Part shown: positions 1-64,000 of the stretch, piece after piece
Layout of the letters: every line of letters begins with the position of its first letter
How positions within the stretch are numbered: the first letter of the stretch is position 1
Assembly (NCBI RefSeq): GCF_017939745.1
Contig: NZ_JAGKQQ010000001.1
Span: 3,162,001 to 3,226,000 of the forward strand
Direction: 5' to 3'
DNA length: 64,000 nt
Source of the DNA: Gemmata palustris
GTDB lineage: Bacteria > Planctomycetota > Planctomycetia > Gemmatales > Gemmataceae
Translations under genes and position numbers: made by a program
The notes under the pieces: model-generated
What the model saw: the letters and a program-made list of their open reading frames with translations, nothing else
Databases searched by the model: none
What the model was told of the DNA's origin: nothing

Positions 1-1482
1 AACACCGCCGCGCCGTTCGGCCTGAGCGGGTACGACCTGTACACCGCGCTGCTCCAGGAATCCGTCCACGCGCTGGGCGTCGGTAACAGCCCCGACCCCG
101 CGTCCGTGATGTACGAGTTCTATAGCGGCGTTCGGGCCGGGCCGTCCGCGGGCGACATTGCATCCATTCAGGCGCTCTACGGGGCGCGCCAACCCGACCA
201 GTACGAAGGGTTGGGGGGTAACGACACTTTCGCCGCGGCCACCCGCTACCGCTCCGACGTCACTGCGGACCTCACGACGACCGGCGATGTCGACGTCTAC
301 AAGTTCACCGCCGGCGTGCTCACGCAGAGCGTGACCGTGAGCCTTCGCGCCGCGGGCCTGAGCCTACTCACGGCGCGGGTCGAGGTGCTCGATGCTTCGG
401 GGCGCGTGTTGGCGTCGCGGGCCGTAACCGACCCGCTGGCCAATGACATCACGTTGTCGCTGGGCGGGCTCCGCGCGGGGGCAACGTACTACGTCCGCGT
501 ATCAGGCGCGGGTGGCGAGTTCGGTGTCGGCTCCTACGCGATCCAGATCAAGCAATCGTCGCTGCTCACTCAAGTCACCGACTTGGTGGGGAACTTGCTC
601 GAAGAGACCGGGCTGAACGACACACTGTTCACCGCAACGAGCCTTTTGAGCAAGACGCTCTCCCCCGGCCCACAGACCGAGTACGGCACGCGGGCCGCGT
701 TTGGTTCGCCCGCGGACGCGGACTATTACCGGCTCACGGTCCCGGGTTCGGTTTCCGACGGCCCCGTCAATCTGCTGGTCACGGTATGGGGCGCGGACGG
801 GCGTGTACTGAATCCCTGGATCGAAGTGCGCGACGCCACGGGGGGCGTGTTCGCCGCCCAGGTGACCTCCGCCAACGGGAACACGACGACGCTGCAAGTG
901 ACCGGGCTGAAAGCCGGGGCGACGTACTTCGTGAAGACGTTTTCCGACAGCGGGAGCGTGGGCGAGTACACCTTCGCGGCCGATGTTCGACCGGACGTCG
1001 TCACCGTGCCGGAACTGGCGTCCGGTACGGTGGGTGCGGCAACGGCTGCGACCACTGAGTTCAGCCTGGAGCAAACGAGCCAGGTTCACCTGGTGCTCAG
1101 CGCGACCGGCGCGCACGGTACGGCCGAGGCCGTTGTCACGAACGAAGCCGGGGACGTGGTCGGACGGTTCACTGCGGCCGCCGGGCGCGGGCGCTCGCTG
1201 GACCTGTACCTCGCCGCGGGCAAGTACACGGTCACCGTGCGCTCGGTCGGAGGGGATATGCTGGGCTTCCAGTTGGGGCTCGCGATCGTGACCGACCCGG
1301 TCGGCGCGCAGCCCGAAGACCCGACCGGTACACCCGCCCCCACAACGCCCCCACCACCGACTTCGCCACCGGTCCCACCGCCGAGCGAACCGCCACCACC
1401 AACAAACCCGACACCACCCCCACCGAGCGAACCGCCCCCGCCGCTCCCGCCCGATCCCGAAGACCCGGCCCAGTGGGGCTGA
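1..1482 (+). CDS. Matrixin-like protein with PPC domains, 5' end outside window
   Basis: The reading frame is open from base 1, so the N-terminus lies to the left. Bases 55-87 encode QESVHALGVGN followed by a PASVMYEF turn and, shortly after, DIASIQALYG. This is the layout of the matrixin/serralysin (M10) zinc site HExxHxxGxxH, Met-turn and C-terminal helix, but the first His is Gln and the last ligand position is Asn, so the protease is probably inactive. Two beta-sandwich segments of the pre-peptidase C-terminal (PPC) type follow (roughly bases 230-560 and 620-990; DVDVYKF and DADYYRL motifs). The C-terminal 50 residues are almost pure Pro/Thr/Ser/Glu. A secreted or surface location is inferred. 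Confidence 0.75.
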   Translation, partial: NTAAPFGLSGYDLYTALLQESVHALGVGNSPDPASVMYEFYSGVRAGPSAGDIASIQALYGARQPDQYEGLGGNDTFAAATRYRSDVTADLTTTGDVDVYKFTAGVLTQSVTVSLRAAGLSLLTARVEVLDASGRVLASRAVTDPLANDITLSLGGLRAGATYYVRVSGAGGEFGVGSYAIQIKQSSLLTQVTDLVGNLLEETGLNDTLFTATSLLSKTLSPGPQTEYGTRAAFGSPADADYYRLTVPGSVSDGPVNLLVTVWGADGRVLNPWIEVRDATGGVFAAQVTSANGNTTTLQVTGLKAGATYFVKTFSDSGSVGEYTFAADVRPDVVTVPELASGTVGAATAATTEFSLEQTSQVHLVLSATGAHGTAEAVVTNEAGDVVGRFTAAAGRGRSLDLYLAAGKYTVTVRSVGGDMLGFQLGLAIVTDPVGAQPEDPTGTPAPTTPPPPTSPPVPPPSEPPPPTNPTPPPPSEPPPPLPPDPEDPAQWG

Positions 1483-1508
1483 AAGCGAACCGGGGGTTAT
1501 TGAGATGC

Positions 1509-1557
1509 GGCGTGAGTCGCGCTGGAGGAGCCTGAACCCCTCGGCGCGACTCACGCC
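1509..1557 (+). terminator. Hairpin after the matrixin-like gene
   Basis: Perfect 14-bp inverted repeat (1509-1522 and 1544-1557) with a 21-base loop, starting 27 bases after the stop codon. No clear U-tract follows. It is probably a transcript end or 3' stability element. Confidence 0.4.
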
Positions 1558-1754
1558 CGAATGCTGGTAATTTGCCTTTAGTTTTGTGGTACCGACAACG
1601 CCATCACGTGAGACGTCCCGGGCTTCCGCCCCCGCGCGAAAAATAAAGTCGCGTCATTTCGGCGGCCCCATTGCGCCGGTTTCGTGCTAGGTAGAGTTGG
1701 AACGGTCCGCTCCGTGGACCGCTGATCTACCCCCACGCCCCGGCGATCGCCCAC

Positions 1755-4682
1755 ATGAGCGCCCGTGATTTTCCGCCCACTGCGCAGCTCCTTCAACTCC
1801 AGCCCGCGCTCGATCTCCCCGCGCCCGACGCCCAAACACCGGCGAACCCCGCGGACGTCGGCACCATCCGCAACTGGACCGGCGAAGCCGGCCTGCCGCC
1901 GGAAGCGAGCCTCGAGCCGGCGATCTTAATTGACCACCTGCGCGCTTCCGACCCCGCCACCGCCGCCAAACTGCGGGACGCGCTCGACCGCTTCCCGCCG
2001 GTGAACAGCCACTTCGCCGGGTTCGACCTGATGGCGGTCCTCGGGCGCGGGACGTTCGGCCGCGTGTACCTCGCGCGCCAGGGCGAACTCGCGGACCGGT
2101 TCGTTGCGCTCAAGGTCTCGGCCGACCTCGCGGGCGAATCGCAGACCCTCGCCCGGCTCCAGCACACGAACATCGTCCCCATCTATTCGACGCACCGCGA
2201 CGGGCCGTTCCAGGCGGTGTGCATGCCGTTCTTCGGCGTCGCCACGCTCGCGCACCTGCTCCACCGGTTCCGCGGGAACACGGCCGTCCCCGCGACCGGT
2301 CGGCAACTGCTCGACACCCTCAAGGGGCTCAGCGACGAGACAGAAATCCCGGCCCTCGGTTCGCGCGTCACGGGTACGGGCACCGGTCCCAAATCGCTCG
2401 GGGCCTCCGCGATCGCCGTGGATGAGGAGGAAGCCCACCTGCGCGCGGTCCGCGGACCGGTTCGCGCGGGCGGCCCGCTGGAGGTTCTGCGCGAGGTCAC
2501 GTACCCCGATGCCGTGTCCTGGATCGGTGCCCGGCTCGCCGACGGACTGGAACACGCCCACTCCCACGGCATCCTGCACAACGATTTGAAGCCGGCCAAC
2601 GTGCTCCTCACCGACGACGGCCAGCCGATGCTCCTCGACTTCGGCGTGTCCGAAGACATGAAGGTGCGGGCCGTGACGCCCGGCGCGCACATCGGCGGGA
2701 CACTGCCTTACATGGCTCCCGAGCACCTGCGCTCGGTGCGCGACCGCATCCCCGCGACCGACGCCCGGAGCGACGTCTACGCCCTCGGCATCATTCTGTT
2801 CGAGTTGCTCACGGGGGAGCACCCGTTCCGCGTGCCCGTGGGCAAACTGGAAGACGAAATCCCGCTCATGCTCACGGAGCGCTCCGCGCTCCCGCCTCGG
2901 CTGCGTGCGCGCAACGGACAGGTGTCGCGCGGGCTGGAAGCGATCGTCCGCAAGTGCCTGGAACCGGACGCCGCGCACCGGTACCAGACCGCGGCCGACC
3001 TGCGGGACGACCTCGACCGGCACCGCGCGGATTTGCCACTGCGGTTCGCGCGCGTCCCGGTCCGCGAGCGCGTGCGGAAGTGGGCGCGACGGCACCCGCG
3101 GTTGACGTCCCATCTGAGCCTCGCGACCGTGGCCGTAACTGCGCTCGCGCTGTGTCTCGGGGGTCTGTTCGCAGCCAGCGCGCGGGCGGAACGGTCCGAC
3201 GCCGCCGTGAACGCGCGGCACTTTGACGACGATCTGAAGTCCGCACACTACCTGCTCAGCACCCGCGCGCCCGAACCGGCCACGGTGGAAGAGGGGGTCG
3301 CCAAATGCACGGCCGCGCTCGCGCGGTATGGGCTGCCGGACGACGTCCGCTGGGAGCGCCGACCCGAGTTCCGCACGCTCTCGGCCCAGGAACAACAGCA
3401 GGTGCGCACCAAGATCGCCGAAGCCTGCCTGCTCCTCGCGCGAGGGCAGGCGCTCCGTGCGAAGCCCGGGGCCAGCGCGGACGGGGCGCTCGGTGAAGCC
3501 CTTCGCGCGAACGAGCTGGCCGAACAGATCGCCGGAGGTACCACGAAGGCGCTCTGGGAACAGCGGGCCGATCTGATGCGCCGACTCGGTCGGTCCGAGG
3601 GCGCGTCGCGGTCCGCGGAGAAGGCCAAGGATGCGCCGCTCGCGACCGCCGGCGACTACTACCTCTCCGGGACCGAGGCCATGACCAATGGCAAGCACCG
3701 GGAGGCCCTTCCGCTGCTGCGGAAGGCGATCGAACTCGACCCGGGCGACTTCTCTTCGCACCTGAGTTTGGGGCGCTGTTACGAGGGCCTGGGCCGGTAC
3801 TCGGATGCCTCCGCGTGCTACACCACCGCGATCGCACTGCGCCCGGACCACGCGGGCGGGTACTACGCACGCGGACTGGTCGCGCTGCGGACCCACGACC
3901 CGGCCCGCGCGAAGAGTGACCTCGACAAGACCGCCGACCTGCTCCCCGAGACCGCCGACGTGTACCTGAACCGCGCGCTGGCGCACCAGGAATTGAAGGA
4001 CTACGCGGCCGGCCTGCGCGACCTGGAGCACGCGACCGAACTGGGCGCGCCACAAGTTCGGGCGCTGTGTATGCGGGCACAGATCAAGCACCTCTCCGGC
4101 GACAAAGACGGCGCGAAGAAGGATCTGGCCGAGGCCATGAAACTGAACGCAGAAGACGATGTGGGCCTCGTGGCCCGCGGCATCGCGAGGCTCAGTACCG
4201 ACCTCGCCGGGGCCGTCAGCGACTTCGACGCGGCCCTCGCGATCAACCCGCGCTCGATTCCGGCACAGCAGAACAAGGCCCACACGCAGGCCAAAATGGG
4301 GAAGACACGCGACGCGATCCGCACCCTCGACGCGCTACTGGAGCAGTTCCCGGACTACGTCCCGGCTCGGTCCGGGCGCGGCGTGCTGCACGCCCGATTG
4401 GGCAACGCGACCGAGGCCATCGCGGACGCGACCGACGTCCTCAAGCGCGAACCGTCCCCCGTGAATGCGTACCAGGCCGCCTGCGTTTACGCGCTGCTCG
4501 ACAAGGTCCAGCCCGGCGCGCGAGCCGAAGCGATCCGGCTCCTGACGGCCGCCCTCCGAAGAGGCTTCGGCCACGAACACGTCGAATCGGACAAGGATCT
4601 GGACCCCATCCGCGGTACACCCGAGTTCAAGCGCGTCGTCGAAAGTGTCCAGGCGCTCCGTACCGATGTCGGCCGGCAGTAG
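1755..4682 (+). CDS. Ser/Thr protein kinase with transmembrane segment and TPR repeats
   Basis: 975 residues. The kinase domain spans about residues 88-430: glycine loop LGRGTFGRVYLA, catalytic Lys in VALKV, catalytic loop HNDLKPANVLL (His275, Asp277), DFGV, and the APE-like MAPEHL. The Arg of the usual HRD is Asn, so this is a non-RD kinase that need not depend on activation-loop phosphorylation. A basic segment and one hydrophobic span (about 455-475) follow. From about 640 to 940 there are TPR units (A..Y..RG.A motifs). The topology puts the kinase in the cytoplasm and the TPR array across the membrane. Typical planctomycete PASTA-less kinase. The start was chosen at the ATG ahead of SARDFPP; no strong ribosome site is visible. 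Confidence 0.9.
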   Translation: MSARDFPPTAQLLQLQPALDLPAPDAQTPANPADVGTIRNWTGEAGLPPEASLEPAILIDHLRASDPATAAKLRDALDRFPPVNSHFAGFDLMAVLGRGTFGRVYLARQGELADRFVALKVSADLAGESQTLARLQHTNIVPIYSTHRDGPFQAVCMPFFGVATLAHLLHRFRGNTAVPATGRQLLDTLKGLSDETEIPALGSRVTGTGTGPKSLGASAIAVDEEEAHLRAVRGPVRAGGPLEVLREVTYPDAVSWIGARLADGLEHAHSHGILHNDLKPANVLLTDDGQPMLLDFGVSEDMKVRAVTPGAHIGGTLPYMAPEHLRSVRDRIPATDARSDVYALGIILFELLTGEHPFRVPVGKLEDEIPLMLTERSALPPRLRARNGQVSRGLEAIVRKCLEPDAAHRYQTAADLRDDLDRHRADLPLRFARVPVRERVRKWARRHPRLTSHLSLATVAVTALALCLGGLFAASARAERSDAAVNARHFDDDLKSAHYLLSTRAPEPATVEEGVAKCTAALARYGLPDDVRWERRPEFRTLSAQEQQQVRTKIAEACLLLARGQALRAKPGASADGALGEALRANELAEQIAGGTTKALWEQRADLMRRLGRSEGASRSAEKAKDAPLATAGDYYLSGTEAMTNGKHREALPLLRKAIELDPGDFSSHLSLGRCYEGLGRYSDASACYTTAIALRPDHAGGYYARGLVALRTHDPARAKSDLDKTADLLPETADVYLNRALAHQELKDYAAGLRDLEHATELGAPQVRALCMRAQIKHLSGDKDGAKKDLAEAMKLNAEDDVGLVARGIARLSTDLAGAVSDFDAALAINPRSIPAQQNKAHTQAKMGKTRDAIRTLDALLEQFPDYVPARSGRGVLHARLGNATEAIADATDVLKREPSPVNAYQAACVYALLDKVQPGARAEAIRLLTAALRRGFGHEHVESDKDLDPIRGTPEFKRVVESVQALRTDVGRQ

Positions 4683-4689
4683 AGACACG

Positions 4690-4791
4690 CTACAGCTTGC
4701 CGAGCACGAGATCGATGACCCAGCACTCGCGCACGTGCGGCCCCGGTCCGCGGCAGTGATCGAGTACCTCGGCGCGGTCGCACCCGGCCCC
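4690..4791 (-). pseudogene. Decayed 3' fragment of an MTEAEWL-family paralog
   Basis: On the minus strand this stretch encodes GCDRAEVLDHCRGPG, then HVRECWVIDLVLGKL and a stop. That matches the C-terminus of the intact paralog at 5222-5875 (GCDATDVLNHCRGPG, GCWVVDRVLGKE), with drift (Gly to Glu in the GCW motif, terminal Glu to Leu). The rest of the gene is missing: the fragment ends exactly where a copy of repeat family 2 begins at 4792. It is a remnant of a second gene copy truncated by the repeat cluster. Confidence 0.7.
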
Positions 4792-4876
4792 ACCAATGCC
4801 GGTACCCCGAAGGGGTTACACATCTCAGCCCAGGGTCAATCGCAACGCGGGCGCACCCTGGGAAACCCGTGCGCAC
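4792..4876. repeat. Interspersed repeat family 2, copy A (85 bp)
   Basis: Begins ACCAATGCCGGTACCCCGAA and ends CCGTGCGCAC. Copies at 5089-5174 and 47869-47953 are about 90% identical. It contains an internal CCCAGGGT/ACCCTGGG inverted pair. Two copies flank a family-1 palindrome here. Confidence 0.8.
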
Positions 4877-4926
4877 ATGCGCCACCAAACAACATCCGGC
4901 AGGCCGGAGCCCAATGGTGGGCCGTC

Positions 4927-5062
4927 ATGTAGGGTGGGTCCAGGCTTTGCGCAGGCCCACCATTACCCCGACGAGCGCGAACGCACCCCGCGCGCCACAA
5001 TCCCCACCGGCACGTCCCAGGCGCGATGGTGGGCCTGCGCAAAGCCTGGACCCACCCTACAT
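4927..5062. repeat. Interspersed repeat family 1, inverted pair
   Basis: Two perfectly complementary 37-bp arms (4927-4963 and 5026-5062; core GTAGGGTGGGTC ... GGCCCACCAT) separated by 62 bp. The same arms and spacer text recur at 47708-47839 and 53528-53820. An RNA from this unit would fold into a long hairpin. Confidence 0.85.
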
Positions 5063-5088
5063 CAAACCATGCCCCGCGCGCCCGCGCG

Positions 5089-5174
5089 ACCAATGCCGGT
5101 ACCCCGAAGGGATTACACTCCCCAGCCCAGGGGTCGACCGCAACGCGGGCGCCCCCTGGGAAACCCGTGCGCAC
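5089..5174. repeat. Interspersed repeat family 2, copy B
   Basis: Second copy of the 85-bp unit, in the same orientation as copy A. It lies between the family-1 palindrome and the 3' end of the intact paralog at 5222. Confidence 0.8.
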
Positions 5175-5221
5175 CTCCCGCGCTGCCATCCGTCGCCTAC
5201 AAACCAACACCCGCCCCCCCG

Positions 5222-5875
5222 CTACTCCTTCCCCAGCACCCGATCGACGACCCAGCACCCGCGCACGTGCGGCCCCGGCCCACGGCAGTGGTTCAGCACA
5301 TCGGTGGCGTCGCACCCGGCGTCCTGGAGCGCGTCGGCCAGAATCGGCATCGCGCTAAACTCGCGCGACTTGTACATTTGGGACGCGAGCGCGAGAACAG
5401 TGTCGGTGCGCCACGAAGGAGAGAAAGGCACGGGGCGGAACGGGTTCCCGAGGATCTCGCGAAGCAAAAATGGTTGGAACCGGCCCGTCAATATGCGGGA
5501 GTCATTCCAGGCATTGAGCGTCTCCAGGTTTGCCAGTCCTCTGTCGCCGAACGTTGCTAATAGGCAGTGTCTGTGAACACTTCGCTTGTCGGGTGCGCCG
5601 AACCCCCATTCTCGCTTTTCAAGAGTCGCCGTCCTGAAGGTGTACCCGTACATCGCCGTGCCCGCCTCATAGAACTCTTCGTGCGTTGCCGACGAATCAG
5701 CATAGCGCTCGGCAGTGGCCACGGCCTCACGCATATCCCCGGCGGGGATTCGGTCCCAGATACAGTGCGCACACGCAACCACAAAAAGCCTTCGCTGCCG
5801 GTTGCTTACCTTGTGCCAAAGGAGTCTCACCATCGGCATCGGATCATCGCACGCGAGCCATTCCGCTTCGGTCAT
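5222..5875 (-). CDS. MTEAEWL-family paralogous protein, unknown function
   Basis: 217 residues, no signal peptide. Starts MTEAEWLACDDP, with an N-terminal helical part containing a VVACAHCIWDRI segment, a middle EVAERYAD-like helix (TAERYAD), then GNPFRPVPFSPSWRT and a highly conserved end (MPILADALQDAGCDATDVL, HCRGPGPHVRGCW, VLGKE). Intact relatives lie at 13637-14341, 49517-50113 and 50117-50785, and a broken one at 4690-4791. The conserved Cys, His and Trp at the C-terminus suggest a folded or metal-binding module, but no function can be assigned. A ribosome site (GGGGGCG) precedes the ATG. Confidence 0.8.
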   Translation of the reverse strand: MTEAEWLACDDPMPMVRLLWHKVSNRQRRLFVVACAHCIWDRIPAGDMREAVATAERYADSSATHEEFYEAGTAMYGYTFRTATLEKREWGFGAPDKRSVHRHCLLATFGDRGLANLETLNAWNDSRILTGRFQPFLLREILGNPFRPVPFSPSWRTDTVLALASQMYKSREFSAMPILADALQDAGCDATDVLNHCRGPGPHVRGCWVVDRVLGKE

Positions 5876-6140
5876 TGATCGCCCCCTGGTGCCGCTCCCA
5901 GCATGACCGATCTCGTGCCGACCGCAAGCCCCGCAGCTCGACCGGCCGAAATGACGCCCGGCGACCCGTTCCCCACGCGCTCGCGTTATCGTACTTCGGG
6001 CGACGTTGCCCGGCTGGACTCACGCACGCTCATGTCAGGATAATACCCGCGTGCAATCATTCGCAAAAATTATGCGGATGCAAATTGGGAAATCCGCAAC
6101 AATGTGATTGACCGGCCAAAGGACAACCCGGGGGACACAC

Positions 6141-7394
6141 ATGTTGCGCTTCACGATGGCGTCGATCGCCGTGGCGGTGGTCGGCGCAATACTCGCCGCC
6201 CCGGTGCCACCGGAGCGGCCCGCGAAGGCTCTGGTGGACGCCCTGGGCGACCCGAGCGCGAAGGTGCGCGACGAGTCGTTCGCGGCTCTACGGGACCGGG
6301 CCGACGCGCGGCCGTGGCTGCGCCGCGCGGCCCGGTCCGCGGATCAGGACATCGCGCGTCGGGCCGCGGCTCTGCTGGTTCCGCACGAGAAGGCCCGCCA
6401 GGAGGCGGTGGTCCCGGCGATCGATGCCTGCGTGCGCGAGGGGCGCATCGACCTACTGACCGAGTGGCACCAGTTCTGGAAGCCCCGGGCCGAGGCCGAT
6501 CTGTGGACCGTCGGGCCGCGCGCCGCGAAAGCCGGGATGGATCTCTTCGCCAAGTCGTGCCCGAAGGGGAGTTGGGAGCGGTTCGAGAAGATGCTCGCCC
6601 TGCACTCGCGCGTAGTTGCGCGATCCCACGACGGCCCCTATCCAGAGCAGTTCCGTAGCAAGGGTGATTCAACCTGGAGCATTCGGACGGATCGGATGGT
6701 CCAGGTGCCCTTTCCGCCGGAATGTATCCGGTTCGCCTCGATCGGCGGCCCGGCACATCTGGGGATGAGGCCCTCACGCGCGGAGCAGTTTCTGGTTCTT
6801 GGGCCGGTTCAAGCGAGAAGGATCGACACCGCGTTTGTCGCGTGCGACGGGGACGTGTGGGGCGAGACCCCCGAGTTCGAGCCGTCGAAGGGCGTCCTGA
6901 CCGCCCGGGGCATCGTCGTGTGTCGCGGCAACTTTACCGGCTGGCACGGGGTTGGCGCATGTGTGCTGCTGGTGGACGGAGACGTGGATCTGACGCAGTC
7001 GAGCGAGACGAGAGGCAACCTGATCCGCGCGTCGGGCGAGGTTCGCCTGCCGAGCGATAAGGATGCCCTTCCGGTGAACTGTACGATCGAGTCGCGCGTG
7101 AAGGACGCGACGGCCCCGTACAAGTTCTTCGAGGTGTCCGACACGGGCCTGTTGGTGGCCGACGACGAGGAGGGCTTGGTCGTCACCGGGATCAAGCCCA
7201 ACACCCCGTTCGGCACCAGCGGGATCGCCAAGGGCGACCTGATCCGGTCCATCGACGACGCCCCGGCCGGGCACTCCGAGCAATTCCGCAAAGTGCTCCG
7301 ACGTGCGCTGGTGTGCCAGGGCGATTGCCTCATCACCGTCACGCGCGGCGACAAGACCATCGACATCCCCGTCTTCTTCCCGCTACCCAAGTAA
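6141..7394 (+). CDS. Exported HEAT-like and PDZ domain protein
   Basis: 417 residues from the ATG at 6141, chosen over an upstream start because GGGGGAC sits correctly before it and the protein then opens with a signal peptide (MLRFTMASIAVAVVGAILAA). Residues 25-110 resemble HEAT repeats (AKVRDESFAALRDRADARPW; DIARRAAALL), as in many planctomycete proteins that start with this repeat. A central beta-rich region (about 150-320) is not recognised. Residues about 330-410 form a PDZ domain (GLVVTGIKPNTPFGTSGI, KGDLIRSIDD). Likely periplasmic; partner or substrate unknown. Confidence 0.75.
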   Translation: MLRFTMASIAVAVVGAILAAPVPPERPAKALVDALGDPSAKVRDESFAALRDRADARPWLRRAARSADQDIARRAAALLVPHEKARQEAVVPAIDACVREGRIDLLTEWHQFWKPRAEADLWTVGPRAAKAGMDLFAKSCPKGSWERFEKMLALHSRVVARSHDGPYPEQFRSKGDSTWSIRTDRMVQVPFPPECIRFASIGGPAHLGMRPSRAEQFLVLGPVQARRIDTAFVACDGDVWGETPEFEPSKGVLTARGIVVCRGNFTGWHGVGACVLLVDGDVDLTQSSETRGNLIRASGEVRLPSDKDALPVNCTIESRVKDATAPYKFFEVSDTGLLVADDEEGLVVTGIKPNTPFGTSGIAKGDLIRSIDDAPAGHSEQFRKVLRRALVCQGDCLITVTRGDKTIDIPVFFPLPK

Positions 7395-7488
7395 ATACCG
7401 GGGCCTCAAAGAGTTCGCGACTACATCTGATCCGGTACCGCGCGAGCGGCCTGCAACGCACTCGGCTGCGACCCTGTACCGCGCCGCT

Positions 7489-7989
7489 TCAGGCTCCCGG
7501 AGCGGTGCGGGCGAGTTCGACCGCCGCAGCGCACGCGGTCGAGAGCGCGGACACCACCGGCACCCCCGGGCAGTCCTGGCCGAACCGGTGCCGGATGTAG
7601 CGCGCCCCGCTGAACCCGTCCTCGAGCCCGACCACGAGCCGCACCCCGTCGCGCTCGTGGCGCACCTTCCACTCGGCCAACTCGAACCGGCTGGTCTGGG
7701 CGTAGGCCCGACCGGGCACGCTCACCGCCTCGCGCGCCAGCCAGAACAGGATCACGCCGTGCCCGGCCGCCCGGCGCAAGTGGTGCGTTTCCCAATCGAC
7801 TTGCGCCGCGTACTCGGAGTCGCGCCGCGGGCCGGGGCGCCGGGGTGATGCGACGGCGAGGGCCGGGGCGTGTTCCGCGAACCACTGAAGCGCTTCGGCC
7901 TGCCAGTCCGGGGCGCCCTGGATCGGACCCGCCAGAAACACGAGCGGTCCGTCGATGGGCGAAATAGTCAGCGGCAAAAACGCACTCAC
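7489..7989 (-). CDS. Nucleoside 2-deoxyribosyltransferase-like protein
   Basis: 166 residues from a GTG at 7989 preceded by AGGGGC; an in-frame TTG at 8046 is the alternative. The N-terminal FLAGPIQGAPDWQAEAL is the phosphate-loop-like signature of the nucleoside 2-deoxyribosyltransferase-like families (probably PF15891). The segment ILFWLAREAVS and the later RFELAEWKVRH supply the second strand and the candidate catalytic Glu. Members of this superfamily cleave or transfer N-glycosidic bonds of (deoxy)nucleosides or nucleotides; the substrate here is unknown. It converges with the PDZ gene on its left. Confidence 0.65.
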   Translation of the reverse strand: MSAFLPLTISPIDGPLVFLAGPIQGAPDWQAEALQWFAEHAPALAVASPRRPGPRRDSEYAAQVDWETHHLRRAAGHGVILFWLAREAVSVPGRAYAQTSRFELAEWKVRHERDGVRLVVGLEDGFSGARYIRHRFGQDCPGVPVVSALSTACAAAVELARTAPGA

Positions 7990-8156
7990 GACGTGCCCCT
8001 GTGACTCGCAACAATAACGCTCACCGGTTTGTGCGGTGAGTCGCAAATGTCAGAAGTCGACACTGCGGAGCCGCGCCGGGTTCGGTGCGCGCCGAGGGTG
8101 AGTGTCATCACACCCTCGGTACGGCTGTGGAACACCGGCACGGAGTCACTGAACCG

Positions 8157-8984
8157 TTACGGCTTCGGAGCGGGCACCGCGGGCAACCCGCCGCACGCCG
8201 GAGCGCAGTTGCCGCTGAAGCAGGAGACCTGCGGACCGTTGCACGGGCCGCCGCGGTTGAAGTGCCCGCCGAAGAGGTCTTCAAACGTCCCCTTGCTCGG
8301 CACAAAGATCCGGTCGCCCGGCAGGATCTGGTAGTTCGTCGAAGTGTCGCCGAGTTGCACGATGTTCGTGTAGCACACCGGGAGCACCGTGCGGCACCCG
8401 TCGGGGGCCGAGGGGCGGGCGACGATGATGTTCTGCGGCGACGACCGGCGCGTCGGTCCACCGGCCTGGGTGATCGCGGAGAGCACCGTGTCGTGGCCCG
8501 TGATCGGGAACGCACCGGGGGCGTTCACTTCGCCGAGCACGTAGAACACTTTCCCCGGCCGCGCGAGCAACCGCACCGTCACAGCGACCGCGTTCTTCTC
8601 TTTCGACTTGATCGCGTCGCGCACTTGCACTTCGACTTCCGGCAGCGTCTTGCCCGCGACCACCGGGCGCCCGTACTGGCCGAGGTCGATGGTGCCGTCG
8701 GGCTGTACCGGCTGATCCGGCGGGAGCCGAACCGGGGCGTCGAGTTCAACCGGTTGCACAAGCAGCGTGTCACCGGCTTCGACCACGTGCGGAGCGAGGA
8801 GCGACATGGCAAGTTCCCGCGGCACCGGTGCGGGAACGGGGGCCGTGTCGCGCACGGCCTTCGCGTTCTTGTTTAAAGGATTCGTCGGTGTGCTGAACCC
8901 GAGCGATTCGCCCACGGTCGAACACCCCGTTACAACGATTAGCATCAACCCGAGGGCAACACCGGCCCGAGCACGAATTACCAT
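8157..8984 (-). CDS. Polysaccharide export lipoprotein, Wza/OtnA type
   Basis: 275 residues from the ATG at 8984, which has a strong GGAAAGGAG site; an upstream in-frame start is rejected for that reason. The lipoprotein signal ends LMLIVVTGC, giving an acylated Cys. The poly-export domain (VEAGDTLLVQP, DGTIDLGQYGRPVVAGKTL) is followed by an SLBB-like domain (VFYVLGEVNAPGAFPI, LSAITQAGG) and a short Pro/Gly/Cys-rich tail. The family forms outer-membrane or envelope pores for capsule or exopolysaccharide. No glycosyltransferase or Wzc-type kinase lies nearby in the window. Confidence 0.85.
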   Translation of the reverse strand: MVIRARAGVALGLMLIVVTGCSTVGESLGFSTPTNPLNKNAKAVRDTAPVPAPVPRELAMSLLAPHVVEAGDTLLVQPVELDAPVRLPPDQPVQPDGTIDLGQYGRPVVAGKTLPEVEVQVRDAIKSKEKNAVAVTVRLLARPGKVFYVLGEVNAPGAFPITGHDTVLSAITQAGGPTRRSSPQNIIVARPSAPDGCRTVLPVCYTNIVQLGDTSTNYQILPGDRIFVPSKGTFEDLFGGHFNRGGPCNGPQVSCFSGNCAPACGGLPAVPAPKP

Positions 8985-9102
8985 AACACCGGCTCCTTTC
9001 CAGCTTACCTGGGGCATCGGTGTTATCGGGCCAAATGAAACGTCCTCTTAAACCGTTCTCCTCGATATATCCCAAACTCTGCACTTTCTCCGCACGACCG
9101 CG

Positions 9103-12100
9103 TCACTTGTTGCTCATGGAACCGAGGCCGAGGACGCCGGCGGCTTCGGCCGGAAGTACGTACCGCGACAGGAAGAAGCGCACGGCCTGGTCGGTCAGGA
9201 GCGCCCCCACGTTCACGCGCACGATGGGGTTACTCGTCGAACCGGTGATCGTGAGGCGCACCGTTCGGTTCGAGAGAAAATCGCTCACGTCGCGGATCAG
9301 CGCGACCGGGACCGGGCCGAACGTGGGGACGCGGAGCCCGAACACCCGTAGCGCGCGAACGTCGGGGCCGATCGTTCCCGTGTGCGCGACCACGTTCAGG
9401 TCCACGCGCCCGCTGGTGGCGATGGTCCCTTCCGCGAACAACTGCGCCGCCGGGTTCGCCAGCGCGATTCGCTCGACGCGGAACACGCCCTTGCTCAGAG
9501 TCGCGCGGACGTCGCCCGACTGGAACGGCTTCACGAGGCCGGTCGTGTTCAGGAACGGGGTAACCTGGCGCAGAACCGGGATTTCCTTCACCGACGTGTT
9601 GTTCAGACTCGCGATCAGCGTTCCACTCACGTCGTCGATCGAGCGCACGCGCGTGCCCTTCAGGTCGAAGCGCCCCGTGAGCCGCCCGCTACCCAGGAGG
9701 GCGTTCTCGCCGAGCCCCGGCGCGACGGCCCGCAGCGGTACGTCGGTGAACTTCACCTCCCCGTCCAGGCGCGTCTCGGTGCCCCAATCGAGTGACAAAT
9801 CGGCCCGGGCGCGCCCGGACCCGGCCTGAACGGACGCCTCGCGCACGGTGAACCGCCCGTACCCGCCCGCGGCACTCGCGAACGTGAACGGCACGCGGAG
9901 GTCGCTCACCTGCACGCCGGACACGCTCCCGCGCGGCACCGTGAGTGTGCCCGACCCGCGGCTCTCGCCCCCGAGCCGGGCGTGAACGACCACCGAAACC
10001 GGCCCGTCGAGCAGGTCGTTAGAACTCCCGAACGGCGCGAGCAGCTTCTTCGCGTCCGCGCCGGTGAGGGCGAGCGTGAAGAAGTTGCGCTGCGTTTGTT
10101 CGAGCCGCACCTGGCCGCGTGCGCGGAGTTCGCCGCCCGCGACGCGGCCCGTAACGTCCGAGAGTTGCAGCACCCCGTCGCGCATGACCAGCACGCCCAC
10201 CACCTCTTGCGAGAGCAGAGTCCCGCCCCACTCGAGGCGCGTGACGGTGATGCGGCCGGAACCGGACGAGAGATCGTTCTCGAAGTCGAAGTTCGCATCG
10301 AGCCGACCGCGGAGCGGTTCGAGCGCGGTGAACCCGATGCCGCGGGCGAGCCGCGCGAGGTCCACGCCGGTCAACTTGAACGCCCCGCGGTCGCGCTTCC
10401 CCTGCCCGCCCGGTTCCTTGTCTTTTTTCAGGCCCGGGTAGCGGCCCTTAATGTCGAACGACCCGCCCAACGTCTTACCTTCGAGTTCGTACTCCACCGC
10501 GCCGCCCTTGAGAGCGACCTTTCCGGTGAGGCGCTCGGCGGGAATGCCCTGAACGGTCAACCGCGGCGCGGTGAGGTCCAAATTGAGGTTGCCCACGCGC
10601 CCCTGCCCCTCCTTCGCGGGAGGAATCTCTCCGCCGACCTTCCCGGACACCTTGCCCGCGATCTTCACGGGGAAGTCCGGTACGAGTTCGGTCGCGCCGC
10701 CCGCGTCTAGGTCTTTGAACTCAACCCCGAACGCACCCGCCTTGTCCGCCGCGAACGGGACATCGGCGGAACCGGTCAGCGTCCCGCCGAAGGCGTTCGC
10801 CTTGAGGTCGGAGACGACGAGCTTTTCGGGGGTCAGCTCCCACTTCAGCTCGACGTGATTGGCGCTCGATTTCGCGAGCGTAAGTTTCGTGGCCTTGATG
10901 CTACCCGTAGCGGTGTACGAGAGCGGTGCGACCGTGCCGGTCACGCGCGACTCCGTTTCCAGCACGCCCTCGACCGGTGCCGGGAGTTGCACTTCGGGAA
11001 CCAGTTTCCGCAAGTCGGTGATGTTCGTCCCGGTCGTCTTCACCACGGCCGAGAACGGGTACTTGCCGGCCAGCCCCAGCGTCGCCTCGGCGGTGACGGG
11101 AATACCTTCGAGAGTGACGTTCGCGTCCTTGAGCGCGACGACGCCCTTCGCGACCGTGGCCGAGAGGCGGATGTCCTTCGCGCTGCGGTTCTCCACCACG
11201 AGCTCGGTCGAAGTCACTTCGGCCGAACCGCTCCACTCGTTGGGGTCCGAGAGCTTCTCGTAGGGCGCCTTCATCGCCACTTTGCCGGAAACGGTCCCCT
11301 TCAGATCGAGCTTGAAATCGGGGAGCGCTTTGAGCACTTCGCCGAGCGGAATCTGATCGATCGTGAGCGCAGCACTTACGTCACCCGGCGGCGCGGTCGC
11401 AGCCGTAAGTGTACCGCGGAACGTGCCGGATTGTTGCCCGCCCGCGCTCGGCTGATCGATCTTGCCGGTGAGATCGGTGAGGGTGAATTTCCCGTCCTGA
11501 TAGATCATGTTCGCGGAGAGATCGCGGAGCGTGAGCCCTTCGAGCGTGAGCGCTGAGGATGTGATTTTTCCCGTGAACTTGTACGCGGCTTGGCTCACCG
11601 CCTGGCTCACCGGAACCGCAATGGTTGCCTCCGCGCTCACCCTCCCGCTGATCTTGTAGTTGACCTTCACCTTCAGCTTTTCGAGCAGTTCGGCGATGTT
11701 GACGTCGCGGAAGCGGACGGTCGCGTCGAGCGTCGGCTCACCGCCCTTAGCCGGTTCCTTCTTGTCGTCCTTCTTCGGCGGATCGGCGGGCTTCTTCTCC
11801 TGTCGCGCCGCGTTGCGCACGGGCGCATTGGGGGGTCGCGTGTTGCTCGCGTCTTTCTTGGGTCGCTGGAACTCGTACTGGCTCCCGGCCTTCCGCAAGT
11901 GAATCGGAATGTCGTCGCCGGGGAAGCCGACGATCTTCACTTCGGTAATGATGCCCGAACCGCCGCCACTCGGCTCGATGCGCCCGTCGGAGAAGACCCG
12001 TAGCACGAGATCCGCGGTACCCTTGAGTTTGCCTTCCACGTCCTTCGGCAGCTTCCATTCCGCGGGCAACTTTTTGAGATCGAGGTCCGCGGCCGATGCC

Positions 12101-13077
12101 TTCAGGTTCAGAACGGTCGGTTCCGGGCCGAAGTCCGCGTCGCCATCGACCGCAACCGTGCCCCCGGCGAGTTCCGCCTTCGCGCCGACGAGTTTCACCT
12201 TCGCGCCCGTCACGTTGATCTCGCCGGTGACCTTCGCGAGTGTCACGTTCGCATCGGGTAGCGCGAGCGCGGCGCCAGCGGGTTTGAGATCCACCGCGTA
12301 GTGAACTTCGCCCACCGAATCGAGCCACAGGCGCAGCGCAGCGCCCCCGCGCCCATCGGGTTTCACCCGCTGCCACACCGACGCCGGCACGAACGGGATC
12401 GACCCGAGCCGGTCCATTGTGAGCGGGCCGTCATCGGTCGCGAGCCGGACCTCGCCCGCCGACCCGTTCCGAGCCACGTCGCCGGAGATGGTCCACTTCG
12501 ACCACGCAGGGTCGTCGATCGTGCCAGCCAGCTTCACGCGGTCGCCGGCCGGTGTTACGGTGGCGTTGAGGTTCTGGAGGGCGAACTCCGGGCGGCCGTC
12601 CTGCCGAATCGTGAGTTGGCCGTTGGTGAGGGTGATCGTGGGCAGTTCGCCCCCCTCCCCTCCTCCACCCTCGGGGAACTTCGGCAGCGTGGTAATGACC
12701 TTCCCATCAGCGTTAACGTGGAGCGTCAGGTTCACACCCTTGAGCGTCACCGTTTTCGGCGCGATGCGGCTCGTGGCCAGCCCGAAGAGCGAGACATCGG
12801 CGGATGCGTTCTCGACCGCGAACACTTCGGCTTTGTTCGGGTCCGGCGCGGCCGGGTCGAGCACCTTCATCCCGATCGCGGACGTGACCAGTCCGAGGCG
12901 GACACTCGTCACCTCGACCGGCATCCCGATTTGCGCGGTGATCTTCCGACTCACGAGCGACTTGCCCGCGTCGGTGCCCAGGTACGCCCCAACTCCGACG
13001 CGGACGAGGATCACGAGCGCGAGGCACGCGCCGAGGCCGTAAAGTGTCCACCGGACTGCAGAACGTGCTCGAATCAT
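9103..13077 (-). CDS. Giant AsmA/TamB-like envelope protein
   Basis: 1324 residues. One N-terminal transmembrane helix (about 9-31, LYGLGACLALVILVRVGVGA), then the AsmA-type start GKSLVSRKITAQIGMPVEVT and more than 1200 residues of repeating short beta-strands (AGGTVAVDGDADFG-like units), ending in an AsmA-C-like region (GSGRLTGRFDLKG, FRVERIALANPAAQLFAEGT). A Lys/Pro/Asp-rich insert (about 430-470) probably forms a flexible linker. AsmA-like proteins bridge inner and outer membranes and are linked to phospholipid or outer-membrane protein transport. It lies 118 bases upstream of the export lipoprotein gene on the same strand. Confidence 0.8.
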   Translation of the reverse strand: MIRARSAVRWTLYGLGACLALVILVRVGVGAYLGTDAGKSLVSRKITAQIGMPVEVTSVRLGLVTSAIGMKVLDPAAPDPNKAEVFAVENASADVSLFGLATSRIAPKTVTLKGVNLTLHVNADGKVITTLPKFPEGGGGEGGELPTITLTNGQLTIRQDGRPEFALQNLNATVTPAGDRVKLAGTIDDPAWSKWTISGDVARNGSAGEVRLATDDGPLTMDRLGSIPFVPASVWQRVKPDGRGGAALRLWLDSVGEVHYAVDLKPAGAALALPDANVTLAKVTGEINVTGAKVKLVGAKAELAGGTVAVDGDADFGPEPTVLNLKASAADLDLKKLPAEWKLPKDVEGKLKGTADLVLRVFSDGRIEPSGGGSGIITEVKIVGFPGDDIPIHLRKAGSQYEFQRPKKDASNTRPPNAPVRNAARQEKKPADPPKKDDKKEPAKGGEPTLDATVRFRDVNIAELLEKLKVKVNYKISGRVSAEATIAVPVSQAVSQAAYKFTGKITSSALTLEGLTLRDLSANMIYQDGKFTLTDLTGKIDQPSAGGQQSGTFRGTLTAATAPPGDVSAALTIDQIPLGEVLKALPDFKLDLKGTVSGKVAMKAPYEKLSDPNEWSGSAEVTSTELVVENRSAKDIRLSATVAKGVVALKDANVTLEGIPVTAEATLGLAGKYPFSAVVKTTGTNITDLRKLVPEVQLPAPVEGVLETESRVTGTVAPLSYTATGSIKATKLTLAKSSANHVELKWELTPEKLVVSDLKANAFGGTLTGSADVPFAADKAGAFGVEFKDLDAGGATELVPDFPVKIAGKVSGKVGGEIPPAKEGQGRVGNLNLDLTAPRLTVQGIPAERLTGKVALKGGAVEYELEGKTLGGSFDIKGRYPGLKKDKEPGGQGKRDRGAFKLTGVDLARLARGIGFTALEPLRGRLDANFDFENDLSSGSGRITVTRLEWGGTLLSQEVVGVLVMRDGVLQLSDVTGRVAGGELRARGQVRLEQTQRNFFTLALTGADAKKLLAPFGSSNDLLDGPVSVVVHARLGGESRGSGTLTVPRGSVSGVQVSDLRVPFTFASAAGGYGRFTVREASVQAGSGRARADLSLDWGTETRLDGEVKFTDVPLRAVAPGLGENALLGSGRLTGRFDLKGTRVRSIDDVSGTLIASLNNTSVKEIPVLRQVTPFLNTTGLVKPFQSGDVRATLSKGVFRVERIALANPAAQLFAEGTIATSGRVDLNVVAHTGTIGPDVRALRVFGLRVPTFGPVPVALIRDVSDFLSNRTVRLTITGSTSNPIVRVNVGALLTDQAVRFFLSRYVLPAEAAGVLGLGSMSNK

Positions 13078-13636
13078 CGTGCGGCCTCCAAGCGCGTGTC
13101 GCGTTCATTCACGCTAACCCAAGACGCAATTGGTTGCACATCCTGTTCCAACCGCGTACCCGCGCCGCCAGCGGTACGGACGGCATTCTCCAAATAATTC
13201 GCACATCTTCAGGTGCGTGCGAACTTTTCAGACGCGCTCCCCGCCCCAGCCAGGAAGGGTTATTGAGCTGCTGACCCGATCATCCGCGGTTGCCCGCGCC
13301 CGCGATCCAGACCCGAAGCTAACAATTGCTAACAATTTGAGGACAATCGCCGCGACTACGGTTTTCGCCTTGGAAAACGCTATTCGCCACTAACAACGGC
13401 TAACATTCGTGCCCGAATTGCTGCGATTAAAGCCCCTTCACCGCCTAACTCTGCAGTTTCGATCACCGTTCAAATTATACCGAATAGACACTCTGTCTCA
13501 AAGAACACAGTGGAAATTTTTACCCTACTTGTGCTGCGTCGCGCACGCTGATGCCGAACCCACAGCGGCCCGGAGCCCACACACAAGACTTGGCACGCAG
13601 TGCCGCATCGGTCATGCTGAAGCGGGAGGACGAGCG
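13078..13636. other. 559-bp intergenic stretch with a tandem motif
   Basis: No convincing gene on either strand. It is less GC-rich than its surroundings, especially 13315-13500. It holds the GCTAACA motif cluster listed separately and the ribosome site GGGAGGACGAGCG before the gene at 13637. Confidence 0.6.
13318..13407. repeat. GCTAACAATT tandem and satellite motifs
   Basis: Two head-to-tail 10-bp units GCTAACAATT at 13318-13337, followed about 50-60 bp later by CTAACAAC and GCTAACATT (13390-13407). The same arrangement occurs at 47350-47517. The 10-bp period equals one helical turn, as expected for side-by-side protein binding. Confidence 0.5.
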
Positions 13637-14341
13637 ATGACCGAAGAAGAATGGTTGGCGGCTACCGAGCCGACGCTGATGCTGGAGTTCCTTCGAGGCA
13701 AAGCGAGCGACCGGAAGATGCGTTTGTTCGCCGTCGCGTGTGGAAGGGTGCTTTGGCCATTGTTAGCAGATATCGCGTCTCAGCGAGCCGTAGAAATTGG
13801 AGAACAGTATGCCGATGGACTGGCCGATGATCGAACGCGGCTCATTGCCCGCCGAGCCGCTCACTCGGCGCCGGAGGCGTTGATACCCCATTGGCGGAGC
13901 GGGAGCATTCCGAGTGCATCGCTCACTGCCGCAGCCGCAGTGTTGCCCTGCGTAGACAAGTCGGTGCGGATCTGGGGATACGACTTTCTTCGCTCTGTGC
14001 AGGCACTAGGTGATTTAATCGCAACCTCACAGTGCGATTCAGGCGAACGACCACTACGGGGTGATACCAAAGCCGCCTGCGAGTTTCACGTCGCGCTCAT
14101 TCACAACATCTTCGGGAACCCGTTCCGTCCTGTGACTTTCTCCCCGTCGTGGCGCACCCCAACGGCGGTCGCGCTGGCGGCGCAGATGTACGAATCGCGT
14201 GACTTCAGCGCGATGCCGATCTTGGCCGACGCGCTCCAAGACGCCGGCTGCGACGCCACCGATGTGCTGAACCACTGCCGTGGACCGGGAGTCCATGTGC
14301 GCGGGTGTTGGGTCGCGGATCTGGTACTCGACAAACAGTAG
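13637..14341 (+). CDS. MTEAEWL-family paralogous protein, unknown function
   Basis: 234 residues from the ATG at 13637 (ribosome site GGGAGGACGAGCG). Opens MTEEEWLAATEPTLMLEFL with GKASDRKMRLFAVACGRVLW, then EIGEQYADGLADD. The C-terminal block (HNIFGNPFRPVTFSPSWRT, FSAMPILADALQDAGCD, HCRGPGVHVRGCW) is nearly the same as in the paralogs at 5222, 49517 and 50117. It ends VLDKQ instead of VLGKE and so lacks the AAGGAG that the others encode at their 3' end. No transmembrane segment. Function unknown. Confidence 0.8.
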   Translation: MTEEEWLAATEPTLMLEFLRGKASDRKMRLFAVACGRVLWPLLADIASQRAVEIGEQYADGLADDRTRLIARRAAHSAPEALIPHWRSGSIPSASLTAAAAVLPCVDKSVRIWGYDFLRSVQALGDLIATSQCDSGERPLRGDTKAACEFHVALIHNIFGNPFRPVTFSPSWRTPTAVALAAQMYESRDFSAMPILADALQDAGCDATDVLNHCRGPGVHVRGCWVADLVLDKQ

Positions 14342-14445
14342 CGGGGAGCCGGCGGGGGCGATACGCTGGAGCGGGCCGGTACCGGTAAGCGAGAGGCGAT
14401 CCCAAAAGCGGGCGCTCGTTCGTTACGCGGTGGAGAGCAAAGCGG

Positions 14446-15192
14446 ATGAGGCTGCGGCGCGTGTACATCAAGAGGGCCGGTGGCGAGATCGCTAGCGAGG
14501 CCTGTTACACCGCCTGGCGCGGGTTCTCTCACCTCGCGTACCCGCTCGACTTCTTCGAGTGGGAGGATCTGACCCAGAAGTGCCTCCGGCTCGACCCGCT
14601 CACCCTCGTTGTCGGGGGCACCGTGGCCGTTCACATGGCCCTGCGACAGATCGGCGCCCCCGTGCCGCCGCCCTTGAACTTGCCCGGTCCGCTGCTCGGT
14701 TTCGCCGGCCGCGCGGTCTGGGAGACGACCCTCGGGGCCGTGCGCGAGCGCTTCCGTTCTCCAGACGCTTCTCCGCTGTTCATCAAACCGCAAGTGGAGA
14801 CCAAATCGTTCGCCGGGGCCGTCGTTACCGGAGCGGTCGAATTGGGGCGGCTGCAGCACCTCGACGACGACACCCGTATTCAAACCGCCGAACCGGTCGC
14901 GTTCGTGTCGGAGTGGCGGTACTTCGTTCACCGCGGAGCAGTTGTGGGGTTGGCCCACTACAGGGGTGAGTGGTCGATCGTGCCGGACAGTGACACGGTG
15001 CGCCGGGCCGTCGCCGCGTACTCACCCGGTCCGGTCGCGTGCGCGCTGGACTTCGGCGTCACGGCCGACGGGCGCACCTTACTGGTCGAGGCGAACGACG
15101 CATTCGCCCTCGGAGCTTATGGCCTGGACGCAGTCACTTACGCTCGCATGCTGGAGGACCGTTGGCTGCAAGTGGTCGGCGTCGAGGCGTAA
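14446..15192 (+). CDS. ATP-grasp protein, R2K clade
   Basis: 248 residues. FIKPQVETKSFAGAVVTG, FVSEWRYFV and LLVEANDAFALGAYGLD fit the nucleotide- and metal-binding strands of ATP-grasp enzymes of the R2K type (DUF4343-like). The Lys in FIKP and the Glu/Asn pair in VEAND would hold ATP and Mg. Family members are thought to ligate amino acids or peptides, often in conflict or modification systems; the substrate here is unknown. It stands alone, 104 bases after the paralog gene. Of several possible starts, the ATG at 14446 includes the whole domain. Confidence 0.7.
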   Translation: MRLRRVYIKRAGGEIASEACYTAWRGFSHLAYPLDFFEWEDLTQKCLRLDPLTLVVGGTVAVHMALRQIGAPVPPPLNLPGPLLGFAGRAVWETTLGAVRERFRSPDASPLFIKPQVETKSFAGAVVTGAVELGRLQHLDDDTRIQTAEPVAFVSEWRYFVHRGAVVGLAHYRGEWSIVPDSDTVRRAVAAYSPGPVACALDFGVTADGRTLLVEANDAFALGAYGLDAVTYARMLEDRWLQVVGVEA

Positions 15193-15267
15193 CCCGGCTC
15201 GGCACTGCTCCAGCCATCTGATTTTATCCCTCCCGCGTCCATCCGAACTACTGGAATCGTGACCAGA

Positions 15268-15786
15268 TCACTTCCCCACAGCACGATCGAAGCACCACGC
15301 AAACAGTAGTTCCCATTCGAGGTGCTGCACGCGCCTGGCGATCTCCTCATCGGCGCTCGACGTGTCGCGCACCTTCTCACAGAAATCGACGAACGCTTCG
15401 GGCGTGGTGAACGAGTAGCTCACCTCCGGGGTACGTTCGCGGAGGTGATCCAGAACGGGGTGCGCCCCCACCCGGCGCCACCAATACTTGCTGTTGAACG
15501 GGTCCGGTTCGCGGCGGTGCATGATCGCGTGCCAGAAGCTCCCCTCGTGGGTGTTGATGTCCTGGCTGATGGTGTGCGATTCGTCCAGGAAGTTGAACGC
15601 GATCCACAACCCGGACCGGCACGCGGCGGCCGCGTCCCGGTCCACCACGCGCCCGAGCGCGGCGTCGTCGAGGGCCGCGAGCCGCCCCCGGACCGCGTCA
15701 TCAGGAGCGCCGGGGCCGAGGGGAACTACAACTCGCGCCGCGAGGAGAGCGGAAATGGTCGGCGAGTACACTGACGGGTCGAACAC
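15268..15786 (-). CDS. Conserved hypothetical protein with HEGSFWH/MHRRE motif
   Basis: 172 residues, soluble. The centre reads THEGSFWHAIMHRREPDPFN then SKYWWRRVGAHPVLD, a His- and Trp-rich block that looks like an active or binding site. The C-terminus is helical (EWELLFAWCFDRA). I do not recognise a named family with certainty. The gene converges with the ATP-grasp gene. Confidence 0.6.
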   Translation of the reverse strand: MFDPSVYSPTISALLAARVVVPLGPGAPDDAVRGRLAALDDAALGRVVDRDAAAACRSGLWIAFNFLDESHTISQDINTHEGSFWHAIMHRREPDPFNSKYWWRRVGAHPVLDHLRERTPEVSYSFTTPEAFVDFCEKVRDTSSADEEIARRVQHLEWELLFAWCFDRAVGK

Positions 15787-15845
15787 CGGAACTCCTTTCG
15801 TAGGGGCACTGCCACCCTACGAAATTCTCCCGGGCACTCCCAGCG

Positions 15846-17624
15846 CTACCTGCCCCTAGGCAGCGGTAGTTCCGTCGGCGGGATCTGGTGCAACGAACCC
15901 GGGTTCGCTTTCGGTGCGCGGGGGGTTGAGTCCGATGGTGGTTGGAGCGCGCTTATCGGCTTCTTCAACCATTCCAACCATGCTTCCTCCAAATCGTTGA
16001 TTGACTCGAACCCGTAGACCTCTTTGGCGGCCTTGTCCCAAGACTCGGCGGTGTTACCCTCAGTGCCCGTATACAAGAACGTCAAGAGCCGGCGGCGCCC
16101 TTCGTTCTCCGCGTTCTTTTTAAACAAATCACCGAGTATCGGGACGTCCATGAGCACCGGTACCCCTTTCGTCCGCCCGGCCAGGAACCGGGTCAGTGAG
16201 TGCCCCTGGGCGTAAAGGACGATCATGTCTTTGGGGTACTCGGTCATGCGCACGAGCACCCGGAGCCGAATCCCGCGCCCGGCGTTGAGCAGTTCGCGAA
16301 CACGGACGTCGTGGTTGAACTGCTCGGTCGCGGATTCTGCCAGAACGGACAGCCCTTCGTCCGCCCACCGCGGGACCGGCTTGCCGAAGAACGACGCCAG
16401 TACGGTGTGCGTCACCTCATGCGGGAGCGCGTTGGTTAGCACGCCCATGAACTCCCCACTCAGAGTCATTTCCATCGAGGTGACGGTCGGTGCCCCGTTC
16501 GCGCCGTTACCGAATGTGAAGGTGGTCGCTCCGCCGCCGACTTGTCCCGGAGCGAACCGAATGAAGCACGGTTTGGACCACGCCGGCAGCTCCTTACCGA
16601 GCCACTGGAGCGCGAGTTCGCGCCGGTGGTACTCGGCTTCGGACGCCATAACCCGGGCCATTACCGGAGTCGGCGCGTGGACCACGAAGTTGGCCGTGCG
16701 CGTCTCGTTCTTGGGCGCTTCGCCCGCGTCGATCCACGGCGGGCTTATCACCGACGGCGCGGGCGGTGCGGCGGTCGGCGGGATCTCCCGCAAAGGCGGA
16801 TCAATGGGTTTGAGCGGGTCTTGGGACCACACGAACCCGAGGCACACGAGGACCGCCGCGGCGGGCGCCAGCAGCGCGGGCACTTTGAACCTGGCCATAT
16901 CGTTTACGACTCCTTTCGCGACAATCGCCGCCGGCGCAGTGGGGGCACCGCCGGCGAGGAACTGAAACACATTTGCCACCGTCTGCCGGGCCAGAACGGG
17001 CGGAACCGCGCCGACCGCTTCACCGATTCCCGCAACCAGGGCGGTTGCGACCGCCGGGATCACCCCGCGCCGTTCGAGTCGGGCGCGGAGCAGCTCCTTC
17101 GCCCGGTCCAATCGGCGCCGAAGAGTGCGCACACTACCGCCGAGGTCCGTTGCGGCTTGTGCGTGGGTCCGCCCGCGCATCAGGCACAACACGACAGGCG
17201 CGCGGAGCCCGTCCGGGAGCCGGGTCAGTTCGTCGTCCAGAATTGCGGCGAGTTCGTGCGCGTCCGCCCACGGATCACGGGACTCGTGGCGCGCCGCGGC
17301 GCGCTCGTGTACCGCCCGTCGGCGCTCCGCGCTGCGCATTTGCCGGGCGACGTGCCCCGCAACACCGACGAGCCAGCTCCCGACCGCCCCCGGCGCGCGC
17401 ACCCGCTCCGGCCGGCACGCGAGCACGAGAAACACCGCCTGAAATGCGTCATCGGCGTGCGCGGGAACCAGTCGGCGACAGACGCGGTGGACGACCGGCC
17501 CGTGCCGGCGGACGAGTTCCGCGAAGGCCGCTTCGTCGCGGGCGGAGGAGAACCGCGCGAGCAGGTCGCCGTCCGAGAGCACCGATTCCGCGGGCGGACA
17601 GAGTTTGCGTACCGAAACGGGCAT
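15846..17624 (-). CDS. ECF sigma factor fused to a membrane-anchored gluzincin-like metalloprotease domain
   Basis: 592 residues. Residues 16-105 are sigma region 2 (ELVRRHGPVVHRVCRRLV, DDAFQAVFLVLA). Residues about 125-180 are region 4 (RLPDGLRAPVVLCLMRGRTH). A conserved Ala/Val linker (190-240) leads to one transmembrane helix (about 247-266). A Pro-rich spacer precedes a domain with HEVTH (402-406) and WADEG (420-424), the two zinc-binding elements of gluzincin peptidases of the peptidase-MA/DUF1570 kind. The predicted topology is sigma domain inside, protease outside. Related fusions lie at 22452, 44630 and 53855. The start ATG at 17624 has GAGGGCC before it. Whether the protease is active is not known. 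Confidence 0.85.
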   Translation of the reverse strand: MPVSVRKLCPPAESVLSDGDLLARFSSARDEAAFAELVRRHGPVVHRVCRRLVPAHADDAFQAVFLVLACRPERVRAPGAVGSWLVGVAGHVARQMRSAERRRAVHERAAARHESRDPWADAHELAAILDDELTRLPDGLRAPVVLCLMRGRTHAQAATDLGGSVRTLRRRLDRAKELLRARLERRGVIPAVATALVAGIGEAVGAVPPVLARQTVANVFQFLAGGAPTAPAAIVAKGVVNDMARFKVPALLAPAAAVLVCLGFVWSQDPLKPIDPPLREIPPTAAPPAPSVISPPWIDAGEAPKNETRTANFVVHAPTPVMARVMASEAEYHRRELALQWLGKELPAWSKPCFIRFAPGQVGGGATTFTFGNGANGAPTVTSMEMTLSGEFMGVLTNALPHEVTHTVLASFFGKPVPRWADEGLSVLAESATEQFNHDVRVRELLNAGRGIRLRVLVRMTEYPKDMIVLYAQGHSLTRFLAGRTKGVPVLMDVPILGDLFKKNAENEGRRRLLTFLYTGTEGNTAESWDKAAKEVYGFESINDLEEAWLEWLKKPISALQPPSDSTPRAPKANPGSLHQIPPTELPLPRGR

Positions 17625-17891
17625 CCGTGGCCCTCGTGTGAGCGAACCGGCCTTTCACCCACTTAGTGTGCTCTCGCGCCGTCTGATGGCCAACTTTTTG
17701 GAAGTGTCGTGAACCCGACCGGCCTTATTGGGCCAGGCACCGTTCGTCGCAAGAGGGGTTGACTTGAGAATAACCTGCCCGGTTGGTGACGAACCATCGA
17801 AAAGAAGCGCCGCACGATTTGCGCCACACGGCGCCCGACGCGACAGCGCCGAGGCTCTGGAGCACGGCCCACCAGTGAGCACCGGTCCGCG

Positions 17892-18578
17892 CTACGGCGG
17901 GGTCAGTTCGTAGACCGCGACCGCGCGGGCTTCGTCACCGGTGTCGATGGCCCAGCGCGAGTGCCGCGCGCGCCACCCGCCCGCTTCCAGCCCCTGCAGT
18001 AGGGGGAGGCTGGGGGGGCGGTACGGGTCGGACAACAGCACCCGTCCGCCGGGCGCGAGGTTGCCGCTGAAGATCCGCCGCAAGTGTTCGTGTTGGGTGT
18101 CGGCGTACAGGATATCCGAGCCCACGATCCAGTCGTACCGGGTCTCCTCCGCCCACTCGGTCCAGTCGGCCAACCGGTACTCGATTCCCGCCATTCGGTT
18201 CCGTTCGCCGTTCAGCCGGCACACGTGGATTATCAACTCGGACCGGTCGGTCTGGACGACCGTCGCCCCGAGCGCGGCGGCCACGATGCCCGGTAAGCCG
18301 GTGCCGGCCCCCAGTTCCAGCACGGTCTTCCCCCGGAACTCGGCCGCGCGAGCGGCGATCTCGTGCGCCAGTGCGATGGCACCCGGCCACAGCACCGCCC
18401 CGTAGGGCGCGCGCCGGTCCGGGTCGTTCAGGAACCGCGTCTCCTCGCCGAGACTGAGAACGGCGTCCGTGTGCAGCACCGACAGCTCCTTGTCACCGAC
18501 CCGGAGGCGGCACTCGGAGAGCGGAAAATCGCCGATGCTGGTGCTGAGGACCGGCGGCGGAGCGGCAGGTGTGGTCAT
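17892..18578 (-). CDS. Class I SAM-dependent methyltransferase (lysine methyltransferase-like)
   Basis: 228 residues from MTTPAAPPP; an in-frame ATG 36 bases upstream (18614) is equally possible because neither has a clear ribosome site. The SAM motif VLELGAGTGLPGIVAAALG, the acidic loop VVQTD and SDILYADTQHEHL fit the Methyltransf_16 (METTL21/EEF-KMT-like) family. The preceding segment APYGAVLWPGAIALA is the usual N-terminal signature of that family. Substrate is unknown, probably a protein. Confidence 0.75.
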   Translation of the reverse strand: MTTPAAPPPVLSTSIGDFPLSECRLRVGDKELSVLHTDAVLSLGEETRFLNDPDRRAPYGAVLWPGAIALAHEIAARAAEFRGKTVLELGAGTGLPGIVAAALGATVVQTDRSELIIHVCRLNGERNRMAGIEYRLADWTEWAEETRYDWIVGSDILYADTQHEHLRRIFSGNLAPGGRVLLSDPYRPPSLPLLQGLEAGGWRARHSRWAIDTGDEARAVAVYELTPP

Positions 18579-18838
18579 ACGAGTTGAGATACGAAGGAGG
18601 TCCGCGCGCGTCATTCCGCAACGCAGCCGCCTCGGGCCTCGTCAGACCACGACCGCACGGGAGGTCACGATTCCGCGATCAACGCTGCCCGCGGCTGTTT
18701 CGCATCGGCCGGGGCGCGAACCGAACTCATCGAGCCAGTCGGCAAATGTGAGGCGCACGGTGGCGCCGCTCCGGTTCGCTGCGATCGCGTGAAGAAACGC
18801 CGTTTCCGTAGACGTCGCGATTCACCTCGTCACACAAA

Positions 18839-18874
18839 GAACGGCCCGGGGGATAAATATCCCCCGGGCCGTTC
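18839..18874 (-). terminator. Intrinsic terminator of the DUF1549/1553 gene
   Basis: Perfect 17-bp arms (18839-18855 and 18858-18874) 26 bases beyond the stop codon at 18900. On the minus strand the stem is followed by TTCTTTGTG, a short U-rich tail. Confidence 0.7.
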
Positions 18875-18899
18875 AGATTACCGCACTCGCCGGGCCACT

Positions 18900-21425
18900 T
18901 TACTGATTGAACCAGAACTCCTTGGTGTTCACCAGCGCCCACAGGATGTTCTCGTAGGCGGTCTTCTTGCCCGCAGCGCCCCCCTTGGCTTCGAGCTTCT
19001 TGATGTGCTCGATGGCCCCGTCGAGGTCGTCCTTCGTTGGCTTGCGGGCGAACACCCACAGGAACAGGTCCGTGACCTTCTCTTCGTCCGGGCGCTTGTC
19101 GTCCGCTTTGGTGAGCGCGTCCGCGCGCCCGCCCCCGCGCTTGATCTTGCCCTCCACCTCGTCACTGTTGAGCATGTGCAGCACGGCCGCGAGGTTCGCT
19201 TCGCTCACCCGTTCGCACTCGCACGCGCTGATGCGCTGGGGCCGCCCGTTCACGTCCAGGAAGTACGACTGGAACGACTCGTCCGGCAGCATGATCGCCC
19301 GGTTCGGGGCGTTCTTGTCTGCCGGGAGCCCGTTGAACCGCGACGGGCTGTCGGTCACCTGGCACAGCGCATCAAGCAGCACTTCCGCCTGGAGCCGCTT
19401 CGGGTAGTAGCGGGCGTAGGTCTGCTTGTCGTGCTTGTTGAAGTCGTTCGGCGCACTGCTCAGTTGGTACGTCCGGCTCTTGCAGATCGTCTTGACGAGC
19501 GCCTTCAGGCTGTACTTGTTGTCCACCAAGTTTTTCGCGAGCGCGTCGAGCAGTTCCGGGTTCGACGGCGGGTTGGTGATGCGCATGTCGTCGAGCGGGT
19601 CCACGATCCCGCGCCCGAAGAAGTGTGCCCAGTACCGGTTCGCCACCGTCTTCGCGAAGAACGGGTTCTTCGCGTCCACCATCCAGTCCACGAGCTTCTG
19701 CCGCGGGTCGTCGTCGGTGGAGACGACCATCGGGTCCGCGTCGAGCGGCTTCGGCTCGGCGGGCTTCTGCGTGCGCTTGTTCTGCACGCTGCCGGTGGTG
19801 CGGATGTAGATCGTCTGGACCCGGTTGTCCTGGCGGTTCGGGTCCGTGTTGGGCAGCCGTACTTCCTTGCGCCCGATGCGGCCGTAGAACGCGGCCAGCC
19901 CCCAGTAATCGTCCTGCGACCACTTCTCGTAGGGGTGGTGGTGGCACTGGGCGCACGCCAACCGCTGGCCCAGGAACACCTGGCTCACGTCGTCCACGAA
20001 CTGCTCGGCCTTCTCGACTTCCTTGTACCACACGGTCGGCGGGCTCTTGCGCTCGTCGCCGCTGGACGCGATGATCGCCCGCGCGAAGTCGCTGTACGGT
20101 GTGTCCGCGGCCACCTGCTCGCGAATCCACTCGTGGAACGCGAACGTGCCCGGCGCGCGGTCGGCCTGCTGCCGGCGCTTCACGCGGAGGATGTCGGCCC
20201 ACTTGTTCGCGAAGTAGAAGGCGTACTCCGGCGAATCGAGCAGTTTGTCGACCAACTTGTCGCGCTTGGCCGGGTCCGCGTCCGCGGTGAACGCGAGCAC
20301 GTCCTTCGGCGTGGGGAGAGAACCGGTCACATCAATGTACACGCGGCGGATGAACTGCTCGTCGCTGCACAGTTCGGAGGGGACCAGCCCGAGTTCTTTC
20401 CACTTCTTGGCCGTGAACTTATCGACCACTGTTTTCTCGGCGAAGGTCCAGTCGGGCGTCTTCACGCCGAGCGGCACCGTGGCGCGAAACACCGCGACCA
20501 TGCCCTGGTACCGGGCCATCACCGCGGCCTCGCCGCTCATGCCGAGCGTGTGGACCAGTCCGCGCTCTTCGACCGTGGCGATTTCCGGGTCGTTGCTCTC
20601 GTACTGTGCCCGGCGCGTGATGTCTTCCACCGTGCCGTCGGTGTAGTGTGCGTACACCGCGAACTGCTGCTTGCTCTGCCGGCTCAGCACGCGGTGCTCG
20701 GGGTACACGCTGATCTTGGTGACCTTCGGGTCTTTCTCGTCACCCCACGGCATCCCGGCCGCGATCCAGCGCCGAACGAGCTTGTACTCGTCGGAGTCGG
20801 GGTCCATCTTCTTACCGCCACCATGCGGGGCGCGCCCGGTGGCCTTCATCAGAAAGAGGCTCGCGTCCGGGTTCGCGGGGAACAGGCGCCGACCGCGACT
20901 CTCCTTCACGAGCGTCATGAAATCGAGGTCCGGCTCGAACCCGAGCAGCGACAGCCGAAAGCCGTTCTGCCCCGCGAGTTTGCCGTGGCACCCGCCGGAG
21001 TTGCAGCCGAGCTTCGTGAAGATCGGCACTACTTGGTTCGTGAAGTTCAGTGGCAGGTTCTCGCCCAAGCTCTTGACCCCGAGGGGCACCCGCGCGGTTT
21101 TCCCTCCGAACGTCGCCACGACCTCCGACGACCCGTTCGCACGCGGAACGATGCGCCCGCCCACGAGCGCGGCGGCCAATTTCCCGTCGGCAACGGTGTA
21201 AGTCGCGTCCGCGGTGAGGTCCACCAGTCGCCCGTCGTTCAACGTGCCGGTCACGACGAGTTGCGTCGCGTCGTCGGCGCCCGTGAGCGCCACCTTGGGC
21301 GGATTAATCGCGATGCTCTTCACATCCGAGGGGTTGATTTCAGCGGCCCCGGCCCGGGTCGCGTTGGTTCCATGCGTCGCAACAAAGGCGAGGAGAATGG
21401 CCCAGCGTTGGACGTGCTTCGGCAT
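18900..21425 (-). CDS. DUF1549/DUF1553 planctomycete cytochrome-domain protein with Ig-like domain
   Basis: 841 residues from MPKHVQRWAILL (ATG at 21425, GAGGG upstream); a longer frame upstream lacks a signal peptide. After the signal, residues 28-115 are an Ig-like (BIG2-type) domain. A PSCyt1-type segment carries CNSGGCHG (Cys141 to His147, CX4CH spacing instead of CX2CH) and later AGMPWG. DUF1549 (EQFIRRVYIDVTGSLPTP) spans about 345-550, and DUF1553 (NRYWAHFFGRGIVDP, SNPELLDALA) about 590-840. Such proteins are abundant in planctomycetes and often pair with a DUF1501 protein, which is absent here. The job is unknown; a periplasmic redox or polymer role is only a guess. Confidence 0.9.
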   Translation of the reverse strand: MPKHVQRWAILLAFVATHGTNATRAGAAEINPSDVKSIAINPPKVALTGADDATQLVVTGTLNDGRLVDLTADATYTVADGKLAAALVGGRIVPRANGSSEVVATFGGKTARVPLGVKSLGENLPLNFTNQVVPIFTKLGCNSGGCHGKLAGQNGFRLSLLGFEPDLDFMTLVKESRGRRLFPANPDASLFLMKATGRAPHGGGKKMDPDSDEYKLVRRWIAAGMPWGDEKDPKVTKISVYPEHRVLSRQSKQQFAVYAHYTDGTVEDITRRAQYESNDPEIATVEERGLVHTLGMSGEAAVMARYQGMVAVFRATVPLGVKTPDWTFAEKTVVDKFTAKKWKELGLVPSELCSDEQFIRRVYIDVTGSLPTPKDVLAFTADADPAKRDKLVDKLLDSPEYAFYFANKWADILRVKRRQQADRAPGTFAFHEWIREQVAADTPYSDFARAIIASSGDERKSPPTVWYKEVEKAEQFVDDVSQVFLGQRLACAQCHHHPYEKWSQDDYWGLAAFYGRIGRKEVRLPNTDPNRQDNRVQTIYIRTTGSVQNKRTQKPAEPKPLDADPMVVSTDDDPRQKLVDWMVDAKNPFFAKTVANRYWAHFFGRGIVDPLDDMRITNPPSNPELLDALAKNLVDNKYSLKALVKTICKSRTYQLSSAPNDFNKHDKQTYARYYPKRLQAEVLLDALCQVTDSPSRFNGLPADKNAPNRAIMLPDESFQSYFLDVNGRPQRISACECERVSEANLAAVLHMLNSDEVEGKIKRGGGRADALTKADDKRPDEEKVTDLFLWVFARKPTKDDLDGAIEHIKKLEAKGGAAGKKTAYENILWALVNTKEFWFNQ

Positions 21426-21580
21426 GGGATGAGACCCTCGATTGGGGTAGCGAGCGGTGGGTGCGGACTTTCGGCGGAACATTAGCGGCAGGATGGTGTG
21501 ATTGTCGCTTATGCTTGGTCGAAGTGCAAGTGGGAGCAATAGAAAGCGAGGAGACACCCCGGAACGCGCGGACCGACACC

Positions 21581-21898
21581 ATGAGCGAATACCTGTGCCT
21601 CACACTCATTGCCGAGGCGGGCGAAACCGAGAGTGCGTTCAAAACGCGACTGACCGCGTTCTGGTCGCACCTGATCCGCACGCAGCCCGACACCTACGAG
21701 GCCGTGTACGCGGAAGCGAAGCACTTCGACGCGACCGGTGGTCGCGTGTCGCGCCAGTACATGGTCGGCGAGGGCGCCACGAGCGCCGTACTCGAAGCAC
21801 TGACCACGAAAGGAATTGCGGCCGCGCCCGTGGACACCGACGACACCTACACCAAATACGAAGCGAGCGGAAGTGAGTGGTTCCAAATCGCGCACTGA
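21581..21898 (+). CDS. Small hypothetical protein
   Basis: 105 residues (MSEYLCLTLIAEAGE ... GSEWFQIAH), soluble, acidic. The start at 21581 follows a GAGGAGA at a rather long distance. It diverges from the DUF1549/1553 gene. It resembles no family I can name; the start with alternating hydrophobic residues suggests a ferredoxin-like or ACT-like fold. Confidence 0.6.
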   Translation: MSEYLCLTLIAEAGETESAFKTRLTAFWSHLIRTQPDTYEAVYAEAKHFDATGGRVSRQYMVGEGATSAVLEALTTKGIAAAPVDTDDTYTKYEASGSEWFQIAH

Positions 21899-22093
21899 CG
21901 TGCGAGAATCAATTGAGTTTGCGAACGAGCAACACGCGGCCCTTCCCGATTGGATGTTGTGACCCGGGCAGCAGTTGCTGAAATCGGAATATGACATCGA
22001 AACCCCGGGAACCCCGGAGTTTTTGCATTCCTCCGTGACACCAGTTGCCCCGCGTCGCGCCCTCGCGCGGGTGTCAACGGGTGTCAGATCCGT

Positions 22094-22233
22094 CGGGGCC
22101 GTTTAGTTCTCGGGGATAGGAAAGTCCACCCGCTCGGTGACCCTCGCGGTTCGCCAAGAGACGCGGGCGAACCGCGAGGGTCACCGAGCGGGGGAGTCAA
22201 TCATTCGGCCCATATTCACACATTAAACAGCCC
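22094..22233. mobile_element. MITE-like element with 12-bp flanking direct repeats
   Basis: A 140-bp stretch bounded by the direct repeat TGTCAGATCCGT (22082-22093 and 22234-22245). Its ends form an imperfect terminal inverted repeat, GGGCCGTTTAGTT against GGGCTGTTTAATG (10 of 13 match). Inside is the perfect hairpin at 22129-22192. No coding capacity. The left half has a diverged relative at 58771-58814. Confidence 0.5.
22129..22192. repeat. Perfect 27-bp inverted repeat
   Basis: Arms 22129-22155 and 22166-22192 are fully complementary with a 10-base loop. Neither strand has a T-run after the stem, so it is not a typical intrinsic terminator. It forms the core of the MITE-like element. Confidence 0.85.
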
Positions 22234-22451
22234 TGTCAGATCCGTGAAGTTGCTTGTGCCCTTCTCGGCGCTCAGTTACACTTCTCAGCCCTCCCACATC
22301 CACGAACTGGTAACCCGCCGGTGAACCCGGTGAACGGCGTGACGCACCGCGTCTGGGTCAAAAGACCAGGGGCACTTTCTGGATTTCGGGACGCTCCGCC
22401 GCTCGAACGGCCTCTATCCAGGTAGATACAGCAGCGAAACGGAGGTCGCGC

Positions 22452-23705
22452 GTGGCCCGCTTGCTTTCCGGTCTCGTCCACCGCCTCGGCCGGGTCGTCG
22501 CCCGTGACGGACTGGCCCAACTCACCGACGACGAGCTTTTGCGGCGATTCACCGCGGACCGAGACGCCCTCGCTTTCGAGGCCCTCGTCTGGCGGCACGG
22601 CCCGATGGTGCTCGGGGTCTGCGGGAGGGTACTCGGTCGGACCGGGGACGTTGAGGACGCTTTCCAGGCGACCTTCCTCGTGCTCGTGAGACGGGCTCGG
22701 GCCGTCCGCTCGGGCGAGGCCCTCGCCGGGTGGCTCTACCGCGTGGCACGTCGGGTCAGCACCCGCCTCGCTCGCGAGCAGGGCCGGCGGGCCGCGCGCG
22801 AGTGCCTTGCGGCCCGACCGGAAGCCGTCACCGAGGGCGCGGTCGAGTGGTCCGACTGGCGCGCGCTCCTCGACCGCGAGGTGGAGCGCCTGCCCGCCCC
22901 GTACCGCGAGGCGTTCATCCTGTGCAGTCTGGAAGGCCGGGCACAAGAGGACGTCGCGCGCGAACTCGGGTGCCCGGTCGGAACGCTCCAGTCGCGGCTC
23001 GCGCGGGCGAAGGAGCGGCTCCGCACGCGCCTCTCCGTCTGTGGCGTGGCGCTCCCGGTCCTGGGCGCGGGGACGGTCTCCGCTCGGCTCGCGACCACCA
23101 CTGTGTCCGCGGCCATCGGGCTCGCAAGCGGTTCTCCAACCTCGGCGGCACCCGTCGCCCTTGCTCTTTCACAAGGAATGTGGAAACCAATGGGAATTCT
23201 CAAGGCGAAAGTCGTGTTCCTGACCCTCGTGGCAACTGCCGCCGCGGGGTCCGCGGTCGGGTACGTCGAGCCGCCGTCGGTAGTCCGGGCCGCTCCGCAC
23301 CCCGCATCGGCGGACCCAACGCCCGAGGAGTTGAAGAAGGAAAACGAGCGACTCCGCCACGAGATCGCGCACCTGAAGAAGAAGCTGGCCGCAGCCATGC
23401 TCCCGAGCGGCGATGTCCCGACGGACCAGGAGGTTATCAAGGCCCTCCCGAAACCGCCGGCCGGGGCGACGCGGGACGACATCGTAATCGTGAAGGAGAA
23501 GATCCTCGATCGGCTCGACCCGCCGAGGCACTTCCCGAACGTCGGCCAGGCCCGGCTCCGGGTACAGCACTGGGAGTGCTCGGCCTACTTCACCGATATC
23601 GTGGTCCTGCCGTGGCCGTTCTCGGTGAAACTGACGAAGCCGCGTGTCTGCGTGGTGTACATCGACAAGGACGTGCTCGTGCCCGTGAGCGGCGGGGGGA
23701 AGTGA
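22452..23705 (+). CDS. ECF sigma factor fused to a membrane-anchored coiled-coil tail
   Basis: 417 residues from a GTG with GGAGGTCGCGC before it. Residues about 24-115 are sigma region 2 (ALVWRHGPMVLGVCGRVLG, VEDAFQATFLVLVRRA); about 135-190 are region 4 (RLPAPYREAFILCSLEGRAQ). A hydrophobic linker and one transmembrane helix (about 243-262, VVFLTLVATAAAG) follow. After it comes a coiled coil (PEELKKENERLRHEIAHLKK) and a C-terminal beta domain of about 100 residues that I do not recognise. It has the same plan as the three other sigma fusions here but the shortest tail. It stands alone. Confidence 0.8.
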   Translation: MARLLSGLVHRLGRVVARDGLAQLTDDELLRRFTADRDALAFEALVWRHGPMVLGVCGRVLGRTGDVEDAFQATFLVLVRRARAVRSGEALAGWLYRVARRVSTRLAREQGRRAARECLAARPEAVTEGAVEWSDWRALLDREVERLPAPYREAFILCSLEGRAQEDVARELGCPVGTLQSRLARAKERLRTRLSVCGVALPVLGAGTVSARLATTTVSAAIGLASGSPTSAAPVALALSQGMWKPMGILKAKVVFLTLVATAAAGSAVGYVEPPSVVRAAPHPASADPTPEELKKENERLRHEIAHLKKKLAAAMLPSGDVPTDQEVIKALPKPPAGATRDDIVIVKEKILDRLDPPRHFPNVGQARLRVQHWECSAYFTDIVVLPWPFSVKLTKPRVCVVYIDKDVLVPVSGGGK

Positions 23706-24008
23706 GAGATCAGAGTCGAGAGGCCACGTTCCTGAGCAGGATGCGGTAAGTTCCGCGCCCCAAGTCGGGAAGTGGGCACCACGGGAACAGAGCGGGCCGC
23801 GGATCATCCCCGGCCCTTGTCGTTGACTGGTGCTTCACAGTAGCCCGCATCGCGAAGACGAAGCGCAAGGTCGCGGCGGACCTCGTAGCGAATGGGCTAC
23901 CAACTATACAGCGCAGATTATTGAGTAAATCGGCTGGTAGGCTTGGATTGATTGTGCGCCCGAGTATAATTATCAGACTCGACCCAACTTTCCGCTAAGG
24001 CCGACACC
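23706..24008. other. Gene-free stretch
   Basis: I see no gene, RNA or repeat here. The last 120 bases are clearly AT-richer and may hold the promoter of the small gene at 24009. Confidence 0.4.
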
Positions 24009-24392
24009 ATGCCCAATTACACGATTTCATTCGACCTGTACGACTCCGATTCATCAGTGTACTCAGATTTGTACCTTTGGGTTCATTCTCTGGGCGGATA
24101 TCACTATGTGCTTCTTGCAGAAAACCAATGGGGTCGGTTGCCGTCCACCTGTATAGTGCTCCCAATAAATACGGATGACCCGTTCGCGGCTGCTGCCCAT
24201 TTTCAAGACGCTGTTCGTAAAGAGTTTGGCTACGATGTTTCCCACAGCATGGCGGTTGCTGGCGAGCCATCCGGATTCACAATCTCACAATCGCCACCGC
24301 GCTACGCGGCTGACCGCAAGTTGGCTGTTAAGCAGCATTTCATGCGTAAATTCCAGCGTACTCTGGGAGTCGCCCCTGACCCGATTCGGTAA
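24009..24392 (+). CDS. Small hypothetical protein
   Basis: 127 residues (MPNYTISFDLYDSDSSVYS), soluble. Its codons are much less GC-biased than those of its neighbours, which suggests recent acquisition. The pattern of an alternating first strand, a LPSTCIVLPINTDDP turn and a helix (AAAHFQDAVRKEFGY) resembles small SinR- or CRISPR-associated-Cas2-like ferredoxin folds, but no motif supports a function. Confidence 0.55.
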   Translation: MPNYTISFDLYDSDSSVYSDLYLWVHSLGGYHYVLLAENQWGRLPSTCIVLPINTDDPFAAAAHFQDAVRKEFGYDVSHSMAVAGEPSGFTISQSPPRYAADRKLAVKQHFMRKFQRTLGVAPDPIR

Positions 24393-24804
24393 AGTGATTG
24401 CGTTTTCCACAGATCGTCCTGGACCTTTCCATAGGCCGGAACGACACTTCTAACTCACGCGGGCTTCCTCGTGCAACAACCTAAACCGCCGTTTAACCGG
24501 CGGTCTCGTGGTGGTAGTTGCTGTCGGAAGGCCGTCAGTTTATTCACCTCCAAGCGCATCTCTCACGTTGCCACTTCCCTCGCAATCTTCGCTCGCTGCC
24601 CGAGGCTGATGGCCTCGGCCTGGCTCACACTCGGCGAACACGATTGCACTCAACATCGCAGCTAGGCACCAATCACCGAAAACTTGGAGCTGTTGCCCGT
24701 CTTTCAAAGCGCGGAATCTGCTTGCGTCGGATGTTCGATCGTGCGACCCTAACGCCTCGGTTTCGTGTCCATCATCGCTAACTTGATTCGAGAAGGCAGA
24801 ACTC
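24393..24804. other. Gene-free stretch of 412 bp
   Basis: Open frames here lack coding character. The only structure seen is a small stem ACCGCC/GGCGGT near 24485-24504. The end (GAGAAGGCAGAACTC) supplies the ribosome site of the next gene. Confidence 0.4.
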
Positions 24805-25500
24805 ATGAGACAGTTTTGGTTGATCGCGTGCGTAGTAACGACAGCATTGCTTGGCACAACACAGGCTCAAGCGGGGTTCCTGGTCAGCGGCGCCGGTTCC
24901 GGGAACAACAGCGGTTTTCAGTCGAATCAAACCGGTACGGTAGGGTTCGAATTCACGGTCGGCAGCCAGGACCTTGTTGTTACCAGCCTCGGCGTTTTGG
25001 ACCTGGACTTCATCGCCGCCGGGAACGGTCTCGCATACGCGCACAAAGTTTCTCTCTGGGATGCTACCGGCACCACGCTCCTCGGGAGTGCGACCGTCCC
25101 GGCCGGCACCACGGCACCTCTGGTCAACGGGTTCCGCTTCGTCGAACTCGCGACATCAATCAAGATCCTGGCGGGTCAGAGTTACGTGTTGGGAGCCTAT
25201 TATGAGGACCCCCAGGGCGTTTTTGCCAACGACCTCTTTCGCTCCAACAATGCGGGCCAGATGCAAGCGATCATCTCTGCCGATGTGACCTACGTACAGG
25301 GGCGATTCGCCTTTGGGAACGTGTTCCCGGGTTCCCCCGCGAGCACCGGTTACGTCGGCCCGAACTTTGAATACGGCGTTTTCTCTGATCCACCCGTCAC
25401 GGCGACACCGGAGCCCGCATCTCTTGTCAGCGGGTTGATCGGTCTGGCGACTCTCGGCGGCCTCCGACTCCGCCGCAAAGCCAGCGCGACCATCGTTTAA
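24805..25500 (+). CDS. PEP-CTERM sorted exported protein
   Basis: 231 residues. Signal peptide (MRQFWLIACVVTTALLGTTQ, cut after AQA), a beta-rich domain of the DUF4082-like or sandwich type (VTSLGVLDLDFIAAGNGL, KVSLWDATGTTLLGSATV), and a C-terminal TPEPASL motif with a transmembrane helix and RLRRK tail. This is the PEP-CTERM sorting signal that exosortase/EpsH cleaves for surface or matrix export. No exosortase gene lies in the window. A strong hairpin follows the stop. Confidence 0.85.
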   Translation: MRQFWLIACVVTTALLGTTQAQAGFLVSGAGSGNNSGFQSNQTGTVGFEFTVGSQDLVVTSLGVLDLDFIAAGNGLAYAHKVSLWDATGTTLLGSATVPAGTTAPLVNGFRFVELATSIKILAGQSYVLGAYYEDPQGVFANDLFRSNNAGQMQAIISADVTYVQGRFAFGNVFPGSPASTGYVGPNFEYGVFSDPPVTATPEPASLVSGLIGLATLGGLRLRRKASATIV

Positions 25501-25511
25501 CCCGCGCCCAC

Positions 25512-25555
25512 GAAACGAACGCGGGCCGCCTCAGTGGGCGGCCCGCGTTCGTTTC
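25512..25555 (+). terminator. Terminator-like hairpin after the PEP-CTERM gene
   Basis: Perfect 19-bp arms (25512-25530, 25537-25555) with a 6-base loop, starting 12 bases after the stop codon. It ends GTTCGTTTC without a full U-tract and could act in both directions. Confidence 0.65.
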
Positions 25556-25572
25556 ACACTCGAACACGTCAC

Positions 25573-25845
25573 TCACGCGACCTCGGCCACGTCCCGGAGC
25601 TTCTCCCGCGCGATCGTCACCATCTCTCGAACTCGCGTCCCACTGACGCCCAGGTCCGCCGCTCCGGTGGGCGGAGATCCCCCGCTTGTGCGGGGGACTC
25701 TCGCCCACCGGAGCGCGCACGCGACGATCGTTGTGCGGTGCCCTCGAAATTTGTTTCGGCCACGAACTGCTGACTTTTTCGCCCATTTCATCGAATCGCG
25801 CACGCGCTTCTCACCGAATTGCGATCTCGGCTCCCGGTTTGCCAT
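25573..25845 (-). pseudogene. Sigma region 4.2-like fragment interrupted by a palindrome
   Basis: A 90-codon frame whose end AADLGVSGTRVREMVTIARE then KLRDVAEVA resembles the helix-turn-helix of sigma region 4.2. The part before it (WARVPRTSGGSPPTG) is encoded entirely by the palindrome at 25660-25715, and the first half has no recognisable pattern. It is probably the remnant of a larger regulator gene, but a real short protein cannot be excluded. Confidence 0.3.
25660..25715. repeat. Two-tier palindrome
   Basis: Outer arms 25660-25673/25702-25715 (14 bp, perfect) enclose an inner hairpin 25678-25685/25690-25697 (8 bp, TTGT loop). It lies in frame in the sigma-4.2-like fragment. Confidence 0.75.
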
Positions 25846-25938
25846 TGGGTTCAGCGGGTCGGTGGGGCGCTCTCGCGACCGCTTCGCTCCGCTGGAACCC
25901 GATCCGACACAAACGGTCGCGCGAACGGGAGAGACGAC

Positions 25939-26766
25939 ATGCGATTCACATCCGGCCGGTTGATTGGACCGGCCCTGTTCCTGGTCGCGAGTTTACTGGT
26001 GGTTACCGCGGGCGGGGCCATCGGGCAACCCGGCAAAGACAAGGAGCCGGGCAAGGAGAAAAAGGACAAAGACAAGGGGCCGAAAGGCGGTCCCGAAAAG
26101 GGCACGAAAGAGCTCCGCAAGGCGTTCGACAGTATCACCGATGCCGCCCAGAACGCCCCTTCGGGCCAAGAGGCGGCGCGCCTGCTCGACCACGCGAAGA
26201 ACTTCTACCGCGCGGCGCACCGGGCGCACCCGGACGAGCCGCGCCGGTTCCGCGAACTGGCCCTCGCCGCCACCGACGCGGCGCGCGGGCTCGATCACCT
26301 GCGCCGGGCCTCGTACCAGCCGGTCGCGAATTTACCGGAACCGCCGTTAGATTCTGACGGCCCGCCCGCGCCGAAGGACGGCCCGAAGGCAAAGGGACCG
26401 CCTCCGGCCCCGAAGGACGGCCCGAGGGGGCGCGAGCCGCGGGACGCGGCGAGCGAGAGCGGCCCGTGGGCGCCGGCACTCGACGCGCTGACCGACGTCC
26501 ACAACCAACTCGCGACCGCCGAGCCGCCGGCCAGGGGCGCGGGCCGGGACTTTTTCGAGTCCGCGAAGAGCGCCAACCGCCAGGCCCGCACCGCTTACGA
26601 GGCGGGGGACTACCGCAAGGCGGCCGAACTCGCTCGCGCGGCCGGTGCCTGGCTCCGGGTCAACGAGCACCTCGAACGGGCCGAGTGGGACGGGGCCACC
26701 GCACCCCCACCCGCGCCCGAGCCGAAGGGCAAGGGCGCGCCGCCGCTCCCACCCGCGAAGAACTAA
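25939..26766 (+). CDS. Exported Lys/Pro-rich helical protein
   Basis: 275 residues from the ATG at 25939 (GGGAGAGACGAC before it). Signal peptide (LIGPALFLVASLLVV), a Lys/Asp/Gly-rich linker (about 31-55), a helical segment with repeated Ala/Arg (KNFYRAAHRAHPDEPRRF), a Pro/Lys/Gly linker (about 128-165) and a second helical segment (RQARTAYEAGDYRKAAELAR) that reads like a degenerate TPR. It ends with a second Pro-rich tail. Probably envelope-located; function unknown. It may share a transcript with the next gene, 76 bases on. Confidence 0.65.
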   Translation: MRFTSGRLIGPALFLVASLLVVTAGGAIGQPGKDKEPGKEKKDKDKGPKGGPEKGTKELRKAFDSITDAAQNAPSGQEAARLLDHAKNFYRAAHRAHPDEPRRFRELALAATDAARGLDHLRRASYQPVANLPEPPLDSDGPPAPKDGPKAKGPPPAPKDGPRGREPRDAASESGPWAPALDALTDVHNQLATAEPPARGAGRDFFESAKSANRQARTAYEAGDYRKAAELARAAGAWLRVNEHLERAEWDGATAPPPAPEPKGKGAPPLPPAKN

Positions 26767-26842
26767 ACCGGAACCGCACTACGAGCGCGTCGGACCGTCT
26801 GGCGCGCTCGACCTTACCCGTATTCCCGGAGCAACCCCCACC

Positions 26843-27388
26843 GTGAGCAAGCACCGCCGCAACACTGGATCCGAGTCCCGCACGCTCTCGGGCACGGTCC
26901 GCCAGCACAATTTCAGCCCGAAAGGCGAGATCGAGGGGCTGGTTCTCGAAACCGAGGCCGGCCCGGTCCAGGTGAACTTCCCGCACGGACCGAGGGCCAC
27001 CGAGTTCCCGACGCCCGTGCCCGGTTCGCTGATCCGATTTGTCGTTGGCGCCGATCACCGCGCTGCGGAACACGACCCGGGCGATCACCCCGTGTGCGAG
27101 TTCGTCGCGGACGCGGACGCGGCCCCGGTCCCCGAAGGGGGCCGGCGGCCGGCGACCGCGGGCGTCGTGATCCGTCTGAATTATGCCCGGCACGGCGAGC
27201 CGAACGGTGTCGTCCTCGATACTGGCGATTTCGTTCACCTGAAGCCCCACGGGATGCGCCTCGTCCCGCTTGCCCTCGGCGCCCGTGTCGTGGCCGAAGG
27301 GGCGTCCCGGCCGACGGTCACCGGTCACCGGGTCATTGAGGCGTCCGTTGTCAACGGCGTTGAAGTCGTCCGCGGGGACGCGCACTAA
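26843..27388 (+). CDS. Protein with two copies of a small beta domain
   Basis: 181 residues from a GTG at 26843. It contains an internal duplication: SGTVRQHNFSPKGEIEGLVL with VQVNFP in the first half, and AGVVIRLNYARHGEPNGVVL with VHLKPHG in the second, each about 70-80 residues with a VPGSL or LALGARV turn. The pattern (G.V......G...GLVLETGxxVxxxP) suggests a small OB-like or SH3-like barrel. No family name is certain. Downstream, 128 bases away, is the transporter operon. Confidence 0.6.
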   Translation: MSKHRRNTGSESRTLSGTVRQHNFSPKGEIEGLVLETEAGPVQVNFPHGPRATEFPTPVPGSLIRFVVGADHRAAEHDPGDHPVCEFVADADAAPVPEGGRRPATAGVVIRLNYARHGEPNGVVLDTGDFVHLKPHGMRLVPLALGARVVAEGASRPTVTGHRVIEASVVNGVEVVRGDAH

Positions 27389-27516
27389 CGGGAGCGCGAC
27401 AACACTACAAGGGCCGGACCGTATCGGCCGGCCGCCGGTAACACTGGCGTTCGTTGCGTGTCCAATTCGCTCGGGCTCGCGCGCCGGTGAGCCGTGCAAT
27501 CAATCGGAGCTGACTC

Positions 27517-28734
27517 ATGTCCACCGTCGTGGCCCCCCACCTGACCACCGAGGCCCCGCGGATCGCCCCGCGGGACCGGATCGGGCTGAACGCGGCCAAC
27601 TTCTTCCTGGCCGAACTGACGGGCGTCGTGATCCCGTTCCTGGCGAAGATGCTGGCCGACCGGAGCTGGCGCGACGACGCGATCCAGTACACGGCCGCCG
27701 CGTGCGGGCTGGGCGTGTTCCTCGCGCAAACACCGGCCGGGTTGCTCACAGACCGGTCCCGTAACCGCCGGCTCCTGCTCGCCGGCGCGTCACTCGTCGT
27801 CGGGGCGTGCTTCGGGTTGCTCCCGCTGGCGCCCGACACCGGCTGGCTCATCGGCCTGTTGGTGTTCCTCGGCGGCGTCGGGCAGGCGTTCTTCGTCCCG
27901 CTGCTCGGCGCGCTCGCGCTCGGCCTCGCGGGGCCGGCGGTGCTCCACAAGGTCATGGGCGAGAACCAGGGGTGGAACCACGCGGGCAACATCGCGGCGG
28001 CGTTCACCGCCATGACCGTCGCCGCGTGGCTCGGGCTGCCGGCCGTCTTTTACACCGTCTGCGTCGTGTCCGCGTTCGCCGCCGCGAGCGCCTTCCTGAT
28101 TCGGGGCTCCGATCTGAAAGGGGGACCGGGAACGGTGGTCGAGGCCGGGCCGGGGCTACGGGCACTGTTCCGCGACCGGCGGGTGGTCGTGCTGTTCGCG
28201 GCGGTGGCGCTGTTCCACCTGGCGAACGCGCCGGTCATGCCGCTCGTGGGCCAGTACATCGCCCGCCTGGGTGGGAGCGACACGCAAGTGGCGGCGGTGG
28301 TGCTGGTCGCCCAGGCGGTGATGATCCCGGTCGCCGTGCTGTCCGGGTGGGCGTGCAACCGGTGGGGCCGCAAGCCGGTGCTCGCGATCGGGTTCGTTGC
28401 CCTGCCGGTTCGCATCCTGTTGTACTCGTTCACGTCCGACCCGTGGGTCCTGGTCGCGCTCCAGGTGTTCGACGGGATCGGGGCGGGCGTCTACGGCGTG
28501 GTCGCGACCGTGGTGTGTGCCGATCTGACCCGCACGCGGGGCGGGTTCAACGCGCTCCAGGGGGTGCTCGCGACGGCCTTGGCGGTGGGCGGGGTTCTGG
28601 GGCCGCTCGTGGCCGGCCCGATCGTGCAGCACCTGGGGTTCGCGCCCGCGTTCCGGGCGTTCGCCCTCGTCGCCGCGGTGGGGGCCGGGGTGTTCCTCGC
28701 GCTCATGCCCGAAACCAAGGAGGACGTGTCGTGA
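27517..28734 (+). CDS. MFS transporter (first of a pair)
   Basis: 405 residues with twelve predicted hydrophobic spans. The MFS loop motif after TM2 appears as AGLLTDRSRNRRLLL and the second-half equivalent as GWACNRWGRKPVLAIG. An AENxGW-like VMGENQGWNHAG in TM4-5 and an AGPIVQHLGF near the end fit the drug/metabolite efflux branch, substrate unknown. GGAG precedes the ATG. It opens a six-gene same-strand run and overlaps the next gene by four bases (GTGA). Confidence 0.85.
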   Translation: MSTVVAPHLTTEAPRIAPRDRIGLNAANFFLAELTGVVIPFLAKMLADRSWRDDAIQYTAAACGLGVFLAQTPAGLLTDRSRNRRLLLAGASLVVGACFGLLPLAPDTGWLIGLLVFLGGVGQAFFVPLLGALALGLAGPAVLHKVMGENQGWNHAGNIAAAFTAMTVAAWLGLPAVFYTVCVVSAFAAASAFLIRGSDLKGGPGTVVEAGPGLRALFRDRRVVVLFAAVALFHLANAPVMPLVGQYIARLGGSDTQVAAVVLVAQAVMIPVAVLSGWACNRWGRKPVLAIGFVALPVRILLYSFTSDPWVLVALQVFDGIGAGVYGVVATVVCADLTRTRGGFNALQGVLATALAVGGVLGPLVAGPIVQHLGFAPAFRAFALVAAVGAGVFLALMPETKEDVS

Positions 28735-29993
28735 CGCGCGCCGCGATCGAACCGCCCCCGACTCCACCTCCCGCGCCGCGGGCCCGCGCGGCCCTGCACG
28801 GGGCGTACTTCCTGGGGATGACGGGGATCGGGTTCTGTTTGCCGTACCTGCCACTGTACTTGAAAGAGGAGAAGGGGTTCTCCGACCGGGGCATCGCGCT
28901 CGTGTGGGTGCTCGCCGCGGTCGCGGGGCTGGTGCAGTTCCCGGTCGGGGTGTGGTCGGACCGCGCGGGCGTGCGCAAGCCGTTCCTGGTGACCGGGCTC
29001 GCGGCCCTGGCGCTCGCGACCGCGCTGCTGCCCCTCGCCGACCCCGCGGGCGCGTGGGGCGCGGTACTGGTCGGGGCGCTCGTCGTGTTGTTCGCGGAGA
29101 ACGGGCCGTGCCGCGCGACGGTCGAGAGCATGGCCGGTGCGGAGGCCACGCGCCTCGCGCCCCCGGGCGGGGTCGGTGCGGCACTGGGGGCCTTACGGTT
29201 CTGGCGCCCGGTCGCGGTCGTTCTGACCGCACTGGTGGGCGGGGCCGTGGCCGAGGAGCGCGGGGTCGGGTGGCTCCTCGGCCCGCTCGCGGTGGTGCAG
29301 GGGCTGGCGGTCGGCGCCGCGCTCCTCATCCGCGAGCGCGGCCCGCCCCCGCCGCTCGGCCCGGGCGCCGGTGGGCCCCCGCACCGGGACGGGCGGTACC
29401 TGAAGGACCCGGGGTTGTGGGCCTTCATCGCGGCAATGGTTCTGTTCCACGTCGCCAACGCCCCACCCGGTGCGTACCTCGGGCTGTTCCTCAAGAACGA
29501 CCTCGGGGCACCGGCCCGTGACCTGTCTTACGCGTTCGTCGTGAGCATGGTGGCGTGGAGCGCGTGCGTGCGCCCGGTCGGGTGGCTGTCCGACCGGCTC
29601 GGGCGCAAGCCCCTGCTGGTCGCCGGGTGGGTGGCGATGACGGTCCGGCTCGGGCTCCTCGCACTGGCCCGCGAGGGCTGGCAGGTGCTGCTCGTTCAGG
29701 TGCTCGACGGCCTGGCCCAGGGCCTGTTCGCGGTGGCCGCGGCCGCGTGGGTGACGGACCGGCTCGGCGGCCCGCGCCGGGCGGGCGCGGCCCAGGTGCT
29801 GGTGGGGAGCGCGCTGGTGCTCGGGTCCGCGATCGGGCCGGCGCTCGCCGGGCTGGTGGTCACGGACCTCGGCTACCGGGGCGTGTTCGGCCTCCTCGCG
29901 GGCGTGGGCGCCGGTGCGACGCTCGTTGTGATCTGCGCCGTCCCCGGGGGGCCGGCCCCGGCGCCGACCGAGGAGGGGACACGTGACTCCTGA
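28731..29993 (+). CDS. MFS transporter (second of a pair)
   Basis: 420 residues from the GTG overlapping the previous stop, with AAGGAGGACG in the right place. Twelve hydrophobic spans. Loop motifs GVWSDRAGVRKPFLVTG and GWLSDRLGRKPLLVAGW mark the two halves. It resembles the first transporter in motif layout but is clearly diverged, so the two could work as a pair or heterodimer. It overlaps the next gene by 11 bases. Confidence 0.85.
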   Translation: MTRAAIEPPPTPPPAPRARAALHGAYFLGMTGIGFCLPYLPLYLKEEKGFSDRGIALVWVLAAVAGLVQFPVGVWSDRAGVRKPFLVTGLAALALATALLPLADPAGAWGAVLVGALVVLFAENGPCRATVESMAGAEATRLAPPGGVGAALGALRFWRPVAVVLTALVGGAVAEERGVGWLLGPLAVVQGLAVGAALLIRERGPPPPLGPGAGGPPHRDGRYLKDPGLWAFIAAMVLFHVANAPPGAYLGLFLKNDLGAPARDLSYAFVVSMVAWSACVRPVGWLSDRLGRKPLLVAGWVAMTVRLGLLALAREGWQVLLVQVLDGLAQGLFAVAAAAWVTDRLGGPRRAGAAQVLVGSALVLGSAIGPALAGLVVTDLGYRGVFGLLAGVGAGATLVVICAVPGGPAPAPTEEGTRDS

Positions 29994-31041
29994 CGCGCCC
30001 GTAACGGTTATGATCCCCGGCGACCTGCACCTCACGGACCCCGGGCAACCGAACTACGCCGCCGCGCTTCGCGCCGTTGGGGACGCGAACGAACTGGTCC
30101 GCCCCGATTTCGTTCAGTTCATCGGGGACAACGTGCAGGACGGGTCCGACGAGCAGTTCGCCCTCTTCGGTTCCCTGTGCGCGCGGTTGCGCGTGCCGTG
30201 GTTCGCGCTCGTCGGCGACCACGATGCCCCGGGCGACCCGGCGGCCCGCCAATTCCGGGAACGGGTCGGTGCCCCGTGCGGGGCGGTCGCGATCCGCGGG
30301 TTCCGGTTCCTGCGCTTGAACACTCAGGAGGCGCGGCCGGTCGGACTGTCTCCCGGCCAGATCGCGTGGTTCCGGTCGGAGGTCGATGCCGCGCGCGCGG
30401 CGGGCGAACGGGTGGTGGTGTTTCAGCACAATTATCCGTACCAGATCTGGGAAGACTTCGCCGGCCCGGGTACCGACGCCTGGCGCGAGATCGTGCAGAC
30501 GCGCCGGGTCCACGCCCTCCTGTGCGGCCACACGCACTACTGGCAGCTCGCCAACGACGGGCGCAACGTGCTCGCCGCGGTGCGCTCGATCGGTGACCCG
30601 GAGGGCGGGGCGCCCGGGTACGCGGTCGCGGTCTTCCACGGCGAGGATTTTGCGCTCACGTACCGCCCGGTCGCGGAGCGCGGGCCGCTGGTCCTCGTGA
30701 CGCACCCGCGTGAGATGCTGCTCGCGACCGGGCCGGATCACGTCGTGACCGGGGCCGACGAGGTCCGGGTGCGGGTGTGGGCGGGAGCGCCGGTCGGTGC
30801 GGTCGAATTGTGCCTGAACGGTGACACGCGGGTACCGATGGACCCGTGCGGGGACGGGTTTTGGCGGGCGCCCCTGCCCGGCGCGCGCCTGGCGAAGGGC
30901 GCCCACCGGCTCGCGGTGCGGGCCGAGGACGCGACCGGTGCCGTCGGCGGGCACGAGATCGAGTTCGCGGTCGATCCCACCGGGCGCTACACCGCCGTGC
31001 CGATGGTCCGGCCCCTGGTAACTTCAACGGCCTTTTGCTGA
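29983..31041 (+). CDS. Calcineurin-like metallophosphoesterase
   Basis: 352 residues from a GTG overlapping the MFS stop (AGGAGGGGACAC before it). All five metal motifs are present in order: GDLHLTD, FIGDNVQDG, GDHD, a His in FQHNYPYQ, and GHTHYW. Such enzymes cleave phosphomonoesters or diesters with a dinuclear metal centre. No signal peptide, so it is likely cytoplasmic. The last 100 residues are a beta-sandwich (VRVRVWAGAPVGAVELCLNG) typical of purple-acid or lipoprotein-like phosphoesterases. Substrate unknown. Confidence 0.85.
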   Translation: MTPDAPVTVMIPGDLHLTDPGQPNYAAALRAVGDANELVRPDFVQFIGDNVQDGSDEQFALFGSLCARLRVPWFALVGDHDAPGDPAARQFRERVGAPCGAVAIRGFRFLRLNTQEARPVGLSPGQIAWFRSEVDAARAAGERVVVFQHNYPYQIWEDFAGPGTDAWREIVQTRRVHALLCGHTHYWQLANDGRNVLAAVRSIGDPEGGAPGYAVAVFHGEDFALTYRPVAERGPLVLVTHPREMLLATGPDHVVTGADEVRVRVWAGAPVGAVELCLNGDTRVPMDPCGDGFWRAPLPGARLAKGAHRLAVRAEDATGAVGGHEIEFAVDPTGRYTAVPMVRPLVTSTAFC

Positions 31042-31053
31042 ACGGGAGAACTC

Positions 31054-32310
31054 GTGTCGGGAACAACTGCCCTGTGGTTGACGCTGTTCTGGTTCGGGCT
31101 GACCTACCTGGGGCTGGCCCTGGGCCGGCTCCCGGGGTTGCGCACCGACCGCGCCGGGGTCTCGCTGGTGGGTGCCGCGGGCGTTCTCGCGTGCGGCCTC
31201 CTGTCGTTCGAGGACGCGGTGCGGGCGGTCGATTTCGCCACGATCGCGCTCCTCCTGGGGATGATGGTGGTCGTCGCGTTCCTGCGGCGGGCCGGGTTCT
31301 TCGCGCGGCTCGCGGGGCTCGCGCTAGGGCGCGTGAAGTCGCCGAAGGCGTTGCTTGCCGTGACCATGCTGATGTCCGGGGCGCTCTCCGCGCTCCTGGT
31401 GAACGATGTGGTGTGCCTGGCGCTCACGCCACTGGTGTTGCACCTCACGCGGCGCCTCGGACTGGACCCGCGCCCGCACCTGGTGGGGCTCGCGGTGGCG
31501 AGTAACCTCGGCTCGGCCGCGACGCTCACCGGGAACCCGCAGAACATGATTATCGGGGGGCTGTCGGGGATCTCGTACCTGCGGTTCGCTGCCAAACTCG
31601 CTCCTCCGGCGCTCATTTGTTTGGCGATTGGCTACGTTGTCACGCTGATCGCCTATCGGACGGCTTTGAAGGGAAGTGCGCAACCGGGCGCGGCACCGAA
31701 CGGCAACGGTGACCGCGTGCCCGACGGGGCGCGGCACACCGCGCTGCTCGCGAAGAGTTTGCTCGTCACGGGCGCGGCGGTCGGGCTGTTCTTCGCCGGG
31801 GTGCCGATGGCCGTTGTCGCGCTCGGGGCCGCGGCCGTGTTGCTGCTCGATCGCGTGAACCCCGCGAAGGTGTACGCGCACATCGACTGGAGCCTGCTCC
31901 TCATGTTTGCCGGGCTGTTCGTTGTGGTACGGGCCTTCGAGGTTCACGTGCTCGCGGCGAGTGGGGTGGGCGAGTGGGCGGGCCGGGCCGATCCGGTGTG
32001 GGCGCTCTCCGGGCTCTCGGCGGTCCTGTCGAACGTGGTCTCGAACGTCCCGGCCGTGCTCCTGTTCAAGCCGGTCGTGGGGGCCATGCCGGACGCGGCG
32101 CGCGAGACCGCGTGGCTGGCCCTGGCCCTGTCCAGCACGTTCGCGGGGAACCTGACTGTCTTGGGCTCGGTGGCGAACCTGATCGTGGTCGAACAGGCGC
32201 GGAAGGAGGGCGTGACGATCGGGTTCTGGGATTACTGCCGGGTCGGTATCCCGGTCACGCTGATTACGCTCGTGGTCGGGGCCGCGTGGCTCGCCCTCGT
32301 CCGGTATTGA
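31054..32310 (+). CDS. ArsB/SLC13-type ion transporter permease
   Basis: 418 residues, about eleven hydrophobic spans. VNDVVCLALTPLVLHL and SNLGSAATLTGNPQNMIIGG are the two helix-break signatures of the ArsB/NhaD (ion transporter) superfamily, and the second half repeats SNVVSNVPAVLLF and STFAGNLTVLGSVANLIVVE. Members move arsenite, sodium, dicarboxylate or sulfate; sequence alone does not decide. GTG start with CGGGAGAACTC before it, 12 bases after the phosphoesterase. Confidence 0.8.
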   Translation: MSGTTALWLTLFWFGLTYLGLALGRLPGLRTDRAGVSLVGAAGVLACGLLSFEDAVRAVDFATIALLLGMMVVVAFLRRAGFFARLAGLALGRVKSPKALLAVTMLMSGALSALLVNDVVCLALTPLVLHLTRRLGLDPRPHLVGLAVASNLGSAATLTGNPQNMIIGGLSGISYLRFAAKLAPPALICLAIGYVVTLIAYRTALKGSAQPGAAPNGNGDRVPDGARHTALLAKSLLVTGAAVGLFFAGVPMAVVALGAAAVLLLDRVNPAKVYAHIDWSLLLMFAGLFVVVRAFEVHVLAASGVGEWAGRADPVWALSGLSAVLSNVVSNVPAVLLFKPVVGAMPDAARETAWLALALSSTFAGNLTVLGSVANLIVVEQARKEGVTIGFWDYCRVGIPVTLITLVVGAAWLALVRY

Positions 32311-32378
32311 GGAACGGGCTACTCTGAGATGGACGCGGGCGAGCACGTTCGACTTTGGGAATTCTGTACGAGGGCAAA

Positions 32379-33868
32379 ATGGGTTGGGCGCGGGTCACCG
32401 TGGTGGTCGTGGTGTTCGCAGTGTCGCTCGCGGCACTCGCGGCCAGCAGCGCGCTGGCGCTCTGGGGGGGCGCGGACGAGCTCGCGGCCCGTGACCAGCT
32501 CCGGGCCGCGGCCACCGAACTGGGGGCCGCGGCCCGTGGACCCGTACACGAGTTGCCGACGGACGACGCGGGCAGCGTGGTACCGGAACCGGACACCCGC
32601 CGGCTCACCGAGATCGCGCGGCGGGTGCTGACGAACTACCCCGGTACGGAGGGCGGGTTCTACTTCGTGCGCTCGGACCAGTTCGCCGGGACCGTGGTGA
32701 GCGGTGCGGGGCCGGAGCCGCCCGTTACCGATCGAAAAGGTGCCGAGAAGACGGGCCACGAGCCGAAGGCGGATCAGAAGAAGGGCGGCAAGAAAGACGG
32801 TGACAAGAAGGGGGGCACCCGGCCGGACGCCCCCGGCGCCCCCGTCCGGCGCGACCCCCCGCCATTGGAAGCGCCGTCGATCCGGCAACAGTGCCGCGAG
32901 GTCGCGGGCACCGAACCCGGTTGGCCGCCGGTCGTGGAGGTCCGGGACGTGGGGCCGAGCCGGGTCGCGGTCGCGGCGCTGGCCGTGGGGGACGAGCGCC
33001 CCGCCCGGGCGGCGGTGTGGGTCATGGTGCGGCTCACCGGCCCGGAGCAACAGAAGGCCCGCCTCGCCCGGCTCCAGGCGGCGACGGGGCTCTCGCTCGG
33101 GGGCGTGGTCCTGGCCCTGGGGCTGACCGGCGGGCTCGCCGCGTCGCTCCGGCGCGAGGCCCGGCGCCGGGCCGCCCTCGGGGACGAGTTGCGGAAGGCC
33201 GAGCACCTCGCGATCTTGGGGCGGTTACTCGCGGGCGTGGCTCACGAGGTGCGCACGCCCCTCACCGCGATCCGCTCCACCGTACAACTCTGGGAACGGC
33301 TCCCCGCCCAGGCCCGCACGCCGGAATCGCTCGCGGCCGTCGTCGGCTCCGTCGATCGGTTGAACGAACTGGTCGGCCGGCTGCTCCTGTTCGCCCGGGC
33401 CGGGCACGAGAGCTACCGGTCCGTGGGCTTCAACGCGGTGACCGCCGAGGTGCTCGAGCTCGTCCGCGCCCGCGCGGACGCTCAGGGCGTGACGATCGAA
33501 GCCGATCTCGCCCCGGACCTGCCCCCGGTCCCCGGCGCGGCGCAGGCGATCGGCCAAGTGGTCCTGAACCTCGTCACCAACGCGCTCCAGGCCATGCCGG
33601 GCGGCGGGCGGTTGACGTGCCGCACGCGCGCGGCCCGGGGGCGCGTGGAACTGGCCGTCAGCGACACCGGGCCGGGCGTCGCGCCGGACGCCCGGGACCG
33701 CGTCTTCGAGCCGTTCTTTACCACCCGTTCGGACGGCACCGGTCTGGGGCTGGCACTGTGCCGCGAGGTCGCCCGGCAGCACGGCGGCGACGTGGCACTC
33801 GACCCCGCGGGCGGCCCCGGCGCGACCTTTCGCTTCACCCTCCCCGTGACCGTGGGAGGGCCCCCCGC

Positions 33869-33872
<4 letters not shown>
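32379..33872 (+). CDS. Membrane sensor histidine kinase
   Basis: 497 residues from the ATG at 32379 (GAGGGCAAA before it). TM1 is about 4-26, the external sensor region about 27-230, TM2 about 237-255. The H-box is [12 protein letters not shown] (His290), followed by [16 protein letters not shown] and [18 protein letters not shown]. The sensor region holds an extreme Lys/Asp/Gly stretch (about 119-148) that is unlikely to fold alone. The kinase is of the NtrB/AtoS type, matching the adjacent NtrC-type partner with which it overlaps by four bases. Confidence 0.9.
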
Positions 33873-35266
<1,394 letters not shown>

Positions 35267-35286
35267 CCGGAGCGGCACGGCACGGG

Positions 35287-38181
35287 TTACGGTTTCGTCG
35301 GGGCTCGAGGTGAGGGGCGCGGTGGCGGAGCGAGGGGGACCGGGTCGCGCCACCGATCAGCGTCCAGTGCGCGCCCCCACCGGTCGTACAGGTCGGCGAG
35401 CGCGCGCCGGTTCAGGGCGATCAGCTTCGCGGGCGCGCCCTTGGTCGCGCTGAGCACCTTGTGGCCCGCGAGGAGGCGAGGCTCCGCGTCGGTGAAGCGG
35501 TCGAGTTGCTGGAGGCAGGCGCCCAGCAGCACCTCGGCCTCGGCGGTCTGCGGGGCCGCCGGCGCGCGGGCCGAACGCGCGCGCCATACGGCCTCGTGCA
35601 TCGGGAGCGCCTCCCCCGGGTTCCCCGACTCGCGCAGTGCCGAGGCGAGGTCCGAAAGGGCCGCGAGCGCCTCCGGGTGGTCGGGGGCGTTCCGCTCGCG
35701 CGCGGACCGGAGCAGGTTCCGGTAGAGCGGCACCGCGTCCGCCGGGCGCCCGGTCTCCCGGCACACGACCGCGAGGTTGTTGACCATTGCACGGGCGAAG
35801 GCCGGATCGCCCCCGGGCGCTCGGCCCAGCACCCGCACGCTCTCTTCGAGTAAGGGGCGCGCCTCGAACGGGCGCCCGGCGAACCGGTGGGCCGTCGCCA
35901 GCGTACACATCGCGCGCACGGTGTCCGGGTGCTCGGGACCGCTCACCTCGCGCCGCCGCTGGAGGCAGTCTTCGAGCAGGGGGGTGGCGTCGGCCACGCG
36001 CCCGGCCGACAGGTACGCGACGGCCGTGTTGTAGAGGAGCGTGAGCGTGTAGGGGTGGCTCGCGCCCAGTGTGCGCCGGTGCGCCCGCAGGCTCTCTTCC
36101 GTGAGCGCGAGTCCCTCCCTCGTCCGCCCCGCGCTCTGGTACGCGAGGGCGAGCGCGTTCATCGCGGCGAGCGTTTGCGGGTGCCCCGGTCCGAGGTCCG
36201 AGCGCCCGACCCGCAGGGCCTCTTCCGCCAGCGCGAGCATCTCGGCCGGGCGCCCGGTTTCGCGGTAGATCATGGCGAGCGTGACCGCCGCGACGAGCGT
36301 GTCGGGGTGCGCGGCCCCGAGGTGCCGGCGCGCCAGGGCCAGCCCCTCCTCGGCGAGCGGGACCGCGTCGCGCGCGCGCCCGGCGCCCCGGTAGTGCTCG
36401 GCCACGTTGTTCATCGAGCGGATCGTGTCCGGGTCGGTGGCCCCGAGCGCCTCGCGCCGCAGTGCCAGGCACTCCTCGTGCAGCGCCAGGGCCCGGGCCG
36501 GCGCGCCGGCCGCTCGGTGGGCCGAAGCGAGGTTGCTCACCACCGCGAGCGCGTCGCGGTCGGTGCGCCCGAGGGCCGACCGCGCCCGGTGCGCGCACTC
36601 TTCGAGGACGCGCACCGCGTCCCCGGGGCTCCCGTCCTCGTGCGTCGCGCGCCCGAGGCCGTTCATGAGCTTGAGCGTGTCCCGGTGGTCCGGCCCGAGG
36701 CGCGCGGTCCGGAGCTCGAACGCGGCCCGGAGCTGGACCCGAGCGCGGTCGAACGCCCCCAGGTCCAAGTACGTCGCTCCCAGGGCCGCCCGAACCCCCT
36801 CTTCGGCCGCGGGGCGGTTGCGGAACCGGGGGCCCACCGATTGGGCCGCCCGGTCCAGGGCCTCGCGAACCGTCAGTTTCGGGTCCGGGGCGAGGCGCGC
36901 GTCCGCCTGGGCGCGGCTCGACGCCTGGCGCAGCAGGTCGTCCAGCAGGAACCCGTTGATCGCCGCGGTCTCGGCGGCCGCGTCCTCGGCGCGGCGCTTG
37001 TCGCCCAGAGCCGTCTCCTCGGCGGCCCGCGCCCGGGCGCGCTCGGCCTCGGCTTCCTGGCGCTGGGCGACCTCGGCGTCGCGCGCCACCGTCGCCCGGT
37101 GCGCTTGCCACCCGGCGACGGCGCAGCCGGCGACCAGGGCGAGGGCGGTCAGGGCCGAAAGAGCGGCAACGGTCCGGTTCCTCCGGCACCAGAGCCACGC
37201 CCGGCGCGCGGGACCGATCGGGCGCGCCCGGACCGGTTCCCCGCGCGCCACGCGGCCGAGTTCGTCGGCCAGTTCGGACGCGCTCGGGTAGCGCGCGGTC
37301 GGGTCCTTGGCGAGGCACTTGAGGCACACCGTCTCGAGGTCGACGGGGACGGCGCGGTTCACGCGCCGGGGACGGGCCGGGTCGGCACTCCGGACCCAGG
37401 CGAGCACGTTGGGCGTGGTCCCGACGAACGGGGGCCGACCGGTCAAGCACTCGTAGAGCGTGGCCCCGAGCCCGTACACGTCGGTCCGGGCGTCCACCGG
37501 GCGCGCGTCCGCTTGCTCGGGGGCCATGTACGACGGCGTCCCGATCGTGACGTTGGTCTGCGTCGGCCCGCGCGCGGACCCGATCCGCTTGGCGAGCCCG
37601 AAGTCGGTGATCTTCGGGCTCCCGGCGGCGTCGAGGAGCACGTTGGCGGGCTTCAGGTCGCGGTGCAGCACCCCGGCGGAATGGGCCGCGTCCACGGCCC
37701 CCGCGATCGCGCCCACGAGCGCCGCGGCCCGGAGCGGGTCGAGCGGCCCCGTCACGAGGGCGTCCGCGAGCGACGGTCCCTCGACGTACTCCATCGCCAG
37801 GTACGCCCACCCGTTATCCTCGCCGGTCTCGTAAACGCGCACCGCGTTCGGGTGCGAGAGGTGCGCGAGCGCACTCGCCTCGAGGTGGAAGCGCACGAGC
37901 GCGCCGGGCTCGTCGGAGTGCATGACCTTGAGCGCGACGGGCCGATCGAGTTGGGGGTCGCGGGCCAGGTACACGACCCCCATGCCCCCGCGCCCGATCT
38001 CGCGCTCGACCGGGTACCGCCCGATGACCAGGCCCGCGGGCGGGGCGCCGCGGGGCGGAAGTTGTTTCGGGCCGGCGGCCCCTCCCGGCGGGCCGAACCG
38101 GGCAGTCGGGACGACTCCGGACCGGTCCGGCTTCGGCTCAAGGGGCTCGGGGCGCTCACCGTGTACCGCTGATTCACCCAT
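35287..38181 (-). CDS. Ser/Thr protein kinase with kinesin-light-chain-like TPR array
   Basis: 964 residues from MGESAVHG (ATG at 38181); a longer frame lacks support. The kinase domain is about 53-330: IGRGGMGVVYLARD, VALKVMH, HRDLKPANVLLD, DFGLAK, MAPEQAD. It is a normal RD kinase. A transmembrane helix (TVAALSALTALALVAGC) lies near residue 350, and a charged coiled coil (AEVAQRQEAEAERARARA) follows. The rest is about eleven 42-residue TPRs of the kinesin-light-chain kind (HPDTL..MNNLA). It converges with the response regulator gene, 21 bases apart. Confidence 0.9.
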   Translation of the reverse strand: MGESAVHGERPEPLEPKPDRSGVVPTARFGPPGGAAGPKQLPPRGAPPAGLVIGRYPVEREIGRGGMGVVYLARDPQLDRPVALKVMHSDEPGALVRFHLEASALAHLSHPNAVRVYETGEDNGWAYLAMEYVEGPSLADALVTGPLDPLRAAALVGAIAGAVDAAHSAGVLHRDLKPANVLLDAAGSPKITDFGLAKRIGSARGPTQTNVTIGTPSYMAPEQADARPVDARTDVYGLGATLYECLTGRPPFVGTTPNVLAWVRSADPARPRRVNRAVPVDLETVCLKCLAKDPTARYPSASELADELGRVARGEPVRARPIGPARRAWLWCRRNRTVAALSALTALALVAGCAVAGWQAHRATVARDAEVAQRQEAEAERARARAAEETALGDKRRAEDAAAETAAINGFLLDDLLRQASSRAQADARLAPDPKLTVREALDRAAQSVGPRFRNRPAAEEGVRAALGATYLDLGAFDRARVQLRAAFELRTARLGPDHRDTLKLMNGLGRATHEDGSPGDAVRVLEECAHRARSALGRTDRDALAVVSNLASAHRAAGAPARALALHEECLALRREALGATDPDTIRSMNNVAEHYRGAGRARDAVPLAEEGLALARRHLGAAHPDTLVAAVTLAMIYRETGRPAEMLALAEEALRVGRSDLGPGHPQTLAAMNALALAYQSAGRTREGLALTEESLRAHRRTLGASHPYTLTLLYNTAVAYLSAGRVADATPLLEDCLQRRREVSGPEHPDTVRAMCTLATAHRFAGRPFEARPLLEESVRVLGRAPGGDPAFARAMVNNLAVVCRETGRPADAVPLYRNLLRSARERNAPDHPEALAALSDLASALRESGNPGEALPMHEAVWRARSARAPAAPQTAEAEVLLGACLQQLDRFTDAEPRLLAGHKVLSATKGAPAKLIALNRRALADLYDRWGRALDADRWRDPVPLAPPPRPSPRAPTKP

Positions 38182-38352
38182 TCCGGCCCCTAAACAGTAC
38201 CTCCCGCGATCCAAGTAAACGGGGCGGCACGAAACAGTGTCCGACACGGCGCGCGAACCGAAAGGGCCGGGGCCGCGGATTTGAAGGCGTTACTATAGGG
38301 TGCGGCTCGCGTTCCTTCGATACATTCGGAATCGCACTTTCGGGTAGTGGCT

Positions 38353-38781
38353 CTACTGATGGCACAGGTTATAGAGTCGTATAAAGTACCAGCGCGCTCC
38401 GAGATGGTTCCTGGGGCACTTGGAGAATGTGAGTGTCTTACGAACGAATCGGGCACATCGTTGACGTAAGGTGAGCCCGACGCGCTCGATGTGTGCCGTG
38501 CGGCCCGTGTCCTGGCCCACGGCCCGGTGCCGGACCCGTGGGATCGCTTGGCGGTACGAGGCGAGGACGTCGGTGCATACGGTGACCCGGGTCCGGTACC
38601 CACGGGGCAATGCGGCCCAGAGCCGTTGAGCTGTTGCGGCGGACCAGTCGCCGACGACCATTGCCCGCACCCGCCGTGTGCCGGCATCCCGGGCCACCCA
38701 GACCCCATGCACGTCGCCCTTGGAACCGACGGAGCTCCCCATCTCGTCGGCTTCGATCACTACGGCCCCGGCCTTTTGGGG
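38353..38781 (-). CDS. insB: IS1-type transposase InsB' part, made by -1 frameshift
   Basis: The frame encodes EADEMGSSVGSKGDVHGVWV, then VTVCTDVLASYRQAIP and HIERVGLTLRQRCARFVRK with TLTFSK: the DDE catalytic core and C-terminus of IS1 transposases. Its frame is -1 relative to InsA. The full transposase would be made when ribosomes slip at the C5A4 run at 38774-38782 (read on the minus strand as CCCCCAAAA). No stop interrupts the fused product, so the element may be active. Confidence 0.75.
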   Translation of the reverse strand, partial: PQKAGAVVIEADEMGSSVGSKGDVHGVWVARDAGTRRVRAMVVGDWSAATAQRLWAALPRGYRTRVTVCTDVLASYRQAIPRVRHRAVGQDTGRTAHIERVGLTLRQRCARFVRKTLTFSKCPRNHLGARWYFIRLYNLCHQ

Positions 38782-39092
38782 GACGGTCCGGGGTGGTGTG
38801 GAGCGCCCTCTCGGTACACCGCGTTGACGAACCCTTGGACCCAGGACCGGGACCGACCGGTGATCCGGGCGATGGCCCGGACCCCGACCCGCTCGCCCAG
38901 CAACCGGCGCACCCGCGCCCGGTCCGATTCGCCCACCGGACCCTTCTTCGGGGCGGCCACGAACCGCCGATGGCACCCCGGGCACCGGAACACCGGGGTA
39001 CCCGACGCATTGGACCCGTTCCGCACCACGTGGTCCCCCGAGCACCGGGGGCAGGGTGGGATCGGCGGCGGATTCGGTACCGATGTGTTCAT
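38760..39092 (-). CDS. insA: IS1-type InsA protein
   Basis: 110 residues. N-terminal zinc ribbon (CPRCSGDHVVRNG, RCPGCHRRFV) and a helix-turn-helix (GVRAIARITGRSRSWVQ) match InsA of IS1, which binds the ends and represses. It stops at TAG (38760) just after the slip site. Confidence 0.8.
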   Translation of the reverse strand: MNTSVPNPPPIPPCPRCSGDHVVRNGSNASGTPVFRCPGCHRRFVAAPKKGPVGESDRARVRRLLGERVGVRAIARITGRSRSWVQGFVNAVYREGAPHHPGPSPKRPGP

Positions 39093-39261
39093 CGAGTCAG
39101 AATAGACCTATGACACTGTTCAAGCCACTACCGTAACTGGGTGGCGGGAAGAAGAAAACGTGAGTCCGACTCGCCTGCATCGAAGAACCGATTCCCCGCA
39201 GAGCCACGCCTCGAACCGGGCAAGGCGTGGCCACTTAAAAGGCAACTGGTTTGGTTGCCAA

Positions 39262-39657
39262 TCACAGGCGCGCCAGGAGTTCCTTGACCTTCCGCTCGAT
39301 CAGGTCGCGGACTTCGCGGTATTGATCGGGCGGCATCTCCTTCGGGTCGGGGATCTGCCACTCCTCCCGCCGCTGCGCCCGGACCAGCGGGCATTCGTCC
39401 CCGCACCCCATCGTGACCGCCACCTCGACCTCCTGGCCGTTGAACTGGTCGAGCGACTTCGATGTATGCGTCGCCAGGTCGTAGCCGACCTCCTTCATGT
39501 ACTCGACGGCTCGGGGGTTCACCCGTCCGGAAGGCCGTGAGCCGGAACTCGCCGCCTCGACCCCCTGGCCGGCGTGCATCCGCGCGAACGCCTCGGCCAT
39601 CTGGCTCCGGTTCGAGTTCTCGACGCAGACGAACAGGACGAGCTTCGTCGGACTCAT
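39262..39657 (-). CDS. arsC: Arsenate reductase, low-molecular-weight phosphatase type
   Basis: 131 residues from MSPTKLVLF (ATG at 39657, CGGAGAG before it). The P-loop CVENSNRS (Cys11, Arg17) fits CX5RS, and IPDPKEM near the end holds the general-acid Asp. Cys85 and Cys89 (TMGCGDECP) are candidates for the resolving cysteines of the thioredoxin-coupled branch. It reduces arsenate to arsenite in the cytoplasm. It is the last gene of the ars operon, 32 bases after the DUF6428-like gene. Confidence 0.9.
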   Translation of the reverse strand: MSPTKLVLFVCVENSNRSQMAEAFARMHAGQGVEAASSGSRPSGRVNPRAVEYMKEVGYDLATHTSKSLDQFNGQEVEVAVTMGCGDECPLVRAQRREEWQIPDPKEMPPDQYREVRDLIERKVKELLARL

Positions 39658-39689
39658 GCGACCACTCTCCGAGTGAGGGTTCCGGGGAC

Positions 39690-40145
39690 TCAACAACAAC
39701 CGGGTGTCGTGCAGCAGGCCGTTTCTCCCGCGCCGACGCCACAGCGATCCTGGGCCAAGCACGCCGTGTGCTTGGTGCCAAGGTGTAGCAGAACGCCGGA
39801 CGGCGTGACCTCGGCATCTGCCACCGGGAACTGCGACACCGCCCCGTTCTCGTACTCGACCTCGACCGGCAGATCGGTGGCCTTCAGCAGCGGGGCGGCG
39901 AGCCGCATGATGTGGGCCAGTTTCGTCGTGTCGAGCCGGTGGTCAGTGTCGTCGGCCACCCACACCTGCAACACGCACGCCGTCGCAGAGCGGGTCGTGC
40001 CGCCGCAGTCGATGAAGTCCTTGTGGACCCGCCCGACCTCGGTGACGTGGTAGTGCGCGGGGACGAACGAGCCGTCCGGCAACATCAGGTGCAGTGCCGC
40101 CGCCGGGTTCTCATTCAGAGCGCGGACGAAGTCGTCGAGAATCAT
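39690..40145 (-). CDS. DUF6428-like protein of the arsenic operon
   Basis: 151 residues from the ATG at 40145 (GGAG upstream; an ATG 12 bases earlier is weaker). Begins ILDDFVRALNENPAAALHLM, then FVPAHYHVTEVGRVHKDFID and LQVWVADDTDHRLDT. The assignment to DUF6428, a small family that travels with ars genes, is from memory. The C-terminus is Cys-rich (CLAQDRCGV, ACCTTPGCC) with two vicinal pairs, which suits As(III) binding. Possible chaperone or accessory role, inferred from context. Confidence 0.65.
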   Translation of the reverse strand: MILDDFVRALNENPAAALHLMLPDGSFVPAHYHVTEVGRVHKDFIDCGGTTRSATACVLQVWVADDTDHRLDTTKLAHIMRLAAPLLKATDLPVEVEYENGAVSQFPVADAEVTPSGVLLHLGTKHTACLAQDRCGVGAGETACCTTPGCC

Positions 40146-40169
40146 GATCGGCTCCATCAAAGATACGGT

Positions 40170-40844
40170 TCATTCCTTCGCGCCATCGGGCCGGCAACAC
40201 TCGCCGGGGCCGTGGATCGCGCCGCAGACGACCACCCCGGCCAGCGCCCCGGCCACGGGTGCGGTCAGGTACAGCCAGAGGTGATCGAGCCGCCCGGCGA
40301 CGACGGCCGGGGCGAGCGACCGGGCCGGGTTCATCGACGCCCCCGACACCGGCCCGGCGAACATCGCCTCCAAAGCGATGACCGCCCCGACCGCCACACC
40401 AGCCAGGATGCCCTTCTCCTTCGATCCGGTGGATACGCTCAGGATCACGACCATGAGCATCAGGGTCAGCACGAACTCCATCACCCAGGACTGGAGGGCG
40501 GTGCCGGCGGGCAGGGTCGCCCCGAGCGACGGGTGCGCCGGGAACATGGCCCGCAATACGAGGCTGGCGAGGACGGCCCCGGCGCACTGGGCGAGGATGT
40601 ACGGCACCACCCGCGGCCACTCGAAGCGGCGGGCGGCGAAGAAGCCGAGCGTGACGGCGGGGTTCAGGTGGCAGCCGGACACGTCGCCGACCGTGTAGAT
40701 CATCGCCAGCACGACCATGCCGAATGTGAGGGCCACCCCGACGTGGGTGACGACCCCGCCGTGGAGGTCGTTGACGACGACCGCGCCGGTCCCGGCGAAC
40801 ACCAGACAGAAGGTACCGAACGCCTCGGCGACGAGCTTACGCAT
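40170..40844 (-). CDS. aqpS: Aquaporin/MIP channel of the ars operon (AqpS-like)
   Basis: 224 residues, six membrane helices. The two NPA motifs are HLNPAVT and SMNPARS. The position between arsR and arsC with no arsB or acr3 is the arrangement known from Sinorhizobium meliloti, where AqpS lets arsenite leave by diffusion after ArsC makes it. The C-terminal tail is GECCRPDG. It overlaps arsR by eight bases, so translation is probably coupled. Confidence 0.85.
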   Translation of the reverse strand: MRKLVAEAFGTFCLVFAGTGAVVVNDLHGGVVTHVGVALTFGMVVLAMIYTVGDVSGCHLNPAVTLGFFAARRFEWPRVVPYILAQCAGAVLASLVLRAMFPAHPSLGATLPAGTALQSWVMEFVLTLMLMVVILSVSTGSKEKGILAGVAVGAVIALEAMFAGPVSGASMNPARSLAPAVVAGRLDHLWLYLTAPVAGALAGVVVCGAIHGPGECCRPDGAKE

Positions 40845-41250
40845 CGGTTCCGTCCCCGCAGCACCGGGCCGCCCGGTCGGTCAGCGGGGCGCGGTCCCCG
40901 GCCTCCTCCATCAGGCACCAGCCCTGTTCGAGCAGCCCCTGGACGCAGCGATCCACCAGCCGGTAGTGGATGCTGTTCCCGTCGCGGCGGGACGCCAGGA
41001 TGCCCAAGTCGGAAAGTCGCTGGAGTTGGTTCGACACGGCCTGGGCCTTCATGCCGAGCGAAGTGGCGAGGTCGGTGACGCACAGTTCGTCGGCCCGCAC
41101 CAGGGCGTGCAGGAGCCTTAACCGGGTGTCGTTTGCCAGCACCTTGAAGACCGCCGCCAAGCCCCCGGCCTGGATAGGCGACATGAGCGAGCGCTCCTTC
41201 AGCGGGGGCTGTTCGCAGCAGTCGTTCACGGGACGTTTCGGTCGGTTCAT
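40837..41250 (-). CDS. arsR: ArsR-family repressor
   Basis: 137 residues from the ATG at 41250 (GGAGGT, eight bases before; an ATG six bases further up is too close). The winged helix is LRLLHALVRADELCVTDLAT with QAVSNQLQRLSDLGI. Classical ArsR uses ELCVCDL; here only one Cys remains in that helix (ELCVTDL), while CC pairs occur at both ends (NDCCEQPP, AARCCGDG), so the metal site is probably the relocated type. It should bind the palindrome just upstream and release it with As(III). Confidence 0.85.
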   Translation of the reverse strand: MNRPKRPVNDCCEQPPLKERSLMSPIQAGGLAAVFKVLANDTRLRLLHALVRADELCVTDLATSLGMKAQAVSNQLQRLSDLGILASRRDGNSIHYRLVDRCVQGLLEQGWCLMEEAGDRAPLTDRAARCCGDGTDA

Positions 41251-41264
41251 GGGCATTACCTCCG

Positions 41265-41298
41265 CTTCACAATTACACTACCAAGTGTAATTGTGAAG
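41265..41298 (-). promoter_or_regulatory. ArsR operator
   Basis: Perfect 14-bp inverted repeat CTTCACAATTACAC / GTGTAATTGTGAAG with a 6-base spacer, two bases upstream of the arsR ribosome site. AT-rich against its surroundings. It is placed to block transcription of the whole operon. Confidence 0.85.
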
Positions 41299-41510
41299 TC
41301 AACAGAGACATCCGCCTCTGCTGCGACGACTTGAGGTGGCGAGTTCGTGATGGAGCAGGGCGAGGTGCTATCGAGGCTGGTCGAGGTGGCCGAGTTTCGG
41401 ACGGGGAGGAGGCAGAGGGCCATTTCTCCGTCGGCCACATCCGCCCGGAAGGAGCGGCCCATTACCCTTTTCAAGCCCCAGACCACCCCGTTTTGGCGGC
41501 ATTCAACGGC

Positions 41511-41546
41511 AAAGGCGACCTGTCACCTCGGTGACAGGTCGCCTTT
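41511..41546 (-). terminator. Hairpin after the selenocysteine tRNA
   Basis: Perfect 17-bp arms (41511-41527, 41530-41546), lying 43 bases beyond the tRNA 3' end on the minus strand. The stem ends GCCTTTG, only a short T-run. It is placed to end the tRNA transcript. Confidence 0.6.
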
Positions 41547-41589
41547 GAAAACCGACGTGAAATGCTGCAATTTAAGGCTTTTATAGAAG

Positions 41590-41684
41590 CGGGAGTGTAT
41601 GGAAATCGAATCCACTGAACCCTCTATTCAAGGGTCCCACAGGTTTTGAAGACCTGGGCCGACACCAGTCGTGCAAACACTCCC
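41590..41684 (-). tRNA. selC: Selenocysteine tRNA, anticodon UCA
   Basis: 95 bases. Acceptor stem is 8 bp (GGGAGTGT with ACACTCCC), T stem 5 bp (GTGGA/TCCAT) with loop TTCGATT, giving the 8+5 arrangement of bacterial tRNA-Sec. Anticodon arm CAGGT-CTTCAAA-ACCTG has UCA, which reads UGA. The extra arm is long (ACCCT/AGGGT). Discriminator base is G; CCA is not encoded. The D arm has a bulge. No selA, selB or selD is in the window. Confidence 0.9.
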
Positions 41685-41699
41685 GAAGCGGACGCGCCC

Positions 41700-41727
41700 A
41701 TTGTAAGGGGCGTGGGGCGCTGGGGAA
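41700..41727 (-). promoter_or_regulatory. Possible promoter of the tRNA gene
   Basis: The -10 box reads TACAAT on the minus strand (41700-41705), 16 bases ahead of the mature tRNA. The -35 region at about 17 bp spacing (CTTCCC) is weak. Confidence 0.4.
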
Positions 41728-42007
41728 GACGGGCTTCGCGGAGTTTCGGCGCGGGCGAACCTTTACCGCGCGAACGAAACAAGAGCGGTCATTGAAAGCC
41801 CCTCGAAGTCCTCAGTTCCACTCCCTCCGGCCGAAACCGTCACCGCCAAACGGACGAACCGAGGGGCGAAAAGGGAAGGGAGATCGACGAAGAGAACCTT
41901 GAGAGGGCGGGTACGAAAAAACGAAACGGACCGAGCGCCGCCGGCCCATTTCTCAACGGACTTTATGATAGATGGGGCACCGAATCGGTCGATCGCGAGC
42001 ACGTCAG
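41728..42007. other. Gene-free stretch
   Basis: No gene, RNA or strong repeat seen between the tRNA promoter region and the end of the FkbH-like gene. Confidence 0.4.
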
Positions 42008-44149
42008 CTAAGCGGGCGTGGTACCGGTCACCGACAGCCAGTGCGGAATCGACCGCGCGGAGCGCGCATTGCCCTCCAACACCCACTCCGTGCCGACCAA
42101 TTGGAACCCGTGGTCCGGGTACATCGACCGGCACGGCTGGTTGTGAGCGGTTTCGTGGAACGCCCCACGGATCACTGCCGCCCCGTTCGCGGGGGTGATC
42201 CGAACGGTGTCAATTATCGCGTTGAGCATCGCCGTCTCAAAGGCGTATCCGAACACGCGACAACTGAGGACGAAGATCGGGATTCGCGCCGCCGCGTCCA
42301 ACTCCACGACGGCCACGCAAACCAGGCCCATAGCGCCGAAATTGTCCGCCCCCTCTGCGACCAGGACTTTCGCCCGCGGCGAACTGCCCCAACCTTCGAT
42401 CTCGCGGAAGCTCGTCCGACTGCCGGCGAGGTTGAACTGGTTCGTTCGGTTGACGAGCTCGACGACGCGCTTGTAATCCGCCCGCCCCGCTTCGCGTATC
42501 GTCACCCTCAGACCGAGCTTGGCGAACATGGCGCCCGGGTCGACGTCCGGCACCGTCGTGGAAAGGAACTGCTCGCGCAGGTCCTTCTCGCGGTACTGCT
42601 GGGTCCGATCGAGTTCCTCCTGCTCCGCCAGGAGATCGGCCCAGAGCTCTAACAGGCGCCAGGTGCGATCCGAGGTCGCGTCCATACCGAGGATCTCGGG
42701 CATCGAATCCGCCACGAGCGCGAGCTGGTCGGCGCGGTCGTCAATGAACACGTAGTCCTTGAACTTGAGGTTCAGGGCCGCTCGGATGCGGTCCATGTTC
42801 GTGGCCTTGTGGTCCCAGTTGATCTGCTGGTTCACGAAGTCCCCTTCCGACAGGACCGCGCCGCGCCAGTGGACCCTGGCGGCGTCGTTCTTCGAGTTGA
42901 CGGCGAGCACCACGCCCTTCTCGCGGAGCCGCTTCAGGAGCCGCTGCCGGTCGGCGTAGTGCTCCACCGCGCCCTCCCCGATCTCCCCCCGCCAGAGCGT
43001 GTTGTCCAGATCGCACACCACGAGCTTGCGGCCGAACAGGTGGGCGCGAACGAAGAGGAAATCGCGGTACGCGCGCGCGAGGTGCTTGCCGAGCACCGCG
43101 GGGTGCTGGAGGTCCGAGTTGTAGAACAGGCGGCCCAGTTCGACGTCCCCGTGTTGCGCCAGGATCGGTTCCTCGTCCAGGATGAAGAGGTGCGGGAACG
43201 TGGCCGCGTTCCGTGCGGCGACGTAAGCCTGTAGCCGCGTGTTCACGATCCGTCGCGCGCCGCGCCGCACGCGCCTCGTTAGGAGCCCCTTCACCCGATC
43301 GAGCGCGCCGCCCTCGTGCCGCCGAACGCCGGCCGAGTTGTGGACGACGATCGGGCACTCGAAGAGCGCGCTCAGGTCGTTGAGGTCGGATTCGGTCTGC
43401 TTGGCCGCGTCCTCCGCGATCCGCCGGACTTCCTCGGCCGGAGTCAGGGCCCGCCGCCACTGGCTGAGGCTGCCGTACTCGGCGCAAAATTCGTAGGTGT
43501 AAGGGCTGAAGAACACGATGTCGAACGTCCGCGTTGCGACCGCGCGCAGCTCCTCGCGCCGCTTGAACGGGTTCTTCGACGTGACGAACGTGGCGTCGAC
43601 GGTGACCCCGTCTTCGGCCGCGGGCGCCGTCAGGAACGCAACGACGTCAAGGTGAACGCAGTCCCCGACGAACAAGACGCTCAGGTGCCGGGCGGCCCGG
43701 GCCGTCACCACGGCGCGGATGTCCGCAAGGGTCGCGTCGAGGAGCGCGAGCGCGGGCGCGTCGACCAGGTTGGCCAGGCCCGACCGGAGCGCCGCGGCGT
43801 CGGCGTCGAGGACGCGGCCCGTGAGCGCCGCCCGGGCGTCGGGTGCCAGGCGCGCGTCGTACAACTGCTTCCGCTTTTCGCCGATGTAGAGGTACTTGTA
43901 ATCCACGCTCCCGGTCTCGAAGTAGAGCTTCAGGTAGTCGACGAACACGAGTAACTCGCGCCGGACGAACGCCTCAATTTCGCCCTCACCTCCCGCCACC
44001 GAACCGGCGAACTTGTCCCAACCGTCGAACAGTTGCGGCACCAGCGACCGGGCGAGCGGCTCCTTCCGTTTGCCGAGAGCTGTTGCCAGCGCCCGCGCCG
44101 CCTGGCGCGCACCGGCCCCCGATGCAGCCGGCTCCGGTAAGCCCGTCAT
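42008..44149 (-). CDS. FkbH-like HAD-IIIC protein
   Basis: 713 residues (GAGGAGCGATT before the ATG). The N-terminal half (to about 380) has an SGNH-like fold with LSVLFVGDCVHLDV and FSPYTYEF. The HAD-IIIC domain starts at VVCDLDNTLWRGEIGE with the nucleophile Asp, followed by LAVNSKND and YVFIDDRADQ. A GNAT-like end (RADYKRVVELVNRTNQFNL) follows. FkbH proteins load a glyceryl unit from 1,3-bisphosphoglycerate onto an acyl carrier protein for polyketides, but in many bacteria they occur alone, as here, with no carrier protein or synthase near. Confidence 0.8.
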   Translation of the reverse strand: MTGLPEPAASGAGARQAARALATALGKRKEPLARSLVPQLFDGWDKFAGSVAGGEGEIEAFVRRELLVFVDYLKLYFETGSVDYKYLYIGEKRKQLYDARLAPDARAALTGRVLDADAAALRSGLANLVDAPALALLDATLADIRAVVTARAARHLSVLFVGDCVHLDVVAFLTAPAAEDGVTVDATFVTSKNPFKRREELRAVATRTFDIVFFSPYTYEFCAEYGSLSQWRRALTPAEEVRRIAEDAAKQTESDLNDLSALFECPIVVHNSAGVRRHEGGALDRVKGLLTRRVRRGARRIVNTRLQAYVAARNAATFPHLFILDEEPILAQHGDVELGRLFYNSDLQHPAVLGKHLARAYRDFLFVRAHLFGRKLVVCDLDNTLWRGEIGEGAVEHYADRQRLLKRLREKGVVLAVNSKNDAARVHWRGAVLSEGDFVNQQINWDHKATNMDRIRAALNLKFKDYVFIDDRADQLALVADSMPEILGMDATSDRTWRLLELWADLLAEQEELDRTQQYREKDLREQFLSTTVPDVDPGAMFAKLGLRVTIREAGRADYKRVVELVNRTNQFNLAGSRTSFREIEGWGSSPRAKVLVAEGADNFGAMGLVCVAVVELDAAARIPIFVLSCRVFGYAFETAMLNAIIDTVRITPANGAAVIRGAFHETAHNQPCRSMYPDHGFQLVGTEWVLEGNARSARSIPHWLSVTGTTPA

Positions 44150-44629
44150 AATCGCTCCTCGTCTCTAAAAACCGCCCGCCCGACCGAGCATGGCGTGCGG
44201 CTCCACGCGGTTCCGTGGGGCCGGGGTATCGTGTTGATGATCTTACGTGTGGCGGCGGGCAGGAGGAAGCACCGCGAGGGGCAAAGAGCCGATACCACGG
44301 GCCTAAACTGGACACGGTGCGCACGAGCCACGTGCCGCAATAGGGGCACCAGAACGGCCGCGGCACTCGAAGCGACCCGTCCACGTTGGCGCAGGTCGTA
44401 GCGTTGGAGCGGCGCGTGGCCGCGTGGCGGCACCACCGGGAGCCCGTCGACCGCCCCTCCTCGGTCTTGATCCGCGGCTCTGCGCTCGGTCTGCTTTCTG
44501 GCGCGGCCCCGCGCGGAACGGTTTCGACCCGGGGCGAGCCGCCCGCGCAGAAAAAACTTGTCCTCCCGCCGCGCCGGGCGGACATTACATCACATCAGGG
44601 ACGATTCCCCCACCGACGAAGGGTCACGG
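44150..44629. other. Gene-free stretch of 480 bp
   Basis: Lies between divergent genes, so it should contain both promoters. I see no clear -35/-10 pair and no credible gene; the reverse frames are low in coding pattern. Confidence 0.4.
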
Positions 44630-46342
44630 ATGGCCGCACTCCTCCCCCTCCTCCGACGCGCCGGGCGCGCCGAAGTTCCCGTTCCCGACGCCGAGTTGCT
44701 CGACCGGTTCGGCCGCGCGCGCGACGAGTCCGCGTTCACCGAACTGGTCCGGCGCCACGGCCCGGTCGTCTATCGCATCTGCCGGCGCTTGGTGGGCACC
44801 GCCGGCGCCGACGATGCGTTCCAGGCCACGTTCCTGGTTCTCGCCACGCGGTTCAGCGCAGCGCGGGCGTCCGGCGCGCTGGGCGGGTGGCTCGCGGGCG
44901 TGGCCGGTCGGGTCGCGCGCCAGATGCGCCGCGGGACCGGGCGCCGGGCGCGTCACGAATCGGCCGCGGCGCGCGGGCCTTCCACGGAAGGAGAAGAACG
45001 GTCCGTGGACCTCGCGGACCAGTTCCGGGTGCTCGACGAGGAACTGACGCGCCTCCCGGACGCTCTGCGCGGGCCGGTGGTGCTGTGCCTGCTTCAAGGC
45101 CATACACAGGAACAAGCCGCCGCCGAGTTGGGGCGGGACGCCCGCACCCTGCGCCGGCGCCTGGAGCGCGCAAAGCGCGTGCTGCGCGAGCGCCTGGAGC
45201 GCCGCGGAGTGGTGCCCGCGGTGGCCGCCGCGCTGGTGGCCGGGATGGGCGAAGTGGCCGCGGTGGTTCCGCACGAACTGGGTTCGCGTACCGTGGCACT
45301 CGTGTTCGATTTCCTGACCGGGGGGTGCGCGGCGTCTGCCACGGCCCCGGTCGCCCTCGCGAAAGGATTAGCGATGACGATGTTCGCACGGAAGCTCATG
45401 TTGGGCGCGGTCGCGGCGACGCTCGGGCTGGTCGGCCTCGGGGCGGTGATGGCCGACGGCGGACCGCCCGCCCCGGCACCGGCCACACTACTCGCAGTCG
45501 CGCCGCCTGCGAAGGAGCCCGCGCCGCTCGTGATGGCCGCGCCCACGCAATCGGACTTCGGTTGGGATCGCCAAGTGGCTGTGACAAAGAAGGCGCTGGC
45601 CTTGCTAAGGGCCGACCCGAAGACCGAGCCGTCGGTTCTGATCCAGGCGGTGTGCGTCCGCGTGCCGACCGGGTTCTGTGACCGGGTCGGGTTGATAAAC
45701 GAGAGCGCTCAGGGGGCGGGGTACGATGTCCACGCGCTCACCCCGCGCGAGACGCGAATGTTCACCGCGCTGCTCCGCGCGGAACCGAACCGCGAAGTGC
45801 TGACCCGACCCCAGATGCTCATTGCGGATAAGAAGACCGGTTCCTGTCAGATTAACCAGAATCTGGACATGGTGACCGAGGTGCGGACCACAACCGAGGG
45901 CCAGAACAAGGTCTACACGGCGAAGACGGTACCGATCGAGAGGGGATTTAAGATGCAGGTCACCCCGGCGATTGTCCCCAACGGGTTCGTACACCTGCAG
46001 ATCGAAGCGCGGTACACCGACTTGGTGAACGGGGTGCCGGCACAGGTTGTCAACGAGGAATCGATCAAATCCTCGGCGCTCCTCCCGGACAGTGGAACGC
46101 TCGTGATCCGTAGCGTGGTCCGGGCGGCCACCCCGCAGAAGGTGGCGACGGCCGCGTTCCCGTTTCCTCTTACGGAAATTCGCGAGAACAACCCGTCGCA
46201 CGAACTGCTGTGGGTACTGACGTCCCACGTCGTCCGCGTGCCCGAAAAGGGGAAGGGACCGCAGCCGGCCCCGACGACACCCGCACCGGTCGCACTCCCT
46301 CCGGCCGCGCCGATTCTGGTCGAGCCGCCGGCGCGCCAGTGA
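44630..46342 (+). CDS. ECF sigma factor fused to a membrane-anchored secretin-like domain
   Basis: 570 residues from the ATG at 44630. Sigma region 2 (ELVRRHGPVVYRICRRLVG, ADDAFQATFLVLATRF) and region 4 (RLPDALRGPVVLCLLQGHTQ) end near residue 185. A conserved linker (190-245) leads to one membrane helix (about 257-275). The outer part from about 390 reads VLTRPQMLIADKKTGSCQIN and later FKMQVTPAIVPNGFVHLQIE, the pattern of the beta domain of type II/III secretin proteins (GspD/PilQ). A Pro-rich tail follows. The sigma core is very close to the LRR fusion at 53855, so these two are recent paralogs. Confidence 0.85.
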   Translation: MAALLPLLRRAGRAEVPVPDAELLDRFGRARDESAFTELVRRHGPVVYRICRRLVGTAGADDAFQATFLVLATRFSAARASGALGGWLAGVAGRVARQMRRGTGRRARHESAAARGPSTEGEERSVDLADQFRVLDEELTRLPDALRGPVVLCLLQGHTQEQAAAELGRDARTLRRRLERAKRVLRERLERRGVVPAVAAALVAGMGEVAAVVPHELGSRTVALVFDFLTGGCAASATAPVALAKGLAMTMFARKLMLGAVAATLGLVGLGAVMADGGPPAPAPATLLAVAPPAKEPAPLVMAAPTQSDFGWDRQVAVTKKALALLRADPKTEPSVLIQAVCVRVPTGFCDRVGLINESAQGAGYDVHALTPRETRMFTALLRAEPNREVLTRPQMLIADKKTGSCQINQNLDMVTEVRTTTEGQNKVYTAKTVPIERGFKMQVTPAIVPNGFVHLQIEARYTDLVNGVPAQVVNEESIKSSALLPDSGTLVIRSVVRAATPQKVATAAFPFPLTEIRENNPSHELLWVLTSHVVRVPEKGKGPQPAPTTPAPVALPPAAPILVEPPARQ

Positions 46343-46374
46343 GTGTATGGGTGCCACGGACCGTGGTCCGCGGC

Positions 46375-47130
46375 TCACGCCGCGGGCGCGGTTCGCGGGC
46401 GCCGGCGCGCGTAAAATAGGCCCATGAACCCGCCCGTGGCGGCGAGCACGAGGCCCGAGGGGGCGGGCGTCGCGGTGACCGAATCTGCGTGGACGAAGCG
46501 CACGTCGTCGATCGCGATGAAGTCGGGTCCGCCCGGGGTGCCGTTCAGGTTAAAGGTGATGCTCGTGATGGACTTGCCGGCGTCGGTGAAGCCGACGAAC
46601 GCGATCCCGCCGTCGGCGGCCGTCAACCCGGGGATGTCCACGGTTTGGCTCGACCCGTCGTTGAAAGTGATCGTCTCGCCGGAGAACTGGATGCCGGAGA
46701 TGTAAGCGCCGAACGCTTGCACCCCTGTGCCGAACGTGACCGTCACGGTCCCGCCCTGCGTGTACAGGAACCGCGCCCCGCCCGCAGTGGTGTTGTACCC
46801 GTAGATCGCGTCCGGCGTGCCCGTGGGGGCGTCGAGGATCGACGGTGGACCGCTCGTTCCGCCCGCGCCGGTGATGGTCACCCCGGGGGCCGCGTTCAGG
46901 CTCGCGAAGGCGCCCAGGGGAGCGGATTCAAAATCGATCACGGAGACCGCCCCCAGCGCCCCGGCAGCGGCATCGAACGCCGCCGCCGCCGCGTCCGAGT
47001 TGGGCCGCGGGGAACCCGAGCTGGCCCCCGCGTCGGACCCCGAGTAGATGATGAAGCCGGCCCGCGCGGTCGGGGCCTGGGCGAACAGGAGCAGGGTCAG
47101 GGCCGCAAAGAATCGTCTCGAAAGGGGCAC
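46375..47130 (-). CDS. PEP-CTERM-like exported protein
   Basis: 251 residues from a GTG at 47130 (GAGGAACGCCC before it), giving a signal peptide (LSRRFFAALTLLLFAQ). The body is a beta sandwich with SVIDFESAPLG, FGTGVQAFGAYISGI and PDFIAIDDVRFV, common in PEP-CTERM proteins. The C-terminal signal is TPAPSGLVLAA, a membrane helix and ARRRP, so the canonical PEP is replaced by PAPSG. It converges with the sigma/secretin fusion. Confidence 0.75.
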   Translation of the reverse strand: MPLSRRFFAALTLLLFAQAPTARAGFIIYSGSDAGASSGSPRPNSDAAAAAFDAAAGALGAVSVIDFESAPLGAFASLNAAPGVTITGAGGTSGPPSILDAPTGTPDAIYGYNTTAGGARFLYTQGGTVTVTFGTGVQAFGAYISGIQFSGETITFNDGSSQTVDIPGLTAADGGIAFVGFTDAGKSITSITFNLNGTPGGPDFIAIDDVRFVHADSVTATPAPSGLVLAATGGFMGLFYARRRPRTAPAA

Positions 47131-47707
47131 GGGCGTTCCTCGGCGCGGGGGTCGAACGGTCGGGGCCGGCGCGATGCTACCGCACGCGCGCCCTACTTTC
47201 ACCTGCAATTTTCCAAATAAATTCCGATGTTCTTTATTCAGAATTTTTCATGGCGTATTTGTCGTCTCATTGTCGCTAGTCGACGCGCCGGGTGTCGCGC
47301 GTTCTTTAGTCGCCACCGGGGGTTCACCGGCGAGCGGATCGGGAAGCCGGCTAACATTTGCTAACATTTTGGACCCGGGGCCGACCCCGCCGATCGAGAA
47401 ACGCGCCAACTGCTGGCATTTCAGGATTTTTTGGCACAGTGCCCTCCGAATCACCCGCGCCCGCCGCTAACAATCACCAACAGCTCTGTGATTCCGGGTG
47501 GGCATTCGGCTAACATTTCGTCTCGGCACCCGTGCATGTCCCGCGCGCACCGCCTCATCGGACACTCGGCACACACTTGAATTGATAAATTGTATACTAC
47601 TGAACGTAAAAATACAAACAGTTTCTTCCCCGCGGTTGTTTCCCCGGGTGCGCCCGCGCCACCAACCCCAACCGGCAGGTCAAAGGCGGGATGGTGGGCC
47701 TTTTGTA
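47131..47707. other. 577-bp gene-free stretch
   Basis: Contains the GCTAACA cluster (47350-47517), listed separately. The stretch 47578-47625 is strikingly AT-rich (ATTGTATACTACTG) for this genome; no promoter spacing fits. It runs into the family-1/family-2 repeats. Confidence 0.5.
47350..47517. repeat. GCTAACATTT tandem and satellite motifs
   Basis: Two head-to-tail 10-bp units GCTAACATTT (47350-47369), then GCTAACAATC at 47466 and GCTAACATTT again at 47509. This copies the layout at 13318-13407. Confidence 0.5.
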
Positions 47708-47839
47708 GTAGGGTGGGTCCAGGCTCGGCGCAGGCCCACCACACCCGCTTGCGCGCGAACGCAACCCCCGCGCCCTAACCCCAACCGGCAGGTCAAAGGC
47801 GGGATGGTGGGCCTGCGCCAAGCCTGGACCCACCCTACA
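47708..47839. repeat. Interspersed repeat family 1, inverted pair
   Basis: Arms about 47708-47741 and 47805-47839 with the same text as at 4927-5062; one mismatch pair (TCGGCG against CGCCAA). It is preceded by another partial unit (47668-47698). Confidence 0.8.
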
Positions 47840-47868
47840 TAAAACTACATAAAACCATTTCCCGCGCA

Positions 47869-47953
47869 ACCAATGCCGGTACCCCGAAGGGGTTACACTC
47901 CCCAGCCCAGGGTCGGCCGCAACGCGGGCGCACCCTGGGAACCCCGTGCGCAC
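47869..47953. repeat. Interspersed repeat family 2, copy C
   Basis: 85-bp unit, again directly downstream of a family-1 pair, as at 5089. The two families therefore seem to travel together. Confidence 0.8.
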
Positions 47954-48107
47954 CCGCGCCACCAACAACACCGGGCGCGTCACCCGTTGCCGAACAAATA
48001 GCTCACCGGCACCGCCACCACCGGATAAGCGGTGCGTTCCGAATCAGCCGGCGGTGTCAGGTGCAGCGCCGGGTTCGACCGGCCGTTGTCGGTATTGTGG
48101 GTCCGAG

Positions 48108-48443
48108 TCATTTCTTCGGCTCGATCCGACGAAGAACGTAAACCGTCACGCCGTCCTTCGACTCGAAGTTCGTTGGTCGGTCCCCGGACGAACTCGCCAC
48201 GCGGATACGATCCCCATCGATCTCATAGATACCGTTGAAGCCGCTCAGTTTGAACTCCTTCGGACACTTGTCGGGGTCGAGAGTCAATTCCCACGACGTG
48301 AACCGCCCGCCCTCCTCGGGGTAGGCGATCTGCACGTTCAGCGTGTGGTCAATCGTCCAAGTGGACGTGCCCCACATTTCCCCTTCCTTACCGGGAACCA
48401 CAGCTTCCCACGTGCCAACAAACACTTCAGCGTCGGATCGCAT
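48108..48443 (-). CDS. TIGR03067-like small protein
   Basis: 111 residues from the ATG at 48443 (CGGAGTG upstream). FVGTWEAVVPGKEG, WELTLDPDKCPKEFKL, IYEIDGDRIRVASSSG and DRPTNFES match the TIGR03067 domain, found in planctomycete proteins. No signal peptide. It is the minimal length for the domain. Function unknown. Confidence 0.7.
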   Translation of the reverse strand: MRSDAEVFVGTWEAVVPGKEGEMWGTSTWTIDHTLNVQIAYPEEGGRFTSWELTLDPDKCPKEFKLSGFNGIYEIDGDRIRVASSSGDRPTNFESKDGVTVYVLRRIEPKK

Positions 48444-48539
48444 GGTTTTCACTCCGGGACAGCGCATTGTACCGCGGTCCGGTGTGGCGCCGGGTTCGGC
48501 GCGACGGTGCGCGGCGCCGCACCGTCACCCCAACCGTGA

Positions 48540-49346
48540 CTATTTTGTGACGGGGTAACACGGGGCGATGTTGACCGCACCTTCTCCGGACGTTGCGATC
48601 GCGCCGTACACCTTAACCGTCTGGCCGACCTGATATTTCTCGACGACGTTTGTGTCACTGTATCGGCACTCGATAACCGTCTTGCTATCACCTGTCAGTT
48701 CAATGTACTTCACCTTCAAGCCGGGGTACGGTTTGATTGCCGAGATCTTTCCACTAACAACCAGTGTCTTCCGATCGTATTTCGCCACCGCCTTCTCCCG
48801 ATCGGCCGTGAATTCCTTTGTCAGTGCTTCGGAGGAGACGCGGATCAGCGTTTCCGGTCCCTTTTCCAGCACCTCTTCGGACAAAAACTCTCCGAACTTT
48901 CCGATCTTCCCTTTGATACGAACCGTCTGACCGCGCCCGAATTGAGCAAAGAATTCGGGGTCGCTGCTCAGGCACATGACGTCCGGGCTACCGAATTTGA
49001 CGGCCGGGTCCGGGGTTTCCACACTGACGTAGGAGTTCTTACCTTCGAACCCCTGAGCGGCACTCGCGACCACGCCGGTCAGCTCCACGGTCTTCCCCTG
49101 GTACTTTTCTCGCGCCGCTTTTGCGTCCTTCCGCAATTCCTTGGCGAACTCACCGGCCGGGAGTTTGAAGTCTGCCGCGCTCGACGGAGCGGTCACGGGT
49201 GGCGCGGGCGGGGTCGGTTGTCCCGGCGCCGGTGGCGGTGCGGGTGCCGGTGCATCTGATGTGGTCGTGGAGCTACCCTTACCCCCGCACCCCGCCGAAG
49301 CCCCTATCAGGGCCGCCGCCAATACTAAGACAGAAGCCGATCGCAT
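48540..49346 (-). CDS. Lipoprotein with two OB-fold (tRNA_anti-like) domains
   Basis: 268 residues. The signal ends LIGASAGC, an acylation site, followed by a Pro/Ala-rich linker (about 30-58). Two repeats follow, each starting with a Lys/Ala helix and a strand pair: KYQGKTVELTGVVAS ... GQTVRIKGKIGKFGE and KYDRKTLVVSGKISA ... GQTVKVYGAIATSGE. This matches the tRNA_anti-like OB fold found in bacterial lipoproteins. Location is the envelope; binding partner unknown. AAGGAGAGGG precedes the ATG. Confidence 0.75.
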   Translation of the reverse strand: MRSASVLVLAAALIGASAGCGGKGSSTTTSDAPAPAPPPAPGQPTPPAPPVTAPSSAADFKLPAGEFAKELRKDAKAAREKYQGKTVELTGVVASAAQGFEGKNSYVSVETPDPAVKFGSPDVMCLSSDPEFFAQFGRGQTVRIKGKIGKFGEFLSEEVLEKGPETLIRVSSEALTKEFTADREKAVAKYDRKTLVVSGKISAIKPYPGLKVKYIELTGDSKTVIECRYSDTNVVEKYQVGQTVKVYGAIATSGEGAVNIAPCYPVTK

Positions 49347-49516
49347 CTTGCCCTCTCCTTGAAATTATCGAACGGCGGGACACTTCTACCTGCGCTGCCG
49401 AACGAATCGTCTCACCGACCCGGCCGCGACTCCAGCGTGCGACAACGACAAGGCGGTGAGCAACGGGAATCGGATCGTGCGGTCGCGCCCGGCCCAGCGC
49501 CGGATTCGGCCTTATG

Positions 49517-50113
49517 CTACTCCTTCCCGAGCACCAGGTCCACGACCCAGCACCCGCGCACGTGCGGCGCGCCCGCGTCGCGGCAGTGATCGAGCACGTC
49601 GGCGCTGTCGCAGCCCGCGTCTTGAAGCGCGTCGGCCAGGATCGGCATCGCACCGAACTCCCGCGATTCGTACATCTGCCCCGCGAGCGCGATGGCAGTG
49701 GACGTGCGCCACGATGGGGAGAAGGACACGGAGCGGAACGGGAAGATGCAGCGAATCAACCCGCACTCGGCCGCCCATCCGGACCGGCGGCGGACGTTCT
49801 CGATCGTGACCGTCACCCCTTCCATCGCGTCGTCGGCCAGGTTCGCCAGAACCCGCACGGCGGGGAGCTTGTCCTTGATCGCCTTCCGAACGGCCTTTCG
49901 CGCCGCCAGGAACTCCCCCCGAGTTGCCGCCCCGTCCGCGTACCGCTCGACCGCGTCGAGCACCTCACCGACCAGCGGCGGGGCGCCCGCGGGGACCGCC
50001 CGCCGAACGCACGCGGCGGCCAACAGCCGGAGCCGGCGGGCGGCCGTCTTCATCCGGTGGTAATCGATCATCTCCCGCGGGTCTTTACACGCCAGCCATT
50101 CCGCTTCGGTCAC
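49517..50113 (-). CDS. MTEAEWL-family paralogous protein, unknown function
   Basis: 198 residues from a GTG at 50113. Opens MTEAEWLACKDPREMIDYHR, and ends with MPILADALQDAGCDSADVLD, HVRGCWVVDLVLGKE like its relatives. It is shorter in the middle. The ribosome site AAGGAG is formed by the last codons of the upstream paralog (GKE then TGA), whose stop is three bases away, so translation is coupled. Its own last codons create the same AAGGAG. Confidence 0.8.
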   Translation of the reverse strand: MTEAEWLACKDPREMIDYHRMKTAARRLRLLAAACVRRAVPAGAPPLVGEVLDAVERYADGAATRGEFLAARKAVRKAIKDKLPAVRVLANLADDAMEGVTVTIENVRRRSGWAAECGLIRCIFPFRSVSFSPSWRTSTAIALAGQMYESREFGAMPILADALQDAGCDSADVLDHCRDAGAPHVRGCWVVDLVLGKE

Positions 50114-50116
50114 GGT

Positions 50117-50785
50117 TCACTCCTTCCCGAGCACCAGGTCCACGACCCAGCACCCGCGCACGTGCGGCCCCGGCCCGCGACAGTGCGCCAGCACATCGGC
50201 GCTGTCACAGCCCGCGTCTTGAAGCGCGTCGGCCAGAATCGGCATCGCGCCGAACTCGCGCGACTCGTACATATGGGAGGCGAGCGCCACAACGGTGGAG
50301 GTGCGCCACTCCGGAGAGAAAGCGACGGGGTCGAATGGATTGCCGAAGACGTCTCTCAAAAGTGAGGCTTGAATCGCATACTCGTTCTTGACCGCTTCAG
50401 CCCACCTCGGATTTATGGTAGCTCCTGGACCGCCGATGATTTTTGGGACGTTAATCAGGGTTGGTGCGGAAGCCGCACGCGCCGCCGTGTCGTATGCCGC
50501 GGTGAACGAGTTGGCGAAGAGTGCCGTATTGAGGGAAGGAAAGAACGGTTTGGCGGCGAGGAGCGACTCCGTGACACGTCGGCGGTCCACGTTTGTCGCC
50601 AACCCGTCCGCGAGTTGCTCTGCCACCTTAAGGGCCGCGGCACCGTGCTGGCTTCCAAGGACATCAGTCACTCGGCGGCAGCACGCGCACGCGAATAGTC
50701 GGAATTTCCGGTTGCTCTCTTTACCTTTCAGGAGCATCAGCATTAGCCTCGAATCTTCACACGTCAGCCATTCCGCTTCGGTCAT
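50117..50785 (-). CDS. MTEAEWL-family paralogous protein, unknown function
   Basis: 222 residues from the ATG at 50785 (GGGAGGGCGACC before it). MTEAEWLTCEDSRLMLMLLK, KFRLFACACCRRVTDVL, then a helical middle and the conserved FGNPFDPVAFSPEWRT and GCDSADVLAHCRGPGPHV end. It is first of a tandem pair, and its 3' end supplies the ribosome site of the second. Confidence 0.8.
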   Translation of the reverse strand: MTEAEWLTCEDSRLMLMLLKGKESNRKFRLFACACCRRVTDVLGSQHGAAALKVAEQLADGLATNVDRRRVTESLLAAKPFFPSLNTALFANSFTAAYDTAARAASAPTLINVPKIIGGPGATINPRWAEAVKNEYAIQASLLRDVFGNPFDPVAFSPEWRTSTVVALASHMYESREFGAMPILADALQDAGCDSADVLAHCRGPGPHVRGCWVVDLVLGKE

Positions 50786-50922
50786 CGGTCGCCCTCCCGC
50801 TCCCAGCACGACCAGTCCCGCACCGGCCGCAAGTGCGTTACGGAATGTGTGACACGAATTCGCTCCCGATTTCGATTGGTACCTCACAAAGGAATCAATC
50901 GCACTCAGTAGGGGGCTCAGCC

Positions 50923-51213
50923 GTGGTCCAATCAACTCTCCCGCCCGTTGCTACGAAGCCGACCGCCACCACCCCCCGCGCGGGTGCCGGGAACCCAGCC
51001 CCCTACGTGCTACTGTGTAAATGGTGCGGTCGGAGCGCTCCCCTCACGAGCGCCGACTTGGTCCGCTACATCCGGGAGGGTTGGGCGCACTGTTGTTCCT
51101 TCCCGATGTCGTGCTCCACGCCCGACGCCGAGAAGTCCGGCCCCCACCAGGAGCCGGCGAATCGACCGCACTCCGCGGGGCGCCTGCTCGCCTTCGCCTG
51201 GCCCACGGCGTGA
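50923..51213 (+). CDS. Small Cys-rich putative zinc protein
   Basis: 96 residues from a GTG at 50923 (AGGGGGC before it). YVLLCKWCGRSAPLTSADLV, RYIREGWAHCCSFPMSC: CXXC plus a CC/C cluster, suggesting a zinc knuckle; the rest is Pro/Ala-rich and probably disordered. Similar short CXXC proteins are seen in planctomycetes, as far as I recall. Function unknown. Confidence 0.55.
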   Translation: MVQSTLPPVATKPTATTPRAGAGNPAPYVLLCKWCGRSAPLTSADLVRYIREGWAHCCSFPMSCSTPDAEKSGPHQEPANRPHSAGRLLAFAWPTA

Positions 51214-51311
51214 GCGGCCCCGGGTTCGCGCTTGTGCCCGATCCCCGGCCCGCGAGAACTTCCGCTGACCGGGCTGGAGAGTACGACGGGGTCAAAACCA
51301 AAACTCGCCCC

Positions 51312-51992
51312 TCACATGTAGCACTCGTCCTCGGTGCTCGGGGGCGCGGGGCGGGTCTTCTTCGCGCGCTTGCCGGGGGCCGGCGGGTCGAACAGGCGCT
51401 CGACCCCGCCCCGCAGGTCCATCATGAACCCGCGCACCAGCGGCGCGCACAGCGCGGGCAGCCCGAACTGCTCCTTGAGGTCCGCCGCCAGCGCTTTCGC
51501 GTCCGGGGTGTCGTACCACGCGACCAGCTCCTTCGCCAGTTCCAGCGCGTGCCCGTGGTGGGCGCGGTGCTCGGCGGCCGCGTCCGGGTTCGCCGGGTCC
51601 GCGTAGTAGTCCACGTTCAGGAACGCCCGGTACGCGCCGCAGTCCGCGTGCTCGACGATGTACACGTCGGTCACCTCGCCCTTCGTGAGCGTCAGCACCA
51701 GCTTCAGGTGGTCGTAGAGCGCCTGCTTCCAGGTCGAGAAATCGATCGGCACGCAGGTGTGCTCGGCGCGCTGGGCACACTTCGGGTGGTAGACCGGCGC
51801 GGTCTTGTTCAGCCCGATCGCGCACCCGGCGAACGTGAGGTGGTAGTACCGGTTCGTCAGGTTGTCGTGGTCCAGGAACCGCACGAGGTCGTCGAGCAGC
51901 CGGCAATCTACGCAACTGATGACGAGCGCGTACTTGCGCGGCGCGAGGTAGCAGTGCGCGTACTTGCGGGAGAGTCCGGGTGAGGTCGGCAT
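51312..51992 (-). CDS. Beta-carbonic anhydrase-like protein
   Basis: 226 residues from the ATG at 51992. ISCVDCRLLDDLVRFL gives CxDxR and VYIVEHADCGAYRAFL gives HxxC, the three zinc ligands and catalytic Asp-Arg dyad of beta-carbonic anhydrases. Unlike the usual CxDSR, Ser is Cys. The rest (LDHDNLTNRYYHLTFAGCAI) differs from typical members, so the reaction (CO2 hydration, or CS2/COS hydrolysis) is not certain. The Lys-rich C-terminus is unusual. Confidence 0.7.
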   Translation of the reverse strand: MPTSPGLSRKYAHCYLAPRKYALVISCVDCRLLDDLVRFLDHDNLTNRYYHLTFAGCAIGLNKTAPVYHPKCAQRAEHTCVPIDFSTWKQALYDHLKLVLTLTKGEVTDVYIVEHADCGAYRAFLNVDYYADPANPDAAAEHRAHHGHALELAKELVAWYDTPDAKALAADLKEQFGLPALCAPLVRGFMMDLRGGVERLFDPPAPGKRAKKTRPAPPSTEDECYM

Positions 51993-52157
51993 ACGCACGG
52001 GTCCGTTCAGGTGGAAGTGGGGTGGCCCACCAGATTACCCGCCCGGGCGCGCGGAGTGTGAACATTTGCGGAACCGGCGCGGGAAGATGTTCCCTTTCGC
52101 CCCGCGGAACGCATACTTTCACTACCGCTCCTCTCGCTGCCAAGAGGTTTTCCCACC

Positions 52158-53501
52158 ATGTACGCTGCCCGCCCGCTCGCGGTCCTCGCATTAACCGGAA
52201 GTCTGTTCGCCGCCGCGCTCGCGTTCCAGAACACGCCTCCCGCGCCCGTGCCGCACGCCCTGCCCGATCCGTCGCCGCTCACCACCGCGCCGCCGCAATA
52301 CTGGCGCGGGAACCTGCACACGCACACGCTCTGGAGCGACGGCGACGATTTCCCCGAAATGGTCGTTGACTGGTACAAGCAGCACGGGTACCACTTCCTC
52401 GCGCTCACCGACCACAACGTGATCGCCGAGGGCACGAAGTGGGTGGACGCCGACGCCAACGCCACCCGCAAAACCGCCGTGACGAAGTACGCCCGGCGGT
52501 TCGGCGAGCGGTGGCTCGAAACGCGCACGGTGAAGGATAAGGCGCAAGTGCGCTTGAAGCCCCTCGCAGAATTTCGTTCGCTCTTCGAGGAGCCGGGCAA
52601 GTTCCTGCTCGTGCCCGCGGAGGAGATCACGCACGCCTACGCGAAGCGCCCGGTCCACATCAACGGCATCAACCTGCGCGAGCCGATCAAGCCCCTCGAC
52701 GGCAAGGACGCGGTCGAAACGGTCCGCGTGAACTTGCGCCAGGTGAACGAGCAGCGCACGAAAACGAGCCGCGTGATGATCGCGTTCCTGAACCACCCGA
52801 ACTTCGGCTGGGGCGTGCGCGCCGAGGAGATGCTGCTCGCGGACGAGCTGCGCTACTTCGAGGTGTTCAACGGGCACCCGGGCGTGCGGAACTACGGCGA
52901 CGAGCGGCACGCGAGCTGCGAGCGCGTGTGGGACATCACGCTCGCGCTGCGCCTGGGCAAGCACAACCTGCCGGTCGTGTACGGCCTCGCCACCGACGAC
53001 TCGCACGGGTACCACGAGTACGGCGTGGGCCGGGTGAACCCGGGGCGCGGGTGGGTGATGGTGAAGGCCCCGTTCCTCACCGCGGAGACCGTCGTGAAGG
53101 GGCTGGAGGCGGGGGACTTCTACGCGAGCACCGGCGTGGTCCTGAACGAGATCACGCGCGCCGGCGACACCCTGAAACTGGCGATCCGAACCGAACCGGG
53201 CGTCACGTACAAAACAGAATTCGTCGCCACGCTGAAGGGCACCGATCTGACCGGCACCCCGAAGGTGTTCAAGGACAAGGACGGCAAGGAGACCCCGGTG
53301 ACGGGCGACTACTCGCCGGACATCGGCAAGGTGGTGGCACGATCCACCGACGCGAACCCGACGTACACGCTGACGGGCAAGGAGCTGTACGTCCGCGCGA
53401 AGGTGACGAGCAGCAAGCCGCACCCGAACCCCTACGCGAAGGGCGACGTCGAGGTCGCCTGGACGCAGCCCGTCGTCCCGGACCCGAAGCCCCAGCCGTG
53501 A
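52158..53501 (+). CDS. Exported PHP-domain protein
   Basis: 447 residues. Signal peptide (MYAARPLAVLALTGSLFAAA) then the PHP N-terminal motifs YWRGNLHTHTLWSDGDDFPE and FLALTDHNV, later VPAEEITH and NHPNFGWG. PHP proteins are metal-dependent phosphoesterases; the exported form with a beta-rich tail (about 340-445) is common in planctomycetes. Substrate unknown. AGAGGTTTTCCCACC precedes the ATG. Three tandem family-1 repeats follow the stop. Confidence 0.8.
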   Translation: MYAARPLAVLALTGSLFAAALAFQNTPPAPVPHALPDPSPLTTAPPQYWRGNLHTHTLWSDGDDFPEMVVDWYKQHGYHFLALTDHNVIAEGTKWVDADANATRKTAVTKYARRFGERWLETRTVKDKAQVRLKPLAEFRSLFEEPGKFLLVPAEEITHAYAKRPVHINGINLREPIKPLDGKDAVETVRVNLRQVNEQRTKTSRVMIAFLNHPNFGWGVRAEEMLLADELRYFEVFNGHPGVRNYGDERHASCERVWDITLALRLGKHNLPVVYGLATDDSHGYHEYGVGRVNPGRGWVMVKAPFLTAETVVKGLEAGDFYASTGVVLNEITRAGDTLKLAIRTEPGVTYKTEFVATLKGTDLTGTPKVFKDKDGKETPVTGDYSPDIGKVVARSTDANPTYTLTGKELYVRAKVTSSKPHPNPYAKGDVEVAWTQPVVPDPKPQP

Positions 53502-53527
53502 GCGCGGGCGAACGCCCCCCGTGCCTC

Positions 53528-53820
53528 AACCCCACCCGGCATGGCAAAGGCGCGATGGTGGGCCTGTATGTAGGGTGGGTCAAGGCTCGGCGCAGGCCCA
53601 CCGTTCCCCGCGAGCGCGAACGCAACCCCCGCGCCCCAACCCCAACCGGCATGTCAAAGGCGGGATGGTGGGCCTGTATGTAGGGTGGGTCAAGGCTCGG
53701 CGCAGGCCCACCATTCCCCCCGCGAGCGCGAACGCAACCCCGCGCCCCAACCCCAACCGGCATGTCAAAGGCGCGATGGTGGGCCTGCGCCGAGCCTTGA
53801 CCCACCCTACATAAAACCAT
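53528..53820. repeat. Family-1 repeat in three tandem units of about 110 bp
   Basis: Unit starts ACCGGCATGTCAAAGGCG-like at about 53531, 53641 and 53752. The first two carry GTAGGGTGGGTC in one direction and the last ends with the complement CCCACCCTACAT, so the cluster is a closed inverted structure. No gene inside. Confidence 0.85.
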
Positions 53821-53854
53821 TCCCCCGCGAGCTCTCCCACAAACGCGGCCCGGT

Positions 53855-56257
53855 TTACCGCACGGGCTGGTATGCGATCCGGCACTTCGGTAGCGTCTTC
53901 TGAAGGTCCGCGACGCCCTCGGCGCTCACGCCCCGCACGAAGGTCAGGTTCAGGCGCTTGAGGTCCGGAAGCGCTTCCAGTTCTTGCAGGCCCACGTCCG
54001 TGACCTGCGTGTGGCTCAGGTCGAGTTCGGTGAGGCCCTTGAGGGCGGCCAACTCGCCCAACCCCGCGTCCGTTACCCCCGAGTAGCCCAGGTAGAGTTG
54101 GGCCAGTTTGGGAAGCGTGACGATCCCCTTGAGCCCCGCGTCCGAGATATGTGTGTTGTTCAGGTGGAGCGCGGTCAAGTTCTTCAGCGCGCCCAGTTCG
54201 TTGAAGCCCGCGTCCGTTACTTTCGGGCCGTACAGTTCGAGCCAGGTGAGGCTCGTGAGCGCGGCCAGTTCCTTCGCCCCCGCGTCCGTCATCGAATCGC
54301 TGCCGATCATGAGTCGCGTGAGGTTCGTGAGGGCACGCAACTCTTTGATCCCGTCCCCGGTCACGCTCGCGTTGCGCAGGCTCAGGTCGGTGAGTTTCGT
54401 GAGCGCGGCCAGTTCCCTCACCCCGGTGTCCGTCAGCCGCAAATTGCTGAGGTCGAGTACGGTGAGGTTGGTGAGCGCGGCCACGTCCTTCAGGCCCGCG
54501 TCCGTCACCTGCGTGTAGCCCAGGCTGAGCAATTTCAGGTTCGTGAGCGCGCGCAGTTCTTTCGTGCCCGCGTTCCCCACCCCGGTGTGATCCAGGGTGA
54601 GCCAGGTGAGGTCGGTGAGTGCGGCCACGTCCTTCAAACACGCATCCGTAACCTTCGTGGTACCCAGGTGCAACTCTTTCAGCTTCTTCAGCCCGGCGAG
54701 CGCCTTCACCCCCGCATCCGTCACGCCCGTGCCGTGCAAGGTCAGGACGGTGAGGTTCGTGAGCGCGGCCAGTTCTTTCACCCCCGCGTCCGTCACCCGC
54801 GTGCTGCTCGCGTTCAGTTCGGTGAGGTTGGTGAGAGCGGCCGCGCCCTTCAGAGCCGCATCCGTCACCGGCGCGTACCTCAGCGAGAGCCGGGTCAGGT
54901 TCTTGAACGCCGCCAGTTCCTTCACCCCCGCGTCCGTCACTTTGGAACTCAGGTGAAGCTCGACGAGGTTCGTGAGCGGAACCAACTCCTTCAGGCCCGC
55001 GTCCGTCACTGTCGTGCCGCCCAAATCGAGCGCGGTGAGGTTCTTGAGCGCCGCCAGCGCCTTCATTCCCGTGTCCGTGACGCTGAGCCCCGTGAGCTTC
55101 AGCGCGGTGAGGCTCTTGAGCGCCGCCAGTTCCTTCAGGCCCGTGTTCGTCACCCGCGTGTAGCCGAGATCGAGTGTGGCCAGGCTCTTGAGCGGCACCA
55201 GTTCCTTCAGGTCCGCGTTCCGCGCCTTCGTCGATTGGAGGTCCACGCCCACGACCGGCTTGCCGGGTGCCTTCTCGTCCCGGGTGACCGTTCCGCCCAA
55301 CCCCTCCACGAACGCGACCGCGCGCGCTTCGGCCTCATCGACCGGCGCGGGGGCCGCGGCCACGGGTGGCTGGGCCGGCGCGGGGGCCTCTGTGCCCGGC
55401 GTGGGCGCCGGCGCCGGTCCGGGGGACGCGCCCGCGCCCGCCAGCACGACGCCGAGACCTACTAGCCCGACAACCGCCGCCACCGCGCCGTAGGCGAACA
55501 CCTTCTGCGCAAACATGGCGGTCGTCAATCCCTTCGCGAGCACCACCGGGAGCGAACCGGCTGCGGCCGAGCCGCCGGTGAGGAAGTCGAGCACGAGCGC
55601 GACCGTGCGCGAACCCAGGTCGGGCGGAACCACCGCACTCACCTCTCCCACCCCCGCGACGAGCGAAGCCGCCACCGCGGGAACCACGCCCCGGCGCTCC
55701 AGGCGCTCGCGCAGCGTAATTTTCGCGCGATCCAACCGCCGGCGCACCGTGCGCACGTCGCGCCCGAGTTCCGCGGCGGCTTGTTCCTGCGTGTGGCCCT
55801 GAAGCAGGCACAGCACCACCGGCCCGCGCAGCGCGTCCGGCAATCGCGTCAGTTCCTCGTCGAGCACCCGGAACTGGTCCGCAAGATCCGCCGCCCGTTC
55901 GTTCCACGAGCCCCCGCGTGTTTGTGCCGCGGCGCGCTCGTACCGTGATCGGCGCCACGCCCCGCGTCGCATCTGGCGCGCGACCCGACCGGCCACCCCC
56001 GCGAGCCACCCGCCCAGCGCGCCGGACGCCCGCGCTGCGCTGAGCCGCGTGGCGAGAACCAGGAACGTGGCCTGGAACGCATCGTCGGCGCTCGCCGTCC
56101 CCACCAGGCGCCGGCAGACCCGGTACACGACCGGGCCGTGGCGCCGCACCAGTTCCGCGAAAGCCGACTCGTCGCGCGCGCGGCCGAACCGGTCGAGCAA
56201 CTCGGCGTCGGGAACGGGAGGTTCGGCGAAGCGCAACAGCGGCAGCAGCACGTCCAT
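53855..56257 (-). CDS. ECF sigma factor fused to a membrane-anchored leucine-rich repeat domain
   Basis: 800 residues. Sigma region 2 (ELVRRHGPVVYRVCRRLVG, ADDAFQATFLVLATRL) and region 4 (RLPDALRGPVVLCLLQGHTQ) end near 185. Linker and one membrane helix (about 258-278) are conserved with the fusion at 44630. From about 340 to the end there are 18-19 leucine-rich repeats of 24 residues (ELAALTNLTVLTLHGTGVTD-type), the same sub-type as the internalin-like planctomycete proteins. The LRR should lie outside the membrane and bind protein or polymer. The 24-residue period also makes the DNA look tandemly repetitive (72 bp). Confidence 0.9.
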   Translation of the reverse strand: MDVLLPLLRFAEPPVPDAELLDRFGRARDESAFAELVRRHGPVVYRVCRRLVGTASADDAFQATFLVLATRLSAARASGALGGWLAGVAGRVARQMRRGAWRRSRYERAAAQTRGGSWNERAADLADQFRVLDEELTRLPDALRGPVVLCLLQGHTQEQAAAELGRDVRTVRRRLDRAKITLRERLERRGVVPAVAASLVAGVGEVSAVVPPDLGSRTVALVLDFLTGGSAAAGSLPVVLAKGLTTAMFAQKVFAYGAVAAVVGLVGLGVVLAGAGASPGPAPAPTPGTEAPAPAQPPVAAAPAPVDEAEARAVAFVEGLGGTVTRDEKAPGKPVVGVDLQSTKARNADLKELVPLKSLATLDLGYTRVTNTGLKELAALKSLTALKLTGLSVTDTGMKALAALKNLTALDLGGTTVTDAGLKELVPLTNLVELHLSSKVTDAGVKELAAFKNLTRLSLRYAPVTDAALKGAAALTNLTELNASSTRVTDAGVKELAALTNLTVLTLHGTGVTDAGVKALAGLKKLKELHLGTTKVTDACLKDVAALTDLTWLTLDHTGVGNAGTKELRALTNLKLLSLGYTQVTDAGLKDVAALTNLTVLDLSNLRLTDTGVRELAALTKLTDLSLRNASVTGDGIKELRALTNLTRLMIGSDSMTDAGAKELAALTSLTWLELYGPKVTDAGFNELGALKNLTALHLNNTHISDAGLKGIVTLPKLAQLYLGYSGVTDAGLGELAALKGLTELDLSHTQVTDVGLQELEALPDLKRLNLTFVRGVSAEGVADLQKTLPKCRIAYQPVR

Positions 56258-56409
56258 TTCGGAAACCTTCCGTGCGAGGAGCTATCCCAAGGTGCGAGAT
56301 AATGTCCGCTCGGCCCCGGAACCGGACACCGAATTTGCGCCCGGCGCGTGATTCCGCAAAGTGTACAGCGCGAAGAGCGCACAGAGATCGCACGGGTTGG
56401 GAGAGTGGG
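56258..56409. other. Upstream region of the sigma/LRR gene
   Basis: Short stretch before the inverted repeat. GGAAGGTTTCCGAA precedes the ATG of the sigma/LRR gene. No other feature seen. Confidence 0.4.
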
Positions 56410-56590
56410 CGCACCCACAGAGCGCACAGGGCTTCCGCCCTGTGCTACGAACGCCGGCCCTCCGGGGCGGAAACGCATTGAGGGTTCTGGTCTTCGCCCC
56501 AGAGGGGCGGTTGATGGTTTCGGTCTTCGCCCCGGAGGGGCCGGCGTCCGCAGCACAGGGCGGAAGCCCCTGTGCGCTCTGCGGGTGCGC
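56410..56590. repeat. Large imperfect inverted repeat (about 60-bp arms)
   Basis: Arms about 56410-56470 and 56528-56590 are nearly complementary (GCGCACCC.CAGAGCGCACAG pairing with its complement), each with its own small hairpin CACAGGGC/GCCCTGTG. The right arm overlaps the stop codon of the epimerase gene at 56590. Confidence 0.8.
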
Positions 56591-57642
56591 TACGAACGCC
56601 GGAGCCACAGTTTGTTCAGCCCGCGCGGGGCGACACGGGTGCGGGCCGCGTGCCACGCGAAGGCGTCCGCGAGCGTTTCACTGAGCGGGCGCGCCCGGTA
56701 GCCGAGTTCCGCTTCCGCACGCGCGGACGACACGAACCAGCAGCGCTGAAACATGCGCACGAACTCGAACGACGGCCGCGGGTCTTTTCCCGATACGCGG
56801 CTACCGAGTTCGGCGAGCGCGGCCATCGCCCACCACGCCGACCGCGGCAGCGCCGGCTTGAACGACCGCAAAAACGCGCGCTGCATCCCGCCGGCCCGCG
56901 CGAGCGCCGCGAACAGGTGCGTGAATCGCACGTTCTCCCCACCCAGGATGTAGCGCCGACCGCTCGCCCCGCGCTCGGCCGCGAGCAGGTGCCCCGCGGC
57001 CACGTCGCGCACGTCCACCGCGTTGATGCCGCCGGGCAGGGCGAAGGCCACGTTCCCGCGCCAGAACCGCACGCACAAGTCGCCCATCACCGACGGCCCG
57101 GGATCGTCGGGGCCGAACAGGTACCCGGGGTTCACAACGAGCACGTCGCGCTGCTTCGCCGCTACCAGTGCGGATTCTTCCGCGGCGCGCTTCGCGTGGA
57201 CATAGTTGACGCGCAACCTCGCGTTCGGGAACGGCGAATCCTCCGTGCGCACTTCGCCGCGCCCGGCCCCGACGGCCACGATGCTCGACGTGAGCACGAG
57301 CCGCGCGTCGCCGGGGAGTACGCCGAGTACACTGGCGAGCGCGTCCGGGTGCGTGCCCATTCCGCGCGCGACCTTCCCCCCAGCGCCGACCGGCCCCGCG
57401 GCCAGGAACACGACGCGCGCCCCTTCGACGGCCGCGCGCGCGGCCGCGGGGTCGGTGACGTCGCCGGTGTGTGCGTCGAGGTTCGGGTGCGCGTCGCCGA
57501 GCGCCGGGCCGGGTAGCGAGAGCGTGCGGACCCGGGCGCCGGCACGCAGGAGCGCGCCGACGATGTGGCGCCCGAGGAACCCGTTCCCGCCGAGCACGCA
57601 CACCGGGGTGCCCGTCCAGAATGGGGGCGGTGGCGCGCTCAT
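56590..57642 (-). CDS. NAD-dependent epimerase/dehydratase (extended SDR), second of a pair
   Basis: 350 residues. GGNGFLGRHIV is the Rossmann motif and YVHAK the YxxxK catalytic pair, with VLTSSIVAVG before it. The later VDVRDVAAGHLLAAE is typical of hopanoid-associated or dihydroflavonol-reductase-like SDRs. The ATG overlaps the stop of the preceding SDR gene (ATGA). The C-terminal codons (RGLNKLWLRRS) are partly encoded by the flanking inverted repeat. Confidence 0.8.
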   Translation of the reverse strand: MSAPPPPFWTGTPVCVLGGNGFLGRHIVGALLRAGARVRTLSLPGPALGDAHPNLDAHTGDVTDPAAARAAVEGARVVFLAAGPVGAGGKVARGMGTHPDALASVLGVLPGDARLVLTSSIVAVGAGRGEVRTEDSPFPNARLRVNYVHAKRAAEESALVAAKQRDVLVVNPGYLFGPDDPGPSVMGDLCVRFWRGNVAFALPGGINAVDVRDVAAGHLLAAERGASGRRYILGGENVRFTHLFAALARAGGMQRAFLRSFKPALPRSAWWAMAALAELGSRVSGKDPRPSFEFVRMFQRCWFVSSARAEAELGYRARPLSETLADAFAWHAARTRVAPRGLNKLWLRRS

Positions 57643-58685
57643 GCGGCCTTCTTTCGCGGAGCGAGTTGGCCGGGGCCGTGCCAGAACGCGAATGCGTCCG
57701 CGAGCGATTCGCGCAGCGGGCGCGGGGCGAACCCGAGTTCGCGCCGGGCTTTCTCGGCGGTGTAGAAGAAGTACAGGCCCACGAACTTCGCGCTATCGAT
57801 GCTCAGCGGCGGTCGGCGCTTCTTCTTGTGCCCGCGCCACGCCATGACGCGCGCGACGGGCAGCGCGAGCCAGCCGGGGAACGTGGCGCGCGGGATCGGG
57901 CGGCCGGCGGCCCGCGCGAGGTCCTGGAAGAAGCCCTGCCAGCGCCGGTTCTCCCCGGTGAGCAGGTAGCGCTCGCCCGGGCGCCCGCGCGTGGCTGCGG
58001 CCATCACGCCGGCGGCCACGTCGCGCACGTCCACGAAGGTGTTCCCGCCGGTGAAGTGGAACGGCACGCGCCCGCGCCAGAACCGCTTGCACAGCGCCCC
58101 GAACTCGCTCTCGCCGAAGTCGTCCGGGCCGACCACGCACCCCGGGTTCACGACCACGACTTCCAGTCCGTCATCATTCGCGGCGAGCGCCATGAGTTCC
58201 GCGTCGCGCTTGGTGGTGGCATAGGGCACGTCGAACGCCCCGAGTGTCCACGGGGCGCTCTCGTCGCGCACGTCGGGCCACCGCGTCGCGCCGACCGCGG
58301 CCACGGAACTGAGGTGGACCACCCGGCGCACGCCCGCCGCGCGCGCGGCTTGGATCACGGTTCGCGTGCCCTCGACGTTCACCTGTCGAATGGCCTCCCG
58401 GTCGCCGCCGAAATCCACCGCCGCCGCCGCGTGAACGAGCACATCGGCCCCGCGACACCCCGCCGCCAGCGCGCCCGCGTCGATGAGCGGCGCGACCGCG
58501 GTCCGAACGCCGATGCTCTGGAGGCGCGCGGTGTCCGAGCCCTCGCGGTGGAGCGCGACCACCTCGGCGCCGGCCGCACGCAGCGCGGACGCGAGGTGCC
58601 AGCCGACGAACCCGGTCGCGCCGGTGAGCGCGACCCGGCGCCCGGTCCATGTGGGGTAAACGGTCGTGTTATGGGGTGCCGTCAA
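57639..58685 (-). CDS. NAD-dependent epimerase/dehydratase (extended SDR), first of a pair
   Basis: 348 residues from a TTG at 58685 (GAGGGC before it); no other start keeps the N-terminal GATGFVGWHLA Rossmann motif. Catalytic YATTK, SSVAAVG, then FVDVRDVAAGVMAAATRG as in the next gene. The two proteins are about 45-50% similar by eye, so the pair is a tandem duplication. Both end with similar SETLADAF/RESLADAF helices. Substrate unknown: sterol/hopanoid, sugar or flavonoid-like are all possible. Confidence 0.8.
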   Translation of the reverse strand: MTAPHNTTVYPTWTGRRVALTGATGFVGWHLASALRAAGAEVVALHREGSDTARLQSIGVRTAVAPLIDAGALAAGCRGADVLVHAAAAVDFGGDREAIRQVNVEGTRTVIQAARAAGVRRVVHLSSVAAVGATRWPDVRDESAPWTLGAFDVPYATTKRDAELMALAANDDGLEVVVVNPGCVVGPDDFGESEFGALCKRFWRGRVPFHFTGGNTFVDVRDVAAGVMAAATRGRPGERYLLTGENRRWQGFFQDLARAAGRPIPRATFPGWLALPVARVMAWRGHKKKRRPPLSIDSAKFVGLYFFYTAEKARRELGFAPRPLRESLADAFAFWHGPGQLAPRKKAA

Positions 58686-58693
58686 ACGAAAAG

Positions 58694-58721
58694 CCCTCGC
58701 GGGTGTGGGGGTCCGCGAGGG
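58694..58721 (-). promoter_or_regulatory. Attenuator-like hairpin covering the ribosome site of the SDR operon
   Basis: Stem CCCTCGCGG/CCGCGAGGG (9 bp, 10-base loop) directly followed by CTTTTCG on the minus strand. The GAGGG of the 3' arm is the ribosome site of the TTG-started gene, and the start is eight bases beyond. Confidence 0.5.
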
Positions 58722-58770
58722 AATGTAGTCGGATCGCCGAACGGGATCAACCGGAACCCGGTGTGCGGGC

Positions 58771-58814
58771 AGGACCGTTGGGTTCTCGGGACGGGTAGTC
58801 CACCCGCTCGTTGG
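58771..58814. repeat. Diverged copy of the left half of the MITE-like element
   Basis: GTTCTCGGG followed by AGTCCACCCGCTCG matches 22101-22150 at about 75%. The right half (second hairpin arm) is missing. Confidence 0.4.
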
Positions 58815-58887
58815 TGTCCGAACACTCAAGCTACAGCCGGTTGCACCTGGAGAGGGGCTCGACACGACCGACTGCTCCAGAGCGACC

Positions 58888-59115
58888 TCAGTTGGGATCG
58901 TCTGATAGGCGATCCCGAGCCAGCCGCAAGACCTCCAACAACTCCCCCACGGGCAGCGACAGGGCGGCAGAGTCCTGCGGGAAAACTTCAAGCACGAGCC
59001 TCCCGTCGGTGGTGCTGACTTCACCCCACTGCGGACCGCCGTCGGCAAAGAACAATTGGACGACGGGTCCCTCGCGACCCGGCGGTACACCGTACCAAGC
59101 TTCGAGCGTCTTCAA
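58888..59115 (-). CDS. Small hypothetical protein
   Basis: 75 residues from a TTG at 59115 (AGGCAGGA upstream). MKTLEAWYGVPPGREGPVVQ with FFADGGPQWGEVST, ends ELLEVLRLARDRLSDDPN. The pattern of strands and a last helix looks like a real small domain. Unknown function. Confidence 0.5.
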   Translation of the reverse strand: MKTLEAWYGVPPGREGPVVQLFFADGGPQWGEVSTTDGRLVLEVFPQDSAALSLPVGELLEVLRLARDRLSDDPN

Positions 59116-59217
59116 GGAGTATCCTGCCTCGCGAGCACTGGGTAGACGAGCGCCAGCCTGATCGGGACGATGGCGGTAACCACACGACGTCCCATCTGCG
59201 AGAATTAAACGCCCCTG

Positions 59218-60390
59218 TTACTTCTCGACGGGCAACTGCTTGATCTGCGCGTTCACGTTCTTCGCGCGCTCCCGGATCGCGTCGCGGAGCCGGTTGACCT
59301 GGTTCTTGTAATCGTTCCCGGCCCCGGCGTCGACCGCCTTGAGCGCCGGGTGAACCACGGCCTCCAGTTCGTCGAGCCGCGCGATCAGCGCGTCCGGCTT
59401 GTACACGTTCGCCATGATCTCGCGGAGCCGGGCCACGTACCGCTTCTTCCCCTCCTTCGTCTGCATCAGCGCGCGGGCCACGCTCCCGCCCCAGTCCGGC
59501 AGGATCGGCCAGTTCGTGTCGCCGTACATCTGATCCATCCCCGACGGGATGAACGTGATCTTGTTCGTCTTCGGGTGGTGGTAGATGCGGTAGTTGTTGC
59601 ACTTCGACGGGTACCCGTCCCAGTCGGAGGTGAGCATCTCGATCACGACGTAGCTGATGAACTTGTCGAGGTCGAGGAGTTTCTCCAGTTTCTCGAACCG
59701 CTTCTTCTCGTTCCCCTCGCGGGTCGCGGCCACGAGCGCCTTCAGGTCCGCGCGGTCGGCCACGTCGCCCTTGCCCGAAATCAGGTCGAGGGGCTGGTCG
59801 ATGTCGCGCAGGAACCCGCCGTCGTAGAAGTTCCCGTTGCCGTTCCCGAAGTTGCTCTGGAGGAACTGCCGGTCGTAGCCCTCTTTGATGTAGTACATCC
59901 CGCACTTGCGCCCGTTGATCGTGACCGTGGCGTGGCTCACGCGCGCGGCCGGCACGCCCGCGGCCCGCATCAGATCGCCGCAAATCAGTTCGGAGAGGTA
60001 GCTCGGGTCCTGGGCCGAGTTCGCGAGGTGCCACTTGTCCATCCCGTGGTACCGCTGGGCGTCGACGAACTTGTCCATGTTCAGCGTCAGGCCCGGCTTG
60101 TCGTCGAAGTTGCGATAACTCCCGGCCGCGCCCTTCAGGTGGAACCCCACGTCGGCGTACTCGGTGGCGCCCTCCTTCACCAGCACCTTCGCGTACTTGC
60201 GCGGCTCGCGGTTGATCGCGTCGACCTCCTTCTTGTCCACCGTCAGGACGATGTTGTGAACCTGGGGCTTGCGGAAGAAGGCGTCGCGCTCGGTGATCGT
60301 GCGCGGGACCGGCGCGGTATCCACCGCGGGCACGTTGGCGGTCCCGAGTATGAGGGCGAACAGGGCCAATATCAGAAGGGGTCGTCTCAC
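59218..60390 (-). CDS. CotH-type protein kinase, exported
   Basis: 390 residues. Signal peptide (LLILALFALILGTANVPA), then GFHLKGAAGSYRNFDDKPGL, HLANSAQDPSYLSELICGDL, GMYYIKEGYD, and the catalytic part SDWDGYPSKCNNYRIYHHPK with FIPSGMDQMYGD. These are the motifs of the CotH family, kinases first found in spore coats. The DWD and the SGMDQM Asp are present. The C-terminal part is a helical bundle with many Lys/Arg. The role in planctomycetes is unknown. It stands alone. Confidence 0.8.
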   Translation of the reverse strand: MRRPLLILALFALILGTANVPAVDTAPVPRTITERDAFFRKPQVHNIVLTVDKKEVDAINREPRKYAKVLVKEGATEYADVGFHLKGAAGSYRNFDDKPGLTLNMDKFVDAQRYHGMDKWHLANSAQDPSYLSELICGDLMRAAGVPAARVSHATVTINGRKCGMYYIKEGYDRQFLQSNFGNGNGNFYDGGFLRDIDQPLDLISGKGDVADRADLKALVAATREGNEKKRFEKLEKLLDLDKFISYVVIEMLTSDWDGYPSKCNNYRIYHHPKTNKITFIPSGMDQMYGDTNWPILPDWGGSVARALMQTKEGKKRYVARLREIMANVYKPDALIARLDELEAVVHPALKAVDAGAGNDYKNQVNRLRDAIRERAKNVNAQIKQLPVEK

Positions 60391-60528
60391 GGCGAACTCC
60401 GGTGGGCGGTCTGGTCAGCGTGTAGCGATTTTACCCGCGAACGGACCCGCACCACAAGCGCGACGCGACCGGAGCGACCGTTAAGTTCTCGTGAATAACA
60501 CGCGACCACCTGTTCGTTCGCGGTGTTT

Positions 60529-60631
60529 CGTGGCACAGGCCTCTGGCCTGTGGAGACATCACACAGGCCAGAGGCCTGTGCTACGACCAAACACGGCAGC
60601 GCATCACACAGGCCAGAGGCCTGTGCCACGA
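60529..60631. repeat. Three CACAGGCC/GGCCTGTG palindromes
   Basis: Units at 60529-60552, 60562-60587 and 60606-60631, each a hairpin CACAGGCCAGAGGCCTGTG-like with a few flanking bases (CGTGG/CCACG). The first and last are exact complements over 24 bp. Confidence 0.8.
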
Positions 60632-60722
60632 AACCAAGGCCGGGCGCACCGCGTTTCCGCCTTGTCCGCACGCGCGCCGCGGGTCATGATAACCAACTCG
60701 TTTGCTCCCCCGGAGGTTCCCA

Positions 60723-62045
60723 ATGCGATTCCGCAACGCGCTCCTGCTCGCGGTGGTGGCGCTCGCCCCGGCGCCGGGCGCCCGCGCCGACGACTGGCCC
60801 CAGTGGATGGGGCCGAAGCGCGACAACGTGTGGCGCGAGACCGGCATCTTGGAGAAGTTCCCGAAGGACGGGCCGAAGGTGCTCTGGCGCACCCCCGTGG
60901 CCGGCGGGTACGCGGGGCCGGCCGTCGTCGGCGGGAAGGTGTTCGTGGCCGACCGCGTGCTCGCGAAGGGCGCGGCGAACCCGGCCGACCCGTTCGACAC
61001 GAAGGCCCAAGTGAACAGCACCGAGCGCGTGCTGTGCCTGGACGCCAAAACCGGCAAGGAACTGTGGAAGCACGAGTACGACTGCCCGTACCAGATCAGC
61101 TACCCGTCCGGCCCGCGCTGCACGCCCACGGTCCACGAGGGCAAGGTGTACGCGCTCGGCGCGATGGGCAACCTGTTCTGCCTCGAGGCCGATACCGGCA
61201 AGGTGCTCTGGGCGCGCAACTTCCTGAAGGAGTACAAGACCAAGCCCGCGCTGTGGGGGTACGCGGCGCACCCGCTCATCGACGGGAAGAAGCTCATCAC
61301 CCTCGTCGGCGGCGAGGGGAGCCACGTCGTCGCGTTCGACAAGGACACGGGCAAGGAGATCTGGAAGGCCGGGAACCTGCCCGAGCAGGGGTACTCGCCG
61401 GTGATGATTACCGAGGCCGGCGGGAAGCGCCAGATGATCGTGGCCGGGCCGAAGGCCGTGTACTCGGTGAACCCGGAGACCGGCGCGCAGTACTGGTCGA
61501 AGCCGTACTCCGAGGACTTCGGGTACGCGGTGATGACCCCGGTGCGGGTCGGCGACCACCTGTTCGTCGCGGGGTACCCGGCCAAGAACCTGCTCGTGAA
61601 GCTGGCCGCCGACAAGCCCGAGGCGGAGGTGGTCTTCAACAATAAGAAGAAAACCGCGCTGTACCCCGGGAGCGTGCAGCCGTTCCTGCTCGACGGGCTC
61701 CTGTACGGCTACGACGACAGCGGGATGATGTTCGCCGTCGAGTTGCCCTCGGGCAAGCGCGTGTGGGAGGACGTGGGGCCGGTCGGCGGGGACAAGCCGA
61801 AGGGGTCGGAGACCGCGTTCATGGTGAAGAACGGCGACCGGTTCTTCTTCTTCGCCGAGACCGGGCACCTCGTGATCGGCAAGCTGACGCCGCAGGGGTA
61901 CGAGGAGATCGACCGCACGAAAGTGATCGAGCAGACGGGCAACGCCTTCGGCCGCAAGGTCGTGTGGTGCGCCCCGGCGTTCGCGGACAAGAAGATGTTC
62001 GTCCGCAACGACAAGGAACTCATCTGCGTCGATCTGGCGAAGTGA
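60723..62045 (+). CDS. Exported PQQ-like beta-propeller protein
   Basis: 440 residues from the ATG at 60723 (GGAGGTTCCCA, ideal). Signal peptide (FRNALLLAVVALAPAPGARA). Repeated blade motifs: LDAKTGKELWKHEY, LEADTGKVLWARNF, FDKDTGKEIWKAGN, VNPETGAQYWSKPY, VELPSGKRVWEDVG. This is the PQQ-binding-like fold seen in BamB and in exported planctomycete proteins. The Asp/Thr/Gly blade pattern alone does not show PQQ binding, and no catalytic dehydrogenase residues are visible. Periplasmic, function unknown. Confidence 0.85.
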   Translation: MRFRNALLLAVVALAPAPGARADDWPQWMGPKRDNVWRETGILEKFPKDGPKVLWRTPVAGGYAGPAVVGGKVFVADRVLAKGAANPADPFDTKAQVNSTERVLCLDAKTGKELWKHEYDCPYQISYPSGPRCTPTVHEGKVYALGAMGNLFCLEADTGKVLWARNFLKEYKTKPALWGYAAHPLIDGKKLITLVGGEGSHVVAFDKDTGKEIWKAGNLPEQGYSPVMITEAGGKRQMIVAGPKAVYSVNPETGAQYWSKPYSEDFGYAVMTPVRVGDHLFVAGYPAKNLLVKLAADKPEAEVVFNNKKKTALYPGSVQPFLLDGLLYGYDDSGMMFAVELPSGKRVWEDVGPVGGDKPKGSETAFMVKNGDRFFFFAETGHLVIGKLTPQGYEEIDRTKVIEQTGNAFGRKVVWCAPAFADKKMFVRNDKELICVDLAK

Positions 62046-62397
62046 AGCTGGGCGAACGGCCGGTGTGAGCCGGCCGGTGGCACAGCAGCGGCGATCGGCA
62101 ACCAGCGCAGGCGAACGGCCAGTGTGAGCCGGCCGGTGGCGCCACCCCAAGTGAGCCAGTGCTGCACCAACGCCACCTCAAAACACCGGCGGGCCACGGT
62201 ATCTGGCACCACCGGCCGTTCGCCTGTGCTCCCACCGGCCGTTCGCCTGTGCTCCCACCGGCCGGCTCACACCGGCCGTTCGCCTGTGCTCACACCGGCC
62301 GGCTCACACCGGCCGTTCGCCTGCGCTCCCACCGGCCGGCTCACACCGGCCGTTCGCCTGTGCTCACACCGGCCGGCTCACACCGGCCGTTCGCCAA
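62046..62397. repeat. Dense array of ACCGGCCGTTCGCC units in both orientations
   Basis: Left part (62050-62135) has two copies reading GGCCGGTGTGAGCCGGCCGG. The right part (62208-62395) has at least seven copies of the complement, CACCGGCCGTTCGCCTGTGC and the shorter GGCCGGCTCACACCGGCCG. Variable spacing and internal palindromes. It fills the convergent gap between the propeller and S9 peptidase genes and has no coding pattern. Confidence 0.85.
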
Positions 62398-64000
62398 TCA
62401 CTTCGGTCCGGGCGGCGCGTACTTCTTCAGCCACGCGAAGATTTCCTTGTGCCAGTGCGCGCTGTTTTGCGGCTTGAGCACCCAGTGCCCCTCGTCGGGG
62501 AAGTTCACGAACCGGCTCGGCACCCCCTGGCGCTGCAGCGTGGTGAACAGCTCGTGCCCCTGACCGATCGGGCACCGGAAGTCCAAATCGTTGTGGATGA
62601 TGAGCATCGGCGTCTTGTGCTTGCCCAGGTTCCCGGCCTTCTTGTGCGGTGAGAACTCGGCGTACTTCTGGGGCTTCTCCCACGGCAATCCGCCGTGCTC
62701 CCACTCGTCGAACCACAACTCGTCGGTCGTGCCCCACATGCTCTCGAAGTTCCACACCGAGCAGTGCGTCACCAGACACTTGAACCGCGGCGCGACGTCG
62801 TTCACCGCGAACCAGTTCATCATGTACCCGCCGAAGCTCCCGCCCGCTGCCGCGATCCGGTCCTTATCGACGTAAGGCAGTTTCTCGACGAAATCCAGGC
62901 CCGCGACGAGGTCGCGATAGCACTTCCCGCCCCAATCCCCGGTGATCTCGTCGGTGAACTTCTGGCCGAAGCCGACGCTCCCGCGCGGGTTCGGCATCAC
63001 CACCACGTAGCCCTGTGCGGCCCAGAGTTGGGGGTTCCAGCGGTAACTCCACGCATCACGCCACGCGCTCTGCGGGCCACCGTGAACGAGGTACACCACC
63101 GGCCACTTCTTCTTCGCGTCGAACCCCGGCGGCTTCTGCACCCACATTTGCATCTTCGCGCCGCCCTCGACGGGAACACTCACGGATTCCGGTTTCGGGA
63201 GGTCGAGTTCGGCGAGCAGTGTATCGTTGACGTGGTTGATACGTGTTGGCTCTGGTACGAACTTTATCGCCAAACCCCAGACCTGGATCTCGGCCGGCGC
63301 GGTCAAGGAAGAATGAATGTAAGCAAACTTCGTCCCGTCGCGGCTTGCCGTGAACGACCCGAACGATCCGGTGCTAGAAGCGTCCCGAGCCGCATAGTTC
63401 GACGACAGTTTGCCGAGCAGATGGAAGTGGAGCGGTTGACCGCCGTCCTTGTCGATGGCGAACAGAAAGCTGAGGTGCGTTTCGTCACGATCCCAGACCG
63501 TTGCCCAGACGAACTCGTTGATTGATGTGATCCGCGTGTGCGCTCCCAGTACCGCTTTAGGTTTCTCCGTAAACGTTCCGTCCGGGTTCGCGGGAACGTA
63601 GAGGATGTCCCATGAGTCCGCCTCGTAGCCCGCGCGCGTTTGGGCGCGCCACGCGAGCTTCTTCCCGTCCGGGCTGAACTTCGGACCGCTGTCGGCGGCT
63701 TTGTTGTCCGTGGTTAGTGTTTCCCACTTCGTGGACGTGTTCGTCGTGCTCACGCGGCACAGGTCGTAGTTCGTGCTCCACGCCTCGTTCTCGGCGGGCG
63801 GCGCGGTGAACACGAGGTGCGTGCCGTCCGGCGTGAAGGTGAAGTTGTCGCCGCTATCGAACGTGGACGACGTGGGGAAGGCGTCGCGGTCACCGGGCGT
63901 GACGTCGCGCGGGTCCGGGAGGGCTTTGCGCGCCGGGTCCAGGTTCGCTTCGATCACGAACAAATGCTGGCGCTTGTCGCCGACGTACTCGACCCAGTGC
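62398..64000 (-). CDS. S9 family (prolyl oligopeptidase-like) peptidase, N-terminus outside the window
   Basis: 534 codons are visible and the frame continues past the right edge (HWVEYVGDKRQHLF is read at the edge). A beta-propeller part (KFSPDGKKLAWRAQTRAGYE) is followed by the alpha/beta-hydrolase domain: GGSFGGYMMNW with nucleophile Ser, HNDLDFRCPIGQG with Asp, and FPDEGHWVL with His. The GGSFGGY nucleophile elbow is that of dipeptidyl aminopeptidase/acylaminoacyl peptidases. The signal peptide, if any, is not visible. The stop is at the edge of the repeat array. Confidence 0.9.
   Translation of the reverse strand, partial: HWVEYVGDKRQHLFVIEANLDPARKALPDPRDVTPGDRDAFPTSSTFDSGDNFTFTPDGTHLVFTAPPAENEAWSTNYDLCRVSTTNTSTKWETLTTDNKAADSGPKFSPDGKKLAWRAQTRAGYEADSWDILYVPANPDGTFTEKPKAVLGAHTRITSINEFVWATVWDRDETHLSFLFAIDKDGGQPLHFHLLGKLSSNYAARDASSTGSFGSFTASRDGTKFAYIHSSLTAPAEIQVWGLAIKFVPEPTRINHVNDTLLAELDLPKPESVSVPVEGGAKMQMWVQKPPGFDAKKKWPVVYLVHGGPQSAWRDAWSYRWNPQLWAAQGYVVVMPNPRGSVGFGQKFTDEITGDWGGKCYRDLVAGLDFVEKLPYVDKDRIAAAGGSFGGYMMNWFAVNDVAPRFKCLVTHCSVWNFESMWGTTDELWFDEWEHGGLPWEKPQKYAEFSPHKKAGNLGKHKTPMLIIHNDLDFRCPIGQGHELFTTLQRQGVPSRFVNFPDEGHWVLKPQNSAHWHKEIFAWLKKYAPPGPK

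Follow-up and report, generated by a model that had tools for sequence, protein, structure and literature searches.

A selenocysteine tRNA gene beside an arsenic operon in Gemmata palustris, with genome-wide evidence for UGA decoding

The locus

The window, by which is meant the whole 64,000-nucleotide stretch of the Gemmata palustris genome that was analysed, carries a gene for the selenocysteine tRNA (tRNA-Sec) and, on the same strand, an arsenic operon whose first gene starts 333 bases beyond it. The features of the locus, in window coordinates, are these:

42008..44149, minus strand: FkbH-like HAD-IIIC protein, upstream of tRNA-Sec on the same strand (TIGR01686, 172.1 bits, cut-off 146.65; no Pfam match)
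41590..41684, minus strand: tRNA-Sec gene (selC), UCA anticodon, G73 at 41590, CCA not encoded (ARAGORN, RF01852, fold, covariation)
41510..41547, no strand assigned: perfect 17-bp hairpin with a loop of 4, separating tRNA-Sec from the arsenic operon (inverted-repeat search, folds)
41265..41298, no strand assigned: perfect inverted repeat of 15 bp, just 5' of arsR (inverted-repeat search)
40837..41256, minus strand: ArsR/SmtB-family metalloregulator, start at 41256 (PF01022, 34.8 bits; NF033788, 83.7 bits, cut-off 55)
40170..40844, minus strand: MIP-family channel (PF00230, 176.8 bits)
39690..40160, minus strand: DUF6428 protein (PF20001, 150.1 bits)
39262..39762, minus strand: LMWPc/arsenate-reductase-like protein with Cys, not selenocysteine (PF01451, 77.4 bits)

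The tRNA was recognized by two programs. ARAGORN called one tRNA in the window, a tRNA-SeC at 41589-41684 on the minus strand with anticodon tca, and Rfam returned one match there, to RF01852, at 41591-41684 on the minus strand (67.6 bits, E 1.2e-11, model positions 1-91 of 91), which lies over the gathering score of 47. The gene is 95 bases long once the discriminator G73 is counted, and its minimum-free-energy fold, at -43.1 kcal/mol (z -4.47), has the cloverleaf shape expected, with none of 200 shuffles folding as low. Here, the eight acceptor and five T pairs make a 13-bp stack in which all 13 pairs are formed, the variable arm is long, and the D-stem has 6 bp closed by a 4-base loop, plus one insertion relative to the Rfam consensus. 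An earlier note on this DNA had described a 95-base tRNA-Sec with the 8+5 arrangement, a long extra arm and a UCA anticodon, and had proposed a covariance-model check; the description is borne out on every point, and the strand, which had been left unstated, is minus.

In the genome as a whole (9,228,281 bases, 3 contigs, 99.1% complete), the gene lies at C1:3203591-3203684 and is the only one of 12 RF01852 matches to exceed the cut-off. Seven of the other 11 were run through ARAGORN, which called five tRNA-Ser, one tRNA-Trp and one tRNA-Glu, the last two sitting in a tRNA cluster. The window gene thus shares with the bacterial tRNA-Sec of RF01852 the 8+5 stack, the D-stem and its 4-base loop, the long variable arm, UCA, G73 and a single copy over the cut-off, and differs from it in minor ways: an extra D-stem base, common to the aligned copies of the family, and a CCA end that is not encoded. 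Overall, it is a real, single-copy and ordinary bacterial tRNA-Sec that is very probably functional. A literature search over titles and the starts of abstracts did not find the tRNA-Sec of this genome named.

The arsenic operon reported in the earlier note as a neighbour is also real, and its four products were identified as listed above. The LMWPc protein satisfies the LMWPc Pfam model, and its best NCBIfam match, to the arsenate-reductase equivalog TIGR02689 (89.4 bits), falls below the cut-off of 157.6; its translation probably begins at an inner ATG. The 17-bp hairpin stands out in folds of 41500-41556 (z -7.25 on the minus and -8.82 on the plus strand). It was unflagged by a simple terminator scan and has no T-run outside the stem, and we read it as a terminator or insulator. 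The 15-bp inverted repeat, from its position, is a probable ArsR operator.

Several further observations were made in the surroundings. An IS1-type transposase adjoins the operon at 38190-39092 on the minus strand (PF03400 on the frame 38353-39045), in overlapping frames that are possibly frameshifted; it may explain the arrival of the arsenic block. A CitMHS-type transporter at 31042-32300 on the plus strand, which also matches ArsB (40 bits, cut-off 22.2), follows right behind a phosphoesterase frame; in a related genome, G043, the transporter is kept and the phosphoesterase frame is largely missing. On the other side of the tRNA, at 44558-46342 on the plus strand, an ECF sigma factor (residues 59-213) and a secretin-type domain (406-517) are encoded in a single frame, which is an unusual pairing. 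Long perfect inverted repeats were seen at 25512-25555 of the window (19-bp arms) and at 16966-17025 of locus L081 (26-bp arms).

Conservation of the tRNA structure

The window gene was aligned, gap-free, with the 30 best-scoring tRNA-Sec loci of the family (L017-L046), which gave 30 distinct sequences among the 31. The structure scored comprised stems of 8 bp (acceptor), 6 bp (D, with the extra base at column 13), 5 bp (anticodon) and 5 bp (T), together with a variable arm of 7 bp. Standard pairs fill 99.1% of the 930 base-pair cells of the distinct sequences, and double-sided changes occur at 19 of the 31 pairs. The covariation score is 0.408, compared with 0.127 for shuffled alignments (0 of 500 as high), and pairing drops to 43-58% when partners are slid; these figures are to be read with the choice of best-scoring loci biasing the set toward good structure, with kinship inflating the shuffle control and with relatedness retained in the slid controls. 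Of the 30 distinct sequences, 24 form the eighth acceptor pair and every one forms the T-stem; the UCA anticodon and G73 are identical in 31/31 copies.

The D-stem of the aligned copies has six pairs, with 98.9% of cells paired, and one extra base. This base, at column 13, is present in all 31 genes, as A in 26, T in 2 and G in 3; in L045, by eye, the extra base is better placed at column 14. SelA contacts the D-arm of tRNA-Sec. It is conceivable, and in our estimate rather unlikely, that the extra base marks a lineage form of the tRNA whose D-arm would be read by a co-adapted SelA.

The selenocysteine machinery in this genome and its family

The earlier note had taken the tRNA to imply that UGA is read as selenocysteine in this organism, and had called for a genome search for the partner genes. 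All three were found over their curated cut-offs:

C1:4836568-4837917: selA (TIGR00474, 546.6 bits)
C1:1309904-1311976: selB (TIGR00475, 365.4 bits as joined pieces)
C1:110106-111023: selD (TIGR00476, 390.1 bits)

These coordinates lie far from the tRNA, so that the four genes are dispersed along the chromosome. Together with the in-frame UGA gene described below, they make it very probable that this organism reads UGA as selenocysteine. A full gene set for selenocysteine insertion has already been published for a relative, Gemmata obscuriglobus, in which, going by an excerpt of that source, selA, selB, selD and tRNA-Sec are likewise all present (PMC4807772). Relative to that excerpt, the present analysis differs in giving coordinates, a likely target gene and the scattered arrangement of the genes.

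Among 61 family genomes, selA was matched in 53, selB over its cut-off in 51, selD over its cut-off in 53 and tRNA-Sec over its cut-off in 52, the tRNA search having used stricter filters by which weak matches are lost. Strong tRNA matches, of at least 63.6 bits, occur in 48 of the 61, this genome included, and span 63.6-78.9 bits; the window gene ranks 44th. Four further genomes have matches of only 49-54 bits and may lack tRNA-Sec, because four matches of 50-51 bits in a search of the genus proved by ARAGORN to be three tRNA-Ser and one tRNA-Trp. Two near-complete genomes, G010 and G012, gave no tRNA-Sec, no selA and no selB or selD over the cut-off. The fit between the genes is imperfect: a strong tRNA-Sec goes without a selA match in G039, G045 and G055, and in G017 selB and selD occur without tRNA-Sec and selA.

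A likely selenoprotein gene

A target for the machinery was sought among genes with an in-frame UGA. In a PF00578 search of nine genus genomes, the matches listed included one AhpC/TSA-like gene of this genome that has one TGA in frame, and its counterpart in four relatives; the matches listed are a lower bound, and more UGA genes of that family may exist. The gene is:

C1:6992556-6993065: SelL-related redox protein, likely a selenoprotein (NF040769, 201.9 bits, cut-off 120)

Its one in-frame UGA lies within a U-I-P-C (U-x-x-C) motif. The genes of the four relatives share 64-82% identity with it, and their frames run on beyond the TGA to an ordinary end. SelL proper is a U-x-x-U protein, unlike the U-x-x-C protein found here. 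In its score and its motif, the protein agrees with the SelL-related redox family (NF040769) and with the Prx-like UxxC selenoproteins described in the portion of PMC9312934 consulted. Its closest named relatives are four records, from a Planctomycetota bacterium, a Singulisphaera sp., a Planctomycetia bacterium and a Gemmata sp., found in a scan of named genomes with two patterns, one of which has Cys codons and is unable to match UGA forms; a search of the PDB gave no relatives at E 0.01.

Across the 61 family genomes, NF040769 has 39 matches in 37 genomes, of which 35 contain one TGA and four contain none. The UGA column was read in 30 of the 39 and holds UGA in 29 and Cys in one. The 29 UGA genes were examined for a hairpin 3' of the UGA, which in the copy of this genome is CACCTC-GGC-GAGGTG, with all 6 pairs formed and a GGC loop. 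Summed across the 29, 150 of 174 pairs are formed, compared with 121.6 +/- 3.9 (maximum 134) in 1000 synonymous-codon shuffles, and 145 compared with 105.8 +/- 4.7 when only Watson-Crick pairs are counted, shared ancestry being uncorrected in both comparisons. All six pairs are present in 18 genes, five in 4, and four or fewer in 7. Taken alone, the hairpin of this genome is not significant (151 of 1000 codon shuffles pair equally well; folding z -0.2), the five genus copies having folding z values of -0.2 to -1.9, and the Cys form, in G052, retains the hairpin. Published constraints for a bacterial SECIS, as given in an excerpt of PMC13188914, are a stem of 4-16 bp, a loop of 3-9 nt and a G in the first two loop positions, and the hairpin fits them. 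The search for an in-frame UGA followed by a SECIS-like hairpin, which had been suggested as a check, has turned up a gene of the kind expected, and it is likely a selenoprotein gene.

Distribution of the UGA form and of the tRNA agree incompletely. A strong tRNA-Sec match is missing in seven of the 34 genomes with the UGA form (G002, G031, G035, G046, G048, G054 and G058), and in G058 the selA match is missing as well. All seven are drafts of at least 190 contigs; G031, G046 and G054 are nonetheless >90% complete. As a separate observation, five loci in G065 and G062 (L086-L090) hold more AhpC/TSA-like genes in which the frame contains one or two TGAs, placed by eye at Cys-like sites, and selenoprotein sets therefore seem to differ between species; in G062, which has such genes, the tRNA-Sec match is absent.

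Other UGA candidates were followed up and rejected. A coding-potential scan of the window, of a kind that would miss short or atypical genes, gave three in-frame TGA candidates, each at a junction of two genes: 40172 between the MIP and DUF6428 genes, 50119 between two tandem similar genes, and 31039 between the phosphoesterase and the CitMHS transporter, where the TGA is absent in G043. As far as tested, it thus holds that the window has no selA, selB, selD or in-frame UGA gene, as had been claimed, the sel genes being matched elsewhere. In 20-kb stretches around selA, selB and selD, one UGA candidate was found, near selA, and by eye it spans the boundary between two successive genes. DUF6428 was considered because three matches in relatives contain one TGA; this TGA is the normal end of the gene and is replaced by TAA in several others, a reading that covered 12 of the 15 matches, with the second copy of this genome (listed with one TAA) outside the 12. 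SelD carries an in-frame UGA in many relatives, unlike the SelD of this genome, which was rejected as a selenoprotein. A selenocysteine formate dehydrogenase was not found in this genome, where the best FdhA-like match (549.7 bits, cut-off 666.25) has no in-frame stop. With neither of these two carrying a UGA, one target gene is known here.

The arsenic neighbourhood in relatives

The earlier note had remarked that the neighbouring operon handles arsenic, a selenium antagonist. Arsenic proteins were looked for with tblastn around tRNA-Sec in relatives, over up to 1.5 kb on either side in the family loci and over 10-40 kb in wider contexts (one side only in G016). Besides this genome, 16 members of the genus have a strong tRNA-Sec, and 14 of them, all except G069 and G074, were viewed. 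Arsenic proteins were found beside the tRNA in 0 of 30 family loci, 0 of 7 wider contexts and 0 of 12 genus contexts (G043 belongs to both of the last sets). Counting this one, 12 of 19 genus genomes have DUF6428, used as a marker of the operon; in G043, G067, G073 and G075, the marker shares a contig with tRNA-Sec at a distance of at least 0.59 Mb. G043 has a stretch matching 25931-35270 of the window, with tRNA-Sec following about 190 bases on in the opposite orientation, and at this place lacks the kinase, the IS1-type transposase and the arsenic block. Among the genomes examined, the adjacency was seen only in this one, and the operon genes contain no in-frame UGA. The functional meaning hinted at for the neighbourhood is consequently unsupported, and on this comparison of sequences the operon looks like a chance neighbour.

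Arsenic enzymes that use selenocysteine do exist. Selenocysteine forms of arsenite methyltransferase and of arsenate reductase are known families according to excerpts of PMC9312934 and PMC13188914, the arsenite methyltransferase with a UxxG motif being described in the latter. Four ArsM-like genes with one TGA (L134-L137) occur in 3 of the 19 genus genomes: G065 has two, G071 and G073 a single one each. When they were aligned with two ArsM proteins of the Cys type, the TGA fell on the ArsM Cys, with SD-U-IAGA in one of these genes facing YIG-C-VAGA. In G073 and in one of the G065 copies, the TGA frames extend into a long hydrophobic C-terminal domain. In the genome studied here, ArsM (NF008823, E 1e-20) and ArsS (E 1e-30) gave no match.

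Interpretation

The explanation in which we place high confidence is that the window holds a functional, single-copy bacterial tRNA-Sec serving selenocysteine insertion, with the arsenic operon as an unrelated neighbour. Judging from the protein families involved, the transcript would be charged with serine, SelA would convert it to selenocysteinyl-tRNA using selenophosphate from SelD, and SelB would deliver this to UGA codons that precede a bacterial SECIS hairpin. There is at least one likely target, the SelL-related redox protein with its U-x-x-C motif. The arsenic operon would have been brought beside the tRNA by genome rearrangement and would be regulated on its own.

A different view would make the tRNA and the operon one functional unit that ties selenium use to arsenic defence, and the 333-base spacing on one strand, the known selenocysteine families of arsenic enzymes (PMC9312934 and PMC13188914, in the excerpts referred to above) and the four ArsM-like genes of the genus speak for it. 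We regard it as very improbable, since the arsenic genes were not found beside tRNA-Sec at 30/30 family loci and in 7/7 and 12/12 wider contexts, the ArsC-like protein of the window has Cys and no UGA candidate in the arsenic genes survived, and ArsM and ArsS, at E 1e-20 and 1e-30, are unmatched in the genome. In addition, a strong hairpin and an operator-like repeat separate the two, and G043 passes from the matching stretch to tRNA-Sec without the kinase, the transposase and the arsenic block.

It is similarly very improbable that the tRNA is decayed or cryptic, in a lineage that has lost selenocysteine decoding. Such decay would agree with a score below that of most strong copies in the family, with a SelD that lacks the UGA found in many relatives and with the missing selenocysteine FdhA; against it, all five helices of the gene are intact, the changes in its variable arm preserve pairing, and the genome has selA, selB, selD and a conserved UGA gene. 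Least probable of all is a false call, with tRNA-Ser or a further tRNA of the long-variable-arm type taken for tRNA-Sec. The tRNA-Ser genes of this and the other genus genomes do score 38.9-51.1 bits on RF01852, some of them over 47, and it is the 67.6 bits, the 8-bp acceptor stem, the 6-bp D-stem with a 4-base loop and the UCA anticodon, in a family where 48/61 genomes (this one included) have a match of at least 63.6 bits, that tell against this reading.

For the biology of the genus, a link between selenium and arsenic does appear in other species, as the selenocysteine form of an ArsM-like methyltransferase. For the family, these results add genome-wide evidence that these planctomycetes read UGA as selenocysteine, and gene callers that treat UGA solely as a stop would therefore cut its selenoproteins short.
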